Positions 1 to 64,000 of a stretch of DNA of 64,000 bases are shown here, in pieces (position 1 is the stretch's first letter; the number at the start of each line of letters is the position of its first letter). The position numbers were made by a program, and so were the translations under genes. The notes under the pieces were generated by a model that ran no database searches, was not told where the DNA came from, and worked only from the letters and a program-made list of their open reading frames with translations. The DNA comes from Escallonia rubra. Its lineage: Eukaryota > Streptophyta > Magnoliopsida > Escalloniales > Escalloniaceae. The stretch is taken from positions 116,581 to 180,580 of the forward strand of contig JAVXUO010001155.1 in the NCBI GenBank assembly GCA_033065855.1, given 5' to 3'.

Positions 1-1700
1 TCCTAACCTACTCAGGTACTCTCGACTAATCAAGAGATTGATGTGCAAGTTTCCACGGTTGAAAAATATTTTATATTTTTGATAAACTTTGAAAAATTCG
101 TATATTTTTTGTAAACTTTGAAAATTTCGTTAACAAAGTAGATTTTAATATAATACAAACTTGTTCAAAACCAATGCTCCATACCAAACAAACATAAGCG
201 CCTATTTAATATGAACCGTAAGAAAATTGTACTATATCCCCTTCATGTTTGGTTGTGATGTGGTTCTCCCCTTTCTTTCATTTAAACCGAAATCCTTGAA
301 TTAATTCCCATTCAAATTAGAATCTATTCCGACAGGTCCAAGACGTAGAGTGGTGGGACAATGTAACGCAATTGCAATTTTTGTTGCCTCCAGAAGTGTG
401 AGGCCTGGGCAACAAGGCTTGAGGTGTCCCCAATAAAGATTACAGTTGACAGTACCGTCAAAATTGTGACTTATATATGTGACTTCATAGAGGCTGACAA
501 TTGTCGCGTACTGTTTTAGAAAGAGACCAATTTTTGAGGTCATGCCATGAAGGCGCTTACAGAGCACTTATGGGACGCTCACTTGGCGATGATTGGGCGA
601 GGTCTCCAAAAATTTTCCGCATATCTCTACACACTTTCTTCTTGTAAATAGAAGGGATATTCTAAAACTAATAGAGAAGTTTAGAATAATAGAGAATGGT
701 AAAGAAACATATAAATATCTAAAGAGATTTCTAGAGGGTAGATGCAAACCGTATGATTGAATGTATCCCCACCGTCCTTCAGGAGGTAGAGTAGTATATA
801 TAGCCAAGACTTCACTTGGCCAAGGCATGAGGGGAGCGATCCTAGACAATTCAAGCAATATGGTTCTTTCTTGCTAGGCTTTTCACCCTCAATCCGGACT
901 CTCTTTAGGCAATGACTTTAATAGTCAACCGATGAAACGAAGCACATGGATGAGAGCCTTTAGCCTTATCTTATGGTAGAGATCTCAGTACCTGATCAAG
1001 TGCATAAAAGTGTATGTATACATATTTGCTTCACAGTCACAAGGAGAACCTTGCGAGATGTTTTTCACCAAAACACGGACCAAAATATACAAGGAAAACA
1101 AACATCAGGAGACCAAACACAAGTTTTAGCAACAAAAGGCGCCTTTAGCGGCTGACACCAGCGGTGCAGTTCACTCTTGAATCTAGAGGATCCCTTTCCT
1201 AGCAGCAGTAGTCAAGGTTTCATTGACATGGAATTGGCGTACCAAGATTGAAAGAAACAGACTTTCGGGAACAACAAATAAATAGTACTATACTTATTGT
1301 TGTTTAGGAAAATGGGATTGCATTGCAATATTACGAGACGTTCACCCTTCACTGTTGAGGAAAAATATTATCATTGCATGCGTATCTGATTGTCCCTTAG
1401 TAAGCATGCATATATATTCTTACAGTAATAGTGATGCACTTCTTGATATCCATAATTGTTAGGGTAAAACAATGTCAGTTCCGTGAGAACAATGTAACAG
1501 AATGTCTCGTGCTTCATGTCATGCATTGTTTGACTAATATGTAAAAACAACACCAATCAGTTACAAATATGGTTTCATCATGTTTGTGTTGAAGTTCTCA
1601 TTCGACTATTTTCGAGAGGAATCAAACACCCACTGATAATGGTAAATTACAGATTGAGAACATAATCTATGCACCAAATTTGCTGAACAATCGAAAAGGA
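1..1700. other. AT-rich stretch with no recognised gene
   Basis: This would lie downstream of the last recognisable exon of the EDM2-like gene on the minus strand. The ORFs here are short and match no family I know. Later PHD-finger and methyltransferase-like exons expected of EDM2 were not found, so they are either lost, further to the left of the window, or too decayed to see. Confidence 0.4.
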
Positions 1701-1707
1701 TTAAAAC

Positions 1708-4700
1708 CTCTGCACCAGAAGACTCGCTAGAAGAGCCCAACAACATGCCACAAGCGAAGCACTGATGTTGCTGATATTGACAATTTTTGCACAAGAAACT
1801 TGGCATAGCCTGCATACAACCAAACATAAGTTAATCGTGCAAAAGCTCAATTTAGGTACTAATCGGCTCGAAGATTAATACGATGAAAGAAGGTATGTAC
1901 TTCAACTTGAGCATCAGTAAATCCAAGCGATTCGCAAAAAGATTCAGCTCCAGCATCTGCAGTTGCATGGAAGGATCTTATGCACCTCCCTTCACAACTG
2001 CATAATACGGGGTGTCAAGAAGATAAAAATTTTAAAGGTAAAGAATCTACTAAAAACATCTCCAGATCTACAAGAGTGTTGAATATTAACCTTGTAAGGA
2101 CCCCAAAACAAGATAATGAGGAAGGACTACTGTATTGCTAGCTTTTGCAACATATAGTTGTATGGCTCTGTCAAGTTACCATCTGCTTTAAAAGCTTAAG
2201 CTCCCAACAACGTATATCATGCTTTAGCATTCCCCTCCCCCAATTACCCCCAATTACATGTGGAGAAACAGATAAACAAAATAGGGGACCAAATGCAAGC
2301 CAAGCGGCTTGAACCCAAGACCCTGCCAAACCAGAGCTCTGAGACTGTGTTAAGTTATCATCTGCCCTAAAAGCTTAAGCCATTAAAGAATAGGCCCAAC
2401 AACATATATCATGCATTAACATGCTATATTAGGTTTTCTAGCACCCTTCACCCTCTTACATTGTTGAGTATATTTAGTCTTTGAGGCCCTCTTTACACAT
2501 CGTCCATCGAGAAGTTGGGCATATTGGGGTTCTGAAGCTGAGATTAATGCTCGCCAGCATAATCTTCACTTATTTGTTTATGGTTGAATTTTGATCCTAT
2601 CCTCGTCCGTGAGTGTAGGCACAGCTGAACCACTTAACTTCTGACCTTCTGACTTCATTGTAGTTGCTTTGTTTGATTACTATTATCGTTTAGTTCCTTG
2701 TCGTATTGCTAGTCAGGCTCAATTGGGGACATAGCTGTTTTGTTATTCTGAATAGGATTATAAAAGATGTTACCATCAAAAGAGATTGAAAATTTTGCTG
2801 GGAAAATTGCTTTTAGTTTGTGCTGTGCCAAGATGCGTGCTTTGTTGCAACAAGGACTATCAAAAGATAATTTTGGTAAACCAATAAATAAATCACCGAA
2901 AATTGAGTTAGAAGACCTAAACAATAAGAATTGCACCAATGAAGACACAACACCAAAAGTCGCGACTAACACTTGAAAGAAGTCTCTAGCCAATAAGGTG
3001 TGCCTCAGTCTATACATTTGAAATGACGCCAGGTACAGCCAAAGAGATCACATAGATAAATGCAACACAGTCACTACTGCTTACAATTGGCTAATGATAT
3101 GTTTTGGACAGGCAGAATAAGCAACGTATTTATTGTGTTATGCACCTCGGTTGTTACTGCTATCTTACATGAGGTATGCTGTTACAATAATGTCGCAAAA
3201 CTTTGCTGTTATGAGGGGTTTCACTGTGTGCGCGGAGATGGAAGGGACATCCTAGCTACTTAATTAAGACAAAGACTTCCATTCAGACACGGGTAGGAAG
3301 CGATAGAAATTACATGCTTACCAGGGAAGTTGACCATTATTGTCGCAAAGTGCACAAATATAGTCAAAAAGCCCATCTGGCTGTTATCACATTCATCATC
3401 ACCATCATTGATATCATATACATCAACAAAAAAATCGTATCCTTTGGTTGTCCGATTCTCCTGAAACACGAAGCAAAGCACAGATTCTAAGTAATAAACA
3501 ATTAATAGAACATCAAATGGATAACAAAATAGTGCCAACATGTAACCGAGATCTAAACAATTGGACTGACCTCATTAAAAGTTCCCTTTGTCCCAGGCAT
3601 CTCCAAGAGAATTGTAGTCAAATACTGTTGAAGGCACTACTTTCGTGAGCACAACATTTTAAGAGTCTATAGACTAGCAAGCCTGATAAAATGTAGATCC
3701 TTACCAAGTACACGAGATGTACGGGTTAAAGTAGAAAGATATGCTAATAAAAGATGTTAACATACCTTGACCGTTTAATTTTCAATTTTAGAGAGCAGAT
3801 TAATCCTATTGTGCAATGGCATCCCTCAAGAGAAGCTTTCAACTTTCATTACCTTTCTTTTGTGTGTTTCTGCGTAGCTTTTTTACAAGTGTTGGCAACA
3901 TAAGGCCATTGTATATTCCTAGGAGTCTAAAACTCCTTTGAACTACAATAGGAAACGATTAGGAGATGTTTTATATACATCGTAGAATCAGACAAGCCGC
4001 TTTATGATGTAGAACTCTTTTCTCTCTCTCTTCTTTCTTTTCTTGCATGTATGCAGCTAAGTGCTGACAATATGACATCCATTTTTTTTAGTCTAAAACT
4101 TGCCTGAACTCTATAATGCTTATGCATTTATCCCGAAAACATAACAGCAAACTTGTTTGCAGTACAAAATTCGAATACATGATTTGCTTCGTGCACAACT
4201 GGCCCAACCTTTTTCATCTGACATCAAGATAATCAAACTAGAGTAATATGCATATGTGACAACCTAACTTGCCTATGATAACAGGGTTTATAATATCGAT
4301 CATCAGTAATAAGGATATAGCCATACGACTAAAAAGACCCTAAGACTACTACACAAGCTATTGTTCTTACATTTCTAGGACAAAGGTGAATCAAGGCCCA
4401 GCCTGTTTCCATGGACTTATATAAGTTGAACAAACCTGAGACTTCGCCAAATCTTTGTCCCTCAGCGCAGCTTGTTTAACTAACAGCATGTGGTCCAACA
4501 GATCATTCTCAGAAGGTTAAGCTTCATGCGAGCTGTACAGTTGGTTAATCACTAGACTTGCACCAGAAAAGAAAAAAAAGAGAGAAAAAAAAAGGCGAGG
4601 CACCAAAATATCCGGCCTGCAATACCTGAAAGCTTTCAGCATGTGGTTCCATAAGGCATCTCTAGATACCTCTGGATTCTTTTTCACATGATGGAGGCAG

Positions 4701-5035
4701 TGAATTGTGATCAAAATGGTCTTGATAGTGTCTTGAAAGCTCTTCCTTGGCCTTTGGAGCTTTATCCACCAATTTTCCTTCGTAAGCACATAAATTTCAG
4801 GCAGCACATAAGAAAGTTCTAACTTCCAAGCTATAACCTTCTTATATATTTGCTGAAGCCCATCATCTGCAGTTCCACGTAAGAAAGCCTGTGTACTCAA
4901 GCCTTCTGGAGTCTCATCGTTGCTCCATTGAAGTGGCAAAACAGAAAATGAGACCGGTTGTCCCTTCTCGTCAACAAAATGGTAATCTGTCACACAATCT
5001 GGGAGAACCTCAACCTCCTCGTCGGAAGATGCCAT
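1708..5035 (-). pseudogene. EDM2-like: EDM2-like PHD-finger protein, 5' exons, broken
   Basis: EDM2 is a plant nuclear PHD-finger protein that controls heterochromatin marks and polyadenylation at genes containing transposons. Five exons can be read on the minus strand with GT-AG borders: 5035-4626, 4532-4436, 3624-3571, 3460-3322 and 1997-1901, followed by a sixth at 1809-about 1708. Exon 1 begins MASSDEEVEVLPD and carries the family N-terminal block (VSFSVLPLQWS, LTKENWWIKLQRPRKS). Exon 4 encodes LFDYICALCDNNGQLP and exon 5 CCEGRCIRSFHATADAG, the first PHD-like zinc region; exon 6 continues with FLCKNCQYQQHQCFACG. Two lesions are seen. A TAA at 4517-4519 in exon 2 falls where relatives, as I recall them, have a lysine codon. 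One base is missing near 3377-3380 (CAGATGGG where CAGGATGGG would keep frame). Conserved cysteines in the end of exon 6 also look degraded. I call it a pseudogene or null allele, though an assembly error cannot be excluded for either change. Confidence 0.8.
1998..3321 (-). other. Large intron of EDM2-like gene with SINE-like direct repeats
   Basis: This intron separates the two halves of the first PHD-like region. It contains two related blocks (about 2171-2231 and 2339-2416) sharing the words CTAAAAGCTTAAGC and ATATATCATGC. Between them, on the minus strand, is GGGTTCAAGCC, which resembles a pol III B box. This suggests a decayed tRNA-derived SINE, but I see no clear A box or poly-A tail. 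Confidence 0.35.
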
Positions 5036-6420
5036 TGGGTGGATATTAACACTGTAACGTGGGTTTCAAATAGTTTGCCCAATCAATGCAAAATCAAATT
5101 TATAGTGGACAAAAAACTTTCAAAAATTTTGGACAATCACTTTTGTGTCTTTCAAATCAGTCGATTGTGGACAGCTTATTGTATATTAATGCCGGCCCAC
5201 TAACTACAAGTGCCCCTTACAACTGGGAAAAACTTTGAGCCTTGAGCATGAATCAAGGAAAACTTTTAGTCTTGACACGACACGAGATAAGTACGGGCTA
5301 CGACTTTCATTTGCATAAACACGTTTTTCTCAGAGAAAATGGCATTGATATTCTGAAATTCATTACAAGCGCAGGCATACTATTTTACTCAAGTATGCAT
5401 GCAAACACCACAAGTACAGGCACATGATCAACACCACGCACGCACTAATTAAATTGTAATCCAAATTAGGCGAAACTCTAAGCCTAACTTTCTGCAGAAA
5501 AACACGAAAATTCTGTTGGCTGGTTGTAGAGCTGAAACAGGTTAGATAACACTCAAAGAAGTAGTTTTAAGGATGCTAAATAGGCCTGCATTTCAGCAGC
5601 TAACAAGAGGAGAACACAGCTGAGTAAACAGAGCAGAAAGCAGGGGAAAATGGACTGATTTTTTACTCAAAGTCATTCTTCAGTTCTTACACTAATTTCA
5701 GCACAACACACATGCTAGAACCTCCTTTTTGCACTAATAACAAGCTAACAAGTGGCCTACATGCAATACCCAAGTTAACTCATCTCAATAACCTCACACA
5801 AGACATAACCAAGGTTAACAAAAGCAAAATAGGTAACACTAACAAGTTAGGACAGCACATTACATATCAACATATTCATATCATTTGTACATCAACGAAA
5901 TCTCTAGCATACATACATGCACGAGATGTCGCTATTTACGCTAATGTGACAAAAAATACGCAGCGACGCACGGACGAAAATGAAGGCCAGGAAGGAAGAG
6001 AGAGAGAGAGAGATTACACCGGAAGAAGCCACGTCAGCCAGCAAGAGCTGCACAATGAGCTTTTTTACCTACAGAGCACAAAAAATCATCAGTTCATTTT
6101 AGGACATAAACTTACGTCAAAATTAGCAGAAAATCGGTAGTTAATGATAAGAAAGAGAGATTAGCAAGAACAAAACGAACAGCTTTCTTTATCTTACTGT
6201 TGCTGAAAGTACAGCGGCTGAAAAGGTGAAGAAAGAAACGGAAATTTTGAAGAAACTGCAGGAGAAGGTGGAGAGAGGAAGGAACGGAAGGGTTTGAAGG
6301 AATTGGGAAAGTGAAATCGAAGTTTTCTTACCAGCTGTTTTTGCTTCTTCAGTGAAGCACGGAGGTGGTGTGACTACGTTGTTTGAGGCACACATTGTCT
6401 TCACATTTTTTGCAATGGCT
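5036..6420 (-). promoter_or_regulatory. Upstream region and probable 5' leader of the EDM2-like gene
   Basis: No coding region is recognised here. On the minus strand, 6404-6189 is a pyrimidine-rich stretch of the kind seen in plant 5' UTRs. It ends in a possible splice donor (CAGCAACA followed by GTAAGAT, near 6196-6190). That would fit a 5' UTR intron reaching towards the start codon at 5035. A GA microsatellite lies at 5998-6014. These are inferences from composition only. Confidence 0.3.
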
Positions 6421-7749
6421 GATTATTTTATTATTTTTGTGCCCGTTTCGGCTTTGTGAATGGACTTTTGTTTTTTTTTCGGGCGTTTTGGACTTTTGGG
6501 CCTATGACCAACCTGAGCGGATGACGGTTGGACAAGCGATCCATAAACTTCGGATTTAGGAGACGTACCCCATGTGAGAGGCCTATTTGTACTATTTCAT
6601 ACTCTCATCCCTCTGCATTTTTTATTTCTATTTTGTAGCTACTTTAACTATTTATGTGTGAAGGTACCATAATACCGCTAAAATCCCTTTGATTGTTTGC
6701 TCTGAGTCCCACCCTAGCCAAATGCAACCCCACCCTTTTCCCTTTACCAACGACATTCCCACCTACCGCCCTACTCAAAGACACAATATCCACCACCACC
6801 ATCATCAATAGGCGAAATCAGTGATTGAGTGCCGGTGTCAAGGCTATGATGGTGTTGCTGGTGGTGGAGGACGATGTTATAGTGGTTCGGCGGTGGTCCT
6901 GGGTTATGAATGGCGGTGGAGAGAAAAAAGAAAAGATGGTGGGTGTGGCTGTATTGGTAGTTAAGGGTGGCGTTGCAGTGGTAAGGTGGCGGTACTACGT
7001 CGCGCATGGTGGTGGAGAGATTTCCTATGATGGTTTTGTGGTGGAGTGGCATCTGTATAGGTGCGACTATGTGGGTCAAGATACGACCCAAGGAGATGAA
7101 AACTGAAGTGTTTGGTAGTTGAAGGTGGCGTTGAAGTGGTACAATGGCGGTAGTTGGTTGTGCTTGGTGGTGGTGAGAAGACCAATGGTTATTTTATAGT
7201 GAAGTGGTGGCTGTGTGGGTGCGACTATCTAGTCATGATACGGCTAGAGGAAATAAGATTTGAGGTGTTTGGTTGTGGCCATGGTGGCTGCGATGGGAGG
7301 CGTGTTTCTTCGTGGTGGCACTAGAGGTGAGCACCAAATCATTCAAACTGATTCGAACCGCTTAAACCGATTTAACTGAACCGATCCAATACAAATCGTT
7401 CGAAAATCTTAATGGTTCAGTTTCACATTTCTTGAACAGATCTCAGCTCAGTTCAGTTCACGGATCAATCTTTTAAAATCGATTATGAACCGAAAACCGA
7501 CCTATTATATATTAATTTATTTCCAGTGAAAGTCGTTTCCACATACATGATATTAAGTAAAGCCAAATAAATTAAACTTTGAATGTTAAATGATAATAAA
7601 ATAACGAGAGTACTTATTAACACAAAAGTCTATTGAGCAATATCTATTGTATATTCACTCATTATTTCATGTGCATCAATGACAAAGGCATTTTTTAGTT
7701 TTCATTGTAATTCATAATTGGAATAATACTTATATTTTATGTTTACACT
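6421..7749. other. Low-complexity and decayed transposon-like DNA
   Basis: 6770-7330 is rich in GGTGG/CCACC words and gives spurious ORFs on both strands. 7320-7510 has a TAGAGGTGAGCA start followed by repeated AACCGA/TTCGAACC words, which resembles a plant hAT terminus, but no opposite end was found. No gene is supported. Confidence 0.35.
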
Positions 7750-8911
7750 AACACTTAGAGATGATTTGTGGGACTTGGCACACAAAAAAGACTCTCTATG
7801 GGTCAAGTGGTGTCATATGTATATAATAAAAAATAGGCACATGTGGTCTTTCAAACCACCTTCTACCTTATCTTGGACTTGGTGCAAAATTTTGAAATTA
7901 AGGAACCAGATGCAATAAATGTGCACATATAAAGTAGGTAGTGGTTTGAGTACATGGCTGTGGCTGGATAGATGGTCAAAAGGTGAGAGTTTTGTATCTC
8001 AATTTAGTCAAAGAGTTGTGTATGAATCTGGTATGCCCTTGGATGCAAAGGTTGCTGATAAAATGGAAGATAATAGATGGAGACTTTCGCCTAGCAGATC
8101 TCTAGCATTGATGGAATTGAATAGTACCATCAACTCAATGGAAATGCCTTCAGCACATTCACAAGATCAGGTGCTATGGGATTGCCATCCAAGTGGCAAA
8201 TTCACAATTAACAGTGCATGGAATGCTATGAGAACCAAATCAGATAATGTAGTTTGGGCAAAAATATTGTGGTTTAATGGACATATCCCAAGATGCTCAA
8301 TGATTTGTTGGATGTTGTGCAAAAGGGGGTTGAGAACCAAGGATAGACTGAAGCAATGGAAACTGTTGCAGAATGATATATGCAGTCTATGCTATACTCA
8401 CCAGGAAACTAGTGACCATCTATTTCTACAATGCCCATATTCTCAACATATATGGAGGATGGTATGTGAAAGAACAGGAATCCCTGAACCTCAACATAAC
8501 TGGAGTCAGTAGATACAGTTGGTGTCCACAGTTTGCAAGGCAAAAAGTTTCAAGGCCAAAATCAGGAAGATGGCATTCACTATTGCAGTGTATGGCATAT
8601 GGAAGGAAAGGAATGTCATAATTTTTAAGAGGAAACAAGCACCCCCAGAAAGCTGCTTCTATGTAATGAAGAAATGGCTGCAGTATGGGGATCAAAGCTG
8701 GGGTCACATAGTTGATAAACCACAGAACAGACAGTTGTGCCTTGACTGGGAAATTAACATGCAATTGCTGAGAGAAAGATGGTAGCCTACAAAACCAGGA
8801 TAATACAAATGTATATGGCATTGTATAGATCTATGATACTAAACATGTAAAGTGTAAAGTTTGTGCATCTATGGAATAAAGGACTTTCATAAAAAAAAAC
8901 ACTTAGAGATG
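7750..8911 (+). mobile_element. 5'-truncated LINE with 14-bp target site duplication
   Basis: The insertion runs from about 7764 to 8897. It is flanked by identical copies of AACACTTAGAGATG at 7750-7763 and 8898-8911, the second directly after an A-rich tail. This is the signature of target-primed reverse transcription by a non-LTR retrotransposon. The body holds only the 3' end of ORF2, and the catalytic RT core and endonuclease are absent, as expected of 5' truncation. The exact duplication suggests a fairly recent insertion. Confidence 0.9.
7919..8785 (+). pseudogene. LINE ORF2 C-terminus with zf-RVT zinc-binding domain
   Basis: The frame from 7919 encodes the C-terminal part of a plant LINE reverse transcriptase protein. 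It includes WLWLDRW, VLWDCHPSGKFTINSAWNAM and the zinc-binding pattern CSLCYTHQETSDHLFLQC (CX2CX7HX4C), all typical of the zf-RVT family. A TAG at 8510-8512 ends the frame. Family-like sequence (KMAFTIAVYGIWKERNVIIF) then continues from 8519 in another frame, so the end is probably disrupted as well. With no RT core present the product cannot be an active enzyme. It is the dead end-piece of the LINE described above. Confidence 0.85.
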
Positions 8912-8934
8912 TTGAATGTAACAAGATTACGTGC

Positions 8935-8992
8935 AATTTAGATAAACTATAACTTAAATTTTTAATAATCTAAGTTATAGTTTATCTAAATT
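8935..8992. repeat. Perfect 22-bp inverted repeat with 14-base loop
   Basis: The arms are 8935-8956 and 8971-8992. They are exact reverse complements, beginning AATTTAGATAAACTATAACT on the left. The structure lies 24 bases beyond the LINE's 3' target duplication and is AT-rich. It could be a small MITE remnant or a hairpin-forming RNA. No flanking duplication is obvious. Confidence 0.85.
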
Positions 8993-9168
8993 AAATTATT
9001 CAAAACTTAGGTAAAATATAAATTTAGTTATGAATAATAGTAGGCTGGTGATTTCTAGAGAGAGAAGCTCATTCTTCTTTCTAGGTTTCTTGTTTATCCA
9101 AAATTTCATGCAAAATCCTGTGAGGATTTCTACAACGCATTGGTCAAGATTTTCTTCAAGGAGAATGC

Positions 9169-9820
9169 TGTCATGACCTCAGGTCATGAACAAGCAATTC
9201 CGAGGCAGAACAAGGAAGAGGTGGTGGAGGGAGCTATGGAATAGGACATGGACAATGCAGCCCAACCCACGAGGATTAGAATTCGCATCCAACGACCAGT
9301 TCCAGGTTTGACAACTAACAAGGAAGGGGAGATTGCTGTTGCAGCTGCTCAGGGGGAAGAAGACTACACTCACGCGCCAAAGTCATACGGTGCCGTTAAA
9401 GGAAAAGAAGACTACACTCACGCGCCCAAGTCATACGGTGCCGTTAAAGGAAAAGAAGACACCGATTAGAACGATGCCATTTTCTTTAGTTGGTTTTAAT
9501 AATTAGTTAAGTTCTTTAGTGACCAAATACTGTCAGTTGGTTTTGGCGCCTATGCCAAAACCCATTTTTGAATTTTCGCATGTTGTAGATTCACAACACT
9601 TGAAAAAGGGGGAAAGGTCGCATGTAATCGGTGAATGAAAATTCGAACTCTCTCTCCCTCATTTTCTTTCCTTCTCCTCATTTCTCAAAGTTCCTTAATA
9701 AAAATCTTCTCAGATTCTTCTCAAAATTTGTCTTCATTTCTGTTCTATCATATATAATTCTTGAGTAATTGCTAACAATGGAAGATCAAAGGCGTAGCAT
9801 CTCCTCTGATATGCTATAAC
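9169..9820 (+). mobile_element. Probable 5' LTR of a Ty3/gypsy chromovirus-like element
   Basis: A candidate LTR begins TGTCATGACC near 9169 and contains a palindrome (TCATGACCT/AGGTCATGA). It is followed at 9821 by TGGTATTAGAGC, which resembles the common initiator-tRNA-Met primer binding site. The gag ORF starts just downstream. The matching 3' LTR is not in the window, so the borders are inferred. A 48-bp tandem duplication lies inside it. Confidence 0.45.
9358..9456 (+). repeat. Tandem duplication of a 48-bp unit
   Basis: Two adjacent, nearly identical copies encode EDYTHAPKSYGAVKGK twice in the frame open from 9248. The two copies differ by one base (CCAAAG versus CCCAAG). The ORF is short and lies in the putative LTR, so I do not treat it as a gene. 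Confidence 0.8.
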
Positions 9821-9914
9821 TGGTATTAGAGCCTCATTACTGAGGCATGTGCTAGTCTACTATTTCCATTACCTTCCAACAGATTCAAAAATCCTCTTCA
9901 GTTACTGTAAACAA

Positions 9915-10812
9915 ATGCCAAGATCAGTCAAGAATAACCAAGCTACAGATGCCAATCTGCAAGAAGTGCAGGATGCTGTTGACAGTAAGCTGGCTGCTTA
10001 CGACATAAGGATGAGCTCCTTTGAAGCCTCGATTAGTGATCTGCAGAAGAGCAACTCAGTTATGTGCCAAAGCATCGCAGAGCTCAAGTTTGAATTGGTC
10101 AATTTGATAACACAGATGAACTCGAGAAGTGATAATCACTCCAGATCTCACTTCGAGAGGGGGGAAACTAGCCAGAAGAATCCAAGAATTGAGCTCATTT
10201 CCCAGCAAAACACCACTCATCCTAACACAGGTAATCAGTTGCCTAAATTTCCTAAGCTAGCATTTCCCAGATTTGATGGCATAAACCCCAGAGGTTGGGT
10301 TCGTAAATGTGAACAGTACTATGAGTTTTGTCCTATCCACGATGACTACAAAATAGCCTATGCTTCAGTGCATTTTGATGCACAGGCAGAATGCTGGTAT
10401 GCAGCATACATTAAACCCTTGGGTAAAGTGAGTTGGGACAGGTTTGTTAAGGACCTGTACGCTAAATTCTCTTTGACTAATGGAGTCAATGTGATGGGGG
10501 AATTCAACAAATTAATGCAGGTGGGAACAATTGATGATTATTTTAATCAATTTGAAAGTATTAGAGCTCAGGTTGTCCAGGAGTTTGATTACTTAGATGA
10601 GAGTTATTTATGTGTTAGTTTTATTAGGGGACTTAAACCTGAAATTAAGAGTCGGGTTGAGCAATTTGAAGTGGATTCCTCTTCCAAAGCTATTCACATA
10701 GCTAGAAGGGAGGAAATAGCCATACATAGCCTATTCAAAACTCACAAACCTATACACAATACTGCTACCCCAGCCCACCACTACTACTCCAACCCTAAAA
10801 CAAATTTCCTAC
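9915..10812 (+). pseudogene. gag: Ty3/gypsy gag, truncated by a nested LTR element
   Basis: The open frame runs from 9849; the ATG at 9915 (MPRSVKNNQA) is the more likely start. An N-terminal coiled-coil-like stretch is followed by FPKLAFPRFDGINPRGWVRKCEQYY and WYAAYIKPLGKVSWDRFVKDLYAKF, the core of the retrotransposon gag (capsid) family as found in chromoviruses. Gag would assemble the virus-like particle that packages element RNA. The frame stops at 10818 because another LTR element has inserted at 10813. After that insertion, from 14794, a proline-rich stretch typical of the region before the zinc knuckle resumes (FPPVLKPTPVKALPFKP), apparently in a shifted frame. No protease or RT of this element remains. 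Confidence 0.85.
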
Positions 10813-11202
10813 TGATATAACTCCCAATAATTGGGGAATACCCGGCAATCTCAGTCAAACTGGGAGATCAATGATTATCTTATTAGGGATTGTGACGTGA
10901 ACCTCGAGGATCCTAACGCGATCCTAACACATCTGGCCCACGGCCCAGTCCTACTAGGAGTCTTCTCCTACAGCTATATAAATGGGTCTACCCCTCCAGG
11001 TATAGGAGTACTACACACACAGATACACATTGTGTCTTTCATGCTTTTTCAGAGTTATTATCATGTAGCTGCGCTCTGACTTAAGCATCAGAGAGTTCTC
11101 CGCCAGGAACCCCACCTGGCGGTCACTCGTTTTCTGTCTTGCAGGTCATCGGTCCAGGCTCGGGTTCCGTAAAGTATACGGAGCATATTTTTAGCAGCAA
11201 CA
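10813..11202 (+). repeat. 5' LTR of the first LARD-like element
   Basis: It begins TGATATAACT and ends AGCAACA. Relative to the other two copies it lacks an 11-bp repeat near its start. A TATATAAA-like motif (AGCTATATAAAT, about 10973-10984) fits a promoter. Confidence 0.9.
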
Positions 11203-13340
11203 GATTGGCGCCATTCGTGGGACCCGCCAGCCTAGCCGTTTGACCTCAAGAAAATTCAATAGTTGTATCCCAAATTGCCGGCAACAACATGCCGGAACTA
11301 CCGACAGAACCGCCGCTGTCGCAAGTTTCCAGATTGAATTATCGTCACAAAAATTCAATGCATTGTTCGAAGAAAATTCAGAACAAACAAAATGCCTCCG
11401 AGTCATCGACGGCACCTCTGAAAAAAAGTATCAACATGGAAGAAGGCACCGCAACGCTGCTCCGCCGTCATGGGTAAAACCATAAGCAATAGCGGCAGAT
11501 GTCAACATCACCTACGTGGGCAGGCCCACGCCCGTGCAACCATGACACTACTGGAGTCACCGGCATCACAGACCACCGGCGTGAAGTTGCCGGAGCAGAT
11601 ACAACCGCAACAACTCAAAAAAGAAAAGGAACAGGAAGGCAACGCCACTGTTAGCCAGCGCCGTCGAAGATGTCACCACCGCGACGGGTGGCAGTGCCCA
11701 TCGACCCCGTTATGATCGCGATGAGCGAAAGCTCTAATCGGCGCCATCATCGTCAGCGCTTCGCCACCTCGCCAATACTAGCTAGTAGATCTACCTCACC
11801 GTTCTGCCATCGCGTCACCGTCGTCGCCTCGGTCGCAACAAACCACGGCTAGCAGCGTCGTCATCACCGACCCGTCGAGATGCGCACCGTCGCAATTTGC
11901 CGAGGAGCCTCGCCGCCAGATTTGCCCAGTATTGCGACTACCACCAATCCTTCCAGTTGATGCCACCGAGACTTGTAGCGCCGACGCCATCTCAAAGTCG
12001 CGACCGATGGTTGCGGATCCTCCGTTGCACCACCTCGATGGTATGTCGCCGCGTCACCAGTCCAATGGCTGCTCTACGAGAAAAGAGGCCGGATAAAGGT
12101 GCATTCTCTCCTTTTTAGAGAATTCCGTATTTCTCATCATAAGTATGCTTATTTATGTTTAAGACCCAAATAGTTTTACTTGTTGGGCTTAAGTCACATT
12201 TGTTAAAAACATTAAGTTTTTAACCTAAGCAAAATGTGTATTTAAATTCAAGACCCACAGGGTCTCAATTATTCAACATATGCCGCACACTCTTTAAAAA
12301 CGACGTATACTTCATCGCATATTTGTCGCAAAAAAAAAATAATAAAAAATTTTAATGACTTCAATTCTAAGCGCTAGCAAGCCTTCCAAAGGCCGCATTT
12401 TGTGCACTTTCAATGCCTAGACCTAGTTAATTTTTGTCTAGCATTACGCAGTTATGTTCGTGGCGCAAGCACGTCACGAGTCGGGGATTCCTACTGCTAT
12501 GACGTTTTAAGCTCACCTGCGACATGCAGTGCAACACACCCCTGTCGGCTAACCGACAAAACCCTAATGGGGCCGCGGTGACTAAAACACCGTTATTAAT
12601 TCTGTGTTAAAAACATAGTTGCATTTTTATATGCTTTATTGCTTCAGAGGATGTTTTTTCAGTCAAGTACTTTTATTTCTTGCAAGGGTTTAAACAATGC
12701 ATGCAAGCATCAATAGTGACATATAAACCACTTCTTAAGCAAGGAACAAATTCACAGCACCCGGCGACTTAAAAGTCACGCCTAGGATTTCTGCTGCAGT
12801 ATCTTGCCGTCACAGAATTATATATCGTTTCATGGTCATACAGTGGCTCTATCTATGATGTATTCACATCTCTTCTCGTTGAGAAGCTAGTTCAACAATG
12901 ATGGAAGCACACATGCTGCCACCACATCTAGTGAAATCAGAATTCATCGCCAGCCTCTGCTAACAACATCTAATATGTCTAGTACAACTGCAAGCTCATG
13001 CGACCAGCAAACTGAATCTAGTTCCTTCTTAGCATATTGATAAACTGAGACGGACTCCGCATCCTCTAGCTCTATATGCTCGTCTAGTCAAGCAGGCGGA
13101 TTACTGTCTTTTATATTGCTCGTACAGGTCTTCTTGCGACCGGGCCTTACATATGGGCTTAAAAGCCGTCTTTATATATCCACGCCTTCTCAAAGGCCGG
13201 GGGGATTTATATTTTATGAGATCATTCCTATACAGGCTTAATGCCTTATGTCTTATCAGACAGAAAGGTTCGCCACAACGACCATATTACGGGCTCCATG
13301 ACCCGCGGCTTTTTATTTAGCACTGCGGCAACAAGGACGA
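11203..13340 (+). other. Interior of the first LARD-like element, no protein gene
   Basis: GC-rich 11203-12115 is followed by more AT-rich DNA. ORFs of 60-80 codons on both strands look like composition artefacts of CCGCC/GTCGCC-rich DNA. The corresponding stretch of the second copy (17130-18056 and 21989-23620) does not conserve these frames, which argues against coding. Confidence 0.6.
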
Positions 13341-13341
13341 G

Positions 13342-13650
13342 AAGCCCCCGAGGGCGCATACAACGAGAACTCTTAAGTTCCGTCAAACCCTCAAGGGTAT
13401 TTGCATGAGCTCCGCGCTCCGTCAGCCCCCGAGGGCGCGTACGACGAGAACTCTTAAGTTCCGTCAAACCCCCGAGGGTATTTGCATGAGCTCCGCGCTC
13501 CGTCTGCCCCCGAGGGCGCGTACGACGAGAACTCTTAAGTTCCGTCAAACCCCCGAGGGTATTTGCATGAGATCTGCGCTCCGTCCGCCCCCGAGAGTAT
13601 TTGTATGAGCTTCGCGCTCCGTCAGCCCTCAAGGGCACTTACCGGAACTC
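13342..13650 (+). repeat. Tandem array of about 80-bp units with CCCCCGAGGG core
   Basis: About three and a half units each contain CCCGAGGGCGCGTACGACGA, GAACTCTTAAGTTCCGTCAA and CCCCCGAGGGTATTTGCATG. The same unit is expanded to about eleven degenerate copies in the second LARD-like element at 23620-24520. The palindromic words CCCCCGAGGG and CTTAAG give each unit hairpin potential. Confidence 0.85.
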
Positions 13651-14340
13651 TACGTTCCACTAGCCCTCTAGGGTGATCCCTCGAGGGACGAACACCCCCG
13701 AGGGTGACAGGATAGAGCTCGAGTTCTATCCGAACGGTTTAGCTACAGTTCTAACCCGTGAAACGACAAAGGACTATGGGACTTCATCCCCCCACCGTTC
13801 TTTGTCAATTCAAAACCCAGCCAAGCGTGAGTGCGAGGCTTCTTTGCCAGCTTTTAGCTGATGATAAGAGTTCGCGACAAAGTAAAACGAAAGCATGATG
13901 TGGTCGGCTCGAGCTCAAGAACACACATTTGCACAAAATGAACACCCTCCAAAGGAGAGGTGACCCCTCGAGGGGACATTCAAACACTTAGCACATGCAA
14001 AAACTTGCATGCATAGCTTTGTGTCCTCTCGAGAGAGAGGCTACTATGGGGCACAGCCGCTAAAAGATCTCGAGATCCCATGATTCGTCTTTCTAAAGAT
14101 GATTCTGAATAGCCTACTCAGGCGACATTCTAAGACTTAGCTCTCGAGAGCTAGGGTTCTAGCGCCCTACTTGGGCAAAGTTCTAAGGCTTAAGCTCCCG
14201 CTTAGGTCAGAGCACATGGAAGAGAGAAATATTGTTACCCCTACAAGTGGATGAGAATCAGTTACAAATTTGACGCGTGTCTCAAGACACCAGGTATAAA
14301 CTTCCTCAGCCAAACATTTTAGCTAAGGAAGTGGGGGGCT

Positions 14341-14793
14341 TAAGATATAACTCAAATATAACTCCCAATAATTGGGGAATACCCGGCAATCCCAGTCAAA
14401 CTGGGAGATCAATGATTATCTTATTAGGGATTGTGACGTGATCCTCGAGGATCCTAACGCGATCCTAACGCATCTGGCCCACGGCCCTAGTAAGAGTCCT
14501 ACTAGGAGTCTTCTCCTACAGCTATATAAAGTGGTCTACCCTTCCAGGTATGGGACGACTACACACACAGATACACATTGTTTCTTTCATGCTTTTTCAG
14601 AGTTATTATCATGTAGCTGCTCTCTGACTTAATGCTTTTTCAGAGTTATTCTCCTGTAGCTGCGCTCTGACTTAAGCATCGGAGAGTTCTTCGCCGGGAA
14701 TCCCACCCGGCGGTCACTCGTTTTCTATCTTGCATGTCATCGGTCCAGGCTCGGGTTCCGTAAAGTATGCGGAGCATATTTTTAACAGCAACA
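14341..14793 (+). repeat. 3' LTR of the first LARD-like element
   Basis: It is about 60 bp longer than its partner. The main cause is an internal tandem duplication of about 43 bp, in which GCTTTTTCAGAGTTATT occurs twice (14589-14660). It starts with ATATAACTCAAATATAAC after a purine tract. Confidence 0.88.
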
Positions 14794-14942
14794 CCTACCA
14801 ACCACTCAACTTCCCATGACCAGTTTGACAAAAAGGACCTATGTTTCCTCCTGTGTTAAAGCCCACTCCTGTAAAAGCCTTACCCTTCAAACCAGTCACA
14901 ACACCAAATATGAATCCTTCACAGAAAGGACTGCTCCTTACT

Positions 14943-15368
14943 CACTACAAAAAAATATGTCAATAGTGACAACATAAAAGTTGTCACTATTGACTGTTTA
15001 TTGTAACATTTAATAAAGTTGTCACAATTGTTTGTAATAGTTAAATATCTTGTGACAACTAAAAAGTTGTCACACAATTTTGTCACTAATCACTTTGCGG
15101 CATCGTCATATAGTTGGTGGAAAGATTTTCATAAAGGCAATAGTGACAACGTGAATAATTTTGTCACTGATTTTACTAGATGTAGTGACAAAATGACGAG
15201 TTGTCACTTTTTTATCAATTTTTATTGGAATGAAAAACATAACATTTTTTTTGTGACAAAGCTGTTGCTGTCATAATAACACAAATGCGTACAATTTCGG
15301 ACCAAATTTTGGAGGGTACAATTTCATTCTGAAAGTTATCAATTTTTCAAATACTCCTTAATGCATTC
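14943..15368 (+). mobile_element. CACTA-type transposon terminus (fragment)
   Basis: The fragment begins CACTACAAAAAAATA. It carries many TGTCAC/GTGACA words in both orientations, the usual subterminal repeats of plant En/Spm elements. No opposite CACTA end was found before the next element starts at 15369, so only one end is preserved. No transposase is encoded. Confidence 0.6.
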
Positions 15369-15763
15369 TGATATAACTCAAATATAACTCCCAATAATTG
15401 GGGGACACCCGGCGAATCCAAGTCAAACTGGGAGATTTATGATCAGGATTCTAAAAGAGTCCTTAGAGATTGTGACGTGCTCCTCAAGGATCCTAACGCG
15501 ATCCTAACACATCTGACCCACGGCCCAGTCATACTAGGACTCTCATCCTACAGCTATATAAAGGGGTCTACCCTCCAGGTATGAGGACAATTACACAATT
15601 CATGCTTTTTCAGAATTATTATTATGTAACTGCGCTCTGACTTAGGCATCGGAGAGTTCTCCGCCGGGAACCCCACCCGTCGGTCACTCATTTTCTGTCT
15701 TACAGGTCATCGGTCAAAGCCCGGGTTTTGGAATTTGCACGGAGCATATTTTTAGCAGCAACA
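15369..15763 (+). repeat. 5' LTR of the second LARD-like element
   Basis: About 395 bp, with the full TGATATAACTCAAATATAAC start that the first element's 5' LTR has partly lost. AGCTATATAAA near 15552 is a probable TATA motif. Confidence 0.88.
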
Positions 15764-15911
15764 GATTGGCGCCACCCGTGGGATCCGCCAGCCTAACCGC
15801 TTGACCTCAAGAAAAATTAAAACACTCGTTTCGCAAGCAACGACGGCAATGCGTCACGAATCTCCAAATCAATTATCGTCCAGTAAAATTCTGAAGTTCA
15901 GAATTTTCAAA

Positions 15912-17120
15912 GGGCAAATTACACTTATATCCCTGAGGTTTGGGTATAATTACAGTCAAGGACAACGAGTTTCAAAATGTAACATTCCGTGACCAAACAA
16001 TTTTAAAATGTATCAGCCGTGTCCATCCGTTAGGGTTCCATCCAAAAATTGTATTTTTTGTATGATGTCATCAATATATATTTTTAAAATGACGATACTA
16101 CCCCTTGTACTGTATATATTGAAAAATATCTATTTATTATTATATATGATTTATTTATCAGTTTTAGTTTTAGGATATTCTTGAAACCCTAATTTGCAAA
16201 TTAGGGTTTTCTTGAAACCCTAATTTGCAAATTAGGATTTTCTTGAAACCCTAATTTGCAAATTAGGATTTTGTTGAAACCCTAATTTGCAAATTAGGGT
16301 TTTCTAATTAGGGTATCCCTGACTGTCCCCGCCGGCCGTCGCCTCCCTCCCCCGCCCCCGCCGTCGGCAGTCACTCCTTCCCCGGCCCCTCGCCGCCGGC
16401 AGCCCCTGTACAAAAGTAATTTTTTGCTGAATCGGTCGTCGGAAACACAGGCCATTTCGGCCCCTCGCCGCCGACCAGATCTAACCCGTGGCAAACCAGG
16501 CCACGGTTAAGACCAACCTCCGACACTGTGGCGTTGCGCGGGGTTGGTTGAGGCCACGATTAAGATCTAACCCGTCGACCAGATCCACCAGTCGCCGGAG
16601 GACGACCATCGTCGCCGACTTCGGGTTTCATCCTGTTTGACCACCACGGTTAAGACCAACCTCCGACGCTGCGGCGTTGCGACGGGGTTGGTTAAGGGAG
16701 GGGGTTGCGACGGGGTTGGGCGAGGAAGGGGGCTGCTGGCGGCGTGGTCTAACAGAGGTGGCTGCCGAATAGGTGGGCGAAGGGAAGTCTTGGTGGCCGT
16801 GCGGCGCCGGGGAAGGGGAGGAAGAATGGGTGGGTGGGTGACGAGGAAGGGGGATGCAGGTGAGGGGGGGTTAAGAGTAATGGCATTAAAAAACAGCCTT
16901 GATTTAAGAAAATTAGGGTTGGTTAAAGTCTTTTTTTTTAAATGAAGTAATGGCATTAAAAAAAATAAGGTTCTAACTCAGGGGCAATACAGTCTTTTCA
17001 TTAAAACCGTTAAGATTTTTAATGTTCCGTTTGTCGATGGACATAAGTGTTACATTTTGAAACTTTGTGTCCTTGAGTGTAATTACCCCCAAATCTCAGG
17101 GACATAAGTGTAATTAACCC
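15912..17120. mobile_element. Non-autonomous Mutator-like element (MULE)
   Basis: Long terminal inverted repeats begin GGGCAAATTACACTTATATC on the left and, read from the right end, GGGTTAATTACACTTATGTC. The similarity runs on through TTTCAAAATGTAACA. The flanks are identical 9-bp copies of ATTTTCAAA at 15903-15911 and 17121-17129, the length expected for Mutator-like transposition. The 1.2-kb body has no transposase, so it would depend on an autonomous MULE. A GC-rich core (16320-16870) gives only overlapping composition-driven ORFs and may be captured host sequence. Confidence 0.92.
16181..16304. repeat. Four tandem 31-bp units, each a palindrome
   Basis: Units start at 16181, 16212, 16243 and 16274. 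Each centres on ACCCTAATTTGCAAATTAGG, which is nearly or fully self-complementary in the outer units. The array lies just inside the left terminal repeat of the MULE. Confidence 0.92.
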
Positions 17121-17129
17121 ATTTTCAAA

Positions 17130-18056
17130 TTTTTTGTCGCAAGTTTCCACCTTCAGGCCGGAATAGAGATCGGTCGCACCGCCACCAACGTCCGGCAGTG
17201 GTCAAGCAGCATCGTCACAAAAAATTACTGCAGATTCAATGAGTCACGGCCGCCACAATCAGTCACGCCGCCACAACGGGGCTGCCGTATCAACAAAGAA
17301 GAAAAAGAAATCTAATACAAACGGCCCACCATCTCTGAAAGCAATTGGGGGAGCGCCGCCGCCGTCCACCCGTTCGGTGGCCACCTTTACCGTCACGGCT
17401 AAGGATGAAGCTTACCGTCGCGACGCACAACGAAACTTGTCAGATATGAATGCTACGGCGCTACCATAACCGCCGACGGCGGTGATAGGTCCAACCTGTC
17501 AGAGTTCCTTCGAGACAACCTATCGACACAACCTTGACGGCGCCACCATGCCACCGGTCATAACTTATCGCCGCCGCGAAAGGGCGGGTTTTACTGCCGC
17601 AATCTCCGACGGTGTGACTAGAAAATCCCAATGAAACCCAAAATAAAAATAGAGCTACGATCGCGAAGGCCCAAGCAAAGATCGGCAGCGCCGCTTGGCA
17701 CTACTTTGCCATTGTCGTCTCGTCAAGATGCACGCCATCGACAGCGATCAGGCAGCTCCACCGCCATCACCTCTGCAGTGCCATCACGACAAAAGGTAAT
17801 GCCACCGGAGTTACCAATGTCACAAGCTGCCCCAGAATTGATGGAGCAACAAAAAAACAGGAAAAGAAGAGCAAGAAGCAGCTTCGCCACCGCCGGCGAC
17901 GATGTTGGACGTCACCACTCAATCGCCGTTCGCAACAGATTGGGAAGGCCATCGCTGCCCTCCTGTCCAGATCCACGCCACCGCGGCCATCATTGCTCTA
18001 GATCTATAACAACTCGCCACCAGTCAACCACTCCAATCACCACCGCAACTAGTGGC
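17130..18056 (+). other. LARD-like interior between the MULE and the hAT
   Basis: GC-rich non-coding DNA that matches the first LARD-like element in places (TGTCGCAAGTTTCC). A 181-codon frame at 17631 runs into the hAT end and is not a conserved protein. Confidence 0.5.
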
Positions 18057-18290
18057 CAGGGGCGGAGCCAGGATTTCATCCGAGAGGGGGCTAAATATAT
18101 ATCGAAATTAATAATTATTTTTATTAGTAAAATAGCAACAACAAAAAAATGCATTTTTCGACAAAACACAAATTAATACGAAAAAACATCCAAAAAGTCA
18201 TATTTTATTTCATGAGAGCTACTAAAGACTCTTTACAATACAACAAAAGCAAATACAAAATAAATATTTCAGAGTTTACAAACGAAAGTA

Positions 18291-20747
18291 CTAAATAACT
18301 ATTCGATGAGGCGCCGAAGATTGGTAGCGTTTGATAATAGCTTCATTTGTAATAGTTTTGAAGACATTCTTCTCGATGTAACAAACCAAGCTATCATTCA
18401 TCCATTCGTCTCCCATGCGATTCCGAAGTCGAGTCTTTATTATCTTCATTGCAGAGAAAGCTCTTTCTACAGTAGCAGTTGCAACAGGTAAAAGTAAGAC
18501 CAATCTCAAAAGCAAGAACACCAAAGGATATATCACATCCTTTTTCAACTCAACTAACTTTATAACAAGTTCACCAATTCCGCTGACTTCATAAAGTTCT
18601 TCACATGAGCGCACATCCATAATATAAGTCTCGAGCTGACTTTGAAGTACCCTAAGCTCTATCGGCGAAAAGTCATATGGATAAAACTGTGCAAGACGTA
18701 TCAACTTTTGCTTATTAAAAGCAGAAAAACCATCACTTGGATCGAAACATGCCATACACACAAGCAACTCCGTGGTTACCTCACTGAAACGATTATTCAA
18801 CTCACTGATTTGCAAATCAACAACCGTTAAAAAAATATCAACACGATAATGGTAAAAATTTGTACCTTCTTCAGCATTACGTCTTTGCCTCCCCGGGGCT
18901 ACAAACCTCGCACTCATGTCCAATACGTCAATATCGTGTTTTACACAAAATTGTGAAACCTCTTCCAGCAAGTTTTCCAACCCTCGATCTCTAAAGTCCT
19001 GCAATCGTTGCTTTGTTATACTTACCAACTTCATTGCATTCACAATGTTTTGATCTTTCTTTTGTAATGCGTGTAGAAGTTCATTTGTCATCCCAAAAAT
19101 ATTTATCATCAAATACATGTTGAAGGCAAAATCATAAGTTGGCACCGAGTTCAAAAGACCCAATGCTTCACCTCTCTGTTCATAATCTGTAGCATCCTCA
19201 ACAACCTTATTAAGCACACGTATCACCGAATCAAACATTTGACTCAAATTCAATAATGCACCGTAATGTGATCCCCAACGGGTCTCTCCTGCTCTTTTGA
19301 TGCTAGTTTCTTGATTTAAACCTCGACCACTGACGATATCACCACTCTCAAGGTCACGAGCAAGTCTAATGGCTTCACTTTCTCGAATAGCATCTCTTCG
19401 CTTGCATGAAACTCCCACAGTGTTGACTACCTTAGCAACCAAATTAAAAAGCAATGCAATCTGAGCATGTTTTTTTGCAACGGCTACAAGAGTTAGCTGA
19501 AGTTGATGAGCAAAGCAATGAATATAATAAGCACTTTCATTCTCCCTCTGAATTAAGGTTTTAAGACCATTGAATTCACCTTGCATATTACTTGCTCCAT
19601 CATAGCCTTGTCCACGAACCCTTGAAATGCTCAATTCATGCATTGCAAATAAACTGTCAATCGCGTCTTTCAATGATGAGGCAGTGGTACTAGCAACATG
19701 GACTATACCAAAAAAACGTTCAATCACACGTCCTCTTTTGTCCACATATCTGAAGACAACTCCCATTTGTTCTTTGACTGAAATATCACGACACTCGTCA
19801 ACTAAAATGGAAAATAATTCAGATTTCATGTCTCCAACAATTGCATCTCGTATTTCTCCGGCAATGGCACTAACAATTTCTTTCTGAACTTGTGGTGAAG
19901 TCAATTTCAGATTCTGAGGAGCGTTTGACAATGCGACTTTTTTCACGTTTTCATTGTGATCAGCAAGAAACCCTAAAAGTTCTAGAAAATTTCCCTGATT
20001 TTCAGACTCATTAGATTCTATGTGCCCACGGAAAGACAAGCCTTGACGTAAGAGGAACCAAATGACATCAATGGATGCAGTCAAGCGAGTACGGTATTGA
20101 ACCTTACTTTCATCTGTTTGCTTGGACAAAACTACTTCAATACTCTGCTTAGGGTTATCAAAGGCTTGACACTTAGTTAAAGCCATGTTGTGTGCACTAC
20201 CAACTTCTCCAACATGTCTTTGGAATTTTTCCTTCTTTCTCCAATCTTTAAAACCATGCTTAACAAAAGCACCACCACCCCCTTGCTCCCCATGAACACT
20301 TCCGAACAAGTAGCAACACAAACAAAATGCTTCATCTTTTGCTACACTATACTCCAACCAACTCGAATAAATGTCAAACCAAGAAGAAACAAATCGACGA
20401 GACTGAGTTCCGATTTTTGTAAATGGAAAACTGTGGTCACGAGGTTGGCAAGGACCGTTCTGTGAATACGCTCGTCGAACTTTATCTCGAACATTAGGAC
20501 CATAATCCCAAATATTTGGACGCAACCCAGGATCCGAAATAAGTTCATCCGAGTTGAACTCGTCGCTAATTCTACTTGAATGCCCGAAAAGAACATCACG
20601 GTGCACAATGGGAGCCTTGTCCCTTACTGTTGGAATTATAGACTGTTGAATAGTATCTTCATTTATACGCTCATTCTTACTAGGTTGCACTTCTTCAAAC
20701 TTTGGTTTCTTTTTATAGTACTTATCCATTCTGAAAATAAAACACAT
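18291..20747 (-). CDS. hAT transposase (TTF zinc finger, DUF4371, hAT dimerisation)
   Basis: An 818-codon ORF with no internal stop; MDKYYKKKPKFEE at codon 7 (20729) is a likely start. It catalyses cut-and-paste transposition in the nucleus by binding the element's ends. A TTF-type zinc finger region lies at about residues 75-175 (NIWDYGP to FCLCCYLF). The RNase H-like core follows, with putative catalytic D317 (ILVDECRD), D383 (GQGYDGASNM) and E761 (ATVERAFSAMK), the last within the C-terminal hAT dimerisation region. The layout is that of plant and animal ZMYM1-like hAT proteins. The ORF lies wholly inside matching terminal repeats and target duplications, so the element looks autonomous and possibly still mobile. 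Its promoter would lie in 20750-21980. Expression cannot be judged. Confidence 0.93.
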   Translation of the reverse strand: MCFIFRMDKYYKKKPKFEEVQPSKNERINEDTIQQSIIPTVRDKAPIVHRDVLFGHSSRISDEFNSDELISDPGLRPNIWDYGPNVRDKVRRAYSQNGPCQPRDHSFPFTKIGTQSRRFVSSWFDIYSSWLEYSVAKDEAFCLCCYLFGSVHGEQGGGGAFVKHGFKDWRKKEKFQRHVGEVGSAHNMALTKCQAFDNPKQSIEVVLSKQTDESKVQYRTRLTASIDVIWFLLRQGLSFRGHIESNESENQGNFLELLGFLADHNENVKKVALSNAPQNLKLTSPQVQKEIVSAIAGEIRDAIVGDMKSELFSILVDECRDISVKEQMGVVFRYVDKRGRVIERFFGIVHVASTTASSLKDAIDSLFAMHELSISRVRGQGYDGASNMQGEFNGLKTLIQRENESAYYIHCFAHQLQLTLVAVAKKHAQIALLFNLVAKVVNTVGVSCKRRDAIRESEAIRLARDLESGDIVSGRGLNQETSIKRAGETRWGSHYGALLNLSQMFDSVIRVLNKVVEDATDYEQRGEALGLLNSVPTYDFAFNMYLMINIFGMTNELLHALQKKDQNIVNAMKLVSITKQRLQDFRDRGLENLLEEVSQFCVKHDIDVLDMSARFVAPGRQRRNAEEGTNFYHYRVDIFLTVVDLQISELNNRFSEVTTELLVCMACFDPSDGFSAFNKQKLIRLAQFYPYDFSPIELRVLQSQLETYIMDVRSCEELYEVSGIGELVIKLVELKKDVIYPLVFLLLRLVLLLPVATATVERAFSAMKIIKTRLRNRMGDEWMNDSLVCYIEKNVFKTITNEAIIKRYQSSAPHRIVI

Positions 20748-20929
20748 TTTATTTTCAATATCAATCCATCAATTATCAATCAAATAACCTAATTAATCAA
20801 AATATTTTATTCTTTTACTTTTTCAGTCATGTTTCATTATTGCGTTAACCTAATTTCAACCCACCATTCAACTAAATCACACATTCGATATCTCAATCCA
20901 ATTGGGTCCCATCCTCCATCAATCTCAAT

Positions 20930-21250
20930 ATCTCAATGCTAAACATTAACCATAATCAATATCTCAAGATTATCCATAATCAATATTAAACATTAATCAT
21001 AATCAATATCTCAAGATTATCCATAATCAATGCTAAACATTAACCATAATCAATATCTCAAGATTATTCATAATCAATGCTAAACATTAACCATAATCAA
21101 TGCGCAAGATTATCCATAATCAATGCTAAACATTAACCATAATCAATGCTCAACATTATCCATAATCAATTGATTCAATTCAATGCTCAAGATTATCCAT
21201 AATTCAATTCAATGCTCAAGATTATCCATAATTCAATTCAATGCTCAAGT
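20930..21250. repeat. Degenerate minisatellite in the hAT upstream region
   Basis: Repeated words CATAATCAATATCTCAAG, ATTATCCATAATCAATGC and TAAACATTAACC alternate over about 320 bp upstream of the transposase start. They may be subterminal binding sites or simple slippage. Confidence 0.8.
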
Positions 21251-21299
21251 CAATGAAAGGTGAAATTAAAGTTTGGAAGTTGGAACATACTTGTCACTG

Positions 21300-21886
21300 G
21301 AGTTTGAAAGCTCAATTCAATTCAGTCGCCGGTCACCGCCGGTCGCCGGAGTTTTGGCCGCCGGTCGCCGGAGTTTAGCCGCCGGTGAACTGTTGGAGTG
21401 AAGACAGTACAACCGAAGTCGCCGACTCGCCGTCGGCGTAGATCCGGGGTCACTGGGTCCTTGCCGCCGGCGGTGGACCGTTGGAGTGAACTGTGAAGAC
21501 TGAAGACTCTCCGTCGCCGGTCTCTCCGTCGCCGACTCGCCGTCGCCGTAGATCCGTTGGAGTGAAGACTGAAGAGCCCGTGACCGTGAGGCGCCGTCGC
21601 CCGTCGCGCCGAAGTGCGTTCGCCGTTCGTCGTAGGTGGGTGCCGACTGCCGACGTGGGTTCGTCGTTCGTCGTGTCGTGGGTGCCGACTGCCGACGGGA
21701 GGAGTGAGCCGAAGTGAAGTGGGTTCGTCGTGGCTGCCGGAGTGAGGCGCCGGCCGCCGGTCGGTGTCTCGGACCCTCGGTTGGTGACTGGTGAGAACTG
21801 AGAAGAGAGAGGCCGGTCGCCGGAGAGAGAGAGAGAGAGCCGAAGAGAGAGAGAGAGAGAGCCGAAAAGTGTGAAAAAATACTATA

Positions 21887-21930
<44 letters not shown>
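21300..21930. repeat. CGCCGG-rich segment, GA and TA microsatellites in the hAT right end
   Basis: 21320-21790 is dense in GCCGGTCGCCGG-like words. GA runs occur at 21822-21836 and 21844-21860, a TA run at 21882-21908, and then a T run. A perfect 16-bp palindrome GGGGGCTATAGCCCCC lies at 21938-21953, beside the terminal repeat. The long ORFs here follow composition only. Confidence 0.7.
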
Positions 21931-21988
21931 TCTGACAGGGGGCTATAGCCCCCTCTCGTACATACCTAGCTCCGCCGCTGCTAGTGGC

Positions 21989-23619
21989 AGCGCCAAAAGG
22001 CGACATTGCCATAACGACAAACAGCCGCCGGCTCCTTTTTCCCCTTAGATCTGCACTACCGCGGCAAGGGGACAGCTCCGTCGCACCACTAACAGTCGTC
22101 GCCTCACTGGTCAACTCCCCTAAATCGCACCGGCATCAGCGCGATGGCTAATCTTCCCACCAAGAAAAGTCTCGGTCAATAGACTTGCAGATGAAGGCCC
22201 TTCAGTCGTGAGAGATTTGAGTAGGCCAAAAAATATCAGGTGGTCTATTTCTTTTTGGCATTTACCCCCATAAAAGGCATGTTTAGGTTTAAGACCCAAG
22301 AGGTCTTTTTTATTTTGCATATGCCATAATGTTTGAAAGCATCAAGTTGTTCACCTACAAAAAATGGATATTTATACTTAAGACCCAAAGGGTCTTATTT
22401 ATTCCACTTAAGCTACATGCCTTTTAAAAGCCTATTAAGTTTTTAGCCCGTCAAAAAAAGCCTATTTAGATTTAAAGACCATGAGGTCTTACTTATTTGG
22501 CATAAACCATAAATTCTTTAAAGTCTTAAGCTTTTTAGAGTGCATATCTAGATTGAAAACCCACATGGTCTCATTTAATTCGCGTATGCTACGCATACTT
22601 TAAAGTGTGCGCGCATTTTATATTTTGTCACTAATAAGAATTAAGTGACTACGATTTAAGGCGCTAGCAAACCTCTAAAGGCTGCTTCCCCATTGCACTT
22701 CTATGTTACCTAGACCTATTTGTTTGGGTGTAGCATTACCTAGCTGCACCAATTAGTGCTAACAAGTCACACGTCGGGGCTCCCGACTGTTATGATGTTT
22801 TAAGTTCAAGCACTCGCTCATACAACCGACAAAAACCTTAATTAGGCCAAGATGTCTGAACATCGCTCTTAATTCTGTGTTAAAAACATAATGCATTTTA
22901 TATGTTTTATTGCTTCAGAGGCTGTTTTTTCAGTCACGTACTTTTATTTCTTGCAAGGGTTAAAATAATGCCTGCGAGCATAAACAGTGACGTATAAACC
23001 ACTTCATAAGCAAGGAACAAATTCACAGCACCTAATAACTTAAAAGTCACATCTGGGTTTTTGCTGCAGTATCCTGCCGTCTCGACATTATATATATCGT
23101 CTCATGGTGCAATGGCCTCTATATATGGCGTATTCACATCACTGCTTGTTGAGAAACTAATTCAACAATGATGGAATCACACATGCTGCCACCGTATCTA
23201 GTGAATTAGAACTCATCGCCAGCTATGTCTGGTATGCAATCAGCAAACTGAATCTAGTTGCTTCTCAGTCTATCAATAAACTGCGGCAACTACTTTATTG
23301 ATCACCTAGTGATATCTTTCTTAGACAGACTTCGCGTCCTCTAGCTTTATATGCTCATCCAGTCAAGCAGGCAGATATGGTCTTCTATATTGCTCCCACA
23401 AGGTCTTCTTGCTACCGGCCCTACATATAGGCTGAAAAAGCCATCTTTATATAACTACGCCTTCTTAAAGGCGGGGGGCTTCATAACTTATGATATCAGC
23501 GATATAACGGGTCTAATGCCATGTGCCCTCTCAGACAGGGGGGCTTTATAGCAGCGGACATATTACGGGCTCAATGCACCGTACCTTCTTATTTAGCACC
23601 GCAACAACAAGTACTTGTT
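21989..23619 (+). other. Continuation of the second LARD-like interior
   Basis: It matches 11740-13330 of the first copy, for example AAACATAATGCATTTTATAT and TTGCAAGGGTT. Several imperfect repeats of AAGACCCAAAGGGTCTTATT-like words occur at 22280-22590. No protein gene is supported. Confidence 0.6.
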
Positions 23620-24520
23620 CTTGCGGCGCTAACCCTCAAGGGTATTTTTATGGACTTTACACTTCATTCGCCCCCGAGGGCGCATAAGACGAGAACTTTA
23701 AGTTCCGTTAAACCCCTGAGGGTATTTTCACGAGCTTGGAGCTCCATCCGCCCCCGAGGGTGTAAACGGCGAGAACTTTAAGTTCCGTCAAACCCCCGAG
23801 GGTATTTGCAGGAGCTCCGCGCTCCATCCGCGCCCGAGGGCATGTAAGACGGGAACTTTAAGTTCCATCAAACCCCCGAGGGTAGTTGCAGGAGCTCCGC
23901 GCTCCATCCGCCCCCGAGGGCATGTAAGACGGGAACTTTATGTTCCGTCAAACCCTCGAGGGTATTTGTATGAGCTCCGCACTCCATCCGCCCCAGAGGG
24001 CGCGTACGACGAGAACTCTTAAGTTTCGTCAACCCTCAAGGGTACTTTCATAAGCTTTGAGCTCCATCCGCCCCCGAGGGCGTGTACGACGAGAACTTTA
24101 AGTTCTGAAGCTTTATCCGCCCCTGAGGGCGCGTACGACGAGAACTTTAAGTTCCGTCAAACTTTCATGAGCTCGAGCTCTATCCACCCCTGAGGGCGCG
24201 TACGACGAGAACTTTAAGTTCCGTTAAACTTTCATGAGCTCGAGCTCCATCTGCCCCCGAGGGCGTGTACAACGAGAACTTTAAGTTTGGTCAAACTTTA
24301 TATGAGCTTGAGCTCCATCTGCCCCTGAGGGCACGTAAGACGAGAACTCTTAAGTTTCGTCAAACCCTCGAGGGTATTTGCATGAACTCCGCACTCAATT
24401 CACCCTCAAGGGCACATCCAGAGCTCTAAGTTCTGTCAAAACCTCGAAGGTATTTTCATGAGCTTTACACTCCATCCCACCTAAGGGCGTGTACGACGAG
24501 AAACTCTTAAGTTTCGTCAA
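23620..24520 (+). repeat. Expanded tandem array of ~80-bp CCCCCGAGGG units
   Basis: About eleven degenerate units containing CGAGAACTTTAAGTTCCGTC and CCCGAGGGTATTT are present, against about three and a half in the sister element. The array ends abruptly where the LARD-like element is truncated. Confidence 0.85.
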
Positions 24521-24650
24521 ACTGTTAATCATAAATCGTGTCCCTATAACGCAATATCATAATCATGATGACGTTAATCCATAACCCTCAACTGTTAATC
24601 CTAAATCGTGTCCCTATAACGCAATATCATAATCATGATGACGTAATATC
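24521..24650 (+). repeat. Two tandem copies of a ~70-bp unit
   Basis: CTGTTAATC(A/C)TAAATCGTGT and CAATATCATAATCATGATGA each occur twice. The duplication lies exactly at the point where LARD similarity ends, so it may mark a repair or insertion junction. Confidence 0.8.
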
Positions 24651-25399
24651 AACTCCACAAATGAACTCCATATTTCCCTGAAAAGCATGAGTCGGCTGCC
24701 TGCATTAGGAATATTCACTGTTATTTTGTGAAGTTTTGTTGTCCATGGATTTGAAAGTGAATCATTTTGATTATGGCATGTTATTGCAAATAAACCTAAC
24801 GATTCCATCTTTCCAAAATTTTGATATTTTAGAAAGATTCTTGCATATTACCAATTTTTATATGCACGCATATATAAAACCGTTAGTTCTCGTTCAAAGG
24901 TACTCATTACAAAGTAATGCTTTGTAATGAGCCTTAAGATGTCCAGTTTGGATAATTTGGAAAAGTTAAGTGTTTTTAAAACAGTTTATCGACTCATGCT
25001 TTGTGTCTTATGTCTTGGATATGTGGTACACTTTCTCTAGTGTTTTTTTGGATGCATATAGATCTGATGTCCTATATCCGTTTAATTTTGAAAGAGCAAG
25101 ACCAAACAAATGTTAGAACACCTAATCGATGTCATGTACTTGGAAAAATACGGAGAGGTGCTCCCAAATTTTTTCATAGTCATAAGATAAAGCATGAGTC
25201 GGTAACTGTTTTATAAAAATGTGCTTTTCTAAGTGGGACATGACCACAGCCTATTAAAGAATGGATGCAGTATAGAAATGTTGTCATATGCATGCATTCA
25301 TTTACATATCAACCATACCTAGTTGATGTAATGTATCAGAGTGTAAGTTCTAAGAGATGAAAAGTCATGATTGCCACATAATTAGGGAAAGATTGATTC
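24651..25399. other. AT-rich stretch with no recognised gene
   Basis: Nothing here matches a family I know. It lies where the main transposase domain of the neighbouring CACTA element would be expected, so it may be decayed CACTA sequence, but I could not read any conserved motif. Confidence 0.35.
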
Positions 25400-25850
25400 A
25401 TATTGCCTTCTAGGGATTATTGCCAAAGGTTGTATCCGAAAATTTGACGGAAGTATCTCATTTGTTTCAAGATTTATATGTTCTTCGACACTCCGCGTAA
25501 GTAATATGGAGGTGTTTGAGAAGAACATTATAGTGACAATATGCAAGCTCGAGAAAATTTTTCCACCGTCCTTCTTTGATTCAATGGAGCACTTGCATGT
25601 TCACTTGGCGTTTGAAGCTAAGATGGGTGGACCTGTGCAATATCAGTTGATGTATTCATTTGCAAGGTTATCCTTTAACTCTTTGTTGTTCATTTACACA
25701 TAATGCAAACCCTGTTATCATTGATATTTCACTTAACTCTGTTCCATAAACTTCTAGGTTTATGTTTCATATGAAAAAAAAATCCGTAATAAAGCTTGTG
25801 TTGAGGGCTCATTGGTGAGGCTTAATAACGGAAAAGCTAGTCAACTTTTA
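25400..25850 (+). pseudogene. CACTA transposase, DUF4218 remnant
   Basis: The frame around 25506-25703 reads VTICKLEKIFPPSFFDSMEH and AKMGGPVQYQLMYSFAR, the core of DUF4218 found in CACTA TNP2-type transposases. Upstream, LPKVVSENLTEVSHLFQDL can be read with frame breaks, and downstream KKIRNKACVEGSLV continues after a short gap. Together they follow the order of the family protein, but stops and shifts show it is dead. DUF4218 accompanies the catalytic transposase domain, which was not found here. Confidence 0.8.
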
Positions 25851-26348
25851 TAGCTAATATTTTGAGCATAATGTTGTTACAACGTTAAATCAACTAGGCC
25901 GAAATGAGCCCGAAGCCAGCATAAATTTAGAAAGACATTTATCAATATTCAAACATTCAGGTAGTCCGTTTCGACAAACTTATACTCGATAGCTAATGGA
26001 TAAAGAGTACAGTTATGCCCTTCTAAATTGTGAAGAAGTTTCATCTTCTGTAGATTAAGTTAATATCTTCAAATAATTATTGTGAACACTTGAAAATGTG
26101 TGAGAGTTGGGTTAATTATATCGATTTGCAATGAGTTCGATGCAGATTCTTAAATCATTGAACCCGCTGGACTTGAGTCTCATTGAAAATTACAATTTCT
26201 TAATTGTTTCGAAAGATGTGTAAGTCCCAAACCAAACTAAACTACTTGTTATACATAGTAATGTGATTTATTAGTATGTTGATATATTCTTAATTTTTAC
26301 CATATTCTATAATAGGTTCAATCGGTCGACAAACCAGTAAATTCTTGC

Positions 26349-27074
26349 TTGAAAGTACTAGCACAAGGCCCTAGTAAACAAACATCTTGGCATGGAGGCT
26401 ATATCATCGATGAGTTTAAGTTTAACACAAAATATAATTATCGGACTAAACAAACCCAAAATAGTGGAGTCTTGCTCAATGGTGACTATTATGATGAGAA
26501 TTGTATGGATTTTTATGGAGAGCTGGATGAGATTGTTGAGCTAACATATCTCGGTAGCCAAAACCGCTTGGTAATGTTCAAGTGTACATGGTTTGATATT
26601 ACATGCAGTAGAGGAATGCGTGTTAGCTCACAAGGGATTGTAGATGTCAATATTAAGTCAAGACTTGCATTAGACGAACCGTTTGTGTTTGCTAGTTAAG
26701 ATGTACGAGCCTTCTACAAGGAAGATGTCGCAAATCCTAAATCTCATTGGTTTACTATTATCAAGTCTAAAAAAATGCCAGTAGCATATGATAGAGAGGT
26801 AGACACCTATCAAGCTGACCAAGCACCTGTCTTGATACTTGTTGAAGTGAACAACAAGGATGACGATCTTCTTCTTCAAACAACACTTCATCTAGAAGAA
26901 GTAGTAGATGATGAAGAGAAAGATATAGAAAGTTTTGAAGATTATGAGGATGAGTCTACTGACGAAGAAGATGAATTACAAGATGAAGGGGACGACGAGT
27001 CTGAAGAAAAAGAGGATGATGAGTCTGAAGATGAAGACGATGATGATTCCCGAAATGAAGATGATGATTTATGA
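26349..27074 (+). pseudogene. CACTA transposase, DUF4216 and acidic C-terminus
   Basis: PSKQTSWHGGYIIDEFKFNT, NSGVLLNGDYYDENCMDFYG and LTYLGSQNRLVMFKCTWFD match DUF4216, the C-terminal domain of plant CACTA transposase proteins. A TAA at 26697-26699 interrupts the frame (a glutamine would be expected there). The same frame then continues with DVRAFYKEDVANPKSHWFTI and an Asp/Glu-rich tail to 27074, which is usual for the family. The in-frame continuation suggests a fairly recent nonsense change. No splice borders were tested beyond this exon. Confidence 0.82.
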
Positions 27075-27589
27075 TGTTGTAATGTTTATGACTTGTAATA
27101 AGTAACTTGAATATTTCACCTAATTTTACGATATAACAAAGTCATCTTCACAATGTGACCTGTACTTGATTACTACATAGTTATATGTTAACTTACTCGT
27201 TCATCCGGTTCATAGAAGAGAATCTAAATACCAACATAATATTCACCATAATGTTATCAGTTATGGATAGATTACGGGTCATTCGTGGTCGCAGTGGTCA
27301 CTAAGCTGCGTCCACGTTGGTGGCTGGGTCCTCGGCATTGGCTGCTGATGAAGAAGTACATAGCATGAGCATCCGGCAGGCTCAGCCCCAGCCGTAGTCG
27401 CAGGCACAACCCCAGGCCGATCGAGCCCTCCCAGTCGCATGTTGTTTCTTCTTCTTCAGTGGGTTCGACGACATCAGGTATATTTGATATTAGCATTTAG
27501 TCTTCATGTCTACCTTATATTTAAATTATAATTGAACTGAATTAATGTTGGTATTTTGTAGAATCTCATCGAGGCCGTGGACCCATACT

Positions 27590-27813
27590 GATGTGCGCAT
27601 TGATCCCTAGCAAAAACAGCGAGCTACTCTAACTGGGGATGGCCAGTAATTAAAAAATCACATAATGCAATACTTAACACTTTAATGATTTCGATAGTTA
27701 TTATGGTTCATTTATTTAATGATATTAATGCTATTTTTTATCAGGATCTTGGAGCGTCATGCGAATCCGAAGATCGATGTCCTTGTGAAGGGCCACTTCT
27801 TTGAGTCACTACT
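27590..27813 (+). pseudogene. CACTA second ORF, part before the insertion
   Basis: After a possible acceptor near 27744, an open frame reads ILERHANPKIDVLVKGHFFE and SLL up to 27813. The Ty3/gypsy insertion starts there. If the insertion and one copy of the 5-bp target duplication are removed, the frame continues directly as YWKDWDSERKEALWEEWLAW. That indicates one exon of the plant transposase (Ptta/En/Spm) type accessory protein, which binds CACTA ends. Confidence 0.6.
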
Positions 27814-28454
27814 TGTAATATCCCACACTTTTGGTGCGGTTTAAAATAACTGTCGAAAATCTAAAAAATAAATGGACATTGGTTTTGAGCAGTGCTCAGG
27901 TATTAGTAGCGTGTGGAAGTTTAAAAGAACTTTGGGTAAATTTTTGGGATCATTTTGTAATTTTGGAAAACTTTGGGGGCGTATATGTAAATTATATTTC
28001 TGGTGATGAAAAATAATAAAATGAGTAATGGTATATGTTTTAGTGACATCTAATCAAAATAATAACGATTAGAATAAGTTTGGGGCTTATATGCAATTAC
28101 ACAAAGTTCGGGGTTATTTTGCAAATATGGAAACTTTGCGGGCTAAATTGTAATTTTGGAAGTCGGCATTAGGTATTAAATTGTTGTGAAATTTGTTTTA
28201 ATGAGATGCCACCTCCTACTTAGTTTCATGATGACTAATGTGATTTAATGTTTAACTAATGAATTAGATAAGGAAAGGGAATTAAATGGAAATAAAGAAA
28301 AAATAAACCAAACCAAATCTGGAAATAAAAAGAGGAAAAAGGGGGATGAATAGTAACAAAGAGCAAACCGTGACAAAGAAAGAAAAAAAAAAGGGGAGAA
28401 AAAATAAATAAGGGCTTCGGTAGCTGAAAAAATCAGAGAGAGGAGGAGGAAATA

Positions 28455-31400
28455 TGTGATACCCTGGACGTATCGAAAAATTATTTAACACTAAGCTGAT
28501 TAATTAATGGGAATTATTTTATTGAGTAACGTCATATTGGCGTTAATTAAGTGGCCGGAAGTGGGAAGAGGTGTTAGTGTAGCTTTGGGGCTTAAGCGTA
28601 ATTTTTAATAGTTTAGGAGTCATTTTATAAATATGAAAAACCATTGGGGGGTCAATTCATAAATTTTGAAAACCTTTCCCATATGCCAAGTGTTCAAGGG
28701 AATTGGTTTCCGGTTGCCACCTCATGTTAGGGTGGTGACTAAGTTAGGTTAAATATATAATAACGAAGGGATAGAAATTCGGGTGAACAAAAAGAAGAGG
28801 GAAAACGAAAACACTAAACAAAAACAAAGAAGAAGAAAAAGAACACAGAGCAGAGTAGAGGAAAAAGGGCTCGCGGGCTGAAATCAGAGGGAGAGAGGGG
28901 AGGAAGGAAGGAAGGATTTTCTTCAAGGTAATCTCCCTCTAGTGCTTGGGTGTGTTTATAACACCATGTGGTGTGTGTTTTCTATAGTTGCAGCGTATGC
29001 GTTTGTTGGGTTACTCAAGGCTGCCATGGGTGTACGCGCGAGTTCAGGTGTGGATTAATGTGTAAGGTGTAGTTGTGCGGGTTGGAAGACTACGGGTGAG
29101 TTAGCACTGAGTGTAAGGATTCCATTCGTGAGGTTATGCGGGTGTTAGTGTGTGTAGAGTATGTTTCAGAGAGTGTGCGTGTGTGTGTTTATGTGTGTTT
29201 CGGGTGTGTGATTCATGTGTGTAGGTGTATATTTTTATTGATAAAATGTGTTAATGTGTGGGTTTCGGTGTAATAAGGTGGTTTAGGATTGTTTAAAGTG
29301 TGTGTTTTAAATCAGATATATGTCACTAAGTGTGTGACAGTGTGGTATAGTGTGTGACAGTGTGGTATAGTGTGTGTGCGTGTAAAGGGGTGAAAGGGAA
29401 GGGGGAACAGCAGCAGCTTTGCTGCTGTGCTGTGAGTTTTTGGTGTGTATGTGAATTTGTGAGGGTGATGTGGGTGTTAGAGTGTATACATGGGTGTGTG
29501 TTTTAGGTAATAAGCTGTGTAACGGAAGGAAATTAGATGGAGAAGTGGAGAAAATGTGAGGTGTGGCTGTAGACAGCGGAAAAACAGGAAGAAGAAGGTG
29601 CGGGGCTCAGCTGGGTGTGTCAAATTATGTAAACTGTGAACAGTACCTGTAATGGTCGCTAAAGGGCTCAGGGTTTAGGCAGTGTGTTGAGTGAATTTTT
29701 AAAAATAGGTAGAAGCAGAATTAGACAAAGTACAAAACACAGACCCTAGCTATTTGTACGAGATCTAAATCAGGGAAAAATCTCAGATTTTTTCAAAGAC
29801 TGGAAAGGGGTTAACCGACCCGGGGAACCGTGAAACTTTACAGTGTAATTTAAAATACCAAACTAGCGCGATTTCACGCGAAACTTTTATGGGGACCTTA
29901 GGATGTCGAGAAGTTTCATTTCGCAAGATTTAGGGTCATTCCAAAGTCGTTTGTAAATTTTGGCCGAACGGGCTTTTAAGCGCTCAGTCCGGACACCGAT
30001 TCGGGATTTTTAGGCGAAAATTTTCTAATACACTTTTTAGCTTGAGAATGACTTCGAGAGGATAAAAATAACGTTTGTAAGTGTTTTTGAGATTTGTTTG
30101 GTCCTGGGAACCCTCATGGGGGCATTTCGGTAAATTGCCACCCGAAGAGGGGCATTTTGGTAATTTGCCACTAGACAGGGGTGAACTCCGAACTTCGGAA
30201 AATCACTTAATTGAGCATTCTAGAATAACGAGAAGCGGGGAACGGGTTAAAATTCCTAAATGAAGGGTATCAGCACTAGTGCGGTGCTACGCTAGGGTAA
30301 AGACCCGGCAGTCAGGTCAGAGTAGTTGACCGCTGTAGAACTCGGTAAATAACTGATAAAATAAAATTAGAATAATTTTGTATTATGATGGTTAGTGGCT
30401 AACGAGTAAAGTCTTATTTGATTAGGTGACCCTGCTCGCGGCGGTTTGAAGTTTTTAGGCTCGTCGGCTAAAAGCCAGCAAGGTAAGGATAGTACGGTTC
30501 TCTATATGCTACGAAATTGCTCCTCGTGGCATACACCTCATTGATGATGTGAAGTATGATGAACGTTTTCTGGCGAATATGAGGTATCGGCGGTTGTTGT
30601 GCCGGTACCTCTCATGTCTTAAAATGTTGTTGTGGTTTTCGACTAGCTTGTTCCCTAGTCTACTCTGTGTGCGTTATTAATAATTCCAAGTTACTTTGTT
30701 GATCCCCGGTCGCGTGTATGACCGGAATTTCTTGTTGAGAGGTTTGTTGATTGAGGACATAAGGTGGACTCTGTTCCCTTAGTCCGTTCAGTTGTTGTAA
30801 TGTGTGTGCTTCGACGATATCCTGGTTAGGGGACGAACACTCTTCGTGAGTTCCCTTCTTGTGCTTGATGTCTCTTTTATTTGTCTGAGACTGAGATGAA
30901 CATCCCGGAGTACGGGACATTATATGAAAGGAGGGCCAGTGAAACATAATCACCGGCAAACAGGATGTAGGGCGCGCGGTTCGATTCAGTCGTGTCGGTC
31001 GAGTCCAGTCAGTTCAGTCGGTGTCTGCATTGCATTTAACTTTACTATAATATTTTGATTTTAATGGCTTGTGTTTTATTGATGTAGGGCGCGCGGTTCG
31101 AGTCAGTCGTGTCGGTCGATTTGGTGTTCACGTGCATTGTAGTCAGTCAGTCGGTTCGGTCAGTCCAGTTCATTAAATGTGGTGATAATGTTGTTCTGTT
31201 GGGCCTTAAAGCCGCTCAGTCTGACTGAAAGGAAAGAAAACATGTTGCTTGATTCATTGAATTGATGTTGTGTCATCCTTTGAAATTCTGGATTCTTGAT
31301 ATCGTTGAGATTGATTATCATTTCTCCCAAGGCTGTCACTTCGTTGTCTACGTTGTTCCTCGTATTATCTTTACTGGGCGATTTGCGCTCATTCCTTAAC

Positions 31401-31708
31401 TGAAATGTTTCAGGCAGTCAGGACCAAGTAAGGGAAACTTCGAGGAAAAGGAAGGAGAATGAGCTTATTCAGTGAACAGAAAAGTAAGACGATGAGATGC
31501 GTATTTTGGGAACTAGACATTTTGTGTAAATACTTATGTTGTGCTCGTGTTGAGATTTACGATGAAATTTTTTGTACGGATGGGTTTTTGTGAAACCTTA
31601 TGTTTATTCAATGATGTTTTTAGAATTGCTCTGTATCAACAGGGTTTATAATGCAGTCATGACTGACAACCCGGCTCTGGTGACGTCACTAGGGTTGGGG
31701 GTGTCACA
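28455..31708 (+). mobile_element. Solo LTR (3.25 kb) with 5-bp target duplication
   Basis: It begins TGTGATACCCTGG and ends GGGTGTCACA, flanked by AAATA at 28450-28454 and 31709-31713. There is no interior, primer site or second LTR, which fits LTR-LTR recombination. It resembles the larger solo LTR at 35326. Its short ORFs show no known domain. Confidence 0.9.
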
Positions 31709-32054
31709 AAATATAAGGGATTGTTCACGGTAATTTCTCTTTAGATGTTAGCTTGAGAAATTTTAATCTTTGTGTGTGTAATTGGACCGTTCAATGTGTG
31801 TTCATGGTATGTGTTGTGTAAAAGTTCAGGGGAGTGCAGGGTGCTCGATGGCGATTCTGTGTATGTGAAAAGGATATCAAGGCTGCTCTACTAGCCGTTT
31901 AGTTGTAGGAGGTAGAGGGTGAAGATTGTTTACTCTCTGTGTGTGTGTGTGGGTGGGTGCGGCACACTGTTGCTACGGAGCAGTGTTGTGGTAATGTGTG
32001 TGTGAATTGGTGTATGGTAGTCTTAGGGTTGTGAATTGGTGAGGTTGTGAGTGT

Positions 32055-32139
32055 TCTTTTAGTGTGGTTGTTTGTGTGTGTGTGTGCGTGTGCGCCTGTG
32101 TAACAATCAGTGTGTGTGTGCGCGCACGCGAGCGTGTAA

Positions 32140-32177
<38 letters not shown>

Positions 32178-32205
32178 TCGCGCGCGCGCGTGCGTGTGTT
32201 CCGGT
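32055..32205. repeat. TG/CG-rich microsatellite
   Basis: Runs of TG dinucleotides, including 32139-32171, are mixed with CGCGCG. Alternating purine-pyrimidine DNA like this can adopt Z-DNA. ORFs here rich in Cys and Val are artefacts. Confidence 0.9.
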
Positions 32206-35200
32206 GGGCATGATTGTGTGTGTAATGGGTGTGATTGTTTATTTTATTGTGTGAAATGGTGGGTTAGAAGGTGTTTTAGGAGTGTAATGGGTGTGATTGT
32301 GTATTTTATTTTTAGTGGAAGAAATGGAGGTTCTGTGAAAGTGTAGGTCTCGATCGGCTTAAGGAAGAAGAAGGCAAGTGCGTGTGGTTAAGGTGTAATA
32401 GTGTGTGTGTGTGTGTGTGTAATGTGAATAGTACTTATTTTGTCACTAAAGATGGGGGTAGTTTTATATGATTTTTATTTTGAAAATTTTCGGTGTCCGC
32501 GAAGGACACTAAATTAGGGTATCGATTAAAAAAACTTCTGAATTTATTTTATATAGCAAACAAAGTTGTTTTAGTTTGAAAATTTTAGGAAAACTTTATT
32601 TTTTATTGAGATATTTCATTATCCAAAATTTTGTGTCATTTCAAGGCTGATAGGTATTTTTAACTGAACTAGCTTATGAGAGCTCGGTCCAGACATCGGT
32701 TTCTGAATTTTCGGGCGAAATTTTTTAAAAATACTTTTTAACCCAATAATGACTTAAGAATGCTTAAAATAGTATTTTAAAGTGTTTTTGGGATTTGTCT
32801 GGTGCCGGGAACCCCCTGGGGGTATTTTGGTAATTTGCCACCTAGACAAGGCATTTTGGTAATTTTTCTATAAAATGTAATTTTTGGGTAAATTCACATA
32901 GATTAAGGTTATTTTAAGTCATTCTACTTAGGGGAAGGCCGTTTTTGGTGATTTAAGTTTGAAAGGGGTATTTTGGTAATTTTACACCTAAGGATATTTT
33001 GGTAATTTTACATACCCAGTAAGGGAGGTTCATTTTTGGAGTATGCATGAGTCCATATTAAGTTAAAATATTGTATTGTAGTCTACGCTTCGATGATTTA
33101 ATTATTATGTTTAGGTTAAAACAACAGACTTTTCAGTTCGATAGCTTAGCTTCGAATTCATGTAAGGATTTATGTCTGAATCATGGGCAAGGATTTCTAT
33201 CCGAACTCTTATTTCGATAACTCATACTTGTAAGTATTCTTTCGATTTTACTTATGGCTATTGTCGAATACTTAATGCATTGATATCAATATGTTATCGT
33301 CAAGGAAACCCTAACTTTGATCATGAATCGGTTATTTAAAAATCTTATCGATGCTCGCTTGTTATTGCATGTTAAGCAAATTCGATAATTGCTTGCACTC
33401 TACTTCGGAATTTTTATGCCTAGATACGATAACTGTTTGTAATCGTTCTTGCTATTTGTTTGTAGTTATTCTGGAATTCTGAGTGATGAATTATATCAGT
33501 ATGCTTAATTGTTATTGAAACTTAATTGTTCTGGTTATGTGCATTCAGCTTGGGGTTCATTTTATTGCATATTAAGCAGTGAATTTCTTGTTGATTTTTG
33601 TGACCGTGTTTCTATGTTGATCTGGAAATCTGTTATTTGGGGAGACATAATAAGGCTAGTTTCTTACTGCTTCCTGAGGAAGCAAGCTAGTTCCTTGATC
33701 AATGAAGAAGGCTAATTATTATCATACAATGTGCATGTGTACATTTGTGCATTGCTTGAATGGCATTGCATCTGCCAAGGATCAACATCTTTGAATTGCT
33801 TACACTGTATCTTACAATTACTGTTTTTGAAAACGATGTTCAAATGAAGGTATTGTTACCAGACTGAGGGGATTGAGTTAAGACTCTTCCCCCATACTGT
33901 GATTAAACCGTCTTTGTTTGTACGAAACCCTTCCCCTATTTCTCTTGAAGTAGCTGTGTTCATTTTGAAACCCTTTGGAAAATCGTCATTCTCTTTTTAA
34001 AATGATGGCTTTAAAAATGATCTTTAAACGAGCATTTTGATATATGGTTATAACCGTTAATGTTTGTTTGAAAACTGAGATGATTGCTAATGTTTGTTTT
34101 GGTGTCTGTCTATGATTTTTTTTTTTGGTCGTTTTTAGTATATGCTTATGACTAATTATGGTTGTTTTGGAATTTCCAAATTGTTTATGATGCGTTGAAA
34201 TGTTTTGAGAAATATTCCTCCGTTAAACTCCCGAGTCATCTTGCAGTTCTTTCGGTTGTTCCTTGTACGACCTTACTGAACTCTCAAAAGATCACCCTTC
34301 GTTTGATTTCATTCTGCGGGTAATGGTCAGCTGTAGCATGCTGGGGAATGGGTTAGACTCTATGTGAGATTCCGGTGAGCCCATCACTACTGTATAGTGA
34401 GACCCCTACGTGGGTCGGTACTGTCAACTCGTGCTATAAGATCTCAAGTTGTAAAGAACCTAAGTTTTAATAGTTTAAGTTTAAGCAGTTTGTAATCTTG
34501 TATTTTGAAGAATGTGAGTGAACGTCGGATTAGATGTTTTAAAGTATGTGTTAGTAAACAGGATTTGACAGGTTCGATGTTATGTGGTAGGTTAACACCC
34601 TGGAGTTCAAAGCGACTCAGCTCCGGATTTTTGGGATGTTACAGTTGGTATCAGAGCAGTTCTGTCTTGTGGTATTGAAAGCATAGGTATATGATTCTGT
34701 AGGCATGGAACCATAGAGTATAGGTAACGCGATTCTAAAGAATAGTATTCGTTTAACGAGAGTGGGGTAGGATGATGGTAGAGTTAAGAAGTGTGCCTTT
34801 AGCTTGTAATTGTGTTGTTCTTAGACACGTGTTAGTGTAACCCTGATAACCGTTAATTGTATTAGTATGGCTCGTACTTATATCACTGGCAGTAAGATAG
34901 TGCGGAGGGCTAAGAGGTCTCCGATAGGGAGGTATCTCGACCTAATAGGAAGGAACAACAGGACCCAGAACTAATGATTATGATTCTAAACACTACGAAC
35001 CTGATTCCGACTTTGATGACATAGAATCCGGCCAACTAGCAACAACGAGTACTGAATCTCGTTTAACCATTGCCACAATCTCGATATAAGAGTACCCCGG
35101 GTTATTTATTGAACAAAATGCGACTGGTTTTAGGGGGTTGTTGAACCCTACGGAGGCAGAGAATTAGATTAATGAAATAGAGAAAAAAATTCAGTAATTG

Positions 35201-35325
35201 ATTGTAGTCACAACAAAAAGATTGAATTTTTTGTTTATAAACTGAGGGACGAGGCCGATTAGTGGTGGAAAATGGTAGCGAAGGGTCTGACCCATCAGAA
35301 ATTGATTTATGTCACTTGGGAACAG

Positions 35326-38300
35326 TGTGATACCCCGGATAATACCAAAAATTAATCTAGCCGTGAATTAGATTAATTAAGGGGTGCTATTGCTATTAAG
35401 TAGCATTATGTTGATGATAATCAAGTGTTAAGGAGCTAAAGATGGGGTTAGTGTGGCCTTGGGGGTCAAAATGTAATTTTGGAAAGTTAAGGGGCAAAAA
35501 TGTAATTTTAGAAAATATAGTGAACGGGAAGCATATTTTTTTTTAATTAGCTTCATTGCGATGATAATGAGGTGTTAGGAGGCTAAAGGAGGGGTTAAGG
35601 TGATTTTGGGGTCAAATTATAATTTCCCAAAGTCGAGGGGTCAAAATGTAATTTTAGAAAGTTAAGGGGCAAAATGCAAATTTTGAAAGTTGGCAAAATG
35701 TGTCATAATATGAGGAAATCAGACATGTACGATGGCCACCTCCTGGTTGCAATAAGCTGAGTCGAAGTGGAAAATATTAAAATACTTTGAAAGAAAATCT
35801 GGTGGGAAGAAAATATAAAAAGGAAAGTTTTGGGAGGAAAATGCAATTACAAGAAAGCTGTGAACAGTAACAGTGGCGTGAACAGTACCGTGAAGAACAC
35901 AGCAAACAGAGAGGAAAGGAAGAGAAGAAAGAGGGAAGGAAAAAGGAAGAAGAAGGAAGGAAAGGAAAGAAAGAAGAAAAGGTTGAATCCGAGCCCTAAT
36001 TGGGTATGATTTTGAACCCGAAATTGTGAAAATCGGTTGAATTCAATTGAGTATATGTTGTGGGAGTATATACGTGTATATATATATATATATATTCGGT
36101 TATGCTAATATGTGGTTGGGGATGAAGAAATTGGGGTGAATTTGTGTTGGAAATCATGAACATAAGACCCTAAATCAACAAGGAAAGAGAAAATGAACTA
36201 GGGTTTTGAATTGGGTTGATTTTGGTGTGCGTGGGTGTGTGTTTCAGTGGGTGTTCTTCATCCATGGTGGGTTCGATTTGAATTGTGGGTGTTTAATTAA
36301 GTGAATTTATGTTAACCGAATGGATTAGGGTTCTCAAGTGTAGTGTAATGAAATTGAAGTGGTTTAAGGGTATAAAACATTGTGGAATCATGCGTGATTG
36401 GGGATGAAAATACCCAGGTGTGTCACGGCTGAAGGAGGAAGAAGATAAGTGTGTGTGCGTGAAGGTGACCTAGTGTGTGTGTTGATGTGAATAGTGACTG
36501 TTTTTGTCACTAAAGGTGGGAATTAAGTAATCAGTTTGGAATTCGAATTTTTAAAAATAGTTAGGGTCAGATTTAGCCAAAGTGCAAACAATAGACCCTA
36601 GTTATTTTTAGGAGACCTGTATCGTGAAAAACTTACAGATTTTTCCAAGGTCGAGAAGGGGGTGAACGGACGCGGGAAGTTTGGAAACTTACTGTGAAAT
36701 TTAAAATACCAAACAAGCGCGGTTTTGTGCAAAAATTTTATGAGGATTCTAGGATGTTGGGAAGTTCCATTTCCCAGGATTTCGGGTCATTCCGAAGTCG
36801 TTAGCTATTTTTGGCCGAAGGGACTTTTAAGCGCTCAGTCCGGACACCGGTTCGGGATTTTTGGGCGAAAATTTTGTAAAATATTTTTTAGCTCAAAAAT
36901 GACTTCAGGAGGTTTAATATAGCATTTTAAAGTTCTTTTGAGATTTTTCTGATGCCGGGAACCCTCAGGGGCATTTTGATAATTTGCTACCTATAGAGGG
37001 GTATTTTGGTAATTTTCCCGATAGAATTTTTTGACAGACTTTTTAGTCCCAAAAGGGTTGTAAAACACCTGAAAGGTTGTTTTGAAACTGATTTGGGGGT
37101 GTTGGTGATGTAGCGGCCATCAGAGGGGAATTTTGGTAATTTGCCAGGTTGGCGCTAAATTTTTGGGAACGCGCAATATTAAGCGTCCAGAATGGTGGGA
37201 AGTGAGGAATGGTGTTAATACGTTGAAAATGAGGTGGTTGTTATCACTAATGCATCGATAAGGCTAGATTAAGGATCCAGTTATCGGATCGGATTAACAA
37301 GTTGTCATAAGACGCTATGAACGGTTAAAGGGGAAGGGGTGGAATAAATAGTGCGTATATGTTGAATGATATCTAACGAGCATGGTATTATTTGACTAGG
37401 TGATGCAGCTCATTGCGATCAGAGATTGTGAGTTGCTTCGGCTATAAGCCAATCAGGTAAGGACAATGCGGTTCTATTATGCTAATTCATTGTTTCGATT
37501 AGCATACCATGTTGATGACGTTTATGTTGGACTCTTGTTGTTATGTGTTGACACCGGTAGTCATTGTGACCGGTATACGTATATTTGAATTGTGCTGTTG
37601 AGGACTTAGGGTAGAATAATTCCCTTAGTCCGCCCTGTTGATAGAATTTAGTAAGGATGATGGGTGTCCCAGTATGCTATGATTCGATTCGATTAGCATA
37701 CTTGAAGTTGATGATGGTGTTGTGAAGGGGTTATCGTGTGGTTGTTGTGAGATGCCGGCAGTTATTGATAGCCGATATCTCTTCTCTTTGAGAACACTAT
37801 TGAGGACTTGTGGCAAACTTCTCCCGAGTCCGCCCTATCGTTGATAATGATATTGTTGAGGTCATTGGATGTTGTTGTGAAATGTTGGCACTTATTGGTA
37901 GTCGACATTTCTCTTATGTAAAAACGTTCTTGAGGGCTTGCGGTAGTCTTCTCCCAAGTTCGCCATGTTGATGATGTCACGTTGAACTCTTGTTGTTATG
38001 TCTGAACACCGGTTGATTTGTTGATCCGGTATTCCTTGTTGAGCTGTGTTGTTGAGGACGTAAGGTGAAATAAATTTTCCCTTAGTCCGCCCCGATGATG
38101 AAGTCATGATGCTTGGTTGTAAGGCAGTTAGGGAAAGCACTCTAAATGAGTTCCCTTCATGTTGACAATGTCTCTTCTGTTTATTTGAGACTGAGATGAA
38201 CATCCCGTAAAATGGGACATCAATATGAGGAGGATGGCGTGTGAAACATGATCACTGGCAAAGAGGATCTAGGGCGCGCGAGTCGAGTCTGTCGTGTCTG

Positions 38301-39085
38301 GTCAAGTCTAGTCCGTCGTGTCTGAGTTGCATTGCATTTGATTTTCTTTTGATGTTAATGATTTTAATGACTTGTATTTCGTTGATGTTTATCTTTTCAA
38401 TTTCCTATTTTATTGTTCACTTGCATAGTCAGTCAGTCAGTCTGTCTGTCGGTCAGTCAGTTTTGTCCATGAGGAGGTGGCAGTAATGCTGTTCTATTGG
38501 GCCTTAAAGCCGCTCAGTCTAACGAAAGAAAATTTATCTTTTGACAAGTTATGTTGATGCTGAAATTTATTGACTACTCTTGATTCATTGCTATCGTTGA
38601 GATGATTATTATTCCTCCGAGTCTTTTGAATCATTTGTATACGATACTCCTCGTGTTGTCTTTACTGGGCGATTTGCGCTCATTCCTTATGTTGTATTGT
38701 GCAGGCTATGAGGTTGATCAAGGAGAACCTTCTAGAGAGGAAAAAGACACAAGCTAGAAAAGTTGAGTAAGGGGATCAGTTGTGTGAGGTAAGAACAACT
38801 AGGAATGGTGGAATGAAGAATGTGTTGCGAGATAGGTTGATAAGAGTCCTACGACTACAGTCGTATATTAGGTTGTATACTTTCATGTTGTTTAAAGACT
38901 TGAAAGTCTTCCGCTGCAATATGATGTATGTTTGTAAGAAATTTTTTGTAAGGACGCAATTTGGAGCGTTTATTAATGATGTATGAGTATGAGGATGTAG
39001 TTGCTATGTATTCAGCACAGGGTTTTGAAAGTGATTATGGTTGATAACTCAGCCCGGTGATGTCACTTGGGTTGAGGGTGTCACA
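35326..39085 (+). mobile_element. Solo LTR (3.76 kb) with 5-bp target duplication
   Basis: It begins TGTGATACCCCGG and ends GGGTGTCACA, flanked by AACAG at 35321-35325 and 39086-39090. It belongs to the same family as the solo LTR at 28455. A degenerate repeat block lies at 37520-38100. Confidence 0.9.
37520..38100. repeat. Degenerate repeats inside the second solo LTR
   Basis: Words such as TTGAGGACTTAGGGTAGA, TCCCTTAGTCCGCCCTGTTG and GCCGGTATNTC recur about four times at irregular spacing. They also occur once near 30770 in the first solo LTR. The short ORFs on the minus strand here are by-products. Confidence 0.65.
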
Positions 39086-40260
39086 AACAGTTATGGAATT
39101 ATTTACAACCGGTATTCCCCACGAGTTATTCACAAAACCGATGTTAAAGGAGTTTGTTAAAGTGAGGCAAGCAGATTAAGAGTCGATGGACGACGTAGAG
39201 ATAAAGTTTTGTTGTCATGCTAGATTTGCGGTAAGGATGTTATTGATGGAGGTAAATAGCTGCTGGGAATCTGAGTGGGGTCTCAGGCTTGGAGTAAAAG
39301 ATGGAGTGATCTCAGCTCGATTGACGAGTTACATGGAATGTTCTTACTTGGCTTGTACTTTGGAGCAATTGAAGTCCAACAGCAGACAATGGTATGAACA
39401 GAGGTAGGATAAACATAAGAGAGATAGGCAAGAGTTTTCCTAGGGCAGATTTTTAGAAGCTGACGGGCGTCAGCAACTTTTACAGACGACACAGCAGGGT
39501 GCGCAAGGCCCAGGGTAGGGCATAATCAGATATTTAGGCTGCATCGGCCCAGGGATTTAGACCTTGGCAGAATTCTGGAATTCGATCGGGACATGATATG
39601 GGATGTAGATGAGCGTAGGGTATAGGCGCTTGTCCAACTTAGAGTACTAGATTTGGACCACCGCAGAGTTCTAGAGTCCGACTTACACAGAGTACTGCTC
39701 AGGGTGGCGGGTCGGCTCTTCAGGCCACCCCATATATCATATGCGGGAGGTATCATGGTGGTAGGCCATGCTACAGGGTTACTTGAGGATGTTTTAGGTG
39801 TGGCAGTGTGGAGCATCAAGTTCAAGACTGTCCAGTTGTTAGAAATAATCGGTCAACTTTCCATTTCGTACCTACATCAACAAGCAAAGTTCCTCGTCGG
39901 GAAAGAGGACAAGGTCAATAAGGGCAGACTCAGCATCGCAAGTCCAGTAGGAATAGAAGCCCGGGACATTAGTTAGACTTTATTCAATGTCCACTCAGGG
40001 TGCTACTACATCTGATGCCATGGTGTCAAGTATACTGTTAAACTCGTTAGATGCTCGAATGATGTTTGATTCTGGAACGACATATTTTTTGCTATCACTT
40101 ACTTTTGCATAGCTATTGAGGGTGAGAACCCATCCTTTATGAGCTGATCTTGTGATAGGCACTCCGTTGGGAGAGTATTTGACTATTCTATGGTTCTCTA
40201 TGATTACACAATCCATGTTGCAGATAGAGGTCTTCCTGGTGGATCTCATCTGATTTGTTG

Positions 40261-41517
40261 TTTAGGATTTTGATAGTAGGTATGAATTGGTGAATCATTA
40301 ATCACGCATCCGTGTATTGTCAGGGTAAACCCTAATAGTGTTTGAAAGTTTGTAAGGTTTGGATTGTAATTAAGTTAGCGATTTGATTTATGAATAAGAA
40401 TGGTGTTGTTGAAGAATGACGAGTATTAAGTCTGAAAGTTTGGTTTGAGAGTACGATAAGAAATTTGAAATCCTACTTTGTCTTCTCGTTCATTCTTTTG
40501 TACATTAAATTCAATAGCGACTTAATTAAATGTTAATCCACTCCGAGACGTCGAAAAATATGTCATTCATATTGAGTCCTCTTATTCCTTTTCTAAGATA
40601 TTTATCTGTTTCTTTCAAATATATCTGCACTTGATGGGATAGTAACTGACCCACTGGCTATGGGAAAGTTACGAACTCTATTAAGGACCAATAACCTTTA
40701 CTGATTGTAATTGCTTCGAGTCATTGGGTAAACTTTGTTTCATTAGACCTATACCATTATTTCTGTACTCGTCACTTTTCTAGAATATCACATATTTGCA
40801 TTGAGAATATTGATAGCCAAGAGGTATGGTTTTGTTAAAAAAAAATTACATTTTGATCGCCCAGTTGTGACTATTGTTACGATTTGGTCCCTTAATGCTT
40901 GACTGAGATCATTGTTTGTTGTGATTAATATATGATGTTTTGTTGTATAGTTACCACTAGTTATTTGTGATTGGTGTTTGTCTAATATGTTCCAAAATGG
41001 TAACATGTTATAATTGCTGCGTGTAGCTAATCTGGTTATCAAAGTTTTGTTGTGTTCTGTTCTCAAATGATTTTGAAACTGACAATATGTTATGCACATG
41101 TATTTTGACCTAACATTAGGATCTGCAGGGCTTCATTTGCCCTGATATGAGATTGGGTAGATTTCTAAGCCTCAGATAATCTGTGAGTGAGAGTAGACTC
41201 TAAGAACTGAAGGATTTCTAAGCCTCAGATAATCTGGATTAGATTTGGTCAATCTATTTGATAGTTCGATATAAGATTGAGATTTTTGTTGATTATACAA
41301 TAGTAGACCCCATGTTACTTGCTTTTAGAACTGAAGGATTCAAAATGTTTAACTGAAATAGATGATCGAAGGATAAGGCTATAAGATTTTGTAAATAATG
41401 TGACTGTGAATTGGAAGTGATGTGATAAATTAGAACCTTAAACTCTTGTCGAAAAGTGCAACACACAAGTATGTAAAATCGTAGGTATGCAACACATAGC
41501 TATGTTAAGATGTAATT
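40261..41517. other. Unassigned part of the decayed Ty3/gypsy interior
   Basis: No RT or integrase motif is readable. A direct repeat GATTTCTAAGCCTCAGATAATCTG-like block occurs at about 41160 and 41213. The boundary with the truncated 3' LTR lies in a TG microsatellite at about 41518. Confidence 0.4.
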
Positions 41518-43695
41518 ATGTGTGTGTGTGTGTGTGTGATGTGAATAGTAATTGTTTTTTTTCACTAAGATGTGTGTGTGGGGGGGGGGGGGGGGTTATT
41601 TAGGTATTTTATATGATTTTTAATAAATAGTTATGATCAAAATTAGACAAAGTCAAACAGTGATCCCCATTATTTTATGTGATGTACGCTCTGAAAATTT
41701 TCGGTGTCCGCCAAGGTCGCTAAATTAGGGTTTCGATTAAAGAAAATTCTAGATTTATTTCATATTGCAAACCAAGTTATTTTAATCTGAAATTTTTTAT
41801 TTTACTGAGATATTTCATTATCCAAAATTTTGTGCCATTCCAAGGCCGGTATATATTTTTATCAGAACCGGCTTCTGAGCACTCAGTCCAGACATCGGTT
41901 CGAGATTTTTGGGCAAAAATTTCTAAAGTATTTTTGGGATTTTTCCGGTGTCGGGAACCCCCATAGGATATTTTGGTATTTCGGTAATTTTCCTATAAAA
42001 GGTATTTTTGGATAAATTTACATACAGTAAGGTTATTTTAATGATTCTACTTACGGGAAGGCCGTTTTGGTGATTTAAGTCCTAGATGGGCATTTTGTAA
42101 TTTTACACCTAAGGACATTTTGGTAATTTCACATACCCGGTGAGGGAGGTTCATTTTGAGAGTATACGTGAGTCCATATTAAGTTCTAATATTGTATTGT
42201 AGTCTATGCTCTGATAATTTGATTATTCCGTTTAGGTTAAAACAACTGACTTTTCGGTTAGAGAGCTTAGTTACGGATCCAGGTATGGCTTTCTGTCTGA
42301 ACCCCAGGTAAGGATTTTTAATTGAACCCTAATTTCAATAACTTGTACTCATAAGTATTCTTTCAATTTTACTTATGGCTATTGTCAAATACTGAACTAT
42401 GCATTGATATCAACATGTTATTGCCAAAGAAACCCTAACATTCTTTCGATTATTTGAAAATCTTATCGATGCTCGCTTGTTATTGCATGTTGAGCAAATT
42501 CGATAATTGTTTGCACTCTTCTTCGGAATTGTTATGCCTAGATTCGATAACTGTTCACAATCTTTCTTGCTATATGCTTGTAATTATTCTGGAATTCTAA
42601 GTGATGAATTATATCAGTATGTTTAATGGTTATTGACACTTTAATTGTTCTAGTTATGTGCATTCAGGTTGGGGATCATTATATTGCATATTAAGCAGTG
42701 AATTTCTTGTTGGTTTTGTGACTGTTAAGGCTAGTTTGTTACTGCTTCCTTGATTGATGAAGAGGACTAGTTATTATCGTACATTGTGCATGTGTACATC
42801 TGCGCATTGCCTTAATGGCATTGCATCTGCCAAGGATTAAAGTCTTTGAATTGCTTACACTGTATCTTACAATGACTATTTTTGAAAACGATGTTCAAAT
42901 GAAGGTATTGTTACCTAACTGAGGGGATTGAGTTGAAACTCTTCCCCATACCGTGATTAAACCGTTTGTGTTTGTACGAAACCCTTCCCCTATTTCCCTT
43001 GAAATATTTGTATTCGTTTTGACACTCTTTGGAAAATCATCTTTCTATTTTTAAAATGATGGCTTTGAAAATGATCTTCAAACGAGAGTTTTGATATATG
43101 GTTATAACTGTTAATGTTTGTTTGGAAACTGAGATGATTGCTAATGTTTGTTTTGGTGTTTGCCTATGATTGTTTTTGGTCGTTTTTGATATATGCTTAT
43201 AACTGATTATGGTTGTTTTGGAATTAATAAACAATTCATAATGCATTGAAATGTTTTGAGAAATATTCCACAATTGAACTCCCGAGTCATCTTGTAATTT
43301 TTTCAGTTGTTCCTTGAACGACCTTACTAAGCTCTCAAAAGCTCATCCTTCGTTTGATTCCCTTCTGCATGTAATGATCAACTGTGGCATGCTCGAGAAT
43401 ATGTTAGAGTCTGTGTGAGATTATGGTGAGCCCACCACTGCTATATAGTGAGACCCCTGCGTGGGTTGGTACTGTCAACTCATGCTATAAGATCTCAACT
43501 TTGTAAAGAACCTAGGTTTTAATAGTTTAAGTTTAAGCAATTTGTAATCTTGTATTTGGAAGAATGTGAGTGAACGTCGGATTAGATGCTTTAAAGTATG
43601 TGTTAGTAAACAGGATTTGATATGTTTGATGTGATGTGGTAGGTTAACACCCAGGAGTTCGGGGCAACAAAGCTCCGGATTTCCAGGATGTTACA
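41518..43695 (+). repeat. 3' LTR remnant of the nested Ty3/gypsy element
   Basis: It matches 32400-34643 through to the same GGATGTTACA end. It carries a run of 16 G at 41580-41595. The first third of the LTR is absent. Confidence 0.78.
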
Positions 43696-43700
43696 CTGCT

Positions 43701-44790
43701 GTACTGGAAGGACTGGGATTCCGAGAGGAAGGAGGCCCTATGGGAAGAGTGGCTGGCATGGTTTGATAAAGTGTTAGCTAATATTTGTTAAAATAGTACC
43801 TTATACTTAAATCAATCATTGATTGTGTAATTTGATGCATTACATGAGGGGTTCGAGTCTAAGTCGCCTGAGCAGCGGGCATTGGGGAGGATGGCCTTCA
43901 TTTTGCGTATATAGTAAAAATTACCGGTGTTGGCTACATCGCGTACGGGAGCGAGCCAGAAGTTGGTGGCGTAGGGGGCACTAATGAGGAGTGGAAGAGG
44001 TATCCCCCTCATTCGATCTCACTATCTGTATGGGGACAGCTGGTTGATAAGTGGATGACTGATCCATCTTCGGAGCTGAAGCATAAGAGTGGGAGGGCTA
44101 ACAGAAAGGATCAGGTAACTACGCACGCGGCTGGGTCAGTGCCGCACGATGTCATCCGACATAAGAATGCGAAGGGGCACCTGCACTTGGAGAAGGATGA
44201 GGCATGTGTTATAACGTACTTTTAGATGCACATCCGGCGGAGGAGTTCGTTTCCAAAGTTGCTCAACATATCGTTATAAGTTACAAATTAACTTGTCTAT
44301 AGTTAAAATTTTGATAATGTCTTCAATGTCTATTGCGTTGATGTCATCGAACATATGGACATATTAGGATGTCTGGGCAGCAGTCTAGTCAGCCATCAAC
44401 GTCTACGAGTACGAGTACCGAGGGATTGAAGCGATGGTTGGATACCGGGGGTCGTCGATAGCAAAAAATGGCATGTAACGGACTGCCCAGAGTGACTGCA
44501 CGTGTCGTGATGGAGAGTCCCCACCCCCTACTGGCCCTCCATAGACACTGACACGGATCACAGAGTGACAGTTACACCCAGAGGATGTTCGTCGCATTGC
44601 TTGAGAGGTGGTCAGGATGATCAGGGAGGATGAGGTACAAAACGGTTATTTTATGAAGTCAATATACATGAACAAACACAATATACAATCACTAACAAGA
44701 ATGCTTGCATGCTTTTAATGTTGGACATTATTGCGTCCCTATCCGAGTCGGATCCGGATGACACCCCCGTAGATGATGACGAGTAGGGTC
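43701..44790 (+). pseudogene. CACTA second ORF, continuation after the insertion
   Basis: YWKDWDSERKEALWEEWLAW and FDKVLANIC lead into a likely intron. Later reading gives THAAGSVPHDVIRHKNAKGH and LHLEKDEA near 44110-44205, resembling the accessory (Ptta/En/Spm) protein of CACTA elements, which has a conserved His/Ser-rich block and coiled coil. A short acidic end (DPDDTPVDDDE and stop) is readable at 44750-44786. Frame breaks and missing borders show decay. Confidence 0.6.
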
Positions 44791-45109
44791 CAGATCCAAG
44801 TCTTGACGAGCCCTGACCCTTCCCTTCTTCCCCTCCCCTGCCCTCCTGGAATTATGCTCCCCTCCCCTATTTTTATTCCCTTCCCGCTCTTGTCCCCGCC
44901 TCTTGTTATATTTAGTTCATAGCTGGACAATATAGTATATATTTTTTGTACAATTATAATAAAATGTGTACAATTATAATAGAATGTGAATATATATTTT
45001 ATGTTTTAGGTTTATATAATTGTCGATTCATAATGTGGATTGAGAATTTTTTGTAGATGAGTGTTGATTCGTTGTGGATTATATAATGTGATTGGATTTG
45101 AATTACAGG

Positions 45110-45612
45110 TTTGGGTATAAAAAAGAATTATTGTTAGCGACGGATTTTTATTTCGTCGCTAAAAGTCAATAAGAACAGTGTTGTGAAAAGCTTTTGCGTC
45201 GTTAAAGGTTTTGCTGACGGATCTTTAGCGCTAGACCGTCTGTGCTAAAAGTCAATTATTTTTACCGACGGACCTTTAGCGACGTAAATTTCGTCGCTAA
45301 AGGTCTGTCGATAAAACCTTTAGCGACGGAACATTTCGTCGCTAAAAATTTTTCAAAAATAATAATTTTAAAAAAATTAAATTAAAATACGAAAAGACGG
45401 AATTTCCGTCTTCAATGGAATTTAGAGTCTTTTGTTAAAAGTTGAACTTTTGGCGACGGATTTGAAAATTTTGTCACCAAACTTTTAGCGATGGAGTTAT
45501 TAGAAACGAACTTTTAGCGATAGTGTATCCGTCGCTAAATGTCTTTGATAACGGAATAAGGACTTTTAATGACATGAATTGTTCGTCACTAAAAATCATT
45601 TTCCTTGTAGTG
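45110..45612 (+). repeat. CACTA terminal region with GCGACGGA subterminal repeats
   Basis: More than ten copies of (TTA)GCGACGGA or its complement TCCGTCGCTAA occur in both orientations, ending at TTCCTTGTAGTG. Such arrays are the binding sites of the CACTA accessory protein in related elements. Confidence 0.85.
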
Positions 45613-46314
45613 GGAAGACTTGTACGGCTTTATAAACATTACAACATCCAATGAGCCTAAACAATTAGATTCTTTGATGATGCACCTCCATAAACATCTC
45701 TTGCTGAATTGATGAAACAACATGCCGACTACAGCGGAACAAATTGTTTGAGAGAGAACTTTTTTAAAGGTATTACGAACCTACGAAGAGAAATCATACA
45801 AACTATTTTTTAACTCAACAAATAAAAAGTCTTATAGTCTGGTTGATAAAAACCAAGTATACCCGTATCTATTTATTATGGATGCACTATAATTTCTCAA
45901 ATGAACATTATTTCGTCTCCTTTCCTAAGGAGATGTGACTTATGCAAAAACAACAAGTGCTTTCAAGAAATTGACACTGTATTTGTGTAACTGCACATTG
46001 TTTTAACAAAAGTTATAGATAAACTTTGATTTTGGTTTAGAGCCCGCCTAAACAACACGTCAGTTTTTAAAATTTATAGATAGCATTCCGGCCTTTCCCG
46101 AAGACTAATAAGGAAGTAATATATCTTATTTTTACTATAAAGTATAGTTATTTGGCTACTCATGTTAATACACACTTTTATTTTATTCTCTAAAAATCTG
46201 ATCTTTAGTATTAAAAATTAATCTATACTATTTATATCTATATCTATATCTATACTACTTATAATTATAACATTTTTTTCTAATTTTTGGTGTATTACCC
46301 ATTTGGTGTTACAC
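45613..46314. other. AT-rich spacer, no gene seen
   Basis: Between the CACTA terminus and the large Tat element. A TATATC microsatellite lies near 46225-46260. Nothing else is recognised. Confidence 0.5.
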
Positions 46315-46564
46315 TGTTCCCAACCCATCTTGGTCAGACCCAATGGCCCGCTAGGGGTCCCATTACGCGCGAACACGTCAACATTGTCAACGGTCAATTT
46401 TCCAGCTCATCAAACCGGTCAGTGCCCGCGCACCCAAGACACGTGTTTTTCTCGCTTCACGTGCTTCGTACGCGACTTAGACATTTTTATTTTGCATTGA
46501 CGTCACTCACGCTCGCGCAATCGTCACACCGGAGCAGCAGGGTCAACGGACAAAGGCCTTGGCC

Positions 46565-47290
46565 AACCCCATGGGGTCGGCCTCGGCCTCACCCAAGACC
46601 ATGGGGTCGGCCTCGGCCTCCCATGGGGGTTTGGCCTTGGCCTTTCCCCCCGGTTCTTCACTCTTCGCGCAAAGTCCTTTTTGCACTTTTTCGCCTCGTA
46701 CGTTTCGTACATGACTCTGGCACCTTGTTCATCATGTGGGTACGATTCTTGGTAGCATGCTCATCATAAAAAACCTTTCGGATTCGTCATTGCTTATCAA
46801 AACACCTACCGACGGTGCGCCCGAAGTTCGCAAAAGGAGAAATTGCCTTGGGCTCCGAAAATGGAAGTTGGCCATTTGGCCTTGGCCAACCCCAGGGGGT
46901 CGGCCTCGGCCTTCCCCAGGCCTAGGGGGTCGGCCTCGGCCTCCAGGAGGGGTTGGCCTCGGCCATTTTCCCCCGGTGGTTCACCCCTCCGCGCAAACCC
47001 CTTTTTTCGCACTCTTTTCGCTTCGTACGCTTTGCGCGTGACTTTGACACCTCGTTCGTCATATGGATACGATTCACGTCGACACGCTTGTCATAATGCA
47101 ACTTTCGGATTTGTCTTTGCTCATCAAACCACCTACCGTCGGCGCGCACGAAGTTCGCCAAGAGGGGGGAGTGGCCTTGGGCTCCTTCATGGGAGTTAGC
47201 CATTTGGCATTGGCCAACCCCAGGGGGTCGGCCTCGGCCTTCCCCATGCCTAGGGGGTCGGCCTCGGCCTCCACGAGGGGTTAGCCTTGG
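46565..47290. repeat. GGCCTCGGCC-rich clusters in the 5' LTR
   Basis: The word GGGTCGGCCTCGGCC, often followed by TCACCCAAGACCATG or TTCCCCAGGCCTAGG, recurs in three clusters (46580-46630, 46885-46950, 47225-47290). The core GGCCTCGGCC is near-palindromic. ORFs here on both strands (WPWPTPGGRPRP-like) are composition artefacts. Confidence 0.85.
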
Positions 47291-47631
47291 CCTTCCCCCC
47301 ATTTTGGCCAATGGTCTCCCCTCCCGCGCGCACTTGTTTTCTCGAGTCTTTGCACCTCCGTGATGTTTACGGACGTTCGTACATCAACCTCGCGACGTCC
47401 GTCGTGTATCACCTTACGGACGTTCGTACATCAACCTCGGGACGTCCGTTGTCCATGACCGCACACCGCTTCCGCGATGCCCATCGCCCAAAGTCGCGCG
47501 CTACTGCCGAATGACCCGTCGCCGACAACCGCATACCATCACTCACCAACTTTGTCACTACTACATGTTGCATTCATTATCTTGTTATGACAGGTACACT
47601 TAGCTCATATCCTGTCTTCGAGACACCTAAC

Positions 47632-47835
47632 CCGCGCCCTTGCGCCATTCTCATGACACGTGCCCCGGCACCAAATATTGCTCCGCGACGTTCGTCGCCG
47701 CGCCCTTGCGCCATTCTCATGATACGTGCCCCGGCACCAAATATTGCTCCGCGACGTTCGTCGCCGCGCCCTTGCGCCATTCTCATGATACGTGCCCCGG
47801 CACCAAGTATTGCTCCGCGACGTTCGTCGCCGCGC
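47632..47835 (+). repeat. Three tandem 66-bp units
   Basis: Each contains GCGCCATTCTCATGATACGT, GCCCCGGCACCAAATATTGC and TCCGCGACGTTCGTCGCC. The 3' LTR has a similar block at 62585-62770 with a shortened third unit. Confidence 0.9.
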
Positions 47836-47929
47836 CACTTTCACAACACGTGCCCCAGGCACCAGGTATTGTCTCGTGCTATAAGCATCACGCTCATGCG
47901 CCACAATCATGTTGCATACTACCGGGATG

Positions 47930-48430
47930 GGCTCACAACCTTATAGCCATCGCCGTCTCAATCAAAAGGGGGGCTTCGGCCTCGTACCGGGATGGGCTCA
48001 CAACCTTATAGCCATCGCCGTCTCAATCAAAAGGGGGGCTTCGGCCCCATACCGGGATGGGCTCACAACCTTATAGCCATCGCCGTCTCAATCAAAAGGG
48101 GGGCTTCGGCCTCGTACCGGGATGGGCTCACAACCTTATAGCCATCGCCGTCTCAATCAAAAGGGGGGCTTCGGCCTCGTACCGGGATGGGCTCACAACC
48201 TTATAGCCATCGCCGTCTCAATCAAAAGGGGGGCTTCGGCCTCGTACCGGGATGGGCTCACAACCTTATAGCCATCGCCGTCTCAATCAAAAGGGGGGGG
48301 CTTCGGCCCCCATACCGGGATGGGCTCACAACCTTATAGCCATCGCCGTCTCAATCAAAAAGGGGGGGCTTCGGCCCCCATACCGGGATGGGCTCACAAC
48401 CTCATAGCCATCGCCGTCACAGTCACAAGG
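47930..48430 (+). repeat. Eight tandem ~65-bp units
   Basis: Each begins ACCGGGATGGGCTCACAACC and includes CATCGCCGTCTCAATCAAAA and GGGGGGCTTCGGCC. Unit starts are at about 47930, 47985, 48050, 48115, 48181, 48245, 48313 and 48381. They are directly repeated, without unique spacers, so this is not a CRISPR array. Confidence 0.92.
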
Positions 48431-48883
48431 GGCTCCGGTACGAGGACCCCTCGCCACGGACTTGGAGCGCTGAGCTGCGACCATGTCCACTCACGTTACC
48501 GTCGATCGTCGACATCACCTGGACAATGACCCCCGGGTCACTCCGGGACGGGAGCAGGTCCTCGGAGGGCATCGCGCCTAGTCCGCCTGGCAGTTGGCTA
48601 CAGGGGTAACCCTCACCGCTGTCAGGTTCTCCGCGCGTCTCTTGACGCACCTCATGGGATTCAGTAAGGGCTTGGATTGGTGGCTGGGGCAACGGGCTTA
48701 CTCTGATCATGCTACCGCGGTATGGTCAGTCTTCTCAGACAGGTAGAGCGACGCTGTTTGGGGCAAGCAACGCGAATTTAGGAACCGGCAGTCCAACGGA
48801 GAACCGGCATTTTGGGCCCCCTGGTGACGTGTCACTCCCAGGGAACGACATGTGGCACTTTATGACATAAGCACCCTGTTTCC

Positions 48884-48890
48884 TATAAAT
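48884..48890 (+). promoter_or_regulatory. TATA box of the Tat 5' LTR
   Basis: TATAAATA follows GC-rich U3 sequence and precedes an AT-rich leader about 350 bp before the LTR end. The identical context is kept in the 3' LTR, supporting its role as the pol II promoter for the genomic RNA. Confidence 0.75.
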
Positions 48891-49233
48891 AGTGAACTTT
48901 ACAACTCAAAAAATGACTTTTTGGCTCTTCTTACAAAAATCACTTTCTCACTCTAGAATTTGGGAGCTCTCGGATTCTAGTGAGAGAAACGTAACTTTGG
49001 ACCGTAACTTCGGACCGTAGCATTGGACCCTGACTTGGACTATCGACTGCCGGCCCTTTTCGTCTTAGCTTTGCCTTCGCAGCACTGCCATTCCTCACGG
49101 CCCGTCTGAGAAGCCTTGCCCTCAGCCCTTACTCCGTCTTTGCTGTCTCCCACTTTGCATATTTGGAAGCTGATACGGACTGCAGTCTTTGTGGCACCTC
49201 CACGTAAGTAAGAACCCACTTTCCTTGGCATCA

Positions 49234-49255
49234 TTTTGGCGACTCTGCTGGGGAG
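49234..49255 (+). other. Primer binding site
   Basis: TTTTGGCGACTCTGCTGGGG lies directly after the LTR end. This is where a host tRNA would prime minus-strand DNA synthesis, and the sequence form is typical of Tat/Ogre elements. The tRNA species was not checked. Confidence 0.8.
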
Positions 49256-49300
49256 GTGAGCATCGTACTGCAGTCTTTCTATCCTCCACACTTAATCTCC

Positions 49301-50674
49301 ATGACTAGACAACGAAGAGTTACGAGGGCTGCCAGCCGGGGCCTTATCCATGCCGTTCAAGAAGAGGACCACACAGGTGAACAGGAGGGGACCAGTGCTG
49401 TGCGTCCCCAAGACCAGCCGCAAACTACCGCACCTGACATACAAGTTGCAGTCAACGCGGCCATCCAACAGTTTTCGCCCGCTATAACCACTCTTATGAC
49501 AGCCGTGATGGAAATGCAAAAGTCCATACAGGCGATGGCCTCCCAACAAACCATTGCACCAGTCCAACCCCATGGACCTGAGTTGGCTCTTGACGTTGCT
49601 CAGGCCCCAATGTCGCGACCACCACCGCCTCAATCAACCAGACCATTGGCGGTAGGACTTGCGACATCTTCGCCTCATGCAGCTGCTGCACTACATCCCG
49701 TGATGCCATCACGCCGACCTCAAGCAGACCTTGGACCCGTGCTGCAACAGACCCACCCTGTCCTCGCACCTCGGCGCATGCCGGCGCGAAGCTCGTCTGA
49801 GACCCATGACTCCATTGAGATGGAACCTAACCCTTACTCAACCGAACAACATCAAACCAATGCCCAAGTAGTGGACATGTCTCGCCCAACCACCCATGCC
49901 CATATACAATTACCACCACAAGCCCCTATCATATATCAACCCTCCGTTGCACCTGTCCACCAAGTTGCTCCTTCTGGGGGCTCGGGAGCTCGCGGTATCC
50001 CAGCCAGTCACCACCCTTTAACCGTCCATGACGACCCGTCTCCCAACTATGTCACTCGCTCAGACTTGGAGACACTCATCCATCGCTTGTCACAAAACCC
50101 TACGCCTCATCCCTCTGCCCACCTGACAGGCCATGCCCCATATGTCAATGATATTGCCACCATACCCTATCCCCCGAAGTACAAACAACCAGCCTTTGTG
50201 CTCTTCAACGGACGCGAGGGCAACGCCCGTGAGCATTTGACAAGATTTGCAGGCTTATTGGAGCAGTATGGCCCGGGAGACAGCTTGAAGTTGAGGGAAT
50301 TCCATAAGTCCCTTACAGGCTTGGCCTACACTTGGTACCACCAGATCCCTGCGGGGACTGTCCACGCATGGAACGACATGGTCCAATTGTTCTTAGACAA
50401 GTTCCATTACGAGGCCGAACGTGTGAGTGTTGTTGATATTGCCGGCATTCGCCAGAACCAAGGGGAAGACTTGAATGAGTACGTGCACCGCTTTCATCTC
50501 AAATGCCTTGAGTGCACGGACTTCAGCAAGGACGAGACATTGGTTCCCATATGCATCAAAAACATGACTGATATCTACCGTGTGCATATCGAGAATCTAC
50601 AGTTGAGGTCATGGGGACACCTCAAGGAAACAGCCCGCCGTACTTACGAGACGGTCGGTCATGTCAAGCCATAG
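49301..50674 (+). CDS. gag: Gag polyprotein (capsid), Tat lineage
   Basis: The frame is open from 49256; MTRQRRVTRAASRG at 49301 is the better start because it follows the primer site and leader. After a Gln/Pro-rich N-terminal third comes the retrotransposon gag domain at about residues 290-440 (YPPKYKQPAFVLFNGREGNA, GLAYTWYHQIPAGTVHAWND, FHYEAERVSVVDIAGIRQNQ). Gag forms the particle. The ORF ends at TAG 50672-50674 (VKP stop). The same frame then stays open and supplies the rest of gag, including a zinc-binding-like YCPYHQALGHPLKNC near 50970, and the protease. The stop may be a readthrough site or a nonsense mutation. Confidence 0.88.
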   Translation: MTRQRRVTRAASRGLIHAVQEEDHTGEQEGTSAVRPQDQPQTTAPDIQVAVNAAIQQFSPAITTLMTAVMEMQKSIQAMASQQTIAPVQPHGPELALDVAQAPMSRPPPPQSTRPLAVGLATSSPHAAAALHPVMPSRRPQADLGPVLQQTHPVLAPRRMPARSSSETHDSIEMEPNPYSTEQHQTNAQVVDMSRPTTHAHIQLPPQAPIIYQPSVAPVHQVAPSGGSGARGIPASHHPLTVHDDPSPNYVTRSDLETLIHRLSQNPTPHPSAHLTGHAPYVNDIATIPYPPKYKQPAFVLFNGREGNAREHLTRFAGLLEQYGPGDSLKLREFHKSLTGLAYTWYHQIPAGTVHAWNDMVQLFLDKFHYEAERVSVVDIAGIRQNQGEDLNEYVHRFHLKCLECTDFSKDETLVPICIKNMTDIYRVHIENLQLRSWGHLKETARRTYETVGHVKP

Positions 50675-52132
50675 AGGCCTCGCCCGCAGAATGCGCTACT
50701 GGCCTCAGCTGACACATTCAACAACCAGCGCAACAGCAACAGCACCAGCAACAACAACGTCAGTAATCACACTGGTTTTAAGCGTCAGTTCCCGGATGGG
50801 GACCAACGCTCCGACAAGCGGCGACAGCAGGAGACTCCGCCCGCCTTTCCGTGTGATTTGAATACGGTAAAAGGGCTCCTGACAGAATGGGTTGCCAATG
50901 ATAACAACTTCAAGCTGCCACCTGTGAGGATCCCCATCACAGACGAAGAAAGAACCAGGCCTAACTACTGCCCTTACCACCAGGCCCTTGGACATCCCCT
51001 CAAGAACTGCAATGCATTGCGAGCCATCTTCGCAAGAAAGGTCGCGACGGGCGACCTACAGCTGCGGAAGCATCACGACGTGCGGAAGAACCCGTACCCA
51101 AATCATGGCAACAACAACCGCGAGCATCAGGTGCTCATGGTTACTACCGACCACGTCGAGCCGCACGTCCCCGAAGCTTCTACGGAAGTCTCCCCTATGG
51201 TCACAACTTGTGTACCTTCTACCCCCCAGCCAGCATCCTCAGCTGGACGAATGACGAAGATCAAAGATTTCTTTGATGAAATGGGGTTTTCACCCGCAGC
51301 GCGAACATATCTCTCGGACTGTTTGATCGAGGTCACTACCGGCCTCGGGCCCGAATGCTTCGCCGCCCAGGCCGAGCTCAAACACATCCCTTCCACCGCA
51401 TTCATTTTTTCGGGCGATGACTCACCGCCAATTGAGCATCATAACCGGCCGTTGTACCTTGAGTGCACTGTTAACGGCACCGGCTTTCGTCGCGCCTTGG
51501 TAGACGGCGGCGCCTCGATCAACATCATCCCCTTAATCACTTTGCAGCAGGCCGGTATACCGCCAAGGAGGATCATCCGTGACCCTGTCAAAATCACTGG
51601 CTTCGGGCAAGGCCACCAGTCCACCCTTGGCCACATCACTGTCGACCTCATGGTCGGAACTGTCCGTCGTGACACTACTTTTCACGTGATAGACAGTGAA
51701 TCTTCCTTCCACCTCCTGCTTGGGCGACCCTGGATTCATACCAACAAGGCTGTCCCCTCGACGTACCACCAGTGTGTGAAACTGGTGGCCGGTCCTACAG
51801 GACATGAGGTAGCGGTGACCATCCCCGCGACCAAGGCCCCTTTTGAATGTACCGAGTCTTACTTCGCCGAGGCCTCCTTCTTCACTGAGATTGCTGCTGA
51901 TGGTGAGAATGCTACTCACATTCATTCCACCAAACTACCGGGTTGGGACGAGCTGTGTGGGGACAAGCCCGCCAAGTCCAAAAGAGGGAATGGAAACAAG
52001 GCATCAACCTCGACGGTGCCATCTGTTGTCACGACCAATCCCTCGCCTTCATCCCCCAAGTCCAAGAAACACAAGGTTGAAACCACCTTCCAACGCGTCA
52101 TCAAAGATGGAAGGGTGATCTACCAATTATGA
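50675..52132 (+). CDS. pro: Gag C-terminus and aspartic protease
   Basis: This is in the same frame as gag and as the downstream pol, with no start codon needed if the TAG is read through. It holds the Cys/His motif YCPYHQALGHPLKNC, then the retroviral-type aspartic protease with its active-site motif LVDGGASINIIPLITLQQAG (51496-51555) and the late block FHLLLGRPWIHTNKAVPSTY. The protease cuts the polyprotein into capsid and enzymes. The DGGAS form of the active site is usual for Tat elements. The ORF ends at TGA 52130-52132. An open frame resumes at once and reaches the pol ATG at 52190. Confidence 0.85.
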   Translation, partial: RPRPQNALLASADTFNNQRNSNSTSNNNVSNHTGFKRQFPDGDQRSDKRRQQETPPAFPCDLNTVKGLLTEWVANDNNFKLPPVRIPITDEERTRPNYCPYHQALGHPLKNCNALRAIFARKVATGDLQLRKHHDVRKNPYPNHGNNNREHQVLMVTTDHVEPHVPEASTEVSPMVTTCVPSTPQPASSAGRMTKIKDFFDEMGFSPAARTYLSDCLIEVTTGLGPECFAAQAELKHIPSTAFIFSGDDSPPIEHHNRPLYLECTVNGTGFRRALVDGGASINIIPLITLQQAGIPPRRIIRDPVKITGFGQGHQSTLGHITVDLMVGTVRRDTTFHVIDSESSFHLLLGRPWIHTNKAVPSTYHQCVKLVAGPTGHEVAVTIPATKAPFECTESYFAEASFFTEIAADGENATHIHSTKLPGWDELCGDKPAKSKRGNGNKASTSTVPSVVTTNPSPSSPKSKKHKVETTFQRVIKDGRVIYQL

Positions 52133-52189
52133 CGGTGTTCGGGGGCTCCGGGGGGTTCGCCGCCTAACCCCCTCGACCCCGACCCACTA

Positions 52190-55100
52190 ATGGAAACAGA
52201 GTGGTGTTGTACGGCCGAGCATTGCTTGCCGGACCCTGAGCTCACACCAGGTGCTGCCCCGCCCTGCTATGAAGACGGCCCTCGACCGCAGGCCGAAGAT
52301 CTTGAAGAAATTAACCTGGCTGACCCGGACGAGGAACCTCGACTGACCTACATCGGCACGAAACTCGCCCCGGGACGAAGAGAAGGACTGATTACTCTCC
52401 TCCGCGAATATCGCGACGTATTGGCATGGAGTTACAACGAAATGCCTGGATTGGATCCTGCCTTGGTGACGCACCATCTCAACATTGCTAACGGGTTCAG
52501 CCCTGTTCGACAGCATCCGCGAACCTTCCGCCCCGAGCTCGAACTGAAGATCAAGCAAGAAATTGAACGACTTTTACAAGCTGGTTTCATTGAACCTATC
52601 ACTCATCCTATCTGGTTGGCTAATGTTGTTCCTGTGCAGAAGAAGAACGGCCAAGTCCGCATTTGTATTGATTTTCGGGATCTGAACAAGGCATGCCCCA
52701 AAGACGAGTTCCCGCTGCCCAACATCGACATGCTCACCGAGGCAGCTGCCGGACACGAAACCTTATCTTTCATGGATGGTTTCGCGGGCTACAACCAAAT
52801 CCGGATGAACCCCGACGATTGTGCCAAGACAGCCTTCCGTACCCCTATGGGTAACTTCTGTTGGAAAGTCATGCCCTTCGGCCTTAAGAACGCGGGTGCA
52901 ACATATCAAAGAGCAATGACAGCGATCTTCCATGACATGATACACCGCACAGTGGAAGACTACGTCGACGATCTTATCATCAAATCTAAAAAGGAAAGTG
53001 AACATCTCACGGACCTTCGGGCAGTCTTCGATCGTTGTCGACAATACAACATGCGGATGAATCCGTTGAAATGTGCCTTTGGAGTCTCCTCCGGCAAATT
53101 CCTCGGCTTTTTGGTCAGTCGACAGGGCATTGACATTGACCCTTCTAAGGCCGCCTCTATCCAAGAGATGCCCCCTCCCAAGAGCACCAAACAATTGAAG
53201 AGCTTCCTTGGCAAGATCTCTTACCTTCGCCGATTCATCCCTGCCTTGGCCGAACTCATCACGCCCTTCCAGCACTTGACGCGTAAGAGCGCACCGTGGA
53301 GTTGGCGTGCGCCCCAACAGCAAGCATTCGAACAGATCAAGGCGGTTCTCATGTCGCCGCAGACCATGGTCGTGCCACAACGAGGTATACCACTCTTGCT
53401 TTATTTGACCTCCACGCCCAGGTCCATAGGGGCATTGCTTGCCCAAGAGTTGGATGGGGTGGAGCGCCCGGTTTATTATCTCAGCCGATCAATCAGGGGC
53501 CCCGAAGCCAATTACTCTGAGCTCGAGAAACACTGCTTAGCCTTGGTCTACGCCTCGCAGAAATTCAGACACTACTTCTTGTCACACCAGATCACGCTTG
53601 TCACCAAGGCCGATCCATTACGGTACATGCTCACGCGCCCTGCCCTGTCTGGCCGGCTTACTCGTTGGTTGTTGTTATTGGCCGAGTTCGGCCTGTCCAT
53701 CAAAAACCCTACAGCTTTACGGAGTCAAGCACTCGCGGACCTCTTGGCCTTCTTCCCACGCCAACAATATGAACCGACCTCAGATCAATTGCCTGGGGAA
53801 GAGACGGCCCTGACCTCTGACATTGGTGAATTGTGGACGCTTGAGTTCGACGGCTCAGCCACTAGCAAAGGACCCCATGGAGCTCCCCTCCGGCAGGGGG
53901 GTGCCGGCATTGTCCTTCGAAATTCAGAGGGTGTTACCACATCCCTATCCTTCAAGCTTGCATTCCCGGTGTCTAACAATGAAGCTGAGTATGAGGCACT
54001 TGTCATCGGCCTCATGCTGGCTGCCAGTATGGGGGCTAAGGCATTGTGCGTAAAAGGGGACTCGAACTTGATCATGAAGCAGGCCGACGGGGAGTTCGCA
54101 GTCAAGGAGCCAGCCTTGGCGCCTTATCGTGCCTTGGTGCAATACTTGGAAGGAAGATTTGGCCATATCCAGTACGAACATCATAACAGGTGCCACAACC
54201 GACATGCAGACAGCTTGGCCACGATCGCGTCAAAGATGGAGGTTGATGGTGAGCAGCGAATGCTAACCATCATCAAGAGGACGGAACCGTGCACATCATT
54301 GAACCTAGTCCCGAAGGACATTACTACAGACGATTGGAGGCAACCAATTGTCGACCAACTTAAGGCGCCATCTCTTGCTACCGCATCTACCCTTGCAGAT
54401 TTCTTGATGTTGGGAGACGTCTTGTACAAGCGATGCCCCGGAGGCACTCTGGCCAGGTGCTTGGCACCGGAAGAAGCAAAGCACAAATTACAGTTCGGCC
54501 ATCAGAAGTGTTGTGGCCTCGACGGTCCCCCTTTATACCGTCGCCTCCAGCGTATGGGTCTCTATTGGCCATCCATGGCCAAGGATGCCTCAGACATACA
54601 AGGAGACTGCCCCGAGTGTTCGTACGCACCGGACAATACTGAAGCTCTTGTCATTAACGTCGAAGGTGACTGGCGCCAGCCTTTCATCCAGTACTTATCC
54701 CACGGGGTTCTACCGCCTGACCGCAGCTCGGCACGATCTATCAAGCGCAAGTCGGTCAAGTATTTTGTGACGGAAGGAGAGTTGTTCCGCAAGGGATTTT
54801 CGGGACGCACCCTGCGATGCCTGCAGGGTGCCCAGACAGTCGAGGTGATTAACGAAGTGCATAACGGTGATTGTGGTGAGCATCAAGGCTCTCAGAAGTT
54901 GTATGCAGAGTTGCTAAGGATGGGATACTACTGGCCAACTATGGAATCTGACGCGATCTCTCATGTCCGACACTGCCAACCCTGTCAGAGACACGCCGAC
55001 AGAATGCACACGCCGACGTCCGATCTCCGCATGATCTTAGCCCCTTGGCCATTTCACTCCTGGGCTCTCGACCTCATAGGCCCCATCCACCCAACATCAC

Positions 55101-55906
55101 GGGGTCACACTTGGATCATGGTTGCAACGGAACGTTTCACAAAGTGGGTCGAAGCCATACCTCTACGGCGAGCCACGGGAGGCGCCATCGCCAACTTCTT
55201 GCGCGAACACATCGTCTGTCGCTTTGGTATCCCCCGGTGTATCATATCCGACAACGGCACGCCATTCATCAACAGGGATGTCCGAGCTTTCATGGAAGGA
55301 TACAACATCAACCACGCTACATCCACTCCTTACTACCCACAAGGGAATGGTCAAGCCGAAGCTTCTAACAAAACTCTACTGCGGGTATTATCACGAATGG
55401 TCCATGATGTAAGTGGTTCATGGTCCGAGAAGTTAAGCCTCGCACTTTGGGCCTACAGAACCTCCAAGCATACAGCGACAAAGACCACACCCTTTTCCCT
55501 TGTCTACGGGGACGAGTGTGTCGTACCAGCCGAGATTACAGTCGCATCAGCCAGACTCTCCCTAAGCAGTGGGCTTGGAGAGGAAGAAACCAGAATGACC
55601 GCCCTTGAAGGACTTGATGAAAGGAGAGCCAATGCCTTGCGCCGTATGAAGAAATACCACGAACAACTCACCAAGGCATATGGAAAGACTGTGAAGCAAC
55701 GAACATTCGTCGAGGGCGACCTTGTTCTTCAAGCCGCCAAACATGTACGCGCCAACATGTCAGCCCCCAAGTTCACACCGAATTGGGAAGGACCACTTCA
55801 AGTGCATGAAGCCAGAGACAACGGCTCCTACCTCCTGCTCAACACGGAAGACGGACAAATCACGGCACCTATCAACGGTCGCTATTTGAAGAAGTTTTAT
55901 GCATGA
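52190..55906 (+). CDS. pol: Pol: reverse transcriptase, two RNase H domains, integrase
   Basis: A 1238-codon uninterrupted frame. RT occupies about residues 100-330, with VPVQKKNGQVRICIDFRDLN and the catalytic YVDD at 257-260. The following RNase H-like domain (about 385-500) has LLLYLTSTPRSIGALL where the usual first catalytic Asp is missing. A second, archaeal-type RNase H (about 547-675) has the needed EFDGSA, NNEAEYEAL, GDSNLI and HNRHADSLA motifs. This replacement is the Tat hallmark. Integrase has HNGDCGEHQG...CQPC (about 889-935) and DX35E: D960, D1021, E1057 (ALDLIGPI, ISDNGTPF, GQAEASNK). An extra degenerate zinc-binding module lies at about 764-812. With gag and protease in frame upstream, pol itself looks intact. 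Confidence 0.95.
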   Translation: METEWCCTAEHCLPDPELTPGAAPPCYEDGPRPQAEDLEEINLADPDEEPRLTYIGTKLAPGRREGLITLLREYRDVLAWSYNEMPGLDPALVTHHLNIANGFSPVRQHPRTFRPELELKIKQEIERLLQAGFIEPITHPIWLANVVPVQKKNGQVRICIDFRDLNKACPKDEFPLPNIDMLTEAAAGHETLSFMDGFAGYNQIRMNPDDCAKTAFRTPMGNFCWKVMPFGLKNAGATYQRAMTAIFHDMIHRTVEDYVDDLIIKSKKESEHLTDLRAVFDRCRQYNMRMNPLKCAFGVSSGKFLGFLVSRQGIDIDPSKAASIQEMPPPKSTKQLKSFLGKISYLRRFIPALAELITPFQHLTRKSAPWSWRAPQQQAFEQIKAVLMSPQTMVVPQRGIPLLLYLTSTPRSIGALLAQELDGVERPVYYLSRSIRGPEANYSELEKHCLALVYASQKFRHYFLSHQITLVTKADPLRYMLTRPALSGRLTRWLLLLAEFGLSIKNPTALRSQALADLLAFFPRQQYEPTSDQLPGEETALTSDIGELWTLEFDGSATSKGPHGAPLRQGGAGIVLRNSEGVTTSLSFKLAFPVSNNEAEYEALVIGLMLAASMGAKALCVKGDSNLIMKQADGEFAVKEPALAPYRALVQYLEGRFGHIQYEHHNRCHNRHADSLATIASKMEVDGEQRMLTIIKRTEPCTSLNLVPKDITTDDWRQPIVDQLKAPSLATASTLADFLMLGDVLYKRCPGGTLARCLAPEEAKHKLQFGHQKCCGLDGPPLYRRLQRMGLYWPSMAKDASDIQGDCPECSYAPDNTEALVINVEGDWRQPFIQYLSHGVLPPDRSSARSIKRKSVKYFVTEGELFRKGFSGRTLRCLQGAQTVEVINEVHNGDCGEHQGSQKLYAELLRMGYYWPTMESDAISHVRHCQPCQRHADRMHTPTSDLRMILAPWPFHSWALDLIGPIHPTSRGHTWIMVATERFTKWVEAIPLRRATGGAIANFLREHIVCRFGIPRCIISDNGTPFINRDVRAFMEGYNINHATSTPYYPQGNGQAEASNKTLLRVLSRMVHDVSGSWSEKLSLALWAYRTSKHTATKTTPFSLVYGDECVVPAEITVASARLSLSSGLGEEETRMTALEGLDERRANALRRMKKYHEQLTKAYGKTVKQRTFVEGDLVLQAAKHVRANMSAPKFTPNWEGPLQVHEARDNGSYLLLNTEDGQITAPINGRYLKKFYA

Positions 55907-56346
55907 CCAACAGCGGAGTGTTCCCCCAGCCCTACCCGCCCAAAGCTTAGAACATTTACACAACATTTTTTTGTATATGCACACATGTTCATGACTTGTA
56001 ACTTTTGTTGTTTATTACAAGTTCTTGCTTTCTTCATGTAATGGCATTTTGGCCCAAATACTATCAATGCAAAGATCATTCACTCGCCTCAACTACTGTA
56101 TGTAACGCACTCTTTCATTTACACATCGTTCACTAAGTCGCTTGCTATGGGCGGGGAAGGGGGAACCACAACGGGAGGACACCACATGCAAGACATACGA
56201 GCACATCAAAAGCTAAGCATCACCTCACAACAAACACAGGTACAAAATAACCATACAACTGCTATATCAGTATCAACAAAATGCATACAGGTCACAGGTT
56301 TGTAGGTCGCTACGGACCAATGACTACTAGCAAAATGAAAAGTACA
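55907..56346. other. Spacer where pol and the antisense gene converge
   Basis: The pol stop and the stop of the antisense PMD gene face each other across 440 bp. No ORF of note is present. Both transcripts probably end or overlap here, and overlap could produce double-stranded RNA. Confidence 0.5.
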
Positions 56347-59300
56347 TCACATATAGCGTAAAGAAGTAAGCAGTGCACCAACAGTATCAGAAGTATACGA
56401 CTCCAGAGTCTGTCGCTGCACCTGTAAGTCGGACCATCTCTGCTCCAACTCGGCCCGCTGTCTCTCTATCTCTGCCTGCCGAGCCTCCGCCTCGCTAAGC
56501 CGGGCCCGCATCTCAGAAACCTCTCGCGTCACATCTGTCAACGCCGCATCAAGCATACGCCTACGGCCCTGACACGCCACCTCCTGCGCTCCTACCACAG
56601 TCAGTCCAGCCATGGCCTCAACACTCGGCCCTCTACCTCGGACATAGTCGGACAACCACTCCAACTGGAAGCCAAAAGCTACGAACGACTCGAGCTCTGA
56701 CATAAACTCTGACCTCATCTCTGAACTCCAAGTCGAGGTCGGCACCATACTAAGTGTCGCCAGCCAGTCCACAAGTACGGCAAACATCGCCTTGAACAAT
56801 GCCATGCCCCGCATGGTAATAGAGCCCTCAAATGTCTGGGGTTGTCTCGCCCTAATCATCTCCAACCGCTGGACCACCGCATCAGACAACCCGAGGCCCT
56901 CCCAGGACATACCGTCTGCCTGCCCGACTGAAGACCCGCCACTAGCAGCATCAACCCCTGTCGCCCTACCACCCACTGATCTCATGCCAACGGTGGCAGC
57001 ATGCATCGCCAACAGAGCATCACCCGCATCCACGGCCGACCCCGACAATGTATCCGCTATCGGCTCCACAACAGACGAATCAGGTACACCGCGTCGTGGC
57101 AACGAATCTCTAACCACCGCATGTGTGGTCGGCAACCCGGCATGTGCCCCCGCATGTGCCCACCAATCATCACCCTCAAACGTGTGACCCATCGGGCCAC
57201 CGAATACATCCTCGACCAAGACAGGTGACGGGCTCGAATGACCAACTGGCACGACCGGCTCCACAACATATGCTGCTGTCTGCTCCGGGTGACTGACTGG
57301 CTCCACAATGTAGGCCGCTGCCTGCTCTACCGCCGCGGCCTCCCCGAAGGCCTCACTATCCATCGGCTCCCCCTCATAGGCCGGCTCGGCCTCCATCTCC
57401 TCGACCTCATCGGCCGCATCTACATCTGCCTCCTCATCCTCCTCAGCTGCCTCAAGATCCATCCCCTCAGTATCATCAGTAACGGCCTCGGCATACTCTG
57501 TGGTATCGTCTGACTCCACGTCAATGGCACCACCATCATCATCGAACTCCTGTCAAAAAAAAAAAGGGAACCGAGCATTAGAGAACACTTAACATGATAA
57601 TTGGCAACTGTACAACGAAAGCAAAGCATTACACTAACCTCGGAGTCACACTCCTCCAGCACCTCTCGCGACCTCTTCGGCCTACGTCCACCACCCGTCG
57701 AAGGACCTGCGCCTGTCCGCTGTGCACCCACCATCATACCTACTCTCAATGACGAAATGGGACCCTTGCCAGCACCCGGCACCCTCGGACCACCTGCTGC
57801 TGCCGGCGCCCGTGGCGCGCGTGCTGGCACCGGTTCATCTAATACGCCTGTAAGTAGTACCGACATGCCGTTCTGCCTCGCGACCTGCGCTGTAACAAGT
57901 CCCAGTCCTCTGTCCCCCGCAAAGACATCGACCTCCTGCCTGTCGGATGGCTCCTGCGACAACCACTCCGACCATGTCGCCAGTACCCGATCCCACCATC
58001 GCGCATACTCAACCGTCGCTACTCCCGTCGATAGCGTCCCGGGCCTCCTCCACTCCTCTGTCGGTACCGGCCACTTCCGCGCCCACTTTAAGATCGTATA
58101 CCCAAAAGCCTTCCTCACCTCCCACGCCCTCGTATAGCCACATGGGGGCTCTAAATCATAACCAAAGCTCGAGGACAATCGATCGGGGCTGTATCTCGCC
58201 ACATAATATCTGTTCTCAGCCGGCTTCCCGCCATCATCAGTCAATACGGGTAGCCACCCTGGAAAGTACGCCACTAGTAAGGCCACCGCCGTGTCCGTCA
58301 GCTCATCTCGACCGTGTAGTCGCACCATAGTGTCCTGCAGATCCATCCATGGAGGAGTACCGTACGAATAATGCATGCCGGTATACGCACGGGGAACGCA
58401 CTCATCTCGATCGTCAAAAATGTCTGCCAAATCACGCCCGGGCTTCTTCCCGCCCGCCCAGGCATATACTCGGCCACCTGCGTACCAAGCCGCAACCTCA
58501 CGTGACTTGCCCGGCCGAGTCACCGTAATCATCCGCGGCGACGGATGTACTAAGGGAAGATCACGAGGCCGATAATCCATGTAGACCTCGAATAGATACC
58601 GCTGCAAGAACATCCAGTCTACGTACGTCGTCACCTGATAGCGTCCGTACGACCTCTGTACATCATTGGCAAACTGATCTAGACGAGAGTACTGCGTGCC
58701 TAAGTAAATGGGGGCCAGCCCGACGCGCCCCCCACCAGCCATACGTACAGCCAACTTGAATACCCTCAGGGACACGCCATCCTCCGGCGTCCCCTCAAAT
58801 ACAAACCTACAAGCATAAGAGCATACAATGTCTATCATAACCTTCTCGCCCTATTCTGAACGTAAACTCTGTTGCATGGCAATATGACTACACTATCTTT
58901 CCGACACGTTTTTTTTTTCTCTAAGTACAAAATTTAGCATTCTACGCATACAAGAACAATGGAAGTACAACATGCAACAATACTAAAGGGAAGACATTAT
59001 AAGCACGTACCTCGACAAGAACATGATAAGAAACCCCGCTAGCTCGTATCTCTTGTCCTTATAGCAAGGACCCGCGCGAAAATTGCTCACCGACGCAGAC
59101 TTCTGCCCGGGTAACGCGGTCGCCGTACCATAGAAGTATTTGAGCCACCCGCTGTACGTACCCTTGCGATTGCTCCTTATCAACGAGGCAAACCCCTGCA
59201 GTTCCTTTACCGTCAACCGTTCCGCCGCCGTCAACTCCAGCTCACAAGCATTCTCCGTACCGTGCATGGGCAACCCCGTCAACATCATCACGTCGAGAAG

Positions 59301-60389
59301 CGTTGGCCCAATCTCCCCAAACGCCGTGATGAACGTATGCGTCTGCGAGCTCCATCTCGAAAGCAACAACGCCAAGCCCTTAAAGTCCCTCACCGGATCA
59401 ATCACCTTGAACGTCGCCTCTATCGCAGACACCAATCCCAACGCCTCCAATCTCTCCCCCCAACCCGACTGCTCCAACATATACATGCACCAAAAATTCC
59501 ACCCCACCGGCATGGTATTATGGCCCTTGAACATCACCGGCGACCACGGCACATCTAGTCGTTCCACCAACAAACCCGGCATGTACCTCGGCGACATCAC
59601 CGGAGCGACCCCCCCGCTCGGCGCACGAACATACGGCGAAGGAACCATCGGACTCTCCGCCATCGACGACGCACCGAAAGGACCCAAAAACACATCCGCA
59701 CCCACTCGCTGGCCAAGCTCCCTCCAAAGCTCCTTGGGTGGGCATCCGGGCACCGCCCCCTTCGCCGTCAACAAAATATTGCTGTGGCTTGGCGTTGCAT
59801 CAAAGCTCCTCGCCCTACCAAGGAAGCTCAACGGCACCTCCGCTTCTTCAACCGGCGCGACGTCGTCATCATCAAACATGTCGCCCGGCGCTAACGTTGA
59901 TCGCCCGCTAGCTCCGCCCCGCCGTCGCACACTTTGCTTCTTCCGTGTCTTTTTCGGCAATCCACCAACATTCCCCTTTGCGCCGTGAGAAACATCTCCG
60001 CGCACGCCGTGCCTCCGGTCGGCCTCGGCCTCGGCCTCGGCGGCCTCGGCCTCGGCCCGCGCGGCCTCGGCCCGCGCCTCTCTCTCTTTCCTCCTTTCTT
60101 CCCTCTCCCTCTTCCCTCCTCCTTCCTTCCCCCCTCTTTCTCCTTCCCCTTCCCGCCTCCTTCCTTCCTCTCCTTTCCCCCTCCTCCTTCCTTCCTCTCC
60201 TTTCCCCCTCCTCCTTCCTCCCTCTCCCTTCTCCTCTCCCTCTCCTCCTCTCCCCTTCCCCTCTCCCCTTCTCCCTCTTCCCCTCCCCTTCCTCTCCCCC
60301 CTCCACCGCCCGCGCCGCGCCTCGGCCTCGGCCTCGGCCTTGGTCGGCCTCGGCCACTTGGTCGGCCGGCCCTTGTCGCCCTCCCCCAT
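56347..60389 (-). CDS. Antisense plant mobile domain (PMD) protein, three exons
   Basis: Exons are 60389-59011, 58806-57639 and 57549-56347 on the minus strand. Both introns have GT-AG borders (GTACGTG...TTGTAG, GTTAGTG...TGACAG) and the joins keep frame. The full frame is 1250 codons; its first 170 are low-complexity (Gly/Arg/Glu repeats), so the ATG at 59879 (MFDDDDVAPVEEAEVPLSFL) may be the true start. The PMD is clear: LLSRWSSQTHTFITAFGEIG, PTLLDVMMLTGLPMHG and FVFEGTPEDGVSLRVFKLAV (across the first join). Exon 3 encodes an acidic region and ends in a predicted coiled coil (EAEARQAEIERQRAELEQRW). PMD proteins MAIN and MAIL1 act in the nucleus in transposon silencing and gene expression, and PMDs also occur in transposons. 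What this copy does is unknown. Confidence 0.88.
60060..60310. repeat. Homopurine-homopyrimidine tract
   Basis: About 250 bp of almost pure C and T on the plus strand (TCCTTCCTCTCCTTTCCCCC-like words), purine on the minus strand. It lies in or just upstream of the 5' coding end of the antisense PMD gene. It may be untranslated promoter or leader DNA rather than protein-coding. Such DNA can form triplexes. Confidence 0.85.
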
Positions 60390-61196
60390 CTCCCCTTCCC
60401 TTCACCCCATAGCCACGCCCTCCTCTCCTTCCCCCACACTCGGCCTCGGCCCGGCGGTGTGCCTCGGCCGCCGTCGCGGTTGGCCCATGGCCACCCCTTC
60501 CCCCACTTGCCCCTCCTCTCTTACCTTGTTGCATCCTCTTGGCTTCTTGTGATGTTCTCACTCTCATGGGTCTTCAAGATCCAACTCCTCTTCTTCTTCT
60601 TCTTCCTCTCCTTTCTTTCTCTCCTTTCTCTCTTTAGTTTGGCTAAGTCTTTCTTTCTCTCTCTCCCAAGTCTTGAAAGACTTCCCACCTAATTTTCCCC
60701 CCCAAATCCATCACATCAATTCAAATTCCAAGTTTCCCCCCAAAATCCCCAACAACTCTTTTAGCGTTCCACTTCTTAACGCCGACTTTTTCCAACGCGT
60801 TGTTATTTTAGCAAAACAACATTATTATTTCACATTCATAACCTAACGTCGCTATCAAAATTCTTCGCGCAACCCATCTTCCGCACATTTTTTTGTCGCG
60901 CTATTTTCTTTCTTTCACACTAACATCAACGGACACGCGTGTTACATTTTGTTTTCGCTATTTCTTTCTTTCTCGAGTTCACCGTTACGCTGAGATCGTT
61001 ACCATTTTATTTTCGCAAAAAAAAAAATTTAAAAATTTTGCATATTCCAAGGGAATTCACGCTCCCCCGCGTTTTACGTTACTATAGCGCCCGTCCCTCC
61101 AAATTCGAGCCCGGCACTTTTTTTCATCGATTAATGCTTATGCGTGCGGCGCCCGCTCGGGTTGCCCCTCCGCGCACACCGCACGCAGGGGGCTTA
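60390..61196 (-). promoter_or_regulatory. Upstream region of the antisense PMD gene and purine tract
   Basis: No gene is seen. From 60550 the plus strand is T/C-rich, then AT-rich to 61070, which could hold a minus-strand promoter. A short purine tract AGGGGG (61187-61192) precedes the 3' LTR and would prime plus-strand DNA synthesis. Confidence 0.45.
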
Positions 61197-62825
61197 TGTT
61201 CCCAACCCATCTTGGTCAGACCCAATGGCCCGCTAGGGGTCCCACTACGCGCGAACACGTCAACATTGTCAACGGGCAATTTTCCAGCGCATCAAACCGG
61301 TCAGTGCCCGCGCACCCAAGACACGTGTTTTTCTCGCTTCACGTGCTTCGTGCGCGACTTAGACATTTTTATTTTGCATTGACGTCACTCACGCTAGCGT
61401 AATCGTCACACCAAGATCACCCAAACACCTTACCAAAAATGTCGACCGACGGCGCAACCGGAGCAACAGGGTCAACGGGCAAAGGCCTTGGCCAACCCCA
61501 TGGGGTCGGCCTCGGCCTCACCCAAGACCATGGGGTCGGCCTCGGCCTCACCCAAGGTCATGGGGTCGGCCTCGGCCTCCCATGGGGGTTTGGCCTTGGC
61601 CTTTCCCCCCCGGTTCTTCACTCTTCGCGCAAAGTCCTTTTTGCACTTTTTTCGCTTTGTACGTTTCGTACATGACTCTGGCACCTTGTTCATCATGTGG
61701 GTACGATTCTTGGTAGCATGCTCGTCGCAACACAACTTTCGGATTCGTCATTGCTTATCAAAACACCTACCGACGGTGCGCCCGAAGTTCGCAAAAGGAG
61801 AAATTGCCTTGGGCTCCGAAAATGGAATTTGGCCATTTGGCCTTGGCCAACCTCAGGGGGTCGGCCTCGGCCTTCCCCAGGCCTAGGGGTCGGCCTCGGC
61901 CTCCAGGAGGGGTTGGCCTCGGCCATTTTCCCCCGGTGGTTCACCCCTCCGCGCAAACCCCTTTTTCGCACTCTCTTCGCTTCGTACGCTTTGCGCGTGA
62001 CTTTGACACTTCGTTCGTCATATGGATACGATTCGCATCGACACGCTCGTCGTAACGCAACTTCCGGATTTGCCTTTGCTTATCAAAACACCTACCGTCG
62101 GCGCGCCCGAAGTTCACCGAAGGGGGGAGTGGCCTTGGCCTCCCTTCATGGGAGTTGGCCTTTTACCTTGGCCACCCCCTAGGGTCGGCCTCGGCCTCAC
62201 CAAGGGGTCGGCCTCGGCCTCCCCAGGGGTGGTGGCCTTGGCCTTCCCCCCAATGTTTGGCCTATGGCCTTCCCTCCTGCGCGCACTTGTTTTCCCGAGT
62301 CTTTGCACCTCCGCGATGTTTACGGACGTTCGTACATCAACCTCGCGACGTCCGTCGTGCATCACCTTACGGACGTTCGTACATCAACCTCGCGACGTCC
62401 GTCGTCCATGACCGCACTCCGCTCCCGCGATGCCCGTCACCCAAAGTCGCGCGTTACAGCCGAATGACCCGTCGCCGACGACCGCATACCATCACTCCCA
62501 ACTTTGTCACTACTACATGTTGCATTCATTATCTTGTTATGACAGGTACACTTAGCTCACATCCTGTCTTCAGGACACCCGACGCGCGCCCTTGCGCCAT
62601 TCTCATGATACGTGCCCCGGCACCAAATATTGCTCCGCGACGTTCGTCGCCGCGCCCTCGCGCCATTCTCATGATACGTGCCCCGGCACCAAATATTGCT
62701 CCGCGACGTTCGTCGCCGCGCCATTCTCATGATACGTGCCCCGGCACCAATACGTGTCGCCGCGGCACCAGGTATTGTCTCGTGCTATAAGCACCGCGCT
62801 CATGCGCCACAATCATGTTGCATAC

Positions 62826-63190
62826 TACCGGGATGGGCTCACAACCTTATAGCCATCGCCGTCTCAATCAAAAGGGGGGCTTCGGCCTCGTACCGGGATG
62901 GGCTCACAACCTTATAGCCATCGCCGTCTCAATCAAAAGGGGGGCTTCGGCCTCGTACCGGGATGGGCTCACAACCTTATAGCCATCGCCGTCTCAATCA
63001 AAAGGGGGGCTTCGGCCTCGTACCGGGATGGGCTCACAACCTTATAGCCATCGCCGTCTCAATCAAAAGGGGGGCTTCGGCCTCGTACCGGGATGGGCTC
63101 ACAACCTTATAGCCATCGCCGTCTCAATCAAAAGGGGGCTTCGGCCTCGTACCGGGATGGGCTCACAACCTCATAGCCATCGCCGTCACA
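62826..63190 (+). repeat. Six tandem ~65-bp units in the 3' LTR
   Basis: The same unit as in the 5' LTR (ACCGGGATGGGCTCACAACC start). The difference in copy number between the LTRs shows unequal change since insertion. Confidence 0.9.
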
Positions 63191-63653
63191 GTCACAGGGG
63201 GCTCCGGTACGAGGACCCCTCGCCACGGACTCGGAGCACTGAGCTGCGACCATGTCCACTCACGTTACTGTCGATCGTCGACATCACCAGGACAATGACC
63301 CACGGGTCACTCCGGGACGGGAGCAGGTCCTCGGAGGGCATCGCGCCTAGTCCGCCTGGCAGTTGGCTACAGGGGTAACCCTCACCGCTGTCAGGTTCTC
63401 CGCGCGTCTCTTGACGCGCCTCATGGGATTCAGTAAGGGCTTGGATTGGTGGCTGGGGCAACGGGCTTACTCTGATCATGCTACCGCGGTATGGTCAGTC
63501 TTCTCAGACAGGTAGAGCGACGCTGTGTGGGGCAAGCAACGCGAATTTAGGAACCGGCAGTCCAACGGAGAACCGGTATTTTGGGACCCCCTGGTGACGT
63601 GTCACTCCCAGGGGACGACATGTGGCACTTTATGACATAAGCACCCTGTTTCC

Positions 63654-63660
63654 TATAAAT
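63654..63660 (+). promoter_or_regulatory. TATA box of the Tat 3' LTR
   Basis: TATAAATA in the same context as in the 5' LTR. It could drive transcription outward into the sequence to the right of the window. Confidence 0.7.
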
Positions 63661-64000
63661 AGTGAACTTTACAACTCAAAAAGGGACTTTTGGCTTTTCT
63701 TACAAAAATCACTTTCTCACTCTAGAATTTGGGAGCTCTTGGATTCTAGTGAGAGAAACGTAACTTTGGAAACTTCGGACCGTAGCATTGGACCCTGACT
63801 TGGACTATCGACTGCCGGCCCTTTTCGTCTTAGCTTTGCCTTCGCAGCACTGCCATTCCTCACGGCCCGTCTGAGAAGCCTTGCCCTCAGCCCTTACTCC
63901 GTCTTTGCTGTCTCCCACTTTGTATACTTGGAAGCTGACACGGACTGCAGCCTTTGTGGCACCTCCACGTAAGTACGAACCCACTTTCCTTGGCATCAAA

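Follow-up and report, generated by a model that had tools for sequence, protein, structure and literature searches.

Does an intron-bearing gene that lies inside an LTR retrotransposon, on the strand opposite to gag and pol, serve the element, and if so, since when and in what way? We considered this question for a plant mobile domain (PMD) gene in a 64,000-nucleotide stretch of Escallonia rubra DNA (contig JAVXUO010001155.1; hereafter the window, whose numbering is used throughout) and for its relatives in the host genome.

Gene model and element anatomy

Our analysis confirmed the prediction, put forward in an earlier note, that a Tat-type element (Ty3/gypsy) carries an antisense three-exon PMD gene with canonical GT-AG introns in the region from pol to the 3' LTR. 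On the minus strand, exon 1, whose coding signal is clear over 59011..59962 (Pfam PMD match of 48.5 bits; conservation across copies), is followed by intron 1 (58807..59010; 204 nt, GTACGT...TTGTAG), exon 2 (57639..58806; PMD match of 27 bits by itself), intron 2 (57550..57638; 89 nt, GTTAGT...TGACAG) and exon 3 (56347..57549), which ends in the stop codon TGA. Intron 1 interrupts the PMD domain: the unjoined exons give two partial matches (profile positions 17-115 and 120-193), and the joined exons a single continuous match to PF10536 of 93.6 bits (E 1.7e-26), covering positions 18-193 of 347 and exceeding the curated cut-off of 34.9 bits, which places the product in the family. The introns have a GC content of 36%, against 57-59% in the exons. 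Codon-usage scoring was weak, since the right frame was best on its own strand in all three exons while the opposite strand scored similarly. The acidic stretch and C-terminal heptad-like helix of exon 3, which occurs as two divergent types among copies, were called by eye, with sub-threshold Pfam matches only (E about 0.05). A PDB search gave no match at E 1, and an AlphaFold model of the exon-1 half was set aside (mean pLDDT 31.7).

The earlier note had also called the gene complete. Its exons, introns and stop stand, but the start proposed at ATG 60389 is not settled, and the profile is covered only in the part given above. This ATG lies in a low-complexity purine/GC stretch (59963..60401, minus strand) that continues the same open frame and may be coding or untranslated. 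There is an internal ATG at 59879 within exon 1, and upstream of it, in frame, the window has a basic, NLS-like motif, KKTRKKQSVRRR (59957-59919). Because alignments read by eye show this motif to be kept in either gene type despite many synonymous substitutions, coding seems to extend above ATG 59879. Another possible true N-terminus is the short conserved segment MRVRTSQEAKRMQQ (60525..60567, minus strand), which in the window copy is out of frame with the PMD. Its ATG at 60567 is conserved, but no more than 5 of 35 copies, the window not among them, have it in a frame that runs open into the PMD; which frame it takes seems to be random, frames 0, 1 and 2 occurring 9, 12 and 8 times in a count that leaves out L015 and L024 (placeholder frame) and four more copies without the motif. 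We rejected a spliced 5' exon ending at GTAAGAG after 60567, since this site is absent in L050 and L044 and no conserved acceptor was visible by eye.

The surrounding element was delimited by self-comparison, which yielded a 5' LTR (46315..49233, plus strand; 2919 bp, with tandem arrays and the ends TGTTCCC...GGCATCA) and a 3' LTR (61197..63998, plus strand; 2802 bp). Between them, on the plus strand, lie a gag open segment (49208..50671, stop-to-stop coordinates; Retrotrans_gag, E 1.4e-10), a protease segment in the gag/pol frame with an in-frame stop at each end (50675..52129; Asp_protease_2, E 1.6e-5) and a segment (52133..55903) in which Pfam finds RVT_1, RT_RNaseH, RVT_3, Integrase_H2C2 and rve, in this order. 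A spacer (55907..56346) separates pol from the PMD gene, and a leader (60402..61196, minus strand) separates that gene from the 3' LTR. The leader has conserved blocks in an alignment of 7 copies; from its position it is presumed to hold an antisense promoter and 5' UTR, and its promoter activity is putative.

Elements of the Ogre clade have large LTRs, a tRNA-Arg primer-binding site, and Gag-PROT and RT-INT as two ORFs with an intron between them. The LTRs here reach 2.9 kb. One of the two gag-pol stops of the window marks the border between protease and RT, and is shared with L051, the one other copy in which it could be checked. The order RT (168-326), RH (391-519), RVT_3 (587-697) and integrase (903-1069), that is, two RNase H domains with RVT_3 before integrase, places the element in the Tat lineage of Ty3/gypsy; according to the available sections of PMC6317226, Tat elements have two RNase H domains, the second lying between RH and INT in angiosperm Ogre and Retand. 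The antisense product matches the PMD and has no PF04195 match in Pfam, and both the layout and the 5.3 kb length of the region are in line with Retand. The element is a member of a multi-copy Tat family of Escallonia that is probably Ogre-like.

The two LTRs are 96.1% identical over 2718 aligned columns (K2P 0.040). We rejected the LTR clock as a date: a divergence of 0.040 would give ~2.4 stops and several indels in the PMD coding sequence (our own arithmetic for indels, from 5 events in 1243 columns), and against this expectation PMD and gag-pol are better preserved. Moreover, the two LTRs of the window are less alike over the first 1.1 kb (94.4%) than its 3' LTR and that of L039 (98.1%). 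The contrast drawn earlier between no stops in the PMD gene and two in gag-pol proved weak, since by our own arithmetic 2 per 2230 gag-pol codons predict 0.97 in 1079, with a probability of 0.38 of finding none.

Selection on the PMD gene

Many copies of the family carry the PMD gene. A search of the host genome with exon 1 gave 135 scored matches (of 2417 first-look candidates), 71 of them free of stops and 64 with a stop by our own count. Among 16 further loci chosen from the 135, pol was opposite in orientation to the PMD gene in 15; L041 had no pol within reach, and in L051 pol adjoins via an internal deletion. Splice sites were compared in 43 distinct copies including the window, namely the 30 best-scoring, L042-L044 and L045-L054. 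The donor GT of intron 1 was present in 43/43 and its acceptor AG in 42/43 (exception L023). For intron 2, with L023, L036 and L051 left out because it is truncated or replaced there, the counts were 40/40 and 39/40 (exception L045 as aligned). Such near-complete retention of the splice sites across the copies compared indicates that the introns are old.

Relative to the window, dN/dS in 10 divergent copies was 0.16-0.31 in exon 1, 0.11-0.30 in exon 2 and 0.26-0.46 in exon 3, the highest upper 95% bounds being 0.52, 0.43 and 0.68, respectively, and exon dS among element copies reached 1.1-2.0. Stretches of L042 exon 2 and L044 pol are out of frame; earlier dN/dS values for both are void, and those of a later run were used. 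Such values, well below 1 in all three exons, imply that the PMD protein has been under selection. Of the outcomes that the earlier note had named as refuting, neither an ORF confined to a single family member nor a dN/dS near 1 between divergent copies was observed. On sequence grounds these comparisons show a long-standing protein-coding accessory gene under purifying selection, whose GT-AG introns predict splicing.

An alternative that we hold possible, if rather unlikely, is that the antisense unit acts as RNA, with dsRNA or siRNA tuning or silencing the element and the protein secondary, so that the exchange described below would be an escape from small RNAs. The diversity of the region would fit escape from small RNAs raised against older PMD sequences; as far as the accessible parts of these papers go, tea has 175 PHAS loci at PMD genes (PMC10673657) and a dsRNA role has been proposed for antisense transcripts (PMC7264820). 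Yet amino-acid changes have been selected against in each of the three exons, which shows that the protein counts too. It is improbable that the gene is an ancient, now passive passenger that persists only through a successful element. The stops in 64 of the 135 exon-1 matches favour this, as do the dN/dS values of 0.46-0.80, with wide intervals, in the close copies L040 and L045, although values of this kind are as expected if most inserted copies drift. Against it stand the low dN/dS in the 10 divergent copies and the six head-B copies, in which intron 1 is down to 55-63% identity yet GT and AG are kept in 6/6.

Exchange of the PMD gene between gag-pol lineages

Near-identical pol copies with deeply different PMD genes were unexpected. 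In L048, 838 of 838 pol bases are identical to the window, whereas the PMD gene is ~85% identical in exons 1-2 and 66% in exon 3. Pol identities to the window of 99.4% (L043), 99.8% (L048) and 99.6% (L050) accompany exon 1 identities of 86.7%, 85.8% and 70.8%, and the mismatch recurs in L043, L044, L046, L048, L050 and L052 (pol 97-99.8% identical). Where exon 3 is of type B (8 copies), the three spacer parts keep 92-99% identity to the window, apart from L053 (81-89%) and L051, which is deleted here; in copies with a deeply diverged PMD gene identity drops between about 56,360 and 56,400, the pol side still being similar. Between the window and L044, the PMD gene is flanked on both sides by far less diverged sequence (spacer and pol; distal leader and U3).

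AU tests agree with this picture. Pol data reject both the head split (p 4e-7) and, with one set of identical rows unconstrained, the tail split (p 6e-38), and head data reject the pol group (p 6e-7). A Mantel test between head and pol gave a rho of 0.02, reached in 814 of 2000 permutations. Two results weigh the other way: exon 3 does not reject the head split (p 0.08), and the pol tree is poorly resolved (0/10 inner branches starred). The PMD history thus differs from that of the neighbouring gag-pol, and these comparisons show that the gene has, as far as sequence can tell, been swapped among element lineages. Exon 3 has also been exchanged separately, as L043 and L044 differ by a dS of 1.4-2.2 in exons 1-2 and 0.13 in exon 3. 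We considered and rejected a strict lock between PMD and U3: head, leader and U3 types go together within the recent groups L043-L048 and L044-L050, yet this agreement breaks down at greater depth, the window being closer to L043 than to L044 in the head and farther from it in the leader and U3.

Very probably, the mismatch does not result from assembly joins between repeat copies. The assembly, with 3222 contigs for 566 Mb and a multi-copy family, could invite such joins; however, the mismatch recurs in six copies, the drop falls at one place beside a spacer of only 92-99% identity that could hardly support a false overlap, and copies in which pol has diverged too also exist (L053, 90%; L054, 92% of the last 280 residues). 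A near-uniform gag-pol is combined with no fewer than two head types and two tail types of the PMD gene, deeply diverged and constrained at the amino-acid level. It is conceivable, though we consider it doubtful, that PMD behaves as a set of ancient alleles in one element family, a swappable cassette for identity or counter-silencing; this pattern is what one would expect if rare or mismatched PMD types were favoured, e.g. because they escape PMD-directed small RNAs or a matching host PMD complex.

Origin and relatives

Searches beyond the host genome returned few relatives. With the whole product as query, the protein database yielded none among 7998 candidates scored, and none was found in the viral and prokaryote contigs scanned. 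Region and profile searches of proteins gave two Escallonia proteins, the sole relatives outside the genome search. One of these, P0001, was rejected as independent evidence from another plant, since its residues 1-294 match the host genome at 100%. Placement in PMD-A is decided by grouping with Gypsy PMD-A1/A2 in a PMD tree. The Gypsy location of the window gene fits PMD-A, the clade described as Gypsy-encoded by Ikeda 2017. Other Gypsy/Ogre elements are already known to carry PMDs: the accessible sections of two papers report PMD-A clades as Gypsy-encoded across angiosperms (PMC5418596) and PMD eORFs in 57% of Ogre elements (PMC6317226).

The earlier idea of a captured silencing gene, in the sense of a host MAIN/MAIL-type gene recently taken up by the element, is hardly credible, even though the gene has introns and some members of its domain family are silencing genes of the host: in a BLAST test that left out L002-L004, the window exons had no match at 1e-4 in L001 (the sole genic-looking PMD locus included), L006 or L055 and only stretches of 39-49 residues at 41-46% in L005, L007, L008, L056 and L057, and both the exon dS among copies and the angiosperm-wide Gypsy clades speak for a gene long in the family.

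Proposed mechanism and significance

We favour, with a probability of roughly 0.6, an old, selected and exchanged antisense accessory gene with its own promoter, introns tolerated in antisense, reshuffling by template switching and, much less surely, a regulatory role. The gene would be transcribed from a promoter in the leader; in maize Grande, an accessory gene encoded in antisense is reported to have a promoter of its own and to give a nuclear product (PMC7264820). Its introns would persist since the packaged gag-pol RNA carries them as their reverse complement. Splice sites are kept in copies with exon dS above 1, in agreement with such persistence. New combinations of PMD and gag-pol would result from template switching by reverse transcriptase when RNAs of different lineages are packaged together; recombination is reported within the Onsen family (PMC5668417). 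In the least certain step, which we rate at less than even odds, we tentatively suggest that the putatively nuclear PMD protein controls expression of the element itself or acts against silencing by the host, perhaps in competition with host PMD complexes of the MAIN/MAIL1 type or by mimicry of them; a counter-silencing role for PMD proteins encoded by TEs has been put forward before (PMC8616336). In that case, exchange would renew a component to which host silencing can adapt.

Within a single genome, this family joins a nearly constant gag-pol to several diverged PMD genes that have been under selection, and so provides a natural experiment in which copy number, methylation and small RNAs can be compared between PMD types. 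The role of such antisense genes becomes testable through deep differences between near-identical element copies. The family also suggests that, in plant retrotransposons, single-ORF surveys fail to show how far intron-bearing antisense genes extend; the public gene models closest to it lose their match at the start of intron 1.

Comparison with known systems

Steinbauerova 2011, reportedly a survey of PMD eORFs in Ogre/Tat retrotransposons, lay outside the scope of the literature searched, in the available text of which we found no report of a spliced antisense PMD gene or of its exchange between lineages. MAIN and MAIL proteins are silencing factors that fall in PMD-C in phylogenies and act with PP7L in TE silencing. 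The host PMD-C proteins MAIN, MAIL1, MAIL2 and MAIL3 share the Pfam domain family of the window gene, which is nonetheless distant by BLAST from L001, the only genic-looking locus compared.

The Ogre/Tat PMD eORFs described in the accessible part of PMC6317226 resemble our case in being extra ORFs with a PMD in Tat-lineage elements with long LTRs and a large internal region; that study counted single ORFs with a minimum length of 250 codons, whereas the window gene is predicted to be spliced. Retand-type antisense genes (Grande gene23 and the RIRE2 and Retand TRP28 ORFs) have the same place and orientation, as far as the available texts of PMC7264820 and PMC11963269 describe them. In the latter, TRP28 is found in 97% of clusters and the term "mobile domain" is absent, whereas the window gene encodes a PMD; term searches of both texts as available did not find "intron", whereas the window gene has two. 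The LTRs of those elements have mean lengths of 315-1194 bp, those of the window element a length of about 2.9 kb. The 2020 review itself, in its available part, urges looking at spliced antisense transcripts (PMC7264820). Onsen of Arabidopsis, in the portion of PMC5668417 available, likewise shows pairwise recombination among members of an LTR family, likened there to recombinant retroviruses; unlike in Onsen, the block exchanged here contains an accessory gene under selection, and the types of this gene have diverged far more than the adjoining gag-pol.

Structure of the antisense PMD gene and its host element

The element that carries the PMD gene is bounded by LTRs at 46315-49233 (5') and 61197-63998 (3') and encodes gag, protease, RT, RNase H, a second RNase H and integrase. 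Since the second RNase H is placed between the first RNase H and the integrase, the element falls, on its domain order, in the Tat lineage as an Ogre/Retand type under the rule set out in PMC6317226; its 2.9-kb LTRs and its PMD content would suggest Ogre. The two LTRs differ by a K2P distance of 0.040, and the only two bases seen beyond the 3' LTR are at odds with the 5' flank as a target-site duplication, which together suggests that the element ends have recombined. Elsewhere in the window, long open frames at 18294-20768 (minus strand) and 26316-27071 (plus strand) look, by eye, like DNA-transposon proteins.

The PMD gene is encoded by the minus strand in the region that separates pol, which ends at 55906, from the 3' LTR, which starts at 61197. 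Its three exons are separated by two GT-AG introns, 204 and 89 nt long. Exons 1 and 2 alone give partial matches to Pfam PMD (48.5 and 27 bits respectively), and the joined product gives one continuous match of 93.6 bits, supporting the first exon junction independently of the open frame. The gene proposed in the earlier note is real. GC content is 36% in the introns and 57-59% in the exons. Two public Escallonia models (P0001 and P0002) show similarity to the window gene that ends at the start of intron 1; P0001, an Escallonia rubra protein, is 100% identical to a sequence in the host genome over residues 1-294, which identifies the host as this species or a very close relative. A basic motif that lies in frame immediately above ATG 59879 is kept in both diverged forms of exons 1-2 (head types A, the window's, and B); we labeled it NLS-like by eye, and it fits a nuclear protein. 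We also noted that 5 of 35 copies (L010, L031, L034, L043 and L048) have a conserved MxxRTSQEAKR start in frame with the PMD, separated from it by 221-263 codons of Arg/Gly/Glu/Ala-rich low-complexity sequence.

Distribution, intron retention and selection

Use of exon 1 as a query on the host genome gave 2417 first-look candidates, and 135 matches were scored, establishing that other family members carry the ORF. Their identity ranged from 63 to 100%; 71 had no internal stop and 64 had one or more. Larger stretches were taken around 16 copies, hand-picked to cover the identity range, and in 14 of these pol adjoins the PMD gene in opposite orientation. L051 has a deletion that fuses PMD exon 2 to mid-pol (near residue 488), also in opposite orientation, and has lost exon 3, the spacer and the remainder of pol; L041 has no pol within reach of the stretch examined.

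Splice sites were compared in 43 distinct copies, namely the 30 best-scoring exon-1 matches (the window's included) and L042-L054. Intron 1 has its GT donor in all 43 and its AG acceptor in 42; for intron 2 the figures are 40/40 and 39/40 among copies holding the region. Both intron 1 sites are kept in all six head-B copies (L044 and L050-L054), where identity of the intron to the window falls to 55-63%.

Selection on the gene was likewise borne out, with dN/dS of 0.11-0.46 over the three exons when 10 divergent copies were compared with the window (exon 1, 0.16-0.31; exon 2, 0.11-0.30; exon 3, 0.26-0.46), gap- or stop-bearing codons being skipped. Two close copies gave 0.46-0.80 with wide intervals. 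Four of the 16 copies were left out: L039 (near-identical to the window), L041 and L051 (no exon 3) and L046 (exon 3 and pol broken). As dS between the two head types is 1.1-2.0, the PMD protein has, by these substitution rates, been under selection of long standing.

The earlier note had also contrasted the stop-free PMD gene with gag-pol, which is cut by two in-frame stops at domain borders (50672-50674 and 52130-52132). This contrast carries no weight, since the stop at 52130-52132, where protease meets RT, is shared by L051 and has a TGA-CGG context, a type that PMC11166343 describes as leaky in plant viruses; the other is absent from L051. The shared stop may have a role in the element's protein production.

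Exchange of the PMD gene between element copies

In three copies, L043, L048 and L050, pol (54300-55903) matches the window at 99.4%, 99.8% and 99.6% identity, with L048 identical across 838 pol bases, but exon 1 matches at only 86.7%, 85.8% and 70.8% and exon 3 at 66.3%, 66.2% and 64.7%. All three parts of the spacer (55907-56346, 440 bases) are 92-99% identical to the window in these copies, and identity drops sharply at ∼56,360-56,400, where the PMD coding sequence ends. On the far side, L044 and L050 show 51-62% identity to the window at ∼60000-60450 and 80-87% at 60600-61200; similarity recovers toward the LTR, so that the divergent island in these copies is the gene and its low-complexity front. 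In L043 and L048 the divergence continues through the leader (60402-61196) and U3, and L048 returns to 91-100% identity at 62250-63749, a stretch that is partly tandem arrays. Head, leader and U3 types agree in recent groups (L043-L048, 0.90 and 0.90; L044-L050, 0.95 and 0.92) and do not agree at depth.

Trees of 14 copies disagree between head, exon 3 and pol. AU tests on the pol data rejected the window's head type (p 4e-7) and its exon-3 type (p 6e-38; one identical-row set left free) as single groups, and exons 1-2 rejected a group of the window, L043, L048 and L050 (p 6e-7); head type A as one group was not rejected on exon 3 data (p 0.08). Because the groups were chosen after the identities were known, these p values are only a guide. 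As the near uniformity of pol would lead one to expect, its tree is weakly resolved, and none of the 10 inner branches is starred. Mantel tests gave no relation between head and pol distances (rho 0.02, a value reached in 814 of 2000 permutations), a relation between head and tail (exon 3) distances (rho 0.45; 5/2000) and a weak one between tail and pol distances (rho 0.21; 44/2000). The parts of the gene are themselves mixed: L043, L046 and L048 combine a type-A head with a type-B tail, and L043 differs from L044 by a dS of 1.4-2.2 in exons 1-2 but 0.13 in exon 3.

Other PMD loci and origin of the gene

The host genome also holds a cluster of four single-exon PMD open frames without stops (L001-L004, G000:C922:1276726-1298317; 643-689 aa), which are the best-scoring among the PMD matches listed for this genome and are probably host genes. 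A separate PMD family, found at L055 (G000:C1698) and on many other contigs, has a 468-aa open frame (PMD profile at 12-182) and dozens of near-equal matches, and looks recently amplified; the window element's pol had no match in one 8-kb stretch of this family. Capture from a host silencing gene, as the earlier note proposed, is not shown: Gypsy PMDs are known and old according to PMC5418596, which leaves undecided whether Gypsy or genic PMDs arose first.

Proposed mechanism and comparison with known elements

The mosaics would arise most simply from recombination while co-packaged RNAs are reverse-transcribed; pairwise recombination within a family is reported for Arabidopsis Onsen (PMC5668417). 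Being antisense, the introns would escape removal from the packaged RNA. Counter-silencing by TE-encoded PMD proteins is a published idea (PMC8616336) and not a result of the present analysis. A search of mainly open-access papers turned up neither a retrotransposon with a spliced PMD gene in antisense nor a report of such genes being exchanged, and we claim no priority. By analogy with maize Grande, as described in PMC7264820, the promoter of the PMD gene may lie in the leader. The antisense gene layout of the element is the one described for Retand in PMC11963269.
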